NCBI GenBank assembly: GCA_002005505.1
Contig: KV908571.1
Span: 80,572-144,571 of the forward strand
Source of the DNA: Botryococcus braunii
Lineage: Eukaryota; Chlorophyta; Trebouxiophyceae
Direction of reading: 5' to 3'
DNA: 64,000 bases
The notes below the pieces were generated by a model. That model saw nothing but the letters and a program-made list of their open reading frames with translations, made no database searches and was not told where the DNA came from. The translations under genes and the position numbers were made by a program. Below are positions 1-64,000 of this stretch, piece after piece. The stretch's first letter is position 1. Each line of letters opens with the position of its first letter.

Positions 1-155
1 GAAGAGAATGCTAGATGTCTCACTCGTAGCAGCAAAACCCAAAGACAATGATCGCCACCCGAGTTCCTAGTCCACCTATGCGCGGATCCGGCTACGTCGT
101 CCCTCTACGAGATGCTCTCGCGAGCATAGCGATATGGATGACGAGAGGAGACCCA

Positions 156-2393
156 CTAGGATATTACAGTCATTTTCCTACACACAAGGACAACGAGATC
201 TACTCGTATCCCAAAGGGCACGAAGAAACATGAACTACGCGCACATCCTACGTGAGACGCGTCGCGCTGACGCGGCACCTCACTACAACGAGCCTCTGCA
301 GCCAAGGGAGTACCCTGTGCCCGGGTAACGGCGCAAATGACATCCCGAAGGGAGCGATTTGGAAGACAAGGGGGACCCTCCGAAACGTATGAACGAGTGG
401 AACGAACCACAACCGCGTTCACCAATGAGTTGGGAGGTGGATATCCCACCGGCGTGCGGCTCAGCGCATCGGCAACCACATTTGAGGCACCCGCCATATG
501 TTCCCATGTGAAATGGAACCGGGAGAGAAACTCTGCCCAACGTGTCTGGCGGCGGCTCAACTGTGCCACAGTATCAAGGTAGGTAATAGCCTTGTGGTCA
601 GTGACCACGCGGAACTCCGGCCCACCTTCAAGATAACAGCGCCACACCGTTAAGGCGTGAACCACTGCTAGCAGCTCTTGCTCCCCAGTAGGATAATTGA
701 TTTCTGCCGGTGTGAGGCGACGACTCTCAAAGGCAATGGGGCGGCCCTCTTGATATAAGACGGCCCCTAGACCTGCCAAGGAGGCATCCGTGTGCACCTC
801 AAACGGCTTAGTGAAATCCGGGAAAGCTAAGCACGGAGCTTGAGTCAAAGCCTGCTTAATAGCATCAAAGGCTTGCTGACACGAGCTCTTCCAGTCCCAA
901 AGGACACCCTTGCGAGTCATGCCATGCAGGGGCATGGCCAGCCTTGCAAAGTCCTTAATGAACTTACGGAAGTATGTTGCCAATCCAAGAAAGGATCGCA
1001 ACTCCGGTAAGCACGTGGGCTTAGGCCAATTGTAGACTGCAGCAAACTTGCGTGGATCAACCTTCACGCCCTCAGAAGAGACAATATGGCCCAAGTAAGC
1101 CACTTCAGACTTAGCGAAGGAGCACTTCTTCATGTTTGCATAGAGCTGATGCTCTCGAAGAAGCTCCAACACTTGCCGCAAATGCTGGCAATGCTCCTCT
1201 GGGGTCTTACTGTAGATGAGGATGTCATCTAAGTACACCAGGACAAACTTATGCAGATACGGCCGGAATATTGTATTCATTGCCGTCTGAAAAGTTGCCG
1301 GCGCGTTCGTCAATCCGAACGGCAAGACACGCCAGTGAAACAATCCGTCGGGTGTACGAAAGGCAGTCTTAGGTACATCCTCGTCGGATATCCGGATCTG
1401 ATGGTACCCTGATGTCAAGTCCAGACTTGTAAACAAGGTCGCACCTTGAAGCTGATCCAGTGCATCATCAATGCGTGGCATTGGGTACTTGTTCTTGACG
1501 GTGAGTTTGTTCAGTGCGCGATAATCTATGACCATCCGCAAACCCCCGTCCTTCTTCTGGACAAACAGGATCGGTGCACCGTAAGGAGAAGTCGAAGGTT
1601 CTATGAACTTCTTCTCTAGGAGCAGCTTCACCTGCCTCTCAGCTTCCATCACCTCCGAACGAGACAGTCGGTAGAAGGGTCGTGATGGAGGCTTCGCGTG
1701 TGGATCAATCAGAGGGATTGTGTGAGAAACCCCAGGACGGTCAGGGGGAAGCCCTGGCACGTCTTCAGGGAAGACATCTGCAAACTCTTGTAGCAAAGAG
1801 TGCACACTCACAGGTACTTCCACAAGCGATGCTTCAGAAGACAGCAATTGCGTTACAGATGATAAGAACGTTTTACACCCCGCGCGCGCAAGACGCTTGG
1901 CCTGTACCATCGTTATGACTAACTTCTTTACATCTGTACAATCAGAGTCAGTCATGGCGATGTTGTCCTTACATCGTAACCGAAAGGGCTTACCCTTCCT
2001 AGTGTACCCAGTGACACATTTGTCATCGAAGTTCACACTAGCACGAGCTCTGGTCAACCATTGCTGCCCTAACAACACATCCCACTCACAGGAGTGAACA
2101 TGCATCACTGTACAAGTTACAGCAGCAAAACGGTAACCCTGGATCGTCACAGAGATTGTAACATGCCCAAGATGATCAACTTCCAGGCCATTGGCCATTT
2201 GCAACACTGCCTTCTCCGTGGGTGACTCTATTTGTAGACCAAGTCGATCCGCGAGCGCTGCACTGATGATGTTGCAGCTAGCTCCAGAGTCAGCCAATAC
2301 CTGGCAGTGCACGCCTTGCACCTGGCCACCAAAAATCATAGTCAGCTTTTGCACCTCAGCATCTGGGTGGAAAGCATTAGCTATAATCTGCAT
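156..2393 (-). CDS. pol: pol polyprotein (protease, reverse transcriptase, RNase H) of gypsy I
   Basis: An aspartic protease motif (LADSGAS, Asp about residue 35) is followed by a Ty3-type reverse transcriptase with [12 protein letters not shown] at about residue 390. RNase H follows, with VHTDASLAGLGAVLYQ and the C-terminal VADALSR. The protein is 745 residues. After VADALSR the frame runs into non-matching residues and stops, and no integrase zinc finger or DDE core is visible before the window ends. This suggests a frameshift or truncation in the RNase H-integrase linker. The frame is open upstream of the first Met back to the gag TGA, so synthesis as a gag-pol fusion by UGA readthrough is possible. 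Alternatively the TGA is a nonsense mutation in a one-frame polyprotein. Confidence 0.88.
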   Translation of the reverse strand: MQIIANAFHPDAEVQKLTMIFGGQVQGVHCQVLADSGASCNIISAALADRLGLQIESPTEKAVLQMANGLEVDHLGHVTISVTIQGYRFAAVTCTVMHVHSCEWDVLLGQQWLTRARASVNFDDKCVTGYTRKGKPFRLRCKDNIAMTDSDCTDVKKLVITMVQAKRLARAGCKTFLSSVTQLLSSEASLVEVPVSVHSLLQEFADVFPEDVPGLPPDRPGVSHTIPLIDPHAKPPSRPFYRLSRSEVMEAERQVKLLLEKKFIEPSTSPYGAPILFVQKKDGGLRMVIDYRALNKLTVKNKYPMPRIDDALDQLQGATLFTSLDLTSGYHQIRISDEDVPKTAFRTPDGLFHWRVLPFGLTNAPATFQTAMNTIFRPYLHKFVLVYLDDILIYSKTPEEHCQHLRQVLELLREHQLYANMKKCSFAKSEVAYLGHIVSSEGVKVDPRKFAAVYNWPKPTCLPELRSFLGLATYFRKFIKDFARLAMPLHGMTRKGVLWDWKSSCQQAFDAIKQALTQAPCLAFPDFTKPFEVHTDASLAGLGAVLYQEGRPIAFESRRLTPAEINYPTGEQELLAVVHALTVWRCYLEGGPEFRVVTDHKAITYLDTVAQLSRRQTRWAEFLSRFHFTWEHMAGASNVVADALSRTPVGYPPPNSLVNAVVVRSTRSYVSEGPPCLPNRSLRDVICAVTRAQGTPLAAEARCSEVPRQRDASHVGCARSSCFFVPFGIRVDLVVLVCRKMTVIS

Positions 2394-2435
2394 TGGACTT
2401 ACATCAGCCCCCGCTTGGTCTGAAGGCCCATACCT

Positions 2436-3938
2436 TCAGGAAGCAGGTGCCTTGCCCTTGCCCTTGTCGTGGGCATCAGGCTTCTTGCAGAACTTGGCCG
2501 TGTGGCCCAGTTCCCCGCACTTGTAGCAGCGGCCTTCGCGCTTCATCCTCGCTGCATACGCGTTGGGCTGCGTGCCCGAAGGCCCAGCACCAGATCCATT
2601 CGAGCCCGGAGGCTTCCCAAAGGCAGCGCGCTTAGGAGGTGGAATAGCATCCCCGTCTGCCAGGCGCTTGCCCTTGATCAGGGCCTTCAGCTCCTGAGTC
2701 TCCTTCTCGCTCGCTGCACCCGGCAACATACGCAAGAAGGATTCAGCTTCCTTGGCAGCTTGAACAACAATGTCAAGGTTACCAAGCTCGTTACGAACGA
2801 GTGAATCTCTTGTTAAAACCTCCAAAATGTTTGGTTTTAACCCCGCCCTAAAGTAGGCACACGCTTCAGGGCCCGAGATTGGATACTTGACAGCTTCAAC
2901 CATGATAGCACGAAACATAGCATGGTAAGCTGCCACGGACTTAGTCTGCCTCAATCGCGCCAACCGTGGACGCACAGTATTTTCTACTTCCACTTCAACA
3001 AAATGAGCGAGAAGAGAAGTCTTGAAAACGGCAAAGTCCTTCACATCCTTTCCCTGAACAGAAAGGGACCTTTTAAGGAGCGCCCATTCCTTAGCGGCTC
3101 GGCCAGTAAGGCAAAGGGACGCGTGGGACACTAATTCATCATCACGAAGGCCCAAAATACACGAATAATCGTCAAATTGACCGAGCCAAGTGATTATGTC
3201 AGTCCCCTCCTTTTCCCCATTAAACAACGGAGCCGGTGGGCGCCGAAAGGGCCCACGTGAAGGTTCAGTTGTTCTCTTCGCATTGAATTCTGAATTCAAC
3301 ACGTCAACGGAAGGACCAGAAGTGGGGTGCCCACCTGCAACGCGTTGAGTCAGCACCGCAACTTCGGCCTCCAACATATCCACGCGATCCTCCGTACGAC
3401 CCACGGAAGAATCCGTATCGAGCTCGGCAGCGATGAAGTACAACTGCCAAACTCTCGTTTCGTATTCCAGTTTCGCCGTCGCGAGCCTCTGCATTTCGGC
3501 AAAATGCGCCACCGAGTCGAAACCCGGCTTAAAGCCGCCCTCTCCAGTTACCTGGAGGTGCAGCTGCGTCGACAGCTTCGCTAAGTGAACCTCGACCGGC
3601 TCAAGCTTCTCGAAATAATCACCGATTTCACGAACCAGTTGCTGCGTAGCGATCTCGGCACTAGGAAGTGCTTGGATCTCCACGAGCTTCTGTTTCGTGA
3701 AAGCGCGACAATTTTCGTAGCTCAAGCCGTTCGAAAGGTCCGGGACTCGGGGATTTTTCCTGGCCCAAGTGGGCCACGAGTCGTCCCAAACCGTCCCAAT
3801 AGCACACCTCCTCGTAGGAGGCACGGTTACAAATGTATTTCGCAACCCCTGCGGCACTTCGACAAGTGTCCGGAGTGCCATCGCAAACCCCAGGTTTACG
3901 ACCACGGACCCCAGGTCCGTAAAACACACAAGATACAC
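2436..3938 (-). CDS. gag: gag polyprotein of gypsy I
   Basis: A 500-codon capsid/nucleocapsid polyprotein. A Ty3-type retrotransposon gag domain lies in the middle (around ITWLGQFDDYSCILG to VEAVKYPISGPEACAYFRAGL). A single CX2CX4HX4C zinc knuckle (CYKCGELGHTAKFC) lies near the C-terminus, followed by a basic Gly-Lys tail. The first 19 codons read into the leader, so the Met at 3881 (MALRTLVEV) is a likelier start. The stop is TGA at 2438-2436, and pol continues in the same frame with its first Met 15 codons later. Assembly of virus-like particles and RNA packaging are inferred from the family. Confidence 0.85.
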   Translation of the reverse strand: MYLVCFTDLGSVVVNLGFAMALRTLVEVPQGLRNTFVTVPPTRRCAIGTVWDDSWPTWARKNPRVPDLSNGLSYENCRAFTKQKLVEIQALPSAEIATQQLVREIGDYFEKLEPVEVHLAKLSTQLHLQVTGEGGFKPGFDSVAHFAEMQRLATAKLEYETRVWQLYFIAAELDTDSSVGRTEDRVDMLEAEVAVLTQRVAGGHPTSGPSVDVLNSEFNAKRTTEPSRGPFRRPPAPLFNGEKEGTDIITWLGQFDDYSCILGLRDDELVSHASLCLTGRAAKEWALLKRSLSVQGKDVKDFAVFKTSLLAHFVEVEVENTVRPRLARLRQTKSVAAYHAMFRAIMVEAVKYPISGPEACAYFRAGLKPNILEVLTRDSLVRNELGNLDIVVQAAKEAESFLRMLPGAASEKETQELKALIKGKRLADGDAIPPPKRAAFGKPPGSNGSGAGPSGTQPNAYAARMKREGRCYKCGELGHTAKFCKKPDAHDKGKGKAPAS

Positions 3939-3969
3939 GAGAAATCGAAAACCCCAGGTTTTAGAATTC

Positions 3970-3981
3970 TCGCCGATACCA
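3970..3981 (-). other. Primer-binding site of gypsy I
   Basis: Minus-strand TGGTATCGGCGA lies 2 nt inside the LTR end. The same 12-mer sits just inside the 5' LTRs of chromovirus C and copia B, which implies a common tRNA with a 3' end of UCGCCGAUACCA. Confidence 0.7.
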
Positions 3982-3983
3982 AA

Positions 3984-4172
3984 TGTAGTATCTTGCCTGT
4001 CTCAAGTTCGTGTGAGAATGACCTCACACAGGTGCGACCCGTCTGATAGCACCCCGCCAGCCAAGCTGGCCAGATTACGTAATGAGGTCATCGTACCCCG
4101 CTCTCCGATCACGCGCTATCGGCTCGATGCCGATCGGCTCCCTAACGGACCCTTCGCACTCGGAACGTTACA
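3984..4172 (-). repeat. 5' LTR of gypsy I
   Basis: A 189-bp segment beginning TGTAACG and ending CTACA on the minus strand. It sits between the breakpoint in element E and the primer-binding site. Only one LTR is in the window, so the call rests on the terminal dinucleotides, the primer site and the E breakpoint. Confidence 0.7.
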
Positions 4173-4508
4173 GCTAGACACTTCTCCCAGCCAGTCTTCC
4201 GGGACTAATTCATACAGCAGGAGCAAGGCAGCAACATCGTGGGTAGTTTTAGGCATGGCTTCTTGAACAGCAGGCAATGAGCCTTTTAAGTCATTTGCTG
4301 CAATGAAAGCATTATTCCACACTTTGAAGTTCTGACCTTTAGTCTGTAGTTTCACGTGAACCTTGACCTGGGAGGCAATGACCTTGGGCAGGCTGTCTCC
4401 ATCTCCTCTGGATGTGCTGGGGGTACAGGGTTCTCTGGTAGGCGTTGATGTAGACTGTTCGCTGGCTGACTTTGATGCCTCACTAGTGCTGGAACCCTTC
4501 TTCTTCAT
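4173..4508 (-). pseudogene. gag: Truncated gag start of copia E
   Basis: It begins MKKKGSSTSEASKSA and matches the first 110 or so residues of the element A polyprotein, through VPEDWLGE. After that the frame reads into the LTR of gypsy I. The remaining gag-pol of E is presumably left of the window. Confidence 0.85.
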
Positions 4509-4524
4509 GCTGTTAGGTGACTGA

Positions 4525-5049
4525 TCAGCTTTCGCTGCGTTCTGAGATCTTGGAGTCTCCGTCCTCGCCCTCGCTGTCTGATTCTGGAAGCCACTCTTCT
4601 GGGCTATACCCTTTTATGCTGCCCACAAGAGAATCAAGAAAATCCTCGTCCGATGATGCTAGTGCAGTCTCCACAGCTGAGTAGGCTGCTCTCTCTGCCC
4701 AGAATTCCTCCTTGTCGGGGCCCCCAATATGCTGCAGATATCGCTCAAACAGCGACCGTGTTACGAAGCCTGGGTCTCCGTTGATGAATGAGCACTCCCA
4801 CTCGGTGACTTTATATGCTGGGTAGATGGGAAAGCGCAGCTTGAACCACTGGGGAGGAGTGAGATTGCCCTGTCCGTATGCACGGCTGACGAAGTCCTTT
4901 ATGATAAATGCTCGTTCTTCAGCCGTCCTTGGTCATGTCTTGCCACCAGCCTTTCTTCTTGAGTTATATGTAGGTGGTGGAGGTGGAGGTGGCCGCACAG
5001 GTCCCGTATAGCCAGTTGACATTCTTCCGGTCTTCCTCGTTCGCGCCAT
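4525..5049 (-). pseudogene. Leader ORF0 of copia E with one internal stop
   Basis: A 525-bp frame, exactly the length of ORF0 in element A, starting MARTRKTGRMSTG. It shares a proline run, the TPPQWF...RF.IYPAYK core, SFINGDPGF.TR.LFERYLQ, and an acidic serine-rich tail. One in-frame TGA (4935-4933) interrupts it early; otherwise the frame is open. Conservation in length and core against A suggests a real protein. No known family was recognised. Confidence 0.7.
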
Positions 5050-5100
5050 CGCGGATTATGCCAATCGAGTCATACATCTTACATGCCCAGCTTACAAGTT

Positions 5101-5115
5101 GGTGGGCCCATAACC
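5101..5115 (-). other. Primer-binding site of copia E (initiator tRNA-Met anticodon arm)
   Basis: Minus-strand GGTTATGGGCCCACC abuts the LTR end. It is complementary to GGTGGGCCCATAACC, the anticodon stem-loop of plant-type initiator tRNA-Met, not to a tRNA 3' end. Confidence 0.75.
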
Positions 5116-5515
5116 TGTAAACTTATGAGCTTCGCGTTTCCTGTATGACCCGGCACGAGGGTGTTTAGTCCGGCGGCACTCTTGTTGTGTGTCGATAAAC
5201 AAGCAGTGGCGACTGTGTGTGATGACTTGACTGGCAACTGTTAAGAGACAAACACCCGAAGTGCCTTTATAGTCCCAATCAAGTGCCTTGTCCCTTCGAG
5301 CCGGCGACATATATCCTTTCTAGCAAACCGTGTCAGATTACCTCATTCTCTCTAATCTAAGTGGAATCGGTCTAGATTAGTCCTGGTAGAACTTCTAGGT
5401 TTTGCCACCTATTACTCATTCTAAGGATTGTTCCCGCATGTTGATCTGAGCTGATCTCGCCACTATTATTCTCCTGAGGGAAAGGCACATGTCTCTCTTC
5501 CAAAATATTAGACTT
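5116..5515 (-). repeat. 5' LTR of copia E (outer edge approximate), single-R form
   Basis: It resembles the A LTR along its length and ends AGTTTACA at 5116 like A. Unlike A it has only one copy of the segment that is duplicated in A: the R-like block occupies 5284-5141 (144 bp), ends CAG, and leads straight into a 25-bp U5 of the same length as in A. A TATATG lies at 5314-5309, about 25-30 nt upstream of the block. E thus shows the unduplicated form of this LTR. Confidence 0.7.
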
Positions 5516-5639
5516 ACCCGTGTTTCTTCACAAAGCAGTCGTTACACGTTTTGCAACAGAACACTTTAAAACAGATACAAGCTCGGAGAAGCGGATTTGA
5601 TTATGTCCACATCTAGCGACTGACGAGCTTGATCAGGTT

Positions 5640-5775
5640 CCTGCGATCTACGACCTGCGATTTAAGCACCTCGATCTGCGATCTGCGATCTAATTAGATC
5701 GGTTATAAGCACCGATCTAAGCTACGATCTGCGATCTAAGCTACGATCTACGATCTAAGCGATCTAAGCAACTCG
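5640..5775. repeat. GATC-rich minisatellite
   Basis: An irregular array of CGATCTGCGATCTAAGC-like units of roughly 12-17 bp. It lies just outside the E LTR in sequence with no genes. Confidence 0.65.
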
Positions 5776-7857
<2,082 letters not shown>

Positions 7858-8739
7858 TGTATACCTTAGGTAGTTATGTGACATGTTGGGTCATTTCATA
7901 TTAGCATGTTTGTAAGCCACATCTATCATTAAAAGGCTTTATAATACTTATAATACATATAAACAATAAGGTACAGTCATATCTCACTTGAGTGTGTTTG
8001 TACTGTAAGGTACTTTATGGTTATATGACACGCATAGTGATTTATAGGGGCCATGGTACAATTCCGGCCTGTTTTCTGCCAGTTTTCTAGTATAGTATAC
8101 TCATCCCGGATCTCATCGATCGTGAGACTTTAAGTCCTGCGGTCCTTGGTTTCTGATTCGTGACTTGTATCGATGATGAGTTAAAGTTCCGAGTCACTTA
8201 GATTCGAGACTACCATCGACCGAGATTCGTACTGTTCATCGACGACCATGTCGAATCATAAGGTACATTGAAATTCCAGTGCATAGTACTGATGGCATGC
8301 AAACTTGATCGTGCCCGTACGCTTTAAGATCTGGAGTTGCAAACCTGTCAGGAGGCTAATAAATGTGTAGTCTCCTTGGTTAGTACAAATAGGAAGTGCT
8401 CTAACAGGCCAGTCAGTCTTGAATTCCCTTATCAAGCTCCTGTGCCGTTTGCTTGGTCGTGTTTCGTCCAGTTCTACAAGCTTTTGTTTGAGCACAGTTC
8501 ACTTACTCTAAAACAGTGTGACTTACAGGTAATTGCAACATCATTAGTTAGTTGTTATTGTAAAAGTCTTGAGTTCCCTTATCAAGCTCCTGTGCCATTT
8601 GCTTGGTCGTGTTTCGTCCACTTCTACAAGCTTTTGTTTGAGCACAGTTCACTTACTCTAAAAGAGTGTGATTTACAGGGAGTAACATTTTAACTTCAAA
8701 TTCTACAAATTCTGTTTTGAAGATGCCATTTTGCGTAAA
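7858..8739 (+). repeat. 5' LTR of copia B, with duplicated R-like block
   Basis: 882 bp. Block copy 1 (8415-8528, 114 bp) ends TTACAG and continues with GTAATT. After 36 bp comes copy 2 (8565-8678, 114 bp), which ends TTACAG and runs into a 61-bp U5. The copies differ at about five sites. The 3' LTR has only one block. The LTR end is set by the last base shared with the 3' LTR and is not the usual CA. Confidence 0.8.
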
Positions 8740-9089
8740 TGGTATCGGCGATTAAATCGCTTATGGTATTATCGTCTCCCGGCGCACGGGATCTTTGTAT
8801 GTGAAGAAGCCTCGCGGCCTTCTGCGTTTCTTTACAACACTCTTTAAAGATACAAGAGCACCTAAGCCTCCACAGGGTCTACGCAGACCACTGTGCTAGG
8901 TAGAAGGACTCTTGTAGTCTTGTGGTGGGTTACTCTGGTTGGGCTTCTCGATTGTCTAAGCCCCTGTGGCTAAGGCAATGGGAGAGAAGTTGGTTATTGG
9001 TTGTGGCAGCTTTCCCTTGGGAAGGCTGGGGTGGTCGCTGGAAGAGTTCTACTTGGTAGAGCTTGTGCTGACTACACTACTTTTATGCA
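8740..9089 (+). other. Primer-binding site and leader of copia B
   Basis: TGGTATCGGCGA directly follows the LTR (8740-8751), the same primer site as gypsy elements C and I. The rest to 9089 is leader with no recognisable gene. Confidence 0.65.
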
Positions 9090-9983
9090 ATGAGTGGCAC
9101 GTATACTGTGCCACCTTATGCTAATGTTACTGATTCATATAATGTACCTATTGAGGTTGAGGGTGATCCCTCAACCAGTTATAACAATGAAAGTTTCGAA
9201 CATTCCTTCTCTACACAGAGAGACTCAATGGGGTACACCACCAGTGCAGGCATAGGTGCAGGCAGCGGAACAGAGGACAGCGATGCAGAAGGGCGCCATG
9301 CAGGGGAGGTAAGTGAGGATTTTCTATACGGGGGTTATCACCACTCTGAATCTCTTCCTACTGATCCTGCTGGTCAACCCTAAACTGAGCTGGTACCTGC
9401 TGTGAGCGCAAGCACCTCACCTCCTGGTGGTACGCACTCAAACCTTCCTTCAGACCTTAGTAGTACTAGGAGGGCAGTTAGGATTAATCCTGTGCCTATT
9501 TCAAATGCACCAAGAGTCATGCGCAAATCTTCACAGTCTGCTATTTCTGGTTCAAGGGCACTTACCAGTGGCCCTTTGCAAGTTCCAATTTCACAACATC
9601 CTGCTATTTCGATTCAACCAGCTAGTGTTCCTGTTATTACTATTGGTGCAATCATTCCAGCAGCAACGTTAGCGAGTTCACAGACAACTGTGTATTTACC
9701 ACTAGCTACTGGGGCCATGATCCCCATTTCACTACCTGCCTCAACATTGAGTCAGATCTCTATCCCTTCTTTGGTTCAGCCAGTTAGTGTGCATGTGCCA
9801 TCCAACTTTGGATTGCCAACGTCAGCTTCTGCAATTCCAGCTGGAGGCCCTCCTGGTGGTGGTTACCCATACAGCTCAGGCAGTGGCCATCCTGGTGGTG
9901 GGCCACGATACAGTGGGGGTCCCCCTGGAGGAGCAAGCTCGATTTGGCATCCTCCACCAATCTCAGGCAACTACCCGCAATAC
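9090..9983 (+). pseudogene. gag: gag N-terminal part of copia B
   Basis: A frame from ATG 9090 (MSGTYTVPPYANV) to the insertion point of element A at 9983. It is Ser/Thr/Pro/Gly-rich with PGGG-type repeats near the end. A TAA at 9381-9383 interrupts it, after which the same frame continues. The frame resumes beyond element A at 17271 with PVYPGSGG. No domain is recognised in this low-complexity part; identity comes from the downstream gag domain. Confidence 0.7.
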
Positions 9984-10157
9984 TGTTATAATAGTGACAG
10001 AACATTTTTGGTGCCTTTCCCTCAGAAGAGTAATAGTGGCCAGATCAGCTTCGATGAATAATTGGTGGCAGAACCTGGGGGTTCTGCCAGATCCCATCTA
10101 GACCAATTGTACGTTGATTAGGAAGGATGAGGTAATCAGACACGATTTGCTAGAAAG

Positions 10158-10189
10158 GATTTATGACACCGGCGTGCAAGGACGAGGCA
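10158..10189 (+). promoter_or_regulatory. Putative TATA-like box and start site of copia A
   Basis: GATTTATGA (10158-10166) lies 23-31 nt before the CA at 10188/10189 where the duplicated block begins. E has a better TATATG at the equivalent place. The start site is inferred from the block boundary. Confidence 0.5.
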
Positions 10190-10335
10190 CTTGATTGGGA
10201 CATTAAAGGCACTTCGGGTGCTTATCTCTTGACTGTTGCCTATCAAGTCCTCATTCACATTCGGTCACTGCTTGTTCTCCTACACACAACAAGAGTACCG
10301 ACGAGCTAATCACCCTTCGTGCCCGGGTCATACAG

Positions 10336-10665
10336 GTAAACTGACGTTAAGAGACTAAAGCCTCATTGACAACGAGTTAGGAAAGGTCTAGGTAGTATTC
10401 TTAAGTTGATGCTAATGTTTTTCCTCGTTGAACACCGATAATGCAGACTATCGATAGTTACGTAGATTAAATAGTTTGAATTACGGAGCGATGAGAGAAA
10501 GCAAGTAGCATTGTAATGACTTGATTGGGACATTAAAGGCACTTCGGGTGCTTATCTCTTGACTGTTGCCTATCAAGTCCTCATTCACATTCGGTCACTG
10601 CTTGTTCTCCTACACACAACAAGAGTACCGACGAGCTAATCACCCTTCGTGCCCGGGTCATACAG
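10336..10665 (+). other. Putative 330-bp intron in the A 5' LTR that contains block copy 2
   Basis: CAG|GTAAAC at 10333-10341 looks like a 5' splice site. The end of copy 2 (ATACAG at 10665) could be the acceptor. Removing 10336-10665 would leave block-U5, exactly the same RNA leader as initiation at copy 2. Inferred by analogy with the multi-intron LTR of D. Confidence 0.5.
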
Positions 10666-10690
10666 GGAACGCCAACCTCAGAAGTTTACA

Positions 10691-10704
10691 GGTTATGGGC
10701 CCAC
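10691..10704 (+). other. Primer-binding site of copia A (initiator tRNA-Met anticodon arm)
   Basis: GGTTATGGGCCCAC directly follows the LTR. It is complementary to GTGGGCCCATAACC of the plant-type initiator tRNA-Met anticodon arm. This resembles Drosophila copia, which is primed by a 5' half of initiator tRNA-Met. Confidence 0.8.
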
Positions 10705-10756
10705 GTCTTTTCTGCTGAGGCATGAAAAATGTATGACTTGGGCAAAGTAGTCCGCG

Positions 10757-11281
10757 ATGGCGCGATCGAGACCAACCGGACGTATGAGCACGGGCGGAAG
10801 GAGACCACCTCCACCTCCACCTCCTCCTCCAACCTATAACGAACGTAGAAAGGCAGGAGGAGAGAAAGGCCCACGGACGATAGAAGAACGAGCATTCCTG
10901 GTGAAGGACTTCGTCCACGAAGCACACGGACGGGGAGCACTCACGCCCCCCCAGTGGTTCCGAGAGCGTTTTTCGATATACCCAGCTTACAAATTCACGG
11001 TTTGGGAAATCTCATTCATCAACGGAGAACCGGGATATTTGACACGAGCAATTTTTGAGAGGTGTTTACAGCAAACGGGAGGTCCATCGCACGAAGCATA
11101 TTGGACAGAGAAAGCTGCCTACACAGCGGTTGAGCTAGCCTTGAGCAGCCTGGGAGACGACTTCATTGATCATCTGATTCTCTACGGCGGGGGAGAATTT
11201 CACGTGGACGAGTGGGACACAGAGAACGACAGCGAGGACGAGGACGGAGACTCTAGACTGTCAGAAAGGAGCGACGACTGA
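10757..11281 (+). CDS. Leader ORF0 of copia A, unknown function
   Basis: 174 residues between the primer site and gag-pol. An Arg-rich start (MARSRPTGRMSTGGRR) is followed by a run of nine prolines. A conserved core (TPPQWFRERFSIYPAYK, SFINGEPGYLTRAIFERCLQ, then AAYTAVELALSS) leads to a strongly acidic tail (ENDSEDEDGDS). The same protein, equal in length, occurs in diverged element E (4525-5049). No known domain was recognised; this is not a normal copia gag, protease or envelope. The TGA stop is followed 15 nt later, in the same frame, by the gag-pol ATG; in E the two are not in the same frame. Confidence 0.8.
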   Translation: MARSRPTGRMSTGGRRPPPPPPPPPTYNERRKAGGEKGPRTIEERAFLVKDFVHEAHGRGALTPPQWFRERFSIYPAYKFTVWEISFINGEPGYLTRAIFERCLQQTGGPSHEAYWTEKAAYTAVELALSSLGDDFIDHLILYGGGEFHVDEWDTENDSEDEDGDSRLSERSDD

Positions 11282-11296
11282 CAGGGTCAGAACAGC

Positions 11297-14200
11297 ATGA
11301 AGAAGAAAGGTACCAGCATCAGCTCTGAATCAAAGTCAGCAGGAGAGGAATCCACGTCAACTCCTACCAGGGAGCCTTGCACTCCCAGCACCTCCAGAGG
11401 GGAAGGAGACACCCTCCCCAAGGTTATTGCCACTCAGGTCAAGGTCCATATAAAACTGCTACGAAAGGGCCAGAACTTTGTGGTTTGGGATAATGCTTTC
11501 ACTGCAGCAAATGATGCCAAGGGTTCCTTGCCAGCCATCCAACAATCTATGCCTGGGACCACCCACAATGCTGCTGCGTTGTTGTTGTTGTATGAGTCAG
11601 TACCAGAAGACTGGTTGGGGGAGCTGTCAAGTAAGCCATCTGCCTATGATGCATATGTGTATATCTGTAGGAAGTTTGTGGGAGGCTACAATACTCAGGC
11701 GAATGCTGACTGGCTAAAGGAGATGTCCCGTGGCATGAAACAAGGGGAAACCATCTCTCAGTATGTCAATAGGATTATCAATCTGAAAGGTTGCTTGAAA
11801 CGCAATGGACATGATCTTCTAGATGGGCACGTGGCCACCCAGATTGTGCAGGGGCTACCAGCAGCAGCCAACCCCCCTGGACTACTACCCACAGCAGTTG
11901 CTTATCCCCTGGACCAACTAGCAGATCTCATCTCCACCACAGCAGAAGCAGTGGGCTACGATGATGACCCAGACCTGCCTGCAGTGGTCATGATTGCCCA
12001 ACCAGTGCAGACTGTTGCAGCCCCTGCACCCACTGCCTGTGCTTTGGCTCAGACCAGACAGCCTGCAGACACAGAGACCAAGGTGGAGGTACGTGGTACA
12101 TGCAACTACTGCCACAAAAAGGGACACTTCTGGAGAGACTGCCGCAAGAGACAGAGGGACGCTGAAACCCAGAGGAATGTGGTGGCAGCAGTGCAGCAAC
12201 TGGCGGGCATGTGGCCCCAAGGTCAGTTTCCTGGAGGACCCCAGCCCCCTCCAGCAGTCCAGCATATCTTCCCGGCAGTGGGGGCATTCCCGCTGCTGCA
12301 TCCACCTCCTGGTCCACCTTCTCCCCCACCTGAAGGTATGCCACTCGTGGTATCCTATAATGTTCTCAAACCTTGCAAGGGGAGAAGTTCCAAACAGTCC
12401 TGGTTGGTAGACAGTGGTGCGTCAGTCCATCTTGTCAATGATCTGTCACTGTTACATGCCCCCACAGTCCATGCTGCTCCCATTCCTCTGCAGCTGGCCA
12501 CGTCTGATGCAACAGGAGGAATTACTGCCACTGGATCAATTTGCCTATTGAACCAGCAATCAATCCCGCTGTGGCTGCATCATGTCCAGTGTGTTCCCTC
12601 TGCAACGATGAACATCCTGTCTGTGTCAGCTGCCCTTCGTGATGGAGCCTGCTTTACCACAGACAGCATGGGTGCTTTTACCACAGTCTCTGGCCCGAAT
12701 GGCTGGAAGATGCCAGTTAGAGCAGAAAAAGGGCTTTATTATGTACATGACTGCTTATCTGTTCCACCAGTGCAATGGTTGTCACCAGTGGCAGCAGCAG
12801 TGAAGAGCAAACCCAAGAAGAATCTGCAGCATGATTGTGCGAAACGGTTTTTGTGGCACAGCAGAATGGGACATCCAGGCGAACCATGGATGCAGCGCCT
12901 GAGTAATGAACAGCTGGTCACAGGCATTGATACCTCCCTGTCATCCTGTGAGAACTGTCCAAAGTATTGTGAAGCATGCATTGAGGGGAAGCACACTCGT
13001 CCTCCCTTTGGAGAAAGTTCCAGGCCTGCAATAAATCCTCTTGACAGAATCCATATAGATACTGTAGGCCCTATTTCACCAGCAGCCGTCTCTGGGGAAC
13101 GTTTCTGGGTGACTGTAGTTGATGAGGCATCTGGATGGAAGGCTGTCCTACCTGTAAAGTCAAAGGATGTAATTGCATCAGTTGTCAGGGACCTGATCCT
13201 ATTTTGGCAGACAGAAAGAGGGACAACTGTTAAGTGCATTCGGTGTGACAGGGGCACAGAATTTATTAATTCCAGATTCAAGGAATTCTGTGCAACTCAG
13301 GGCACTAAGCTGGAGATGTCTGCCCCCTACACACCCCAGCAGAACGGGATAGCAGAGCGTGCCAACAGGACCTTGAAGGAGCGCACCAGAACCCTCCTCA
13401 ACTTTGCTGGTGCCAGCCCAGTCATGTGGAAAGAGGCCCTCGAGACAGCCTGCATCCTCCTGAATATGGGACCCAGTACAGGCAGGCCTCTCACTCCTTG
13501 TGAACTATTCATGAGATACAAGCCAGATGTGTCACTTCTTCGTACGTGGGGATGTCTGGCATTCGTGCATGTGCCTGATCAGCAGAGGGGGGTATTTGCA
13601 CCAAAGGCTGTGCCTGGCATGTTCAATGGTTATTCCCCAGTGTCCAAGGCATATCGTATTTATCTGGGAGGGGGAGTCTGGAGAGAGAGCAGAGATGTTC
13701 AATTTGTGGAGCACATCAGAGGAGCTTCTCGGGTGGGAATGTCCGCTCTCCTTGACCAGTCCCTGCAGTTCTCATATCCAGAAGGCTTGCCAGACCAACA
13801 CCCTCTCAGCAATCCTGCTGCCTCCTCACCTCAGTGCAGCACTCGGAAACAGGCTGTCAGCGCTCCCTGTCCCAGCAGCAGACCTGACAGCTCCTTCCCA
13901 GTACCCTCTGACCAGGCTGCAACCGAGCCTGATAGTCAGGGGAAGTCTTCCCAAGAGGAGGACATTTCCGATGGGTCTCCTGAATCAAGCACGGGAGAAC
14001 AGCTGCCGGACTTGGATCAGTCCGGGGCTCTGGACGCAATTCAACGACTGGCGCGAGGAAGCTCGGACAGTGGGCAACACCAACGGATATTAGAGAGAGC
14101 ACAGCTGTTACTGCGTAACACTCTTCCGGCAACGACCATTCCGCCTCCGGATGGACTGTCGCGGGCTCAACGCTATGAGCAACGAACTGCAGCTCGAGAT

Positions 14201-16540
14201 ATCCTGCTGGCACAGGATAAGGGAGAGAGCTGTGAGCGAGAGGGGTTGACTGATGGTGACACAGAGTCACTGGGACCAGGGGAAGTGCAGGAATTGGGTC
14301 AGATCACCGAGAGACCTGTTTCACCTGTAAGAGATGAGAGGGGGGCAGTCTCTGATCAGACTGCAGATGGTCCAAGTGAGCTGAGCTGTATGGGTGGGAC
14401 CTGCTCAGTGCCTGAGAGAAATGTTAGAGGTGAGAACTCAATATGTGATGCCCAAGGACAATGTGGTGCCAGCCACGCAAGTGTGGGCCATGCATGGGAG
14501 TGTGCTGCTGGGCCTGCGCCCCAGCGCTCATGTCTAATAGGGAGCAGACAGAGAGAGAGAGAGACATGGGCACAGCATCAAGACAGACCAAGAGCTCATG
14601 CAGTGCAGAGTGGTTCCAATGCCTGTGAGAGTCCAGACGGGACTGCAAACCGTCAGCCATGTGAGAGTGTGTCTGAGGAGGTGAATCGGAAGCCTGGACA
14701 GTGTGAGAACTCCCCCAATTACAAGAGCTTTCCGAGAGGTACCTGTGTTTGGGAGGATGATGTGAGAGTGTCTGACAGCAAGCTTGAGAGGGCACACTGT
14801 GAGTCTCGAAGAGAGAAAGAGCAGAGGGGAAGATCTGAGTCTGTGCCCACAGTGCCCACATGCAGTGCGGCGACCTTCAGCGAAAGAGTAGTGGGTGACA
14901 GTGAGGGTGAGAGCAAGCAAGATCAGGGGAAGCATACTGGGGTGAGATTTGGGAAGATTAGTGTCCCTTCCAGTCTAAGGGAGGCCCAGCAGTCCCCTCA
15001 ATGGGAATACTGGAAGGCAGCTATGCAGGAAGAGCAAAATTCGTTAGATGCTCATGAGGTAATGGAATTTGTTCCAAGACCTCGTGGTCATAAAGTAATC
15101 CCAGTTCACTGGATTTTTTCAGTGAAAATGGATGCACATGGTAATGTGCTTAGATTCAAGGCGAGGCTGGTGGCTCAAGGGTGTAGGCAAATTCCAGGCG
15201 TTGATGTAATGGAGGTATTTGCTCCCACCAGCAGTTATGGGTCTAGAAGAGCTTTGCTGTCAGTAGCTGCACAGGAGGGTCTTGAAATTCACCAGGTGGA
15301 TGTCAAGACTGCATTTTTGAATGGTGAATTAGAGGAGGAGGTCTATGTCACACAACCTCCTGGGTTTGAGAATGGGGATGGGAACACTGTGTGTCGCTTG
15401 AAGAAGGCACTGTATGGCCTGAAGCAAGCTCCAAGGGCATGGCATAAGACCCTTAATGAGAAGCTACATACCATGGGGTATGAGGTGTGCAAGAGTGATG
15501 CTGGGGTCTATGTGAAATGTTCTGTGGATGGAGGGAAATCCTTTGTGCTGATTTATGTTGATGATCTATTGATAGTTTCAAAGGGCATGAGTGAGATTGA
15601 GAGAGTGAAAGGGTTGCTGAAGCAGGAGTTCACCATTCATGATCTAGGAGAGGTGAAAGATTTCTTGGGCTGCCAAGTGATGAGAGATAGAGAGAAAGGG
15701 CTGATTTCTTTGAGCTGCATTCCCAAGATTGATGCCCTAGTTGAGAAGTTTGGGCTGGATCTGGAGTCTGTGGGGCCTGACACCCCTATGACTAAGGATT
15801 TTGTAGCCACACAGCGACCTGTGTCTAAGGACAACAGTGCCAGCATTGGAGCTGGGAGTCCCTTACCTCCAGGTCACAGATATTGTGAACTGGTTGGATC
15901 ACTGTTGTACATTGCCAACACCACCAGGCCTGATATTTCCCAGGCTGTGGGAGTGCTCTCCAGATACAGGATTACTCCCACCACTGCTCACTGGAATGAA
16001 GCCATCAGAGTGTTGAAATATCTGATGGCTACCAGGGATCTTGTTTTAGTACTTGGAGGGAAGGACACAGAGCTGGAGGGCTTTGTGGATGCAGATTATG
16101 GTGGTGATCAGGATCATCGTTTTTCCACCACTGGTTACGTAATTCGTGTGTTTGGAGGAGCTGTAGTTTGGGGAAGCAAGAAGCAGTCTGCAGTGGCCAC
16201 ATCCACTGTAGAGGCTGAGTTTATGGCAGCGAGTGCAGCTGTCAAAGAGGCCAATTGGATGAAGGGATTCCTGGAAGAAATTGGTATTTCTCCATGGATT
16301 GTGAAGATCCACTGTGATAATCAGGGATGCATCAATCATCTCAGAAATCCAGTGTTCTCTAAGCATACTAAGCACATTGCAATCAGCTTTCATTTTGCTC
16401 GGGAAGCTATTGCATTGGGGCAGGTTGATGTGAAATACGTTCCTTCTGCTAGGAATGTGGCAGATATATTTACCAAGCCTCTGACTAGGCAGGTATTTCA
16501 GAGTCATCGTGAGGCTCTGGGACTGGCCAAGTTTTTGTGA
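11297..16540 (+). CDS. gag-pol polyprotein of copia A, intact
   Basis: 1747 residues in one frame, in Ty1/copia order. The gag domain is about 45-230 (GQNFVVWDNAF to LADLISTTAEAV). A zinc knuckle C269-C282 (CNYCHKKGHFWRDC) is followed by protease with WLVDSGASVHL (Asp 372). A GAG-preintegrase HxxH/CxxC region precedes integrase with D588, D651 and E687 (spacing fits D-X60-D-X35-E). A long low-complexity, charged linker of about 350 residues leads to reverse transcriptase with LIYVDDLLIV (Asp 1422/1423). RNase H follows (EGFVDADYGGDQDHR, STVEAEFMAAS, HCDNQGCINHLRNP, VADIFTKPL). The linker is the only poorly conserved part expected. With identical LTRs this is very probably functional. Confidence 0.97.
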   Translation: MKKKGTSISSESKSAGEESTSTPTREPCTPSTSRGEGDTLPKVIATQVKVHIKLLRKGQNFVVWDNAFTAANDAKGSLPAIQQSMPGTTHNAAALLLLYESVPEDWLGELSSKPSAYDAYVYICRKFVGGYNTQANADWLKEMSRGMKQGETISQYVNRIINLKGCLKRNGHDLLDGHVATQIVQGLPAAANPPGLLPTAVAYPLDQLADLISTTAEAVGYDDDPDLPAVVMIAQPVQTVAAPAPTACALAQTRQPADTETKVEVRGTCNYCHKKGHFWRDCRKRQRDAETQRNVVAAVQQLAGMWPQGQFPGGPQPPPAVQHIFPAVGAFPLLHPPPGPPSPPPEGMPLVVSYNVLKPCKGRSSKQSWLVDSGASVHLVNDLSLLHAPTVHAAPIPLQLATSDATGGITATGSICLLNQQSIPLWLHHVQCVPSATMNILSVSAALRDGACFTTDSMGAFTTVSGPNGWKMPVRAEKGLYYVHDCLSVPPVQWLSPVAAAVKSKPKKNLQHDCAKRFLWHSRMGHPGEPWMQRLSNEQLVTGIDTSLSSCENCPKYCEACIEGKHTRPPFGESSRPAINPLDRIHIDTVGPISPAAVSGERFWVTVVDEASGWKAVLPVKSKDVIASVVRDLILFWQTERGTTVKCIRCDRGTEFINSRFKEFCATQGTKLEMSAPYTPQQNGIAERANRTLKERTRTLLNFAGASPVMWKEALETACILLNMGPSTGRPLTPCELFMRYKPDVSLLRTWGCLAFVHVPDQQRGVFAPKAVPGMFNGYSPVSKAYRIYLGGGVWRESRDVQFVEHIRGASRVGMSALLDQSLQFSYPEGLPDQHPLSNPAASSPQCSTRKQAVSAPCPSSRPDSSFPVPSDQAATEPDSQGKSSQEEDISDGSPESSTGEQLPDLDQSGALDAIQRLARGSSDSGQHQRILERAQLLLRNTLPATTIPPPDGLSRAQRYEQRTAARDILLAQDKGESCEREGLTDGDTESLGPGEVQELGQITERPVSPVRDERGAVSDQTADGPSELSCMGGTCSVPERNVRGENSICDAQGQCGASHASVGHAWECAAGPAPQRSCLIGSRQRERETWAQHQDRPRAHAVQSGSNACESPDGTANRQPCESVSEEVNRKPGQCENSPNYKSFPRGTCVWEDDVRVSDSKLERAHCESRREKEQRGRSESVPTVPTCSAATFSERVVGDSEGESKQDQGKHTGVRFGKISVPSSLREAQQSPQWEYWKAAMQEEQNSLDAHEVMEFVPRPRGHKVIPVHWIFSVKMDAHGNVLRFKARLVAQGCRQIPGVDVMEVFAPTSSYGSRRALLSVAAQEGLEIHQVDVKTAFLNGELEEEVYVTQPPGFENGDGNTVCRLKKALYGLKQAPRAWHKTLNEKLHTMGYEVCKSDAGVYVKCSVDGGKSFVLIYVDDLLIVSKGMSEIERVKGLLKQEFTIHDLGEVKDFLGCQVMRDREKGLISLSCIPKIDALVEKFGLDLESVGPDTPMTKDFVATQRPVSKDNSASIGAGSPLPPGHRYCELVGSLLYIANTTRPDISQAVGVLSRYRITPTTAHWNEAIRVLKYLMATRDLVLVLGGKDTELEGFVDADYGGDQDHRFSTTGYVIRVFGGAVVWGSKKQSAVATSTVEAEFMAASAAVKEANWMKGFLEEIGISPWIVKIHCDNQGCINHLRNPVFSKHTKHIAISFHFAREAIALGQVDVKYVPSARNVADIFTKPLTRQVFQSHREALGLAKFL

Positions 16541-16558
16541 GGAAAAGGCAAGGGGAAG

Positions 16559-17265
16559 TGTTATAATAGTGACAGAACATTTTTGGTGCCTTTCCCTCAG
16601 AAGAGTAATAGTGGCCAGATCAGCTTCGATGAATAATTGGTGGCAGAACCTGGGGGTTCTGCCAGATCCCATCTAGACCAATTGTACGTTGATTAGGAAG
16701 GATGAGGTAATCAGACACGATTTGCTAGAAAGGATTTATGACACCGGCGTGCAAGGACGAGGCACTTGATTGGGACATTAAAGGCACTTCGGGTGCTTAT
16801 CTCTTGACTGTTGCCTATCAAGTCCTCATTCACATTCGGTCACTGCTTGTTCTCCTACACACAACAAGAGTACCGACGAGCTAATCACCCTTCGTGCCCG
16901 GGTCATACAGGTAAACTGACGTTAAGAGACTAAAGCCTCATTGACAACGAGTTAGGAAAGGTCTAGGTAGTATTCTTAAGTTGATGCTAATGTTTTTCCT
17001 CGTTGAACACCGATAATGCAGACTATCGATAGTTACGTAGATTAAATAGTTTGAATTACGGAGCGATGAGAGAAAGCAAGTAGCATTGTAATGACTTGAT
17101 TGGGACATTAAAGGCACTTCGGGTGCTTATCTCTTGACTGTTGCCTATCAAGTCCTCATTCACATTCGGTCACTGCTTGTTCTCCTACACACAACAAGAG
17201 TACCGACGAGCTAATCACCCTTCGTGCCCGGGTCATACAGGGAACGCCAACCTCAGAAGTTTACA
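16559..17265 (+). repeat. 3' LTR of copia A
   Basis: Reads identical to the 5' LTR, offset 6575. Block copies are at 16764-16910 and 17094-17240. It is preceded by the purine run AAGGCAAGGGGAAG. Confidence 0.96.
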
Positions 17266-17270
17266 AATAC

Positions 17271-18418
17271 CCTGTCTATCCGGGCTCTGGTGGGAATGTT
17301 CCTGGTGGCTTTGGTGGGGTGGTCCCGGTGGTCCTGGAGGACCAGGCGGTCCTGGTGGTCCAGGCGGTTCTAATGGACCAGGTGGTGGTGGTTGGGGTGG
17401 TCCTCCTTTCAGTCAGGGGCCACCATATAGTCCTGGGCAAGGTCAATTTCCAAATGCTTGTATTCCTGGTCTGCCCACCATAAATCCAACCACTGGTCCT
17501 TCGTTCTCTTCTCATCAGAAGTTAACTCCAAAGATTGAGTTAGTCAAGTTAAATGATACCAATTGGTTGACATGGGCAAAGCAAGTGTATGCTATGCTGT
17601 GGGAAATGAATGTCAACTGCTGTGTTCATGATGATTATCAGGGAGCTCATGATGATTTCAAAGCTCAAACCATTATCACTCAAGCATGTACTGAGCAATA
17701 TTCTGTTCAGATTACTGACTTGACAAGTGCTTACCATATGTGGAACAAGCTGCTGCAGGTGTTTAACGCTAGAGCAGCAGCTAGGCTGATGAGCCTCCAC
17801 AGGGAGCAAAAGTTGTTCACCATGAAGCCAGGTGAAAAACCATCTGACTATGTTTTAAGATGTAGGAAAATTGCAAACAACCTCAAATCACTAGGAGAGC
17901 AGTGTTCTGAGGTTTGTCAGTGCTCCATGATTATTGAAGGCCTCACTGAAGAGTATGAGGTAGATAGGCGTTTACAGCTGTCTGTGTGCAATAATCTTCC
18001 AAATGTGCACCAACTTCAGCATGTTTTAGAGTTAACGTATGTGGACCTTCAAGCAAAGAAGCCATATAATGCTCCAAACACCTCAAACCCCAAACCCTAT
18101 AGGAACGAAGGTGGGGGTGGTCAGCCTGCATGCAGGCAAGGTGGTTCAGGTGGGGCTGGTTCAGGTGCTCACCAGGCACAAGTGCCTCAAAATACTAACC
18201 GAGAAATTCAGGGACAGGACAACCTGCTTTTCAACAGCAGGGAAGGCCTGTACTAATATGTCAATACTGCAGGAATCCAGGGCACACCAAGACAACGTGT
18301 CCTAAACTTGCAGCTCAGGAGAGTAGAGCATAATCCAACTGTGTTCAGAGGGATACAGTAATCTCTCAACCCTCCTTGCCAGGTTGGCTTATAGGCTCAG
18401 GTTCAACTGACCACATCT
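17271..18418 (+). pseudogene. gag: gag C-terminal part and start of protease of copia B
   Basis: A Gly-rich stretch leads to a copia-type gag (UBN2-like) domain: KLNDTNWLTWAKQVYAML through LYVLRCRKIANNLKSLG-type sequence. The long frame stops at 18254-18256. The zinc knuckle CQYCRNPGHTKTTC (CX2CX4HX4C) follows immediately in another frame, so there is a frameshift just before it. A further shift lies near 17320 in the Gly repeat. The protease site then reads WLIGSGSTDHI, with Gly where the catalytic Asp of D-S-G is expected. Element C interrupts it at 18418. Confidence 0.85.
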
Positions 18419-18679
18419 TGTAGCATTTCCTAGGGTATAATGCTCTAGTATGGTCCTTGGCATTGCTCTTTGACTTGCCATGTGATCTGGATTCGCAGTA
18501 CAACCTCGCTCAAGTAGTTCGCTCGGTTGCCCGACTACGCGTCTGTGGCAGTACAGTATAATTCAATCCACCCTGGGTTTAAGAGTACGCTTGCGAATCA
18601 ATCATGTAACACTCTTTCGTTGCACACCACGAACGTCTCACTGTCTCATAAAAACCTCTTCCGCTTAGTTAACGCTACA
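18419..18679 (+). repeat. 5' LTR of chromovirus C
   Basis: 261 bp, identical to 56339-56599 on reading both. Unlike the copia LTRs here it has no internal duplicated block. Confidence 0.97.
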
Positions 18680-18680
18680 G

Positions 18681-18692
18681 TGGTATCGGCGA
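18681..18692 (+). other. Primer-binding site of chromovirus C
   Basis: TGGTATCGGCGA starts 1 nt after the LTR. The same 12-mer is used by gypsy I and copia B. Confidence 0.75.
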
Positions 18693-18719
18693 CAAGGATT
18701 AGTTCCTTGTCGTTCGTTC

Positions 18720-19304
18720 GTGGTGCGTTTCTTTTCCTTTTGGATTGTGATGTCTCGGCATCCTTGTTCGGGTTCAAGGGCTCGTGCACCTAGTCCGGGC
18801 ATCGCAGAGCCAGATCCATCCATAGATCTTCTTGCTTATGTATATGTAGATCGTTCATGGGTAGATCCTCGTTGTATGCTTAGGCGTTTGGTAGATATCG
18901 GTGCCCTGCTCGAAGGAGCCGTTGCATTAGGATCTAGTGTTCCGTCACATTCCCCTCCAGTTGATACCACTCAGAGCATTTCAGAGGGACTTGAGATGTT
19001 AATTCAGTGCTCTCTCGCGCAACCTGCACCTGTGGTCGTGCCGCAGCCCATACCAACGGCAACTCCGGCATCGGCTACAGCCTCGTCAGGTTTAGGGAAG
19101 CCCTCGCACAAGTTGCCAGACCCATCTGTATTCGAGGGAGATCCAATGAAGTTGGATCCTTGGCTTATGCAGACTGAAATGTTTTTGGGGACCTACGATG
19201 TAGGCTTGGCATCCGCTCGGGTGGAAGTGGCTACGACGTTCTTCCGTTGCTTCCAATTACACCTTGAGTTGAGGAAGCACTTTCAAAAATCAAATAAAAC
19301 TTGA
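18720..19304 (+). pseudogene. gag: gag N-terminal part of chromovirus C
   Basis: A 194-codon frame, probably starting at the internal Met of MSRHPCSGSRARAP. It ends shortly after LPDPSVFEGDPMKLDPWLMQTEMFL, a typical beginning of a Ty3-type gag domain. The rest of gag is short or deleted and no zinc knuckle was found before the protease. Confidence 0.7.
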
Positions 19305-19350
19305 TTTGTTGGACTTCTTTGGTATTACAGCAGTGTGAGGCCTGTTTCAG

Positions 19351-20005
19351 ATGTCTGCCAACTGTTCAGTGACCAAGTATGGGATTCCTGTTTTGTATGG
19401 GCTTGGTAATCTGCAGGATTTCTTTCACAGTTGTTGCCATTCTTTCAAGTCCCATATTGTGGATGGGCATGGTTTGTGTAGAGAGTTTCAGACATCCCCC
19501 CATGCCAGTGACTTGATCAATCCTGTGTGCATGTATAAGAGAGATGCAGCTCCTCAACTTCTTTCTAGTGATGCTCATGTTGTCTTGTTTGTTGATGGTA
19601 GTAACAGGGAGTGTACTGTTAGCCAGCTTGTGTCACAGCTACTGCCAGGTACTAGATTGACTGTGCTCTCTTGCCTAAGCCACTGTGAACAGGTGCTGGA
19701 AGGGACTACACAACAACAGTCTCATGATGTATTGCTCTCGGCTTCTGTTTTGGATGCACTGGGTCTTACTTCCACCTTTAAGAGCTCACCCCACTGCAGT
19801 TCCCATGCAGGCTTGCCCTTATATCGTTGCCTGGTACAGACTGGTTGTCTCAGTGTGAAGGAGAAACCCCTGCCCGCAACTTCTTTTGACTCTTTTGTTC
19901 AGCTTGACAGTAGACACATTGTGAATGGTCTTGATCTTTTCTCCACTTGCATAGAGTTTGAGGGAATTCTTGCTAGTAGACATGTCAGGATTTTGTTGGA
20001 CAGTG
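19351..20005 (+). pseudogene. gag-protease linker of chromovirus C
   Basis: An open frame of unknown function (MSANCSVTKYGIPVLYG...) that ends FEGILASRHVRILLDS, the start of an aspartic protease site. Element D cuts it in the middle of D-S-G; the frame resumes at 27787. Confidence 0.75.
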
Positions 20006-20409
20006 TGTTGTGTAAACTGATAGGTACGTATAGATACGTGATGGCAAACGTACAAGGGTACTATCAGTTTAACATGTGGTTTTAGGAAACATTGTATAAC
20101 TAGAACCTCTCCACGTGTGGAGTACAAGAAAGAGGATGCGCCTGATTGCGTTTCTAGGGTTAATGTATTGTGATCAGTTTGGTTGATCATATAGAGACCT
20201 CCATGCAGTACAGGTCTTGTACTGGTGACGATGTGTCACAAGTAATAGACTCCAGTGAGCGTGTACACGTGTATAAGTTCAGGATTTGTGGTACAGTTGT
20301 AAGGCTACACGATGGCATAGGGCCGTGTCAGGGTTGTTTATGTGACCATGCAGTACGGTACAGCCTCTCGAAAGGAACTGTCCCGTTACCGCCGGTTACG
20401 ATCAGGAGG

Positions 20410-20442
20410 TATAGAAACGCCAGATCGCGAGCAAGCTTGGCA
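20410..20442 (+). promoter_or_regulatory. Putative TATA box and start site of copia D
   Basis: TATAGAAA at 20410-20417 lies 32 nt upstream of the C|A at 20441/20442 where the duplicated block begins. The start is inferred from the block boundary. Confidence 0.6.
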
Positions 20443-21083
20443 GTCTCGATGGGGTGTGGAATGCATCTGGGCTTCGAACTCCAAGCTGAATAGTGTTTGC
20501 TCTGTATTGAAGGACTGCTTGATATACTGCTGTCACATTCATTTCAATACAGGTAAGCTTGCGATCGCTGGCAAGGGTAACGGTCGCAGTCGTGTGGCTG
20601 CGATCGTAGGCGTTAAGCACATGCATACTGATGTTTCTGCTGATTATGAAACATTACATGTGTCTTGTGTTGCAGGAGCTGCATTGCTTGTATGTTACTG
20701 TTGTGCGAACAGTAAGGCTATTTGTGTGTGACGAGTTGCACACTGGTTATAGCGGTGAGTACACATACGTATAACAAGCATGCTCCTGCTGGTTAAATAA
20801 CTGTTTTGTTTTGATCTCTGATGATCCACATATTGTGCAGATTGGTTGGGAGTAGCCATTAAACTCCTGGGACTGCTGAAGGGCCAAGGGTGTCCTGATC
20901 GGAGAGCAGTCGGTACGTACACATATGTGGATAGGTTGCGTGTGTGTTTTATGTGGTTTAGATATATTTTATGGACACTGATGAACCCACAAGTAAATCG
21001 TAACGCTCGGGTGCAGGCAGATATAGACGGCAGTGCGAGCACTGGTCTATATAGACATTGAGAGTACTTGGTGGTGTTCACAG
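20442..21083 (+). other. D LTR block copy 1 (unspliced, four exons)
   Basis: Exons 20442-20552, 20676-20754, 20841-20912 and 21017-21083. Introns: 20553-20675 (123 bp, GTAAGC...TTGCAG), 20755-20840 (86 bp, GTGAGT...GTGCAG), 20913-21016 (104 bp, GTACGT...GTGCAG). A further donor, CAG|GTAAAT, follows exon 4 at 21084. The introns are proved by their exact absence from copy 2. Confidence 0.92.
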
Positions 21084-21110
21084 GTAAATATACGTAAACC
21101 ATTTGTAACG

Positions 21111-21439
21111 AGTCTCGATGGGGTGTGGAATGCATCTGGGCTTCGAACTCCAAGCTGAATAGTGTTTGCTCTGTATTGAAGGACTGCTTGATATACTGCT
21201 GTCACATTCATTTCAATACAGGAGCTGCATTGCTTGTATGTTACTGTTGTGCGAACAGTAAGGCTATTTGTGTGTGACGAGTTGCACACTGGTTATAGCG
21301 ATTGGTTGGGAGTAGCCATTAAACTCCTGGGACTGCTGAAGGGCCAAGGGTGTCCTGATCGGAGAGCAGTCGGCAGATATAGACGGCAGTGCGAGCACTG
21401 GTCTATATAGACATTGAGAGTACTTGGTGGTGTTCACAG
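21111..21439 (+). other. D LTR block copy 2 (processed, intronless)
   Basis: 329 bp, equal to the summed exon lengths of copy 1 (111+79+72+67) and identical in sequence across all three joints. It then continues CAG|GGGATACG into U5, where copy 1 continues CAG|GTAAAT. It is a cDNA-like copy of the spliced leader. Confidence 0.94.
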
Positions 21440-21508
21440 GGGATACGTCTCTCTTCATGCAAACGGACCGCTGACTTTTACGGCAGCCTCCACTCAATAC
21501 ACTACAAA

Positions 21509-21523
21509 GGTCATGGGCCCACC
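21509..21523 (+). other. Primer-binding site of copia D
   Basis: GGTCATGGGCCCACC, 2 nt after the LTR. It matches the initiator tRNA-Met anticodon-arm type of A, E and F with one change (T to C). Confidence 0.7.
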
Positions 21524-24500
21524 GCTCGTTGCATGCAAGACGACGACGTCATCCTGATAGAAGACACTAGAGAGAAAAGAGCCACGCGGGGCCGTACGGT
21601 CAGTGGGGCTGCAGATAGAGTCAGAGTGGTAAAGATACACTCTGAAAGACAAGTGGTTACTGATTAGTAGCCAGCAGTACAGTGAGAGAGCAGCTGCAAA
21701 ACAGGCGAGCGGGCTCGGGGTTTGAGACGACTGGATGGAGCTACATCGACAATTGGCTCCATTAGACAACATCGGATACGGCTTGCAACCTGGAGAGTTG
21801 TGCATGTGGCAATGGGGATGCACCTTCTCATTGATTGTGGCCGAGCCAACTGATGTGTCATTTGAAAGATGGGGTTGTTGTTTGTATGCTTGCTTCAGGG
21901 GTGGTTGTTGTGAAAATGCTGGTTGGCGTGAAAGAGCGCAGTTGGATTTGATATCATTGATGTGTGGTGATGTGGAGTTTCAGCCAGGGTGATTACATAA
22001 TTCACATCACGGTGCATGGTACCAGATGTACTTTGGGAGCGTGATTTGGTGCTGTGTGAAGATCAAGATGTTGGGAGATTGCATGCAAGAGGAGTGAGTG
22101 GCTTCTTGTGAAGTTGTTGAAGCTATCATATCAGAGGCATGTGATGACTGGGTTTTGTTGATATCATGTTCATTGTTGAGTGAACATTGGAGTTCAAAAT
22201 CCTTAGTGTATGTAAATCACTTAAAAGCGTGAGTCAGTTTTGGCATTGTGAAGCAATGAAGTGGAGGGAATATGGCTGGTCTGACTGGGCTGGCATGAGT
22301 AAAAGTGAGCATGACACTGATTTTGAGTTGCATTGATTGAGGATGCAAGGGAAGAGGATGGCTGGCGGGCTCATTGAGTACCTCAAGCAACTCCTGCTGG
22401 AGCTGGCCCCACGATGAGGTGTCATTGGGGGCACATCCTCTCGGGCGGTCTACCGTTTCTTCTGTAGGTTTGTCCTATTGATGTTAGGATTTAAGCCTGA
22501 ACCAAGAAAAAGAAAAGGGGGCTCTTGGCAGGAGCCTACTTGGTGTCGAAGAGACAGTGATAATGAGTATGTGCAAGTTATGTATGTACATGGGCTGAGT
22601 TACATGATACTAGATTGGGTGTAGAGTTAGTATGAATTGTCTCTGGTGCACATTCATGTGCATGTGTGTGTTGTAGGATAGTGCAGCACATGCATATCTT
22701 AATCAACAGAGGGACTTGTTGATCAAGATAAGATATATAGGGTTGAGTGAGGATGAGAAATTGCATGGCAGCAACTAGAGCCTAAAAGTGTGTGAGCTGA
22801 GTATGCTGTCCAAATGTGGGAGTGTTTGGGCCAAAGCTGATGCATAATTGGGTCATGAGAAGTTTAAAAGTTATCGGTGCGATCACGCGTTTAGGTGGTG
22901 AAGACTGGTATTGCACCAAGTTATTAGTGCTTTACTATGATGGCTTAAGGTAATGGCAATTGTCTTCAAACCTTGTGCCCAGATCTATGAAAGGGGAAAT
23001 CAGAGTGGTTAGCGCAGAAATATTGGAGTGAGTAGGTTTCAGGTTATCGTTGCGTAAACGTGTGGGTTTCCAAGACTCAGGTTCTTGCCCGGAAGAGGGA
23101 GGGGAGTTTTGGGAGACGCAAAGAAGTGTACCTGGGGCTCAGAAAGTTGAGATGTGAGATCCTTCAAGCTCTACACCATCAGTTTTTTTTTGAAAGTACA
23201 GAGGATTTCAAGTTGATTATGGGACTGATCATGATCCAGAGAGAGTAGACTTGGGAAGGAAAAATTGAACAGGGTAGTGGAAATCTGGTATTCCTTTGAG
23301 GGTTCTGGGGAAGATGTAAATGTTAGTACTGCATCAGGTTGTGGTACATGAAGTGTGAAATCTGGATTAGATGATAAAGAATTGTTGGGGTACATGAGTT
23401 GTGATAAAAACACTTGGAACACATTCACAGTGATGGGATGGGTTGCAGTAGAAAGAGGGTGCTCTTCACATCAAAAAACAAAAGAGGAAGGGGATGACAA
23501 GAAATGCTTAAATTTTGCTCAAAAGTTGGTAGCAGAGTTAGAGCATCCATGGTGCATTTTGGTTCAAAAGGTTTAAACATAGAGGAGGGAAGTTCATGCC
23601 AAATTGGACTGAGGTATCCTAGTATGGAGTAGGCATTTAATCCTCCTAATGTTGTGGTTGGGAATCCAAGAAAACAAAGGGATGAGATGTTTCCTGTCTT
23701 GTTTTTTGGTTGGTTTAGATGTTTAGGCATGTAGCTGAGAGTCAGGGGTAGGACTCAAGTAGCTGTACTTGCTTAAAACTCCTTGGAGACAGCATGTTTC
23801 GATCAACTCATATGTCATGAGGGATGTGCCTGTGTGTATGTTTACACTAGCACCATGATCTGAAGATTTACATATGGTTGGATTGCCAGGTCATGCTGAT
23901 GATTACGATTGCATGTGTTAAGATGGGGCATCTGTTCTTGTTGAGAGCAGTTGCTGCCTTAATGGTGAGTATTTGTTGGAATATTGGTGCAAGGGGACCA
24001 TTCTGATGAGAGGCTGGTCACTTCCTTGTTTCCTGTGACAATTTTCTGACAAGATAAGACATGATGTTGATTGGAGTATTGAGGTGGGGATGGGCCATGA
24101 TGTGTGATGGCTGGAATACTCTTGTGTGTGTGACAGACAACCTTTTGAGGTGAAATCTAGTTGAGAAGATACTGCACATTGTTAAGGATTGTAATTTTTC
24201 CTCCAGGGTAGTCAATTTAATTCTACAATCTTCTGTAGAGTTGTTAAGATTTTGGTTAAAATTGGAAAGGGGTTGTGGCTGGTTAAGTGCTTTCAGACAT
24301 CGTTGCGCTGGTGCGCAGCGTGCAAGATTGCCACTAGAAACACTTGGAAAGAGGTCTTTTAGTGTGGCATTAAGGTTGAGATAATTTTTTTTTTTAGAAA
24401 ATACTTAGACAATTTGGTGTGAACTGAGTGTTCTCCTGGTCCTGAATGGCTCAGGGAGGCCTTGTAGCTCTTACTGCACAGAAAACGTGCTAGGTCTAGT

Positions 24501-25439
24501 TCTCACACGTTAGTGAGAGAGACTGCACGTCGATTTCTGGTTTTACGGTTCGACTCGAGTGAGTTCAAGTGGTAGTCACGCGGTTTTAAGCTTGACACTC
24601 CGTGTCGAGTCGTGAATTTTGATCGGGGTACTGTTCGATACTCCGGACGATTCGTGGTTCGAATCTCCTAAGTTGTTTTTACCACTTGAGTTCGAGTGGT
24701 AGTCACGCGGTTTAGGCTTAAGACTCCGTGTCGAAGTGTGAATTCTGTTGATCGAGGTACTGGTCGATACTCCGGACGATTCGTGGTTCGAATCTCTTAA
24801 GTTGTTTTAACCTCATGATTTATCTCAGCCATGGTTATTGGCTGGGACCTTGCTGAGGATCTTTTGTGTTTTGGCCCTTGAACATTTGGTCACTCTGTGT
24901 GTGCCGTGCATCTCCCCAGGGTTTGAGAGGAGGTATTTGGAAACACTTAAGTATGTACTGACAGCCTTGTTTGTTGTCGGCGCTGAGCTCTCTACTGGTT
25001 GGTTGAGTACAATGGTAGAACTCATGAATTGGATTGCATTGCAGTTTGTTGCATGATATGCATGTTGTTTGCAGGTACGGGAGTGTACCTGGAAACTATA
25101 TAGTGGTTTTAACAATAGAAGTGTTGGTTGGGGACTGCTAATTTGTAGTCCCGCGCTTCTGGTTATTCAAGCTTTGTGAATTGAGGTGGTTGGCACCTTA
25201 TGGTAGAGGGTTGGTTCTGCTAACAACGGTGGTTCTAGACTAGTAAGTATGTTAAGAGTGCTCGTATCTTTCTTGAAGGGGAAGGGACAGCATGTAGTAC
25301 ATGTTTGTGTTGTGGTCATCAAAGAAAAAGTTGTACTTTGGATTCTTGCTGTGTTCCAATGCCAGGATGAGTACCGGTCGGGGGAAGCAAAGGAACGGGG
25401 AAGCAAGAAGTTGGTACGAAGTATTCTCAGATCTTTGGG
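21524..25439 (+). other. Non-coding internal region of copia D
   Basis: Nearly 4 kb, T/G-rich on the plus strand, with only short frames. No copia protein domain was recognised. It holds a two-unit tandem repeat (24555-24810) and three matches to a TTATCGTTGCG-type motif (22871, 23044, 24299). Confidence 0.6.
24555..24810 (+). repeat. Two-unit tandem repeat with tRNA-promoter-like boxes
   Basis: Two units of about 130 bp share AGTGGTAGTCACGCGGTTT and GACGATTCGTGGTTCGAATC. GGTTCGAATC matches the pol III B-box consensus and AAGTGGTAGTCACGCGG loosely resembles a tRNA D-arm/A box. The region cannot be folded into a normal tRNA. Confidence 0.6.
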
Positions 25440-25479
25440 GAAGAGAATGCGGGTTCTGGATCTTCACGGCCGGACCGAC

Positions 25480-26137
25480 ACCGGTACTTGGAGCTCATCG
25501 GATCGCTGCAATGTTTGGCCAATATCACACGGCCAGACATCTCACATGCAGTTAGCCTGCCGGCACGTTATTGTGCAGCCCCAACCACTGCACACATGCG
25601 TGCAGGGTTGAGGATTGTGAGGTATCTGTTAGGTACCAAGGATACGGGATTGGTGTACGAAGGAAAGGGGAAGCAAAGTCTGACTGGCTTTGTTGACTCT
25701 GATTTTGCGGGGGATGTTGATACAAGAAAATCAACACCGGTTTCGTGTTCATGCTAAATAGGGGAGCAGTGTCGTGGGGAAGTAAGAAGCAACAATCAGT
25801 TGCGACTTCAACTGTTGAGGCCGAATTTATTGCGGCAAGTCACGCAATAAAGAAAGGTGTGTGGCTTGGGAGCTTGTTGGAGGAGCTTGGTCAGGCAGTG
25901 TCGGGTGTAGAATCGAGGATGGACAACATGGGTTGTATTGCAAATCTGCAGAACCACGTGTTGTCCAAATACACCAAGCACATTAGCGTGTGCTATCATC
26001 AAGCGAGGGAGAAGGTTGCATGGGGGCAAATCACGCCAGTGTACGTCAGCACAGAAGACAATGTGGCTGATATTTTCACAAAGCCGTTGGCCGGTCCTGT
26101 CTTCCCCAAGCACCGTGACAGCTTGAGAATGGGTTAA
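25480..26137 (+). pseudogene. pol: RNase H tail of copia pol in element D
   Basis: ELIGSLQCLANITRPDISHAV, LTGFVDSDFAGDVDTRKST, then after a frameshift near 25740 GAVSWGSKKQQSVATSTVEAEFIAAS, MDNMGCIANLQNHVLSKYTKHI and NVADIFTKPL. This is the C-terminal end of a Ty1/copia polyprotein. Everything upstream of it is gone. Confidence 0.9.
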
Positions 26138-26280
26138 CCCTAGAGAGTTGAAGTTCTAGGGCTTTAGGGCTTTAGGGCTTCACAGTGCCTAAGTTAACTC
26201 GGAAGAGTAGTGCGTTGACTGGAACAATTGAACTCATCATTATTGAACGTTGTTATAAATGTTTTCTAAAAGGGGAAGAT

Positions 26281-27781
26281 TGTTGTGTAAACTGATAGGT
26301 ACGTATAGATACGTGATGGCAAACGTACAAGGGTACTATCAGTTTAACATGTGGTTTTAGGAAACATTGTATAACTAGAACCTCTCCACGTGTGGAGTAC
26401 AAGAAAGAGGATGCGCCTGATTGCGTTTCTAGGGTTAATGTATTGTGATCAGTTTGGTTGATCATATAGAGACCTCCATGCAGTACAGGTCTTGTACTGG
26501 TGACGATGTGTCACAAGTAATAGACTCCAGTGAGCGTGTACACGTGTATAAGTTCAGGATTTGTGGTACAGTTGTAAGGCTACACGATGGCATAGGGCCG
26601 TGTCAGGGTTGTTTATGTGACCATGCAGTACGGTACAGCCTCTCGAAAGGAACTGTCCCGTTACCGCCGGTTACGATCAGGAGGTATAGAAACGCCAGAT
26701 CGCGAGCAAGCTTGGCAGTCTCGATGGGGTGTGGAATGCATCTGGGCTTCGAACTCCAAGCTGAATAGTGTTTGCTCTGTATTGAAGGACTGCTTGATAT
26801 ACTGCTGTCACATTCATTTCAATACAGGTAAGCTTGCGATCGCTGGCAAGGGTAACGGTCGCAGTCGTGTGGCTGCGATCGTAGGCGTTAAGCACATGCA
26901 TACTGATGTTTCTGCTGATTATGAAACATTACATGTGTCTTGTGTTGCAGGAGCTGCATTGCTTGTATGTTACTGTTGTGCGAACAGTAAGGCTATTTGT
27001 GTGTGACGAGTTGCACACTGGTTATAGCGGTGAGTACACATACGTATAACAAGCATGCTCCTGCTGGTTAAATAACTGTTTTGTTTTGATCTCTGATGAT
27101 CCACATATTGTGCAGATTGGTTGGGAGTAGCCATTAAACTCCTGGGACTGCTGAAGGGCCAAGGGTGTCCTGATCGGAGAGCAGTCGGTACGTACACATA
27201 TGTGGATAGGTTGCGTGTGTGTTTTATGTGGTTTAGATATATTTTATGGACACTGATGAACCCACAAGTAAATCGTAACGCTCGGGTGCAGGCAGATATA
27301 GACGGCAGTGCGAGCACTGGTCTATATAGACATTGAGAGTACTTGGTGGTGTTCACAGGTAAATATACGTAAACCATTTGTAACGAGTCTCGATGGGGTG
27401 TGGAATGCATCTGGGCTTCGAACTCCAAGCTGAATAGTGTTTGCTCTGTATTGAAGGACTGCTTGATATACTGCTGTCACATTCATTTCAATACAGGAGC
27501 TGCATTGCTTGTATGTTACTGTTGTGCGAACAGTAAGGCTATTTGTGTGTGACGAGTTGCACACTGGTAATAGCGATTGGTTGGGAGTAGCCATTAAACT
27601 CCTGGGACTGCTGAAGGGCCAAGGGTGTCCTGATCGGAGAGCAGTCGGCAGATATAGACGGCAGTGCGAGCACTGGTCTATATAGACATTGAGAGTACTT
27701 GGTGGTGTTCACGGGGGATACGTCTCTCTTCATGCAAACGGACCGCTGACTGTTACGGCAGCCTCCACTCAATACACTACA
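26281..27781 (+). repeat. 3' LTR of copia D
   Basis: Same structure as the 5' LTR, offset 6275: block copy 1 from 26717, copy 2 at 27386-27714. A few substitutions occur, for example GGTTATAGCG to GGTAATAGCG near 27569, CACAGGG to CACGGGG near 27712, and one T/G near 27752. Confidence 0.95.
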
Positions 27782-27786
27782 CAGTG

Positions 27787-28923
27787 GAGCCTCTGCAAAT
27801 TTTATTGATGATAAACTTGTGCAGGAGCTTGCCCTTCCCACTATGCCTTTGAGTTCACATGTTACTGTGAGAGTGGCTGATGGTAGGACATCTGTGGTAG
27901 GACATAGTGTGTCAACTGACCTGACTGTTGGGACCTTGGGTTTTGGAGTCACCTGCCTCCCTACTGAGTTGACCTACTATGATCTTGTCTTGGGCAAACC
28001 TTGGTTAACTGCTTTTAACCCAATTGTGAATTGGAAATTGAATGCTGTGTCTTTGGTTCATGCTAATAAAACACATGTACTTTTGGGGTGTCAGAGGTCA
28101 GGCATGCCTGGGTATGTGATCTCATCCATGGAAGTGGAAGAGATGGTGAAGTTGGGTGAATCAGTGTACATTAATCAACTGAACGCAGTGACTGACAATG
28201 TTTCAGATACTGATGCATACAATGTGCCAGAGTTGGAGCAGCTTTTGCAGGAATTTAAGGATGTACTGTCTGGACTTCCTGAAGGCCTCCCTCCTTCTCG
28301 TGCTGGAGACCACCACATCAGATTGGAGCCGGACGCAACTCCTCCAGCCTCCCGCATATATCCACTGTCTGGAGCCCAGCTTGCTGAGCTACCTGCACAG
28401 TTGCAGGAGCTCCTTGAGAGGGGGTTCATCCGCCCATCGACATCACCATTTGGTGCACCCATCTTATTTGTTCCCAAAAAGGATGGTGGATGGCGTTTAT
28501 GAATTGACTACAGGGCCTTGAATAGGATTACTGTTAGGAACCAACACCCATTGCCTAGGATTGATGAGATGTTCGAGCAATTGCATGGAAGTTGTGTATT
28601 TTCGAAGCTAGACCTTGCCTCTGGATATCATCAGATACGTATGCATGAGGACAGCATAGAAAAGACTGCTTTTAAAACCCGTTATGGTCATTATGAGTTC
28701 ACTGTTATGCCTTTTGGGTTAACCAATGCACTTGCCACCTTTCAGTCTGTGATGAACTCTATCTTGTCTCCCTTCCTTGATAGACTTGTTCTGGTGTACC
28801 TAGACGATATCCTCATATATTCTAAATCTGTTGCAGAGCATATGGAGCATTTGAGGACAGTCTTGTCAGTGCTCAGGGAACATAAATTTTATTGCAAAAG
28901 GTCTAAGTGTGATTTTGTTGCTA
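27787..28923 (+). pseudogene. pol: Protease and reverse transcriptase (first part) of chromovirus C
   Basis: It completes the protease (G-A-S-A-N-F-I-D-D, then YDLVLGKPWL) and enters the RT: FIRPSTSPFGAPILFVPKKDGGWR. A TGA at 28500-28502 stops the frame just before [13 protein letters not shown]. The same frame then continues through [19 protein letters not shown] and [13 protein letters not shown]. Element G cuts it at 28923 after KCDFVA. Confidence 0.92.
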
Positions 28924-30143
28924 TGTCACGTCCTTTATAGGGTACCCGTTACCCAAGGTAGACAAATTTTTTCCTGATTGAAATCGCAGATTATGCAACT
29001 ACGGTTAGTAATAGCTGGGCTGCGGCTTCTGTATCAAGGTAAATTATGCGGATCGCCACTCAAGGATTCGGCCTTGAGACCTGGATTACCGGATTACTGG
29101 ATTACTGGTGCTTACGATTGTGCGACTCGAAGGCTGGAGGTTACAATCGGAGACTGCTACGGTTCAAGTCTCGGATGTTTTAGTCGGGGATTTGTAGTCG
29201 GGGTCACCGGCTTACGGCCTAGCACCGGCCGGACTATCGGACTTTGGGGTTGACGTCTGGAGTATGAGTTCAACTGATGTGATAGGTCGTGCGTTTCACT
29301 TCCAAAGGTACTAAATGGAATTATTATTACTCTGTTATTAGGTTTTGTAGCTCCCTTTTAGGATTCGGGCTGGTCCACGTTCGGTGTTGTTGCGGCTTGG
29401 ATGGAGCGGACTGGAAAGCACCTTGCGGCACTGGTAAACGGAATTATGAAAGATGTTATAGTGATCAAATAATTATCGAAAGTATTACGTCGGGTCAAAT
29501 TGTTGTATCTCTATGTATAACGTGCGGTTATATCTCTGATCAAAACTTAAGTTCAACCACGTAGAGTGTTATCGTTCGGAAACTATCAGGGTTTGGGTAT
29601 TATTTAGTAAGACAATACTGATAATCTGACACTTAGGGGTGTTGCTTCACGACTACGACAAGTCAGGTCGAGTGGATCAAGTACGATGATGCAAGTAGGC
29701 AAACAGACAGGCACATTAACGCAGTGGTCACGGACGAGGCTAGTAGGAATGTTGGGATTCAAACTTGTGCGGTTACAAAGACTCACGACAGAGGTTTCCC
29801 TCACCTAACTTCCTAGCACAGCGTGGTTTAGAGGACGGCTGGACGCCCTTATATAGTCGTCCCCGAACTTACGCGGAGATTCTGGAAGATTCTGGACCCT
29901 TCTAAGGGCTTGGGCACACTGGACGGTCTCGATTCCGATTTCCGCATGAAATGTTGCCACGTGAATCAGTACCGCAGGAATCGGAAGAGCGGCAGCAGCA
30001 CACTTCACCGCTGAACCGCATGCGAGCAACATATAAAGATTTCACCACAATTGTCTTGATCATCCCGTTAATGTATGTTTCTGAAAAATACTGACATTCA
30101 GGCTTTCTTCATTTGATCTTTTCTGACGGGTTAAGTTAGGATT

Positions 30144-31703
30144 ATGGTCCCGGAACTTCTTCCGGTGCTGGTCGGCATACAATTTCTGCAAAATGCAGCT
30201 TTATTTCTGATCTTAGCACGTTCATTTGGTTTAGTTGGCTTCCCAAGAAGGGAATGGTGGGTACTGCCGAGGTATGGACAGTGTTCTACGGTGTGTATGT
30301 CGGGGATTGTTTACCTCCGTCTGCCTCCACCTGGAACGTTTGGCTGACCTATGCATGTCATGATGCTGGGTTGATGTTTCGATTTCCAGGTCCACGCACT
30401 GGTGGGATACAATCGTCTGTAAACAGTGGGAAGAAGAGTTCGATATTGAACGCAGGGATGTAGCATACATAAGGGTAAGCTATAACCACAGTGATGGTGA
30501 AATTTGATTAACGAGGGCGCCCATTTTCCCTGTCTCATCTTTCTTTGCTTGCCTTCGTTATCCACAGCTTAACAGCCTCCTTTTTGAATGGCACATGTGG
30601 CATGTGTATTGCAGGCATTTCGAGTTGACAAAGCCACATTCAATCTCATCAGTAATATTGTGGAGTTACATGTAAAGAAATGCGATACCCGCTGGAGGCA
30701 GGCTATTGATGTGCGACGTAGAGTAGGTATTGCACTATATCGTTTGGGCCAAGGCAGCACATATGCAGAAACTGGCGAAAAATTTGGAGTCGGGGCCAGC
30801 ACAGCTAGGAAAGTTTGTAAAGAAGTTTTCAGGGCATTATGGAGAAAAAGAAAAATGTACATTGGGTGGGGTGAGGGTAATGAGGGGTTGATGTCAACCA
30901 TGAACAAGTTCAGTACACAATTGGGTTGGCCAGGATGTGTGGGAGCCATAGACGGCTGTCATATCCCAATCTCCAGCCCTCCACATTCTGGTGGAGTATA
31001 TTATAACAGAAAGTCCTTCCACAGTATCATTTTTCAAGGAGTTGTTGATGCAGATCGAAGGTTTGTGGACATTGACATCGGATACCCGGGGATAAACCAT
31101 GATGCATTTGTATACAGCAGAAGTAAATTTTATTCCTTTGCAAGAAACAGGTTTGGTTTGACTAACAAGAAAATACGGGTAGGAAGAGGACACAAAGTGG
31201 TTCCATATGTGTTGGGGGACCCTGCATACCCCTTGTCCCCATGGTTGATGAAGGGTTTTCCCTCATCAAGGTGCAAAGACAAACGGCTTGCATTCTTTAC
31301 ATACAAATTAAGTCGTGCTCGCATGAGAGTAGAACAGGCGTTTGGAATACTGAAGCAACGCTGGAGATTGTTGAAGGTGGAGCAAAAGGTTCAAGTCAGG
31401 GATCATTGCTATGCGGTAGGAGCAGCATGCATCCTGCACAATATTTGTATTGAAAGGAAGCTAAAAATGGTTGATCCAACATTGAATGAACTTAATCGAG
31501 ACGATTTGAGGACTGCTGAGCTTGATGACATTTTGAGAAGAGCGGGTCTTGAAGCAACCACGCTGTCATCAGCTGAAGATCCCCTTTGGAGTCATGAGCT
31601 ACCTAGGGTGAGAAGTAAGGGGGAAAAAATGAGGGACATTCTAGTCAAGCATTGGGAGCATTCATCTCAGTTTTCTAGATGGGAAAATCCACATCAAACT
31701 TGA
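30144..31703 (+). CDS. Harbinger-type DDE transposase, three exons
   Basis: Exons 30144-30271, 30390-30474 and 30615-31703 give 433 residues. Introns use GTATGG...TTCCAG and GTAAGC...TTGCAG, and phases fit. Exon 1 ends in PRREWWVLPR and exon 2 gives HWWDTIVCKQWEEEFD, the usual N-terminal region. Exon 3 begins AFRVDKATFNLIS, where FRMS.xTF is typical. DDE_Tnp_4 catalytic positions: Asp in GAIDGCHIPIS, Asp in DIGYPGINHDAFVYS, Glu in RVEQAFGILKQRWRLLK. A helix-turn-helix-like segment (GSTYAETGEKFGVGASTARKVCKEV) precedes the core. Length fits the family and no lesion is visible, so it may be active. The start codon is the first in the open exon 1 frame and is less certain than the rest. Confidence 0.9.
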
Positions 31704-31931
31704 TGTGGAAATAAGCGTCTTAAGACATACGGTGTTAAAGCTTGATATCTTGTACGTACAGATATTGTCATCCTTTGTGAAATGCTGATGTGGAGCTACA
31801 TTGCATTTCATTGATATGTAATCTGGAATATGCTTGTGTCCGGATGATTTAAATGCATATTTGACCATTGTTTATTCATTTGCACATGAGTTTCGGAAAT
31901 GTTTCTGCATACTAATACAGAATGTAACAAC

Positions 31932-33300
31932 TCGGCATCGTGCGCGCAACGATAAACCAAACTGGCATGGGCACCTCACATTTCCCAGTAATACCCAAAA
32001 TTCTCTACACATGTCCATTTCATCTCACACGCCATTTAGCTTTGCTATGAAAGAAGTGTCTATGCTAATGATGTCCAGCAAGACTGACCCTCCCTCTGAA
32101 CCTCGTTCCCTGACTTGCAGAGTTGGCAGAAATGTCAATATTCACACAAGTCCAATCCATCTTACATGCAAGTCAGTTATCCCATAAACCTAGTGTCTAT
32201 GCTATTGATGGCAAGGATGATGCACTCTCTGAAATTCATTCCCTTAACTTGAGAATATGCTACATTGTGAGAGTATAATCCAACTGGTCTCGTGCGCGCA
32301 ACGATAAAACCAAACTTGCATGGGCACCTCATATTTCATAGTAATGCCCAAAATTCTCTAAACATGTCCATTTCATCTCACATGCCACTTAGCTTTGCCA
32401 TGAAAGAAGTGTCTATGCTAAGGATGTCCAGCAAGACTGCCCCTCCCTCTGAACCTCATTCCTTGACTTGAAGCATTGGCAGAATTTTACCATTTACACA
32501 AGTCCAGTACATATTACATGCAAGTCAGGTATCCCATAAAACTAGTGTCTATGCTATTATGACCAGCAAGGATGATGCACTCTCTGATATTCATTCCCTT
32601 AACTTGAGAATATGCTACATTGTGAGAGTATAATCCAAGTGCCCTCGTGCGCGCAACGATAAAACCAAACTTTGCATGGGCACCTCATATTTCACAGTAA
32701 TGCCCAAAATTCTCTAAACATGTCCATTTCATGTCACATGCCACTTAGCTTTGCCATGAAAGAAGTGTCTATGCTAAGGATGTCCAGCAAGACTGCCCCT
32801 CCCTCTGAACCTCATTCCCTGACTTGAAGCATTGGCAGAATTTTACCATTTACACAAGTCCAGTACATATTACATGCAAGTAAGCTATCCCATAAAACTA
32901 GTGTCTATGCTATTATGACCAGCAAGGATGATGCACTCTCTGAAATTCATTCCCTTAACTTGGAATATGCTACATTGTGAGAGTATAATCCAAGTGCCCT
33001 CATGCGCGCAACGATAAAACCAAACTTGCATGAACACCTCACATTTCCCATTAATGCCCAAAATTCTCTACACATGTCCATTTCATGTCACATGCCACTT
33101 AGCTTTGCCATGAAAGAAGTGTCTATGCTAATGATGTCCAGCAAGACTGACCCTCCCTCTGAACCTCATTCCCTGACTTGCAGAGTTGGCAGAAATGTCA
33201 ATATTCACACAAGTCCAGTACATCTTACATGCAAGTCAACTATCCCATAAAACTAGTGTCTATGCTATTGATGGCAAGGATGATGCACTCTCTGAAATTA
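31932..33300 (+). repeat. Tandem array of four 355-bp repeats in the Harbinger element
   Basis: Units start near 31935, 32286, 32642 and 32998. Each starts with TGCGCGCAACGATAAA, then CATTTCAT.TCACATGCCA.TTAGCTTTG and AGTGTCTATGCTA. They are diverged by roughly a tenth. No coding function; no second (Myb-like) Harbinger gene is seen in 31704-33830. Confidence 0.9.
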
Positions 33301-33834
33301 ATGAGAATATGCTGCTTCATTGGCAGAAATGTCACCGTAACATTTAACTGTAAACTATATGGTGCTGTCTTCTCGTCCCCTTGATACTCGTGATTAAGGC
33401 TTCCTCAATTTGGTTTGGTCACTAGAAGCCATCATATCCCGAAATGCTGCGCACCACCAAAATTTTAGTTGGCTTGCCAGCCTCCACTGCTTTGTCATGT
33501 CACACCTCCCTTCAACACATGGGTTGGCGCCGTACGATCGTAGTACATACCTTGTAGGCCTTGCCAACCAAACAAATTTATGTATTGCTGCACGTTGGGA
33601 TCTAAAATGGGGGGTACTCCTGCACATCCCATTGTCCATAATTATGTTTCAAGAATGTAACCATGTGCATTGAATATGTGAAGTACGTATTAGTCTTACC
33701 TAGTGGCAGCTGATTCACAGGTGCGGAATTCAAGTTGGGGCAGTTACTTTGAGGTGCTGCTGGCGTTGGTCCAAGAGGTTGGGGATGGTTTATTTCTTGG
33801 GGATCTGCTCGGGCCCCCACCATTAGTGCTTGAG

Positions 33835-34076
<242 letters not shown>

Positions 34077-34917
34077 TAACACTTGCTGTCCCGCTCGTCC
34101 ACAGCCCGGGATGTGGATTGATCCCCAATGTCATATCTATTAGGCATGACGCGCACCGGCCCCCAAAGGTGGATTATCCGCCTGGAAGTAAAAGTAAAAC
34201 TTTCTGTCAAGGCGGATTTATGATAGAAGGTTTTGAGTGGCTGAATCGCGAGTCAAATCCTGAGCGTCTCGAGGATTTCAACCCGGATTTCGGGGGCCTC
34301 CGATTCGCTTGATTCAAGCGCCACGACATTCTTCGCACGCGCGACAAGAAAACCCTGAATCGAAATCCGGAATCGAGTCGAGTGTGCCCAAGCCCTAACC
34401 GAAAGGTCCAGAAGAACTTAGAACCTTCTGGAGGAATCCAGAGACGCTCTTACAATCAGCCACGCATTTCAAATGCATGACAAACTGACACGTATAAGAA
34501 ATCTAGAGAGTTCTAGACTGATGGAGAAAGTTCTAGACACGAAGTTCACAATGAAGAGACGCTAAACATTACACGGCACCACTGTTCTAGAAAGTACGAG
34601 CTGATTCCTGAAACATCAAGGAACTGTTTAGCAGCTGCTTATGAACTGCACATTAAAACTTGCCTTCAAGCGGGCCCACAACGTGTCAAATAGCAAATTT
34701 CCTTTTAAGTCCCACTTCGGACCAACACGTGCGGGGCTGGGACTTAAAAGGGCACAAGATTGAGGGTTTTATCAAGCAGTACAAAATCCTCTCGAGCCGC
34801 GGAAGTCCCGACTCGAGGGCGGAGTCTTCCCGGTCTCCAGGGCACCCGGAAAGGACATATTCTGTTCGAAATCCATAATGGCTACTTAGTATAACAGGCA
34901 CTTGCTATATCGTCACA

Positions 34918-35420
34918 TATGTCACGTCCTTTCCCCCCCCCTAGAAGGAAGGAAAAGACTGGGTACGTCTTTTCTAGAAGCAGCCTTTTGGCCTGCATAA
35001 GGTACAGCTTGTTAGGTAAAATAAGGTACGATTTGATGTTGCATGAGATGTTAAGTCTAACTCAGGGGCCAACTTCTCATATACGTGGAAATCCTGACTC
35101 CCAAAGAGGGTTTTGCTTGCATTGAGGTGGTCACAATATATTCTTGTACTGCAATGAATGGGTCAATAAGGTACAACCTATGTACTGCGTGCGGATGCGT
35201 AACTTTGCCAATATGGTGGCATATCAGATACCACTTGTAGAAACGCATAATTACCATAGACGACTAATTATTTTCCTCCACCAGAGTTCGAATGCGTCAG
35301 ATTGCTTCCACCATGAAGGTGTACATGGTTGATTAAAGCCAGTCTTTCGGGACTAGAAGCCTGTGTGATATTATGGCTCCCACTTCGGGAATCCAAACCC
35401 TACCAAATTTGCTGCTCCAT
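34918..35420 (-). other. 3' non-coding region of element G
   Basis: Between the ORF stop and the 3' LTR; no gene seen. A G-rich purine tract on the minus strand (complement of 34931-34950) is the likely plus-strand primer. Confidence 0.5.
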
Positions 35421-37978
35421 TTAGATTGATGCTCGGATGCGCTGACGTGTTGCATATTTCCCGTTGAGATATCCATGATAGCAAAATGACCCAAGTTGTG
35501 ACGGCGGCATGCGGCACACCTGGTCCTTGGTCATTGACCCTGGAATAAGTTCTTGTACTTCGCCCTTGCTGCAAGGTACTTTGTAGGTGTCGTTGTCGGT
35601 TGCTGCCCGTTGGGGAGGGGATTCAGTATGCACAGCATTTGCGGCATCACCGTTGTTGATCGGGGACCCTTGGTCCATGAGTGTAGTTGCGCAGGGCTGA
35701 ATTGCTCGTGCCGCGGCTCCTTGCTTACGTATTCCTTCCAAATCCAAACTCCGACATGCCAACATGTTACTGCTTTGGCTAAAGTCCCCTAAAGCAAGCT
35801 TCTTATCATGCATGGTCTTCCTTCGTAGGGAGTTTGCATTCTTTAGCATTCTACCGGTGGTGATATAAGCTACTTTAAACCTTTTTAATGCGGGCAATAC
35901 TATTCCCTTTCTAGATATTTCAACACGTCTTGTGGGAATTCCAAATACTCTAGGTAAAACACTACAACATTTGTGCGTCCAGCCTAAAGAAGGCATGGCA
36001 CTCCCAAGACTATCATGTGGGGCACTTTTAAAGTGAACTGGTTCTAACATAGGACACATTACTTTTGCTGACGCGAACGTTGGACTGAAGTTGTCTGAGT
36101 CTATTATGTTGCATAAATTCTCTTGGGCGATGCACGAGCGAGGGCTCGTGGGTGAACTTGATGTATTGTGACTACTGTTAATCTGAGGCTTCTGCATACT
36201 ATTTACTGCGTGTTGAAGGTCATCCGGGGAATGCTCATCCCGGGATTGCGTCGGTAGACGTAAGTTAAGTACTTCTGATTGTACTGCGGCAGACTTAGGC
36301 TGCATGGGAACTCCCGTTAGACTTTTGTCCTGGTGTACCACTGCTTCTGCAGGGACAGCGATAAGGTGCGGCAAGCCAAGGTCTATCCTATGATGCATCA
36401 AAGTAGTACGTTGCTGCGTAATGCCAGGGGAAAACACATCCCTGTACTCCTTAACAAGTCCAAGGGTGCGCTCGCGCTCCTCGGGTAAAATCTTGGTCCC
36501 CAGGGGAACATCTTCGGGCTCAAGGTGGTCTGTCTCTTCTTCAATTATTTGGATGTCTGGCAATTTCTGTAGGCCGGGGTCTTCAGTCAAGTTGGGTGCA
36601 GGGGTCTTCACAATCATCACCGGCCAACGGGTAGGCCCCACACGCATGCGAGAAGAGCTGGGGGATCGTCCCGGGGCTGTAAACAGCTGCACTCCTGGAG
36701 GATATTGTCGAACGATTTGGAATTTCTCCATTACTATCGGAAACCATGTGGCTTCAGGCCACCAGGGTAAAACAAGGACGGCTGACGTCGTGGTTGGGCT
36801 GCTATCATAATATGTGAGGCAGTGCTGCACAATCTCTATTGCTTTTGAAAAAGGTGGGTTGCAGTAAATGTTCTTGTGGGTCCAATCTTGCTTTAAACAG
36901 TCTTGCTGGGGTGTCCAAAAGTAAGGCAATTGAGAGTTGCGGCCTTCCTGATCGCAGCAAGCGTCAAGGTCAAATGGGCCGAATTGCTCCTCAATGTCTT
37001 TGAATATAGTCTTTTCTAGCATCCAGTCTTCGGTGTTATTTGTTGGAGGCGGCGAGAGAGATGGTCCCTCTGCAAGGGTGATGTCGGCGGCGGTGGAATT
37101 CAAAAAGTCTACTTGCATTGCTTGTGGCTCCTCAACAAGGTCTGGGTATTCTTCTTCAGACGGTGAACTGGCAGTCTCTTCGCTACTGGCTTCTTCTTCA
37201 CTTGAATCCTCGGCCGCAGAGGTGTCAGAGGCGCTCTCGTCGAAATAAATTACTTGTGGCTGTGCTGGTACCTCCGGTCCCTCTTGGTCTCCCAGGTTCT
37301 CCACGGGAGCCCGCATAACACAATAACGATTAAAAGTCTTATCAGATGGCAGTACTGTTATAGGGACTTTCCCAATGAGGTTAGGGTCTATTTTATATGA
37401 CATTTCTGACTTTGCAAAGCTGATTTCTGCGTGGGCTTGCGTGAGCCAATCGGTACCCAGGAGTACATCGTAGCTCGTCGCTCCACTTACAAAAACGTCA
37501 ATTGGGAATATCAATCCATCAACACCTACTGGTAGCTTTCTAATTATGCCCCATGGGGCAGACGTGTTGCCATCAGCACAAGAGTACTTAAGTCTACAAG
37601 GCTCGATCTGGTTAAGCATGCCCAATTGTCTAGCTGCAGATTGCGATATCATGGTATTGGTTGCTCCAGTGTCAATAATTCCTTCTTCAAAGATAGTATT
37701 GTTAAGGATAATAGGGACTGTGGCTACAGTGGTGCTGATCGGGTTGCGTTGCAAATGCTGTTGGACTCGCGGCGCCTCGGGCGTATCGCTGGCTGAGGGG
37801 CTCTCGGAGGTGTCACTAGAGATTACTACAAGCTCTGCCTCCGCAGCTCTTGGTGGTGTTGAAGTGGTTTGCTTGCTTCGCTGGAAATGTTGGCGGGACG
37901 CATGTAGCTCCTGGATGGATCTTTGAAATTCCTCCTCAGTAATATGATTCAAATAGGATTGTACTGTCAGTTTCATAG
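35421..37978 (-). CDS. Protease and Dam-methyltransferase-like polyprotein segment of element G
   Basis: About 850 codons continuing the gag frame once F is removed. An aspartic protease (EGIIDTGATNTMIS, YDVLLGTDWL) is followed by an acidic Ser/Glu linker. A domain at about 36640-37030 resembles phage-type Dam DNA N6-adenine methyltransferases: FGPFDLDACCD, LKQDWTHKNIYCNPPFS (NPPF motif), AVLVLPWWPEATW, YPPGVQLFTAPG. Then comes the usual pre-RT linker (VKEYRDVFSPG, HHRIDLG). Where the RT should start the sequence diverges into about 260 residues of unknown origin. Methyltransferase activity is not claimed: only part of the fold is visible and no S-adenosylmethionine-binding motif was identified with certainty. 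Confidence 0.75.
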
Positions 37979-37983
37979 GTAAG

Positions 37984-38683
37984 TGTTGAGTTGTAAACAT
38001 ACATTATAGAATGCCTTGTGCTTTAGGTGATCTTCAAATTTACATTATTAGGATACGGGTCCACTATCCACATAAGGTACCTCAAGACACGTTCGGATGA
38101 GGTCTATTTCAAACATAAGGTACAATCTGATTTAGATTACGCGTTAGTGTGAAAGGACTATTAAAGCTGCGATCACCGCATAGTCGAGCAACTGGTTTGG
38201 AAAGATACTGGGCACATAAGGATGCCAGTCTTGTTCATGCAGTTGCATGTGTCTAAAGAGCACACAGTCGTCAAGGACGGTAGCTGGAGTGGCACGAACT
38301 TACGACCTGTCTGCTTGCTTACAGGTGCGGTGACGCAGGGTGTGTATTGGTAATGTGTTCATGTTTGATTGATTGTTTGTAAGTGAACCATCTTAGTGGA
38401 CAATCAAGTCTCCCAAACAGCTAAGGGACGGAGTCTTGATTGAGTATAGGAAGGTACTTGCTTTCAGCCGTCAGGAGCTTATCCGTGTGTAGATGCTCAT
38501 TGACAGATCAACATGTAACGGAACTGGTTTGGAAAGATACTGGGCACATAAGGATGCCAGTCTTGTTCATGCAGTTGCATGTGTCTAAAGAGCACACAGT
38601 CGTCAAGGACGGTAGCTGGAGTGGCACGAACTTACGACCTGTCTGCTTGCTTACAGGTGATGCCGAATGCCCATAACCTAACA
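37984..38683 (+). repeat. 5' LTR of copia F, with duplicated R-like block
   Basis: U3 37984-38189. Block copy 1 is 38190-38324 (135 bp, ending TTACAG, followed by GTGCGG), then 197 bp unique. Copy 2 is 38522-38656 (135 bp, identical), followed by a 27-bp U5. TATTAAAG at 38159-38166 lies 31 nt upstream of the block start. Confidence 0.95.
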
Positions 38684-38693
38684 GGTTATGGGC
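38669..38693 (+). other. Perfect hairpin joining U5 and primer site of F
   Basis: GCCCATAACCT (38669-38679) and AGGTTATGGGC (38683-38693) are exact inverted repeats with a 3-nt loop. The left arm lies in U5 and equals part of the primer tRNA; the right arm covers the last LTR base and the primer site. Confidence 0.85.
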
Positions 38694-38698
38694 CCACC
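38684..38698 (+). other. Primer-binding site of copia F
   Basis: GGTTATGGGCCCACC directly follows the LTR; initiator tRNA-Met anticodon-arm type. Confidence 0.8.
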
Positions 38699-39470
38699 CA
38701 ACTCTGGGTGCTGAGGACAAGCCGATATGTGGTTTTTGGGCAAGGCACTGGTGGCCAGCGGACACTACACAAGTCTACTCCAGTCCCAAAGGGAGCGACA
38801 GCCCCGCAGTTTGTACCCCGCCTTCATGTCGCAGTATATGCTTCAGAATCCATTCGAATTGATTCTGAAATGCCAAGAAATCTTGGCAGTTTCATCCGCA
38901 AGGCGAGGTGGTGAAATCCCGGTTGGAAGGGCACGAGGCGGAAGACCACCTTGGGATGGAGGAGTGAAATTTTGAGTGCATATGGGAGGTTGTGTATGAT
39001 TTGGGATCTGAAATTGTGAGTGTGTGGCTCAATGAGTTGAGAGAGGAAGTGATGCTCCTGTGTTACAGTAAGTGTACTGGTTGAGAGGTGAACCAATAGA
39101 AAGGCTTCTTTTTAAGTCTGCACCCTCTTAAGGCTGGAGATCAAGGGGGTCAGATTAACAAAAGTAGTTATGAATGACCTCTAACCACTGACAGCAAGTG
39201 TGATACTCAGCGGGAAGAAGTGGGTGGACCCTAGGGAGCCCCCATCCAGGTATTGGTAGACACCATGAGCAACAGTACAGGTACTGCAGCATGGGGATGG
39301 GCTTACATATGTGTTGTATGTGTAAGCGTGTGTAAAGATGTCCATGAGCTGGGGCTTGAAAGACATTGATTGTGTATGTGTAAACAGCCAGGAGTTGGTG
39401 CAATATGGTGGTAAGGGACTTTTGGTTCCCCAGTCCACTGAGCACATTCTTATTGTGGTTTGCGCTGCTA

Positions 39471-39650
39471 CTCGCTGATGGCTAGTCCCTAATGTTAAGG
39501 GTGAGAAAGGCTGATCGGGTGTCGCGTTCGGACTCGCTGATGGCTAGTCCCTAATGTTGAGGGTGAGAAAGGCTGATCAGGTGTCGCGTTCGGACTCGCT
39601 GATGGCTAGTCCCTAATGTTGAGGGTGAGAAATGCTAAATCGGGAGTCGT
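39471..39650 (+). repeat. Tandem repeat of about 62 bp, three units
   Basis: Each unit has CGCTGATGGCTAGTCCCTAATGTT then GGGTGAGAAAGGCTGATC.GGTGTCGCGTTCGGA. The third unit is partly diverged. Confidence 0.85.
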
Positions 39651-39974
39651 GTGCCTCATTGAACTGTCGTGCACTTGCGGAGTCAAGACCTCTTATCGGA
39701 ACTGCTGTGTAATCAATGTCATGACTTGTCTTATGTGCCTGGCATTCCTTCCATGTTTTCCAGAGTGTGAAACTAGACATTGACTGGTTGTGTCTGGTCA
39801 ATGATGTGTAGTCAATGCGATGTGTAGCTGATGTTGTGTGGCCAACGCGGTTTTCAAACCTTGAGTGGTCTTACATAGGGTCATATATGGGTCCAGTGTG
39901 GCTTGTGAGACCTCTCTATGTGTGTCTGTGTATGTGGTGTTGTGAAAATCCCTAAGGTATGCTGAGGTTTTTTT

Positions 39975-40425
39975 GACTTGGTGTTGAAAGTTTTTGGGTT
40001 GACCAGGAGTGAGTTGTGGGTACCAGAAGATTACAATTTTATCGTTGCGCAATGCATGCGCTTCACACCCTGACCTACAGTCTGGCATGGACCATAGAGT
40101 AATTGACCCAGAATGTTTAAGGGGATATACATTAATGACCTGGTGTTGAAAGTTTTTGGGCTGACCAAGAGTGAGTTGTGGGTACCACAAGATTACAATT
40201 GTATCGTTGCGCAATGCATGCGCTTCACGCCCTGACCTACAGTCTGGCATGGACCATAGGGTAATTGACCTAGAATGTTTAAGGTGATATACATGAATGA
40301 CCTGATGTTGAAAGGTTTTGGGCTGACCAGGAGTGAGTTGTGGGTACCAGAAGATTACAATTTTATCGTTGCAATGCATGGTAGTTGACCCAGAATGTTT
40401 AAGGTGATATACATGAATGACTCTA
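39975..40425 (+). repeat. Tandem repeat of about 160 bp, nearly three units
   Basis: Units share GTTGAAAG.TTTTGGG.TGACCA, GAGTGAGTTGTGGGTACCA and ATCGTTGCGCAATGCATGCGC, followed by CTGACCTACAGTCTGGCATGG. The last unit is internally shortened. Confidence 0.88.
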
Positions 40426-41707
40426 GGAATGCAAAGAGGGGTAGAAATAGCTGCAAGTTAGTCTTAATCCATGGTGCGGGCTACACAAAGGATATGAGTG
40501 TTAGATGGGCCAAATTATGAACACCAAAAATTGCTAACATGTAAAGCTAATTCTGATATTGACATGAAAAAAGAATTGGTTTCTGAGGACAATGAATTAA
40601 TTTGAAGAGTTTTGGGTTAATCTGTGACATAATGTGGTCAGGGGAAGCTCATCAGTTATCGTTGCGCGCGTGCGCGCGTTGCGTTTTTCGCGCAGTTGGA
40701 TGTTGAGTAGCCTAATGTCTAGTAGTGATGATGAAGAGGATTTATTGTGCTCAACATGAGGTTACTGATAGGTACCTGTGATGACCCTAGCTCCTCAAGC
40801 AGAGGATGGTGATATTTGACCCAACACACGTAAGCGTTGGTGACTTTGTAAGTCATGTGTATTGTTGCAGCAACGCCCTTAGAGACTGATCATACTACTG
40901 ATGGTGTAAAGATAAGACTTTTTTAAGGGTTATGTGTATAAATAGGGTAGAAGTGAGCTACCATCATTGTGACCAATACAAGTGAGCTTTGGGAGGTAGA
41001 ATTGTCAGTTACAGACAATTTAATCCTAAGGCCTTGATGCATCGGTGCACCCTCACGTTAGAAAGCTAGACCGGGATAGCCAGTAAAATCAATGAAAGCT
41101 AGAGAGAGTTCTTACAGATAGCCACAGAGCCAAGTTTGGGAGTTGTGGCCATATGTGAGAATTCTTGAAAAATTCCAGATGAAAGTCGTTGATATCCAGA
41201 CTCTAGGTTATATAACATGAAACATAGTTGTTAGATGCGTTTTTGAGTGCAGGTCGTTTGTAACGGTGTCTGTTTAGTCTTGATGCTTCAAATACTTAAC
41301 CAAATAAAAGTATAGAGGTTGGAGAAATATAATTTGATCGACGGACCGTGAAACATGTAATAGCACTTCCAGGGGAAGCAATGTGAGTTAGGGCAAGACA
41401 ACTTGAAAGTACTCAAGCAGTAAGTCCTGGGTCATGTTGGTTGTGCAAGTATTGGCCTCCATATGGTGATAGAAAGGGAACTCACACAGGAAATCACGGT
41501 CGCAACTAGTTTCGATGTCGCGCCGCGGACTAAAGGGTCAGTTGAAATGTATGGGGGGCTTTGAAAGTGAGGGGATGGATTTTGAGTTTACATGTATGTT
41601 TAGCTGTCATGATCATCATGACGGGTACGTATTAAATTCATGTCGTCATTTGAACACGTCGAGGAGACTAGTCTTCAATTGTTGTCAGAGGTATTACTGC
41701 GGTATAC

Positions 41708-42180
41708 ATGAGTGGTGTCTGTGGACTTAGAATAGCGTTGCAAAAAGTTGGAAAGGGTGTGTGTGAGGATGGTCGTGGAGTTGATACTCCAATGTTCAAG
41801 GACTTTGTGGCTAGCAGCAGGCTCGAGTCCAAGGATGTGGAGTCAGTAGGGTCAGGCACTCCTGGCCATCGGTATTGTGAGCTTAAAGGGTCACTCCGGT
41901 ACATTGCCAACACCACCAGATCTGAAATTGCATAGGCAGTTGGTGTGTTGCCAAGGTACAGAATGAGCCCTACCACTTCGCACTGGAGTGAAGCCATTCG
42001 AGTGCTGAAGTATCTTAGGGACACCCAAGAGTTAGCTTTAACTCTTGGAGGGAAGGTACCCGAGCGTGAAGGCTTTGTGGATGCCACTAAGCTAGGGAGG
42101 CCATAGGAGAGGGACTGGCAGATATCCCCTATGTGGAATCTGCTCACAATGTGGCTGAGTTTATGACCAAACAACTTAAC
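41708..42180 (+). pseudogene. pol: RT/RNase H tail of copia pol in element F
   Basis: VDTPMFKDFVASSR, GHRYCELKGSLRYIANTTRSEIA, TAG at 41933-41935, then AVGVLPRYRMSPTTSHWSEAIRVLKYLRDT and EGFVDAT, after which it is deleted. Residue by residue it follows the same region of element A, so F descends from an A-like family. Confidence 0.88.
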
Positions 42181-42253
42181 AAGTCCGTGGTGTTAGTCAT
42201 AGGGATTCACTAGGACTGAGAAGATACACATAAAGCATGCAGGCAAGGGGAAG

Positions 42254-42953
42254 TGTTGAGTTGTAAACATACATTATAGAATGCCTTGTGCTTTAGGTGA
42301 TCTTCAAATTTACATTATTAGGATACGGGTCCACTATCCACATAAGGTACCTCAAGACACGTTCGGATGAGGTCTATTTCAAACATAAGGTACAATCTGA
42401 TTTAGATTACGCGTTAGTGTGAAAGGACTATTAAAGCTGCGATCACCGCATAGTCGAGCAACTGGTTTGGAAAGATACTGGGCACATAAGGATGCCAGTC
42501 TTGTTCATGCAGTTGCATGTGTCTAAAGAGCACACAGTCGTCAAGGACGGTAGCTGGAGTGGCACGAACTTACGACCTGTCTGCTTGCTTACAGGTGCGG
42601 TGACGCAGGGTGTGTATTGGTAATGTGTTCATGTTTGATTGATTGTTTGTAAGTGAACCATCTTAGTGGACAATCAAGTCTCCCAAACAGCTAAGGGACG
42701 GAGTCTTGATTGAGTATAGGAAGGTACTTGCTTTCAGCCGTCAGGAGCTTATCCGTGTGTAGATGCTCATTGACAGATCAACATGTAACGGAACTGGTTT
42801 GGAAAGATACTGGGCACATAAGGATGCCAGTCTTGTTCATGCAGTTGCATGTGTCTAAAGAGCACACAGTCGTCAAGGACGGTAGCTGGAGTGGCACGAA
42901 CTTACGACCTGTCTGCTTGCTTACAGGTGATGCCGAATGCCCATAACCTAACA
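42254..42953 (+). repeat. 3' LTR of copia F
   Basis: Reads identical to the 5' LTR, offset 4270. Confidence 0.95.
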
Positions 42954-44246
42954 GTAAGCCTTTAATTTGTTGGATTGGCTCGCTTGAAGGGGCTGCCACT
43001 ACTGGGGGTCTTCGGTACGCCGGCCGGGGAGGATCTGGAAGTGGTGGCAGTCCCCCTAAGTCGACTGGCGGGCGCGGCGCAGGTGCCCTCCTAGGAAAAG
43101 CAGGTACTGGGGCTGGCGTAGGTGGTGTAGCAGTAGCAGGATTATTTCTTGGTGCTGAAGGTTCATTAGGCCCTGGGGCACCTGGCCTATTTGAAGATCT
43201 GGGGTCCACAGTGGTGTTTTGCACATTATTAGGCCGGCGGCGCAGCAATGGCTGGTCCAATTCAGGTGGATTTTCGGCTGGTCTTTTGGTGGCGTAGACG
43301 GGGAATGGGTCAGTAAACCCATCATACATCATCCTTACTTGGGGCTGTTCTTCCTCAGCTGGGTCCTCATGAAACTGAGTAAAGTTAGCGGCGGGCATGG
43401 GCCTCTGCAATTCTGCAATTTGAATTCTGAGTCTTTCCATTTCTCTGGTAAGCGTATCTATATCGGTTGCGGGTGGCGGAAGAGGTGCCTCCCTAGGTGG
43501 ATTAGCTGGTGCAATCTGTCTCGGCGGTGCTGCTGGTTGCGGCTGATTACGCCTTTCGGGGAAATCTCGCTGACGCGGCCAGTTTCTATTTTCTCTGTTA
43601 TCTCTGTTGTTCTCCCTTTGATTTTGCTGCTGCGGCGCGCGTGGCGCTCGCTGATCCACATTGTCAATGGGGCGGCGAGACCAAGGCTCACTTCTCTCGC
43701 GTGCTGGTACTTCTGTGTTTTGATTGACGTACATACCTCCTAATGGTGCATGCCCAAAGGTCTGTTCATAGTTTGCAGCCAAACGTATTATGTCGGCTAA
43801 CGCTCCATTGCCGGGGTAGGTCATCTGTACTCGCTCCCTAAGATGGGGCACTAAGCCTTTCACAAATAACTGGGTCACCATCCTGGGTGGCAGAGAGTTC
43901 TGCAAATAACCCACTAATTTCCTGTATCTGTCAGCGTAGCTGCGAACGGTCTCATTTGACAATTGTGCACATGTGTCTAACTTTAACATAAGGGTGTCTT
44001 CATCAAGGCCAAATCGTTAAGGAAGGCCTCTTTACAGTCATCCCAGTCATGTATATCATCTTGATTTGCGCGGAACCATGTGTAAGCCTCCTCGCGCATG
44101 GCATGCTTAACAAAACGTAAAACCCGATCACCCACTACTTGGTTGATCTCAATAAAAAGTTCGAAAGACTCTAACCACTGAAAAGGGTCCTCTGTAGGCT
44201 TTCCATAGAAAAATTCCAAACGTACTGGGGCTTGTATGTCTGCCAT
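42954..44246 (-). pseudogene. gag: gag of element G, frameshifted
   Basis: It starts MADIQAPVRLEFFYGKPTEDPFQWLESFELF, a Ty3-type gag domain. A one-base shift near 44000 moves the frame to LDTCAQLSNETVRSYADRYRKLVG and TQLFVKGLVPHLRERV, AANYEQTF. A long Arg/Asn/Pro-rich region follows, without a zinc knuckle. The frame runs to IQQIKG and is cut by copia F at 42953; it resumes in frame at 37978 with LPMKLTVQSYLNH. Gag and the next ORF were therefore one polyprotein. Confidence 0.82.
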
Positions 44247-45152
44247 GATAATTGTTCAATCAAACAAGGTCTTATGCTCTAGATTGCCTAACACACTATT
44301 AGAGATTACGCTCGAGTGTTCACAATACTAATTAATGTCAGATAATGTATATAATGCTATATACTTAAATGCTGATTCTGCTATTATAGCTGGCTGTAGG
44401 GGTGCCTGTTCAACAAACGGAGTGTAATCAGACCCCTCCTAAAGGGGCATCTAACTAACTCTGATAATGGAGTTGCAGATAAGTCTTCCTTCAAATCAGG
44501 GTACTCTGAAGCTTCTTAATAATTGTAATTCTCCAACAAACGATAAAACAAACTATAAGTATTTCAGGATTTGCAGAAGCTCGAGTCTCAATTCAGCTAG
44601 TTACGCCAACCTCGGACCTTCAACTCATAAATGCAAACAGTGCAGATGAACTCTGGAAGTACTTTTAATGTGAAATCAGACCTCTCTTCTACAGAGGAGA
44701 TCGAAATATTATGTATTTCCACAGATGCGTATCACGAAACCGCGATCTTTGATGTTGCTGAAATTTCGAAAAAGAAACAAATATGCAAACGCAATTCCAA
44801 AAGTATAGTCTTTGCTATTTCTAAAATGTATTCAAACAGAAAACAAGTGCTCAAAGCTATCAAATTGTCTCAACTAACTTCTGCAGTACAATGATGGGGT
44901 GCTTCAAACTGAACTTTCCTAATATATGGTTTCGCTACAAACGGTCGTTGCTGATGTCTTTGCTGTCGTTCCTGCGACACACGGAATGTAATCAAGCCCC
45001 TCCTAAAGGGGTATACCCAGTTCTATAAGCGGACAAAGCTCAACTGACTCCAAATACGGTACTCACGTGGTGCTATAAACACGGCAAATCTGCGCAGAAG
45101 GCCAGATTCGGAGAGCTCAGGCGCTGACTAATTCAACGCGCTAAAACTCCCT
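44247..45152 (-). other. Leader of element G
   Basis: About 900 bp, AT-rich, between primer site and gag. Short frames only; nothing recognised. Confidence 0.5.
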
Positions 45153-45166
45153 GGACGGTGCAGCCA
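45153..45166 (-). other. Putative primer-binding site of element G
   Basis: Minus-strand TGGCTGCACCGTCC directly follows the LTR; TGG is the usual start for a site pairing with a tRNA CCA end. The tRNA was not identified. Confidence 0.5.
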
Positions 45167-46653
45167 TATAGGGTACCCGTTACCTAAGGTAGACAAATTT
45201 TTTCCTGATTGAAATCGGAGATTATGCAACTACGGTTAGTAATAGCTGGGCTGCGGCTTCTGTATCAAGGTAAATTATGCGGATCGCCACTCAAGGATTC
45301 GGCCTTGAGACCTGGATTACCGGATTACTGGATTACTGGTGCTTACGATTGTGCGACTCGAAGGCTGGAGGTTACAATCGGAGACTGCTACGGTTCAAGT
45401 CTCGGATGTTTTACTCGGGGATTTGTAGTCGGGGTCACCGGCTTACGGCCTAGCGCCGGCCGGACTATCGGACTTTGGGGTTGACGTCTGGAGTATGAGT
45501 TCAACTGATGTGATAGGTCGTGCGTTTCACTTCCAAAGGTACTAAATGGAATTATTATTACTCTGTTATTAGGTTTTGTAGCTCCCTTTTAGGATTCGGG
45601 CTGGTCCACGTTCGGTGTTGTTGCGGCTTGGATGGAGCGGACTGGAAAGCACCTTGCGGCACTGGTAAACGGAATTATGAAAGATGTTATAGTGATCAAA
45701 TAATTATCGAAAGTATTACGTCGGGTCAAATTGTTGTATCTCTATGTATAACGTGCGGTTATATCTCTGATCAAAACTTAAGTTCAACCACGTAGAGTGT
45801 TATCGTTCGGAAACTATCAGGGTTTGGGTATTATTTAGTAAGACAATACTGATAATCTGACACTTAGGGGTGTTGCTTCACGACTACGACAAGTCAGGTC
45901 GAGTGGATCAAGTACGATGATGCAAGTAGGCAAACAGACAGGCACATTAACGCAGTGGTCACGGACGAGGCAAGTAGGAATGTTGGGATTCAAACTTGTG
46001 CGGTTACAAAAACTCACGACAGAGGTTTCCCTCACCTAACTTCCTAGCACAGCGTGGTTTAGAGGACGGCTGGACGCCCTTATATAGTCGTCCCCGAACT
46101 TACGCGGAGATTCTGGAAGATTCTGGACCCTTCTAACCGAAAGGTCCAGAAGAACTTAGAACCTTCTGGAGGAATCCAGAGACGCTCTTACAATCAGCCA
46201 CGCATTTCAAATGCATGACAAACTGACACGTATAAGAAATCTAGAGAGTTCTAGACTGATGGAGAAAGTTCTAGACACAAAGTTCACAATGAAGAGACGC
46301 TAAACATTACACGTCACCACTGTTCTAGAAAGTACGAGCTGATTCCTGAAACATCAAGGAACTGTTTAGCAGCTGCTTATGAACTGCACATTAAAACTGG
46401 CCTTCAAGCGGGTCCAACGTGTCAAATAGCAAATTTCCTTCTAAGTCCCACTTCAGACCAACACGTGCGGGGCTGGGACTTAAAAGGGCACAAGATTGAG
46501 GGTTTTATCAAGCAGTACAAAATCCTCTCGAGCCGCGGAAGTCCCGACTCGAGGGCGCAGTCTTCCCGGTCTCCAGGGCACCCGGAAAGGACATATTCTG
46601 TTCGAAATCCATAATGGCTACTTAGTATAACAGGCACTTGCTATATCGTCACA
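45167..46653 (-). repeat. 5' LTR of element G
   Basis: 1487 bp, beginning TGTGACGATATAG on the minus strand. It matches 28936-29905 plus 34399-34917 with few differences. At the primer-site side it lacks about 12 bp that the other LTR has at its outer edge. Confidence 0.88.
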
Positions 46654-46657
46654 GCTA

Positions 46658-46868
46658 AGCAGGTGGAATACCTTGGACACCTGTTGACACCTCATGGGAT
46701 TATGGTGGATCCTAGGAAGGTTGCAGCCATTCAGGATTGGCCCACTCCTTTGAATGTGTCACAGTTGAGAGGGTTTCTAGGTCTTACTCAATATTATGAT
46801 ACTTTTATGGACCATTTCGCAGATGTTGCCTATCCTCTTACTGAGTTGCTCAAAAAGGATGTGCCTTG
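46658..46868 (+). pseudogene. pol: Reverse transcriptase C-terminal segment of chromovirus C
   Basis: It continues KQVEYLGHLLTPHGI, DPRKVAAIQDWP, LRGFLGLTQYY and ends at KKDVP, where CACTA-like element H is inserted. Both joints (with 28923 across G, with 53678 across H) are in frame once the target duplications are removed. Confidence 0.92.
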
Positions 46869-47065
46869 CATTGTGACGAAGGAAGTTGTCGCAAAGGCTT
46901 CGCAATCCTGTCGTACCGGTTTGCGAAGTTCGTAAGCGTCGCAAAAAATTTCGGATTATTTCCGACGCGAGATGGGCCCAACTTTTTGCGAAGACTTTGC
47001 GAAGGGTTTACGAAGACCTTCGTATTTCCTTCGTAATCCATCGGAAAAGTTTCGTATTTTTTGGG
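46869..47065. repeat. Left subterminal repeat region of H
   Basis: Repeated GCGAAG/CGTAA/CGCAAA-type words about every 10-15 nt, in both orientations. Similar in composition to 53300-53674 but not a simple long inverted repeat. Confidence 0.65.
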
Positions 47066-48676
47066 AACTTGTGACATGAGTGAGTATGCTGCAGACATGC
47101 TTCTCATGCACCCAGTATGTGATTTTGATGTGTCCCAGAAATCCATCATGCCCTTGTGATGTCTGTTCTCTGAGCACTCGGTGGGGATCAACACATCAAT
47201 GGTAGTGAATGCCTATATTGGCACCCTGGAGTACCACACTGTTAACATGCATGTTACTGCACATATTACTGACATAGTAAATATTGCTCCATGCACGTGG
47301 CAGAGTTCACTGGTGAGAATACGACATGTATGGTGTCATGTCAAGAAAGTTCAGCTGAATAGGAAAAAAGTCCAGTACTGCAGTACAAGGTGGGGCACCG
47401 TAGCCTTGTGTGGGATTTGAGGCCAGATTTTAGAGGCATATATACTGCAGTTACATTTGTGAGATGTTTAGGTACCATGGCAGGTCCTTCACATACCCAT
47501 ACGTGGATACACACTGATGTATCTAATAAGCATCAAGTGGCACCTAAACCAGACATATTAAGCTGCTGAGCTAATGCAAACAACTAATTATTGTACAGAT
47601 TGACTCCATAAGTACACTCTTGAATTTCGGCTGCACACTAGTGTATTGCCATATCCAATTGTCTGCCATATGCAGGCCCCAGGAACAGCAGCCTGTCGGC
47701 CTAGCTAGGCCTGGACAGCAATGCACTTCAAAGACAAGCACTTCCAACTTCATTTGTACAGATGGATGCACTGCACTGCCATGCACAGCTCAAACTTCCC
47801 GGTGGAACGCTCCCCCGCCCCCCTCTTGTTCAGAAAATGGAAGTGGCTGCCTCCCTCTCTGTCCTACCCTCCTCACCCCAAGGCCAAATGCTAAATAAAC
47901 AAGCGCAGGTTACAGCGCTTTTAGCTGAAAACAGTGGAGCCTTCCCCGCGCATTGATGTCCAGCTCGTGTTGGCGCCTTGAGCTGAAGATGTACCTTATA
48001 GAAAACATTAGGTCTGCAGTACATCGGAAAAAAGTAACGTGCACACCCTGAACTTCAAGCTGCACCGTTGCCAGCCCTTACTAGGTTTCAACATTTCAAT
48101 GAATGTGGCAGGCTGCAATGTCCAAGTGTCTGTGGTCCCCTGGCCACAGAAAGGTCACATCATGTCAAGGAACATTCCCCTAAACTCTGTCACTGTAATG
48201 GCAATTGCATTGATGGTTCTTATACCTTGTGCTAGCTTGCGCTGACGGTATGCACGTGTGTGTGCAATAAATACTTCTCATTATTCGTACGCTCAAACTT
48301 CGAAAAAGGGGTCCTGCTGTGTGCCAGACATGTTAGAGGAGGGCATGATCCATACACGCTTTCCCAATGGACCTGCCATTACATGCTTGTCAAGCATGTA
48401 AGAAAACAAGACAGGGTAATATTCAATCGTAAACTTCCCCACCTCTTCTGCTGCCCACATACTGCCAATGGCCTCCGACTGTAAATGGTCACTATGCATG
48501 TGACAGATGGCCACCTCAACGGCTGACATGTGGGAGCCCTCACTTCGATAAAGAATTGAATCAATGCAACAGAAAAACCATGCCTGCCATCTTCTACATA
48601 CTGAACCAGCACATTACATGATACTCTGGACTTTGGTGGCTTGTAATCCTATGGGTGGACAACATCTTTCCCCTTT

Positions 48677-48868
<192 letters not shown>

Positions 48869-50572
48869 GGGGGTGAAGACGGAGAAGGAGAGGAGAAAGA
48901 CAGAGGCGTAAACGCTGTACTTGAGTTGATCGAAGGCACTTGGAAGGTAAAACTCTTCACCACCTCTGCTGCCATTCTTCATTCAGCATTGCATGCTACG
49001 TGCTCTGTATCTACGTTTCCTCTCCGGCATCATGATTGTTTTTTAAACTAAGCTGTACAAGTTGGGCCATCAACCAGGAGAGTGCCGCTCCCTTGGCATG
49101 CAGGCACAACATGATGGGTCACTTTTGGGTACACAACAGCAATAGAAACAAGTGAAGATATCCTATGGGTAGCTTGTAGCCGGCTAAACAGGCAACGCAA
49201 ACGAAACCGCCGAAACCCAGTGAGACCCACCTTGAAGCCTACTGAATGCATCACAATCCAACAAAACTCCTGAAGATTCCACGAAGTTAATACCGCGAAG
49301 CCATCCATCCAAAACGAACACACAACTATGGGCGAACCGTGCAAACTAGGACTGATCACACTCCAACGTCTTGATGAATCAAGCCGGCTCCGCCAATCCC
49401 TCTCGCCAAACGACACTCGTTGTAAAAGGTAAAATTTAATAAATATGCCACATATCTGCATACTTTCCACTTCCACTGAATTCCGAACGGACCAGCAGGA
49501 AGCTGCCGTACAACTCGCCGTACTGTCACGTTACGTGACCCGCGAAATCAGAAGCAGACAGTGCGGTTCCGTTCACTGCAATGCAGGAGCCACAAGACAC
49601 AAACAAAAAATCTAAAGATAGAGAGCTTGGATGCATGTGGATGGATTTCTACTCCATCCTATACCGTTTGGGTGACGACGTTGGGGCGTGCCCCAACGGC
49701 TACTTTTTTGAACCTGGTGTGGTTTTTTCCATTCGTCAGAGGCCCGAAGTGTGCGTCTGAAATTGCAATAAGCTGGTAATGGGCTTCTGCAGGATTACCT
49801 TCAGAACCACCTTGGTTTGGCCAACTAAACTGGGGCCTTGTGGCATCTAGCGCCACAATGCAACTCTGTTACGAGAAAGTCCTTCCCAAACTTATTGCAA
49901 ACGATATGTTGGGCGAAAGATTTTCCCAAATACTGTAAGTCAACCCAAAACAATTTTCAATTAGTATGTGAGCAGGGTGTATTGTAGTTCCACAAACAGC
50001 GTGCTCACTTGGACTAAGATGATGTGCTTTGAAGTCCTAAGGCTCCCTTCAAAGGGGGGTAAGGGAGTGACTGTGAACTTAATATTGCCACCTGCACGCC
50101 TTCATGTTTCTTTTCCCCTCACTCTCAAACCCAACTCTGCACCACCCCTATTGGTATGTGGAGTGTTCATTCATATTTTCTCCTTCATGCTTCCTGGTCT
50201 GCTAGCACTGGTCAAACTCTCCCCAGCCCCACATACCCTTTCTGTCATTTTCAATGCCTGCACTTCACCCACTCGCACATGCACCACTAAAGTTCATAAG
50301 GCTCAGGCGAAATGCTGGGCCTGCAGCAGAGTTAACTATTAGAGAAAGCGTTGTACCTCTTGGATGTTTATACATGCACATATGTACGTACAGCGCGTTA
50401 CCATAAATATCATTGGTAATAATTTGTCAGCTTTTTATTTATGTTCGTACTGCAGCACATTGCACATGTGCCTGGATGTTTGCTTGCACCAGAGCATGAG
50501 TTATGCTACAGCATGAGTGGTAGGGGCAGCAGGCCCAGATTGTTGCTTGTACCTCATATGTGCTGTGCTTTC

Positions 50573-50633
<61 letters not shown>

Positions 50634-51159
50634 TGGTCTCCATGTGAAAGTGACAGCATGCATGCTGTTACTTTGACATTTGATCGCGTAGTACGGCTGG
50701 TATGACTGGGGGTTTATGCGTTACTTATATTTTTCTATTCTGAACATATCTGGGTAATTTATGGGTTACAGCACTTGAGAAATGCCATTGTCATGGGACA
50801 GTTTGGAGATAGTGCGCAAGGAGAGGCACTAGATACAGCAAATCAACCTGGACCACCTCCAAATGCACCCCCCAACGCCAAGGTACTTCACGTATACCTA
50901 ACCCTTGAATGTTACCTGCCATCGGAACTAGCTCGGTGCCTTTCTTTGGACTCAACTATATGCCTTTACTGGGAAAATAGCCACAAGTCTGGAGCCAGCA
51001 GGCGTCTGTGTAACACTTTGGCCCTGGTCAACACATATTATGTACAAGTCTGGAGTCGTCTGTGTAACACTTTAGCCCTGGTCAACACATGCTATGTAAG
51101 CAGCAGTGTCGGACAGTCCAAATTTGTTTTGCCAGAGGGTGAACACTGCAACAAAGCCT

Positions 51160-51321
51160 GCCAAAAAAGCAACCAGTCCCAAACGTCTCCCCAAAGGCAA
51201 AGGGCCCCCTCCCGCCGAGAAGGTCCTCCCCTCCCCCTCTCCCCCCCCCCCTCTCATTAAGATCTGTGTTGCCCAACCTTTGCCCTTGCTAGTATCAGGA
51301 ATGCACTGGTGTCTCCGTGCC

Positions 51322-51392
<71 letters not shown>

Positions 51393-51439
51393 TGTCTGTG
51401 TCTGTCTTTGTGTCTGCATGCACGTGTGTGTGTGTGTGT

Positions 51440-51503
<64 letters not shown>

Positions 51504-52005
51504 TGTCTAGACAGATCTGTGTGTGCATGAGCGTGTGTATGTGTGAGCGCACGTGTGAGTGTGGGTCGGTGCGTGCATGCGCTCTTGCGTGCATCTCTGC
51601 GTGTCCCTCATTGCTGCATTGATTGCAGTTGCCTCTGCAAAGTTGCCTCTGACTTTGCAGCTGCCTTTGCAAAGTTTCGTGGAGTGGTGCGGTGGGTCAT
51701 GCCCGTGCACAGCAATATGCATCAAACCTTGCAAGTTTATTGACACCCCTGTGCCTTCTGCTGCCAGGAAATGGGGCACGTCTCGGACGCTCAGTTCTCT
51801 TGGGAGGAACAGAATAAGAAGGCAGCACGGCGCAGGTAATGTGTACATATGAGCTCGCCAAGCAGCATTGGAGTTTCCTCTCCCTTGAGTCTGTCAAAGA
51901 TAGCTTGCCTCCCGCTGATAAGGTCTCCGCACCCCTTCCCTAAGATCTGTGTCGCCCAACCTTTCCCCTTTCTAGGATCAGGAGTGCACCGCGGTGTATC
52001 CATGC

Positions 52006-52081
<76 letters not shown>

Positions 52082-52098
52082 AGCGCGCGCGCGCATGC

Positions 52099-52136
<38 letters not shown>

Positions 52137-52497
52137 CCGCGCGCGCACTGCTGCGTCTGTGTCTGTGCGTGTGCGTGCATATGCATGCGTGTCTGCGAAT
52201 GCCTCATTGCTGCATTGACTGCCTCTGCAAGTTTCTTGAAGTTGGATGTGTACAGCCATATCCAACTTTGCAAGTTTATTGAACCCCCCCCCTCCCCACC
52301 CCTTCTTGCTGCCAGCAAAGGGGAGACGTTTTGGATGTTCATTCCTCTCCGGAACAAGAAAATAGGAGGGCGGCACGGCTCTGCAAGGGCAGAGGGCCCC
52401 TTCCCGCCGATAAGGCCTCCCCATCCCTTCCCTTTGATTTGTGTCGCCCCACCTTCCCCCTTTCTAGTATCAGGAGTGCACCGGTGTCTCCATGCCG

Positions 52498-52537
<40 letters not shown>

Positions 52538-52800
52538 TATGGTTGCGTGCTTTGGTGCGTTCGCTGTTGCGTGTGCGTGTGCATGTGCCTAATTGCTGCA
52601 CTGACTGCCTTTGCAAAGGTTCGCGAAGTGGTCGTGAGCTGGTCATGGCCGTGCTGAGCATGCATCAAACTTGGCAAGTTGATTGACACCGCCCCCATTT
52701 TTGCTGCCAGGGAAAGGGGGACGTCTCGGATGTTCATGACTCTTCGGAGGAGGAAAACAACAGGCCAGCACAGAGAAGATGTGGACAACTTGTAGGCCTG
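51160..52800. repeat. Three diverged tandem units each carrying a (TG)n block, in H
   Basis: Units at about 51160-51840, 51880-52370 and 52380-52790. Each contains CCGCCGA.AAGG, GTGT.GCCC.ACCTT.CCC, TAG.ATCAGGA.TGCAC, a long TG array, GCTGCATTGA.TGCC, TTGCAAGTTTATTGA and TGCTGCCAG. Other TG arrays in H: 50573-50630, 51426-51502. The remainder of H (47066-51159) shows only short unassigned frames. Confidence 0.75.
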
Positions 52801-53299
52801 AGCTTGCCAAGCAGCATGCTTGCCTCTCCTTGAGTCTGTCAAAGATAGCTTTACTTCCGCGTATAGGGGTGGATGGGCAATCCTTAGAAATTGGGAGGTA
52901 TATCATCCTGAACAATGTATACAGTGGTTCACGTGTTGGTATACAGTGGTCCTACGTAGTGCATGTGCTCATTGGTGGATCCCGATGCACCTGCAACTTA
53001 CTTGCACATGACAATATCAACAGTGGCAGTCAGGAATACATGTACAGTGTGGTAAGTTTGCACGAGACGAGCTCGACGTTGTTGTCATATATACGATAAG
53101 GTTGTTGTCATATATACGATATGATTGTCAGTCTTCTCACGATAGCTACTAGTGCAATAGTAGCGCTCAGGTCGAAATGCTAGTAGCTTTGCTAATGGAG
53201 GATATTATAATTAGCACTTCATCGTTGTACTTAGCTGCAGAGGCGGATGAAGTAATTCAGGGAATGGGCTCTGAGAAGGTAACTTCGTATGTAAATTTC

Positions 53300-53674
53300 T
53301 AGTCATTCGCATTTCCTTCGCATATACGTCTCATTTTCATCGTTGCCGATTCGCAAAATCTCCGTATTGCCGCCGTAAATCACTCTCGAACGTCAGCTTC
53401 GCAATTATGTCGAGTATTATTCGCAAATCCTTCGTAAAAGTACTTTCGGAAAGCATTCGCAAAAATAAAAATATCGGCCGAATCTCGGAAACCATTCGTA
53501 AACCTTTCGCAAATCTTTCATTTGAAATTCGTAACATTTTCGCATTTTGAAGCCCCTTTCACAAGACCTTCGACTCTGTTTCGTAAATGCTTCGTAAATC
53601 TTCGTAAACCCTTCGTATTTAAGAAATTTACGAATAAAATACGAAGACTTTCCGAAAAATCCTTCGTCACAGTG
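53300..53674. repeat. Right subterminal repeat region of H
   Basis: About 25 occurrences of TTCG-initiated words such as TTCGTAAA, TTCGCAAA and TTCGTATT in 375 bp, up to the terminal CACTGTGACGAAGG inverted repeat. Confidence 0.7.
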
Positions 53675-53677
53675 TTG

Positions 53678-55605
53678 GACCTGGGAGGGACCCCAGAGGG
53701 AAGCCTTTGTAGCACTGAAAGATCTTGTTTCTACTCCTCCTTGCCTTTTGATGCCTGATTTAGATAAACCTTTTGTTGTGCATGTAGATGCCTCAGGTTT
53801 TGCTGTTGGTGCTGTGTTGCAGCAGGATCAAGGAAAGGGACTGCAGCCCGTTGCCTTCGAGTCCAGGAAACTCCAACCCCCTGAGAGGAAGTTAGCACCA
53901 TATGAAAGAGAGTTGCTTGCTCTTGTTCATGCCTTTGCTTAAATTGAAGTTTTTGTTGCTGGGTGCTAAGTTTACTGTACACACTGACCAGCAAGCACTT
54001 AAGTATTTATTGACTGCTCCTGTTAGGACTAGTAGGCAGGAAAGATGGCTTACTGAAATCATGAGATTCATGCCTGATATTAAATATGTGAAGGGCACTG
54101 ACAATGTTGTTGCAGATGCTTTGTCTAGGCGTGTTGATTTGGCAGTAATGCATGTCTCCTCTGTTTCTATCTCGTCCCTCCTACTAGAAATTGCTTTGCT
54201 GTGTGTTTCTGATCCCACAATTGCTAAACTTGTGGAAGAAGGTGTTTTGGTGATGAGAGACACTGTACCTTATTCGGTGCAGTCAGGTAGAGTGTATGTC
54301 CCTGATGCATTGCGAGAGAAGGTTCTGAGAGAGTGTCATGCCACCCCCTTTTCTGGCCATCTTGGGATTAACAAGATGTATGAATTAGTGTGCAGGGAAT
54401 TTTGGTGGCCACGTCTCAGCTCATCAGTCAGGGACTTTTGCAGGTCTTGTGACACCTGCCAGCGCACTAAGGGGACTGGAGCCGTACCTTATGTTCTACT
54501 TCAGCCACTGCCTATTCCGGATGGACCTTGGCAGAGCATTTCCCTTGACTTAGTGACTGATTTACCTGTCGGCTGTGGTTTTGACTCTATTGTGGTATTT
54601 GTTGATAGGTTTTCTAAGTTGTGTGTCTTGGCTGCATGCACTAAAACCATCACTGCACCTCAACTTGCACAAGTGTTTATAGACAGGGTCTTTGTGAGAT
54701 TTGGAATGCCTACCTCCATTGTGAGTGATAGAGATCCGAGGTTCACTAGCCATTTTTGGAAGGCCTTTGTTAAATTATTGGGTACTGAGATTGCAATGTC
54801 TACTGCTTACCACCCTCAGACAGACGGGCAGACAGAGAGAATGAACCGCACCATGGAAGACATGTTAAGAGGGTTTGTGGGGCCGAGATAGGATGAATGG
54901 TGCAAGTATTTAAGCATGGTGGAGTTTGCTTACAATAACTCTCTCCAGGCTTCCACACTGCAGACACCCTTCTTCCTGAATCACGGGCGCCATCCCCTTA
55001 CTCCCTTGTCTTCTGCTGTTCCTTCACGTTCTGCAAATCCTGCTGTTTCTGAATGGGTTGAGGGGCTGCAAACTGCCTTGAAAAGTGCCAAGTCTAACCT
55101 TGCCTCTGCACAGCAACGGCAGAAGTCTTATGCAGATAGAAAGAGACGAGACCACCCTTTTAAGGTGGGGGACCAGGTGTTGTTGGCTGCAAGGAAAAAC
55201 CAGCTTTCACCTGGGCTCTCGTCAAAGTTATCAGCTAGGTATTTTGGGCCCTTTACGATTGCTGCAGCAGTTGGTTCTTGAGCTTTTAGACTCATCTTGC
55301 CTGAGACTGTAAATATTCATCCTGTGTTTCATGTTTCCCAGCTGAAGCCTTATGTGTCTTCATCTGTACCAGTTACTGTTACTTCACCACCTCCTTTGTA
55401 TGCAGACAAGCGTGGCGGCGTTTATGAAGTGGAGGCCATCATAGCTAAGAAGAAAGTTGGAAAGTCTTTGCGCTACTTAGTCAAATGGAAAGGCTACGAT
55501 GAGACTGAGAATACTTGGGAGCCTCTTGCCCATGTTCGCCATCTGGCTGATGACGTGGCAGCTGCCCCAGTCCTTTCTGAAGTCCCACTTGCGGGCATCC
55601 CTTGA
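53678..55605 (+). pseudogene. pol: RNase H, integrase and chromodomain of chromovirus C
   Basis: RNase H begins WEGPQREAFVALKDL, with FVVHVDASGFAVGAVLQQ. A one-base shift at about 53938 moves the frame into LKFLLLGAKFTVHTDQQALKYL and VVADALSR. Integrase has a zinc-binding region (CHATPFSGHLG...CRSCDTCQ) and DDE core (LDLVTDLP, VSDRDPRF, TAYHPQTDGQTERMN). A TAG at 54889-54891 and a TGA at 55279-55281 interrupt it. The GPY/F-like region (ARYFGPFTI) and a chromodomain (YEVEAIIAKKKVGKSLRYLVKWKGYDETENTWEP, about 55430-55535) close the protein. The chromodomain would target insertion to modified chromatin in this family. Confidence 0.93.
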
Positions 55606-56338
55606 TTAAGCCATTTGCGGCTTGAGACTTTTCCAGCCACTTGCGGCTGATGACCCTTGGAGCTTCAACACCAGCCAGCTTGGATCTGGGAGGGAGGGAG
55701 GGTGGAAGGGTCTGGGAGGGGGATTCGTGAATTGGGACTTGCATGCATGTCTCTTGGTTAATTGTTTTGCATGGATTATGTTTCCTTATCCACGGCTCCA
55801 TTTTGTGATGCACTTGCTGTAGCAGTGTAGCTGCAAATTGTAGTTCCGTGCATGAATAACTTGCTTTGGTATCTTACCCATGAGATACACTATGTGGAAG
55901 TTAGTTGTGTATAGCTTGCTGCTCTAGACGAGATGCCTTATGCCTTTAGTTGGAAAGCCACCTCAAGCGAAGGTTACACTGCAGTGCAGGGTAACTGGAC
56001 CTAAGGTTTGGATAAGTGCTTGTCTAATGACTCAACCTAATTGTTTCATCATTGGTGTGAGTGCTGTCTAGAGAGTTCGTCCCCTAAGTTAGAGGATCCG
56101 CCTTGCAGACGATAGTCCTTAGAATGTTAAGGTATTCGAGCATTGAGCAGATGAGTCCCTCGTCTGTGTCGTGCTAACTTGCTTTGTGGACTTCATCCTC
56201 TGACTTGCGTTGTTTCGTAACTATAAGAGGTGTGATTGTCTAAAGTTAAAGTAAGCAGGGTTCGTGATGCCCCTGTCTTACGTTTGTGGCCCCATTGCCA
56301 TAAACAACATCTCATAGCTTATGCCAAGGGGGAGGGCA

Positions 56339-56599
56339 TGTAGCATTTCCTAGGGTATAATGCTCTAGTATGGTCCTTGGCATTGCTCTTTGACTTGCCA
56401 TGTGATCTGGATTCGCAGTACAACCTCGCTCAAGTAGTTCGCTCGGTTGCCCGACTACGCGTCTGTGGCAGTACAGTATAATTCAATCCACCCTGGGTTT
56501 AAGAGTACGCTTGCGAATCAATCATGTAACACTCTTTCGTTGCACACCACGAACGTCTCACTGTCTCATAAAAACCTCTTCCGCTTAGTTAACGCTACA
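56339..56599 (+). repeat. 3' LTR of chromovirus C
   Basis: Identical to the 5' LTR; preceded by the polypurine tract AAGGGGGAGGG (about 56326-56336). Positions 55606-56338 between pol and this LTR hold no recognisable gene. Confidence 0.97.
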
Positions 56600-57989
56600 C
56601 ATCTCCCCCTCAAATGAAAACATGACAAATTATGTCAAGTTTGATGTTCCACAACGTGTAATTGTGGCTAATGGTAAATCAGAGGAGATAGTTGGTGAGG
56701 GCACTATGCAAGTGTTTCTTGAGTCTGGTAGCTCCTTGTTCTTACACAATGTCAAGCATGTTCCAACTAGTAAGAAATATCTCCTGTCAGTTGGCAAGGC
56801 ATATTTAGATGGTATCAATGTCAACATCGTGGGTATTGATTGTTATCTCACAGATTCCAATGGGTACCATTTGGGTAATGCTGAGCATGCTTTCCCTTGT
56901 CAGCGGCTAGTAGACTTAGCTCTACCAGACAAACATGTCTCCTTCCATCCAGAGACTAAGTTTGTAGAGGCATGCAGTGTTCAGGTTGTTCACAATGATG
57001 TGTGTCTTCATGAAATTGCTGAAGATTTTTCTCATGTCTCTTTGGCCCCTTTGGGCATTATAAATACCATTGCTAGAGTTGATCAACTAAACCTGGATAT
57101 GACAAAAGCTGTGGGGATTGAGCAGGCTCACAAAGAGTCTGATCAGCAAGTTACTAATAATGGGGAAAAAGGGCCCGCGGGGAACCAGGTGCTTGCAGAG
57201 CCTGATCCTTGTTACACAAGTGGTCTGGATCCACGTCCAGTTCAGGACGTTTCACAAGTCATCACCCATGATAGGGAGGCTGTTCATTTACTATTGTATG
57301 TAGATGATGTCCTTGTTACCTCTCCGGATCCCAAATGTATTGGTGAAGTGAAGTCTCTCCTTGCTAGCAAGTTTGCAGTGAAGGATTCAGGGGAGGGTCG
57401 ACACTCTTTGGGCATGCAGATTACCTTTGAGAGAGAGATAGATGGTAGTCTGAAATCAGTGAAATTGTCAAATGAAAAATTAATCACTGATATTTTTGAT
57501 AGCTTTGGTATGGCAGGCAGCAACCCCAAGGCTACACCTCTGGATATCTCCTGGAAACTACAGAAGGATTCAGGGGATCCCTTGCCTAAAGACAAAAGGT
57601 ACGGGGAACTTGTGGGTGGTATTCTAGATTTGGCTAACATAGTTAGGCCTGACCTATCATATGTTAATGGTCTTCTCTCACGTTTTTCAAATGCTCCTAC
57701 AAATACACCCCTTGGTGCTAGCATGCATGTTCTAAAATACCTTACTGGTACTAAGAATATTGAGCTTTTGTGGGAGAAAGTCAATAAAGCCTTTGTGGCC
57801 TTTGGTGACTCAGACTATGCAGGGGATATGGATGGGAGAAAGTCCACCCCTGGGGTCAGAAATGAGGTGGAGAATGGAGCAATTGAGCCAAGATATGTGG
57901 CTACCAGTCAGAAGATTGCTGATTTGTTCACCAAGGTGCTTCCAAAAGTCACTTTTGCCAAGCTTAGAGCAATGGCAGGTCTGAAATAA
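56600..57989 (+). pseudogene. pol: Condensed protease-RT-RNase H remnant of copia B
   Basis: It continues the protease frame broken by element C. From Met 56622 it is open for 455 codons. The protease C-terminal half (VIVANGKSEEIVGEGTM, LHNVKHVPTSKKYLLSV) passes through a short linker straight into the second half of reverse transcriptase (LLLYVDDVLVTS, near 57293). RNase H follows (GDSDYAGDMDGRKSTPG), is itself internally deleted, and ends KIADLFTKVLP. Integrase and the RT N-terminal half are missing, yet the frame is intact across the deletions. It cannot be an autonomous pol. Confidence 0.85.
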
Positions 57990-58049
57990 ATTTGTGACTT
58001 TGTTTTGAACATTTCTAGATAGATGTCTTTTCCTGCACATGAGGGGAGG

Positions 58050-58782
58050 TGTATACCTTCGGTATTTATGTGACATTTTGGGTCATTTCATATTAGCATG
58101 TTTGTGAGCCACATCTATCATTAAAAGACTTTATAATACTTATAATACATATAAACAATAAGGTACAGTCATATCTCACTTGAGTGTGTTTGTACTGTAA
58201 GGTACGTAAAGGTTAAATGACACTCATAGTGATTTATAGGGGCCATGGTACAATTCCGGCCTGTTTTTTGCCAGTTTTCTAGTAGGATATACTCATCCCG
58301 GATCTCATCAATCGTGAGACTTTAAGTCCTGCGGTCCTTAGTTTCTGATTCGTGACTTGTATCGGTGATGAGTTAAAGTTCCGAGTCACTTAGATTCGAG
58401 ACTATCATCGACCGACATTCGTACTGTTCATCGACGACCATGTCGAATCATAAGGTACATTGAACTTCCAGTGCATAGTACTGATGGCATGCAAACTTTG
58501 ATCGTGCCCGTACGCTTTAAGATCTGGAGTTGCAAACCTGTCAGGAGGCTAATAAATGTGTAGTCTCCTTGGTTAGTATACATAGGAAGTGCTCTAACAT
58601 GCCAGTCAGTCTTGAGTTCCCTTATCAAGCTCCTGTGCCGTTTGCTTGGTCGTGTTTCGTCCACTTCTAGAAGCTTTTGTTTGAGCACAGTTCACTTACT
58701 CTAAAAGAGTGTGAGTTACAGGGAGTAACATTTTAACTTCAAATTCTACAAATTCTGTTTTGATGATGCCATTTTGCGTAAA
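58050..58782 (+). repeat. 3' LTR of copia B, single-R form
   Basis: 733 bp. It matches the 5' LTR except for base changes and absence of the 150-bp block-plus-intron segment. TATACATA lies at 58577-58584, 31 nt before the block start at 58608. The single block is 58608-58721 and U5 is 58722-58782, the same lengths as in the 5' LTR. Confidence 0.85.
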
Positions 58783-59764
58783 GCCTGCCCAGCGGGAATC
58801 CAGGACTGTCGCCCTGACACCTAAAACCTGTCCCCAGAGGAGACGGGTTAAAGATCAACTGCAGCATAAAGGGGCTACACGCCCTTTCTGACTGCCACCT
58901 CATTGGGCCGATGCAGCCCTAAACAACAAGTTGAGAAAAGGGACATCCAGTGCTATTTAACAGCACGTCCGCATTGGAGGCATCGGAGCCACTCTTGCTT
59001 ATAAGAAATCTCTTCCTTTAAACCTCTGACTCGTTCATCTCATCTTCCTCTGTTTCATTTTATAGCTCTCTCCTCCTCTTTTTTCCCACGGTTAGTGCTT
59101 CTCCAGATGGTTGGAGTGAGAACATAGGAGGTGTGTGGCGGGGCGAAACCGTCCGTAAAGCCTACGTACTCAACTTGGTGGCAACCCGATCCTCTAGGAC
59201 CGCTACCGTCCTTTTTTAATATTTATTAGACAGCTGATATTTATTAACCCCTAGATGTTTGATAGCCTGTTTATCAATTTTGTGTCGTTATTGGCGTGCC
59301 ATTGTTTTGCATATACCCCTGCTATACATGTCAAAGGCATAACAGAACGTAATATGCCATAATTGACTAACAAAAGCACAGCGGGCTACAAGGGAGTATG
59401 CGTATAAGGAACAATATTGTGTGTTTGCAGAAGAGTACAAGCTGCAGAGCTAGTAAAAGCCTTCAGACTTCAACATTCAAAACTTCCAGGTGACCTACAC
59501 TGTTTTTGAACACTTCATCCGTTAACTACGTCATGATACCTAGAGCACACACCCTCAAGCAACTTGCATACACCATTTGTAGTGGGTGCTCGTGCCAACC
59601 TTGCACCTGCAAGCCGATTCAAGCTTGCTGCAGGACCTTTCTTATAATTTAAAATAGTAATCCCCAGCTTTTTTGGCATCACATGTATTTGTTTTCCAGT
59701 AGCCACAAATTGGGCGCTTAACAATCTAAACTCAGGCAGCAATCTTTTAAACCTGGCAGCCAGC
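58783..59764. other. Unassigned sequence between element B and the dehydratase gene
   Basis: No gene recognised. The part next to 59764 is probably the 3' UTR and downstream region of the minus-strand dehydratase gene. Confidence 0.5.
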
Positions 59765-63816
<4,052 letters not shown>

Positions 63817-64000
63817 TTATAAGAACTTCTGCAGCTCGTTAACCTCTTCTGCAATCCACCTTGCAATGCTTCCTCCCGCTACTGGAATGTTTCACAAACA
63901 ATGTCTTTAACGCAAAAAATTCAATGAAAGGTTATAAGTCTGTATCAAAGCAGGGGTCTGTGGGTTCCCTTGATCGTTTTATATCATTCCGACGGTGAAT

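Follow-up and report, generated by a model that had tools for sequence, protein, structure and literature searches.

How can a long terminal repeat (LTR) come to hold, side by side, an intron-bearing leader and the same leader with its introns precisely removed? This question is raised by element D, which occupies positions 20006-27781 of the window, the 64,000-nucleotide stretch of Botryococcus braunii DNA analysed here. Self-comparison of the window delimited two LTRs of 1501 bp each on the + strand (20006-21506, TG..CA, and 26281-27781), which are 99.8% alike. The element is flanked by the 5-bp repeat CAGTG (20001-20005 and 27782-27786).

An unspliced and a spliced leader in one LTR

In the 5' LTR of element D, all features of which lie on the + strand, a TATA-like box (TATAGAAA, 20410-20417) starts 32 nt 5' of the first leader copy (copy 1), and the first base of this copy, A20442, is the putative transcription start. 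Copy 1 consists of exon 1 (20442-20552), intron 1 (20553-20675, 123 bp, GTAAGC..TTGCAG), exon 2 (20676-20754), intron 2 (20755-20840, 86 bp, GTGAGT..GTGCAG), exon 3 (20841-20912), intron 3 (20913-21016, 104 bp, GTACGT..GTGCAG) and exon 4 (21017-21083), which ends in TTCACAG. It is followed by a 27-bp spacer (21084-21110), the putative start of a fourth intron with the donor GTAAAT, which ends in TTTGTAACG and contains TGTAA at 21104-21108 and then two variable junction bases (21109-21110). In copy 2 (21111-21439) exon-join comparison found the same four exons joined without introns, and U5 (21440-21506) follows. The three segments absent from copy 2 all start with GT and end with AG, and the joined exons of copy 1 (111+79+72+67 = 329 bp) are identical to copy 2 at 329/329 positions; the introns, spacer and spliced copy described in a sequence-only reading of this DNA were exact in coordinates and arithmetic. 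Copy 1 runs on as CAG|GTAAAT, copy 2 as CAG|GGGATACG into U5. The 3' LTR has the same two-copy layout (copy 1 26717-27358, spacer 27359-27385, copy 2 27386-27714), with the joined exons differing from copy 2 at 2/329 positions. We propose, from the sequence, that the TTCACAG closing copy 2 may be the 3' splice site of intron 4, and that the first ~10 nt of copy 2 may act as the 3' R.

The internal part begins with a putative tRNA primer binding site region (AAGGTCATGGGCCCA, 21507-21521). A remnant of the 3' end of a Copia-like pol (25721-26137) was read by eye beside the related locus L046, a Pfam search of this remnant giving no match. The polypurine tract (AAAAGGGGAAGAT, 26268-26280) adjoins the 3' LTR.

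Four families with a common plan

Self-comparison of the window also revealed families A and B, both closed with target duplications, and family C, all on the + strand. The LTRs of family A (9984-10690 and 16559-17265, flanking repeat AATAC) accompany a Copia frame (11282-16540). The 5' LTR is composed of copy 1 (10189-10335), CAG|GTAAAC, TGTAATG, copy 2 (10519-10665) and U5, then GGTTATGGGCCCA, and the 3' LTR has the same layout. Family B (37984-38683 and 42254-42953, flanking repeat GTAAG) likewise shows, in its 5' LTR, copy 1 (38190-38324), CAG|GTGCGG, TGTAACGG, copy 2 (38522-38656) and U5, then GGTTATGGGCCCA, with the same layout in its 3' LTR. Family C, for which the LTR ends are approximate, is present in two forms: an LTR at 7856-8739 with copy 1 (8415-8528), CAG|GTAATT, TGTAAA, copy 2 (8565-8678) and U5, in which the copies differ at 5/114 positions, and a spliced-only form at 58050-58782 with a single leader joined straight to U5. 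All four families thus follow the plan U3 - leader - CAG|GT donor ... TGTAA - 1-4 nt - second leader copy - U5. In families A, B and C copy 1 lacks internal introns, and copy 2 closes with copy 1's CAG before U5. Comparison of the LTRs of the four families detected no significant similarity (best E 0.33).

A scan of the window for TGTAA beside a repeat returned seven places on the + strand, all in families A, B, C and D, and eight on the - strand, where TGTAA precedes both copies and so belongs to the repeat itself. A second scan covered the window and 74 loci for repeats having TGTAA or an AG|GT edge. Beyond family D it found only families A, B and C and the A relatives in L034 and L018; L033 and L050 were incomplete. 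The A relative in L034 shows the full pattern, and that in L018 has its copy 2 cut by a D element. Genome-wide (176 Mb), TGTAA-N(0-4)-copy 2 occurred 522 times for family A, 589 times for B and 109 times for D, the controls giving 0; copy-1 edges numbered 553 for family A and 675 for family B. Among the matches listed, a copy-1 edge lay 313-334 bp upstream of 75/90 A and 71/81 B junctions, and 75/100 A and 71/98 B copy-1 edges had a junction downstream.

Two further observations concern family A. When its intron part in the window (10336-10518) is set against L034 (1469-1649), AATGCAG|ACTATC, a possible inner acceptor, is kept, the leaders themselves differing by 25%. On the - strand, at 5116-5488, a diverged relative of the family A LTR (76-83%) has a single leader copy joined to U5 and is apparently a spliced-only LTR. 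Other repeats in the window include a ~355-bp tandem repeat in four copies (31928-33315) beside a frame at 30588-31703 that by eye looks like a DDE-type transposase, and two long pairs that are 98-99% alike (28936-29905 with 45167-46136; 34395-34917 with 46133-46653).

In Pfam searches L046 had gag_pre-integrs upstream and RVT_2 (4.4e-61) downstream, family A had RVT_2 (9.2e-67), and the frame upstream of the family C LTR at 58050 had RVT_2 (2e-9). Matching 5-bp repeats like those of elements D, A and B were found at 7/11 further loci (L037, L040, L041, L042, L045, L046, L053); of the other four, three (L043, L044, L056) are parts of arrays and one (L050) reaches a stretch of N. A search for the tRNA primer with one guessed tRNA pattern gave 0 matches; GGTTATGGGCCCA, present in A, B and L040, resembles what we take to be a copia half-tRNA primer site. 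The LTR pair together with the Copia reverse transcriptase of its relatives assigns element D, on sequence grounds, to the copia type, D itself keeping a pol remnant only.

Family D across the genome

At up to 3 mismatches, the genome contains 144 unspliced E1|intron joints and 141 spliced E1|E2 joints of family D (reversed-pattern controls 0), which, together with the hundreds of junctions in families A and B, rules out chance or an assembly artefact. From 100 unspliced and 100 spliced joints among the matches listed, 90 clusters were formed, and the 74 loci read contained 77 distinct family D LTRs, whole or partial. The complete order U3-copy 1-spacer-copy 2-U5 was present in 54/77 and the two-copy plan without a matching U3 in 2/77, and 12/77 were interrupted or truncated. 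The others were four spliced-only LTRs (both LTRs of L046, L068, L069), one LTR retaining intron 1 only (L048), one with unspliced copy 1 joined straight to U5 (the 5' LTR of L042), one with unspliced copy 1 alone and copy 2 absent (L033), and two with three modules (the 3' LTR of L037, L060). L033 may be an untouched ancestor, although its LTR, too, ends close to where the junction usually lies. In L046 the 1434-aa frame is intact and the two LTRs are identical except at 1/840 positions, so that spliced-only copies at least get made. In L042 and L037, the two LTRs within one target duplication differ from each other. Partial splicing is not directly proven by the triple, spliced-only and mixed LTRs, since slippage between repeats yields the same products.

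The splice sites of copy 1 are conserved in family D: among the scored LTRs, the intron-1 site CAG|GTAAGC was found in 67/67, the intron-2 site AGCG|GTGAGT in 54/64, and CAG|GT 3' of exon 4 in 58/61. Alignment of the family yielded 57 LTRs with two complete modules, and none of the 64 complete last modules in the family D LTRs read held an intron. This fits the earlier proposal that copy 2 derives from spliced RNA and was attached to an RNA whose 3' LTR had kept its introns.

Several loci are arranged in other ways. L056 and L057 (C735:3067-16898) contain three LTR units spaced ~5.66 kb from one another. A CA microsatellite replaces the polypurine tract here, and the units probably represent one old LTR expanded into a tandem array. 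On C41 (396713-419942), L043 has a polypurine tract upstream of the expected outer LTR edge and L044 a PBS downstream of it, resembling tandem LTR-internal-LTR arrays. The 5' LTR of L031 and the LTRs of L061, L070 and L071 lack U3 or part of copy 1 and keep TGTAA, copy 2 and U5; L061 and L070 begin at an identical point of exon 4. A family A-type LTR interrupts the family D LTR of L034 inside intron 1 (from about 1100), and in L018 (610-1054) copy 2 of a family A-type LTR contains the start of a family D LTR. In L033 (1752-2281) a 76-bp repeat, its copies ~450 bp apart, includes a stretch resembling a tRNA (GATCGAACCCTCGAC) and may be a small non-autonomous element.

Concerted change of the two copies

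If copy 2 had been formed once and then inherited, the copy 1s of different LTRs should resemble each other most. The opposite was found. From the 57 LTRs in which both modules are complete we took 43 for the distance test, one per 14.5-kb neighbourhood. Copy 1 and copy 2 differed on average by 0.96% within an LTR versus 4.8% after re-pairing, and 0/10,000 permutations were as low as the observed value. Between LTRs, copy-1 and copy-2 distances correlated at 0.996. Copy 1 was strictly nearest its own copy 2 in 13/43 LTRs, tied in 21 and nearer to another LTR in 9, the margins in these nine being small except for C413 and C630. In C630 (L051) copy 2 matches the subfamily of U5 and copy 1 that of U3, which looks like a cross of two subfamilies, as transfer between two RNAs would predict.

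In a tree of both copies from 12 divergent family D LTRs, 10 copy-1/copy-2 pairs make their own fork (2 identical pairs, 3 starred); C3:1002347 and C184:117981 fall in unresolved forks. Forcing the copy 1s of these 12 LTRs into one clade cost 369 log-likelihood units (p-AU 1.1e-41). Across the 57 two-copy LTRs, with the LTRs of one element counted apart, a non-majority base was present in both copies in 418 cells, in copy 1 only in 90 and in copy 2 only in 76, and in 51 exon columns at least two LTRs had such a base in both copies. Copy-specific patterns common to at least two LTRs totalled 29. The C735 array, with its three units, accounted for 12 of these and the two LTRs of one element for 2; in 7 the bases at one column differed, and in 7 (columns 71, 151, 185, 190, 219, 286 and 289) separate loci had the same base. 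The pattern at column 205 was common to two LTRs 13.7 kb apart on C41. The same-base patterns at separate loci are likely repeated hits, inheritance being also possible. The copies differ at 4-7% in the C735 array and, over C735, L062 and L074, at 13-21 of 313-323 positions, which we read as age.

Family A shows 0 differences between its copies both in the window and in L034, yet the window and L034 differ at 37/150 positions, so concerted change also takes place in this family. The low distance within LTRs, the tree and the shared changes rule out a single origin followed by passive inheritance as the rule. That the copies are alike within an LTR while LTRs diverge points to copy 2 being repeatedly remade from copy 1 by splicing. 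This repeated remaking and the spliced origin of copy 2 are strongly supported by the sequence comparisons, and the conserved splice sites of copy 1 and the joint evolution of the copies strengthen the original case for spliced RNA. Of the view that spliced cDNA was joined to an unspliced end, the spliced source stands and the single accident does not: family D remakes copy 2 repeatedly, and families A, B and C follow the same plan.

Junction bases and flanking signals

At 68 junctions in 66 family D LTRs, the bases between TGTAA and copy 2 were CG (40), TG (14), CC (10), and CT, C, GG and G (one each). In family A at least 54 junctions among the matches listed comprised eight forms of 1-4 nt: G (20), TG (17), TAG (5), C (5), AG (2), TAC (2), GGT (2) and AGGC (1). 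The sequence 5' of copy 1, by comparison, was GGC in 68/70 family D rows, the rows without it being the spliced-only L069 and one that represents a junction rather than a copy-1 start. Variable bases at one point are expected where each new RNA 5' end gets copied. A junction G could be a copied cap, and C or AGGC could reflect a start slightly upstream; some of the TG forms may result from CpG decay of CG.

A TATA-like box starts 29-32 nt 5' of copy 1 in all four families. Inspection by eye of families A, B and C found none 5' of copy 2; family D has AAATATA 25 nt 5' of copy 2, and a transcription start at copy 2 is possible in this family. In most chlorophytes examined, TGTAA serves as the poly(A) signal, and UGUAA has its peak near position -17 of the cleavage site (PMC1868727). 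With TGTAA 1-4 nt 5' of copy 2, such a peak predicts an RNA end ~10 nt inside copy 2, which is probably where the RNA ends if the chlorophyte rules hold for this host. An RNA ending inside intron 4, as had been suggested initially, is therefore probably not what is made today.

A proposed cycle of splicing and strand transfer

The best explanation, and one that we consider likely, is a copia-type LTR that is rebuilt through splicing in each cycle, with transfer over a short R. From sequence we infer where its RNA starts and ends, that the copy-1 donor is spliced to the end of copy 2, and that the transfer takes place. Transcription would begin in the 5' LTR, with the first base of copy 1 as the start. 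Splicing of the leader would remove introns 1-3 in family D and, in all four families, an intron from the copy-1 donor to the closing CAG of copy 2, enclosing TGTAA and the whole of copy 2. The mature RNA would then have the 5' end copy1-exons|U5-PBS, and its poly(A) signal would be stripped from that end. The 3' LTR would be kept unspliced, and the RNA would be cleaved shortly 3' of TGTAA, ~10 nt into copy 2, so that its last ~10 nt would match its 5' end and form a short R. Minus-strand strong-stop DNA made on the spliced leader would pair with this short R and be extended through TGTAA, the unspliced copy 1 and U3. The resulting LTR would be U3-copy 1-TGTAA-(new) copy 2-U5, in which copy 1 would be the inherited template and copy 2 the fresh spliced product.

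Splicing of the leader between the copy-1 donor and the closing CAG of copy 2 yields exactly the product observed, while unspliced RNA from copy 1 would make the LTR one module longer per cycle; the end of copy 2 is a plausible acceptor. Transfer at an internal exon could generate spliced-only and mixed LTRs, which, without the junction TGTAA, should be poor templates. Some points count against the proposed cycle. It does not account for the loss of introns near the cap when the same introns are retained in the 3' LTR; either one RNA is spliced near the cap only, or two RNAs take part. In addition, slippage between repeats is another possible source of the triple, mixed and spliced-only LTRs. 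Taking the families together, we lean towards a class of copia-like elements, comprising at least four families and more than a thousand LTR junctions in this genome, in which the first strand transfer would depend obligatorily on splicing and copy 2 would be remade in every cycle. In such a class the poly(A) signal and the 3' R would lie inside an LTR intron and the 5' R in the other leader copy.

Copy 2 might instead be remade each cycle from spliced RNA whose two ends are linked, by ligation or a Ty1-like branch, and copied across, with no pairing at a short R. The junction 1-4 nt 3' of TGTAA, varying in both length and letters, would suit such linking, and a Ty1 RNA lariat that aids minus-strand transfer has been proposed (PMC1266399). 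However, cleavage in chlorophytes ~12 nt past the motif (if -17 is its first base) would leave ~12 nt rather than 1-4, and the junctions read had no run of more than 4 A, so that we regard linked ends as rather unlikely. It is more doubtful still that the two-copy LTR arose once and was passively inherited, with RNA starting at copy 2 as an ordinary R and copy 1 being upstream sequence. The variable U3/R-like junction would be accounted for in this way too, and the AAATATA of family D is in a suitable place; but the copies should then diverge separately and in fact change together, the TATA-like boxes seen by eye in A, B and C lie solely 5' of copy 1, and copy 1 would have no evident reason to retain splice sites.

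Gene conversion or unequal exchange at the DNA level could also keep the copies within an LTR alike, and the spliced-only L046, L068 and L069, the mixed L048, the 5' LTR of L042, the triple 3' LTR of L037 and L060 all fit, as do the unlike LTRs that L042 and L037 each hold inside one target duplication; the exchange or template switching in these odd LTRs would lie at E1, E2, E4, E3 and E4. Introns should then also have entered the last module, which holds one in 0/64 cases, and such exchange gives no reason for the constant position of TGTAA and CAG|GT at the edges in four families. DNA-level exchange is highly improbable as the explanation. Least credible of all, and close to negligible, is a tandem DNA duplication with introns entering copy 1 later: no specific support for it was found, it requires three insertions into copy 1 alone plus ongoing exchange of exons, and the repeat edges coincide with the likely promoter start and splice donor in four families.

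Implications and comparison with known systems

LTR elements must start and end their RNA in the same repeat and yet not end it at the first one. If splicing-dependent transfer operates as we propose, the 5' poly(A) signal would be spliced out and restored at strand transfer, host splicing would be tied to reverse transcription, and LTR elements would have a new way to rebuild their ends. With copy 1 inherited and copy 2 new, an insertion could be dated from how far the two have diverged, which would work in a solo LTR too; the junction bases could record RNA 5' ends.

A search of the open-access literature found no LTR of the present kind, and lentiviral vector work on an LTR intron (PMC5542766) is unrelated to these LTRs. 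The LTR of foamy viruses carries the major splice donor 5' of the poly(A) signal, and U1 snRNP at this donor suppresses 5' polyadenylation (PMC3694450), a parallel for the first half of the proposed cycle. A donor-like CAG|GT precedes the putative poly(A) signal TGTAA in families A, B, C and D; relatives of the present elements, however, encode Copia RVT_2, which sets them apart from the spumavirus lineage. To our knowledge, a foamy virus LTR holds no complete intron and no spliced copy. The plant LTR elements EVADE and Ogre have introns that sit outside the LTR. Parts of PMC12786077 describe these introns as functional and their RNA as spliced, with splicing yielding subgenomic RNAs, unlike what we propose here; its passages on the barley copia element BARE report dual promoters that give RNA classes with different fates and do not mention a duplicated spliced leader.

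A close likeness is to Ty1/copia elements (Pseudoviridae), with which the present elements have in common TG..CA LTRs, 5-bp target duplications, a polypurine tract, RVT_2 and gag_pre-integrase in relatives, and a putative copia-like PBS (GGTTATGGGCCCA). We know of no leader splicing in Ty1, nor of more than one leader copy per LTR. The branch in the RNA lariat proposal for Ty1 (PMC1266399) would aid minus-strand transfer, a likeness to the present case. The LTRs described here differ from those of Ty1/copia in holding an intron-bearing leader and its spliced copy, and the R at the two RNA ends would stem from two different copies. A standard U3-R-U5 LTR has one unspliced R that reaches from the transcription start to the poly(A) site and is the same at both RNA ends; the structure of the present LTRs and the concerted change of their two leader copies argue against such an arrangement.
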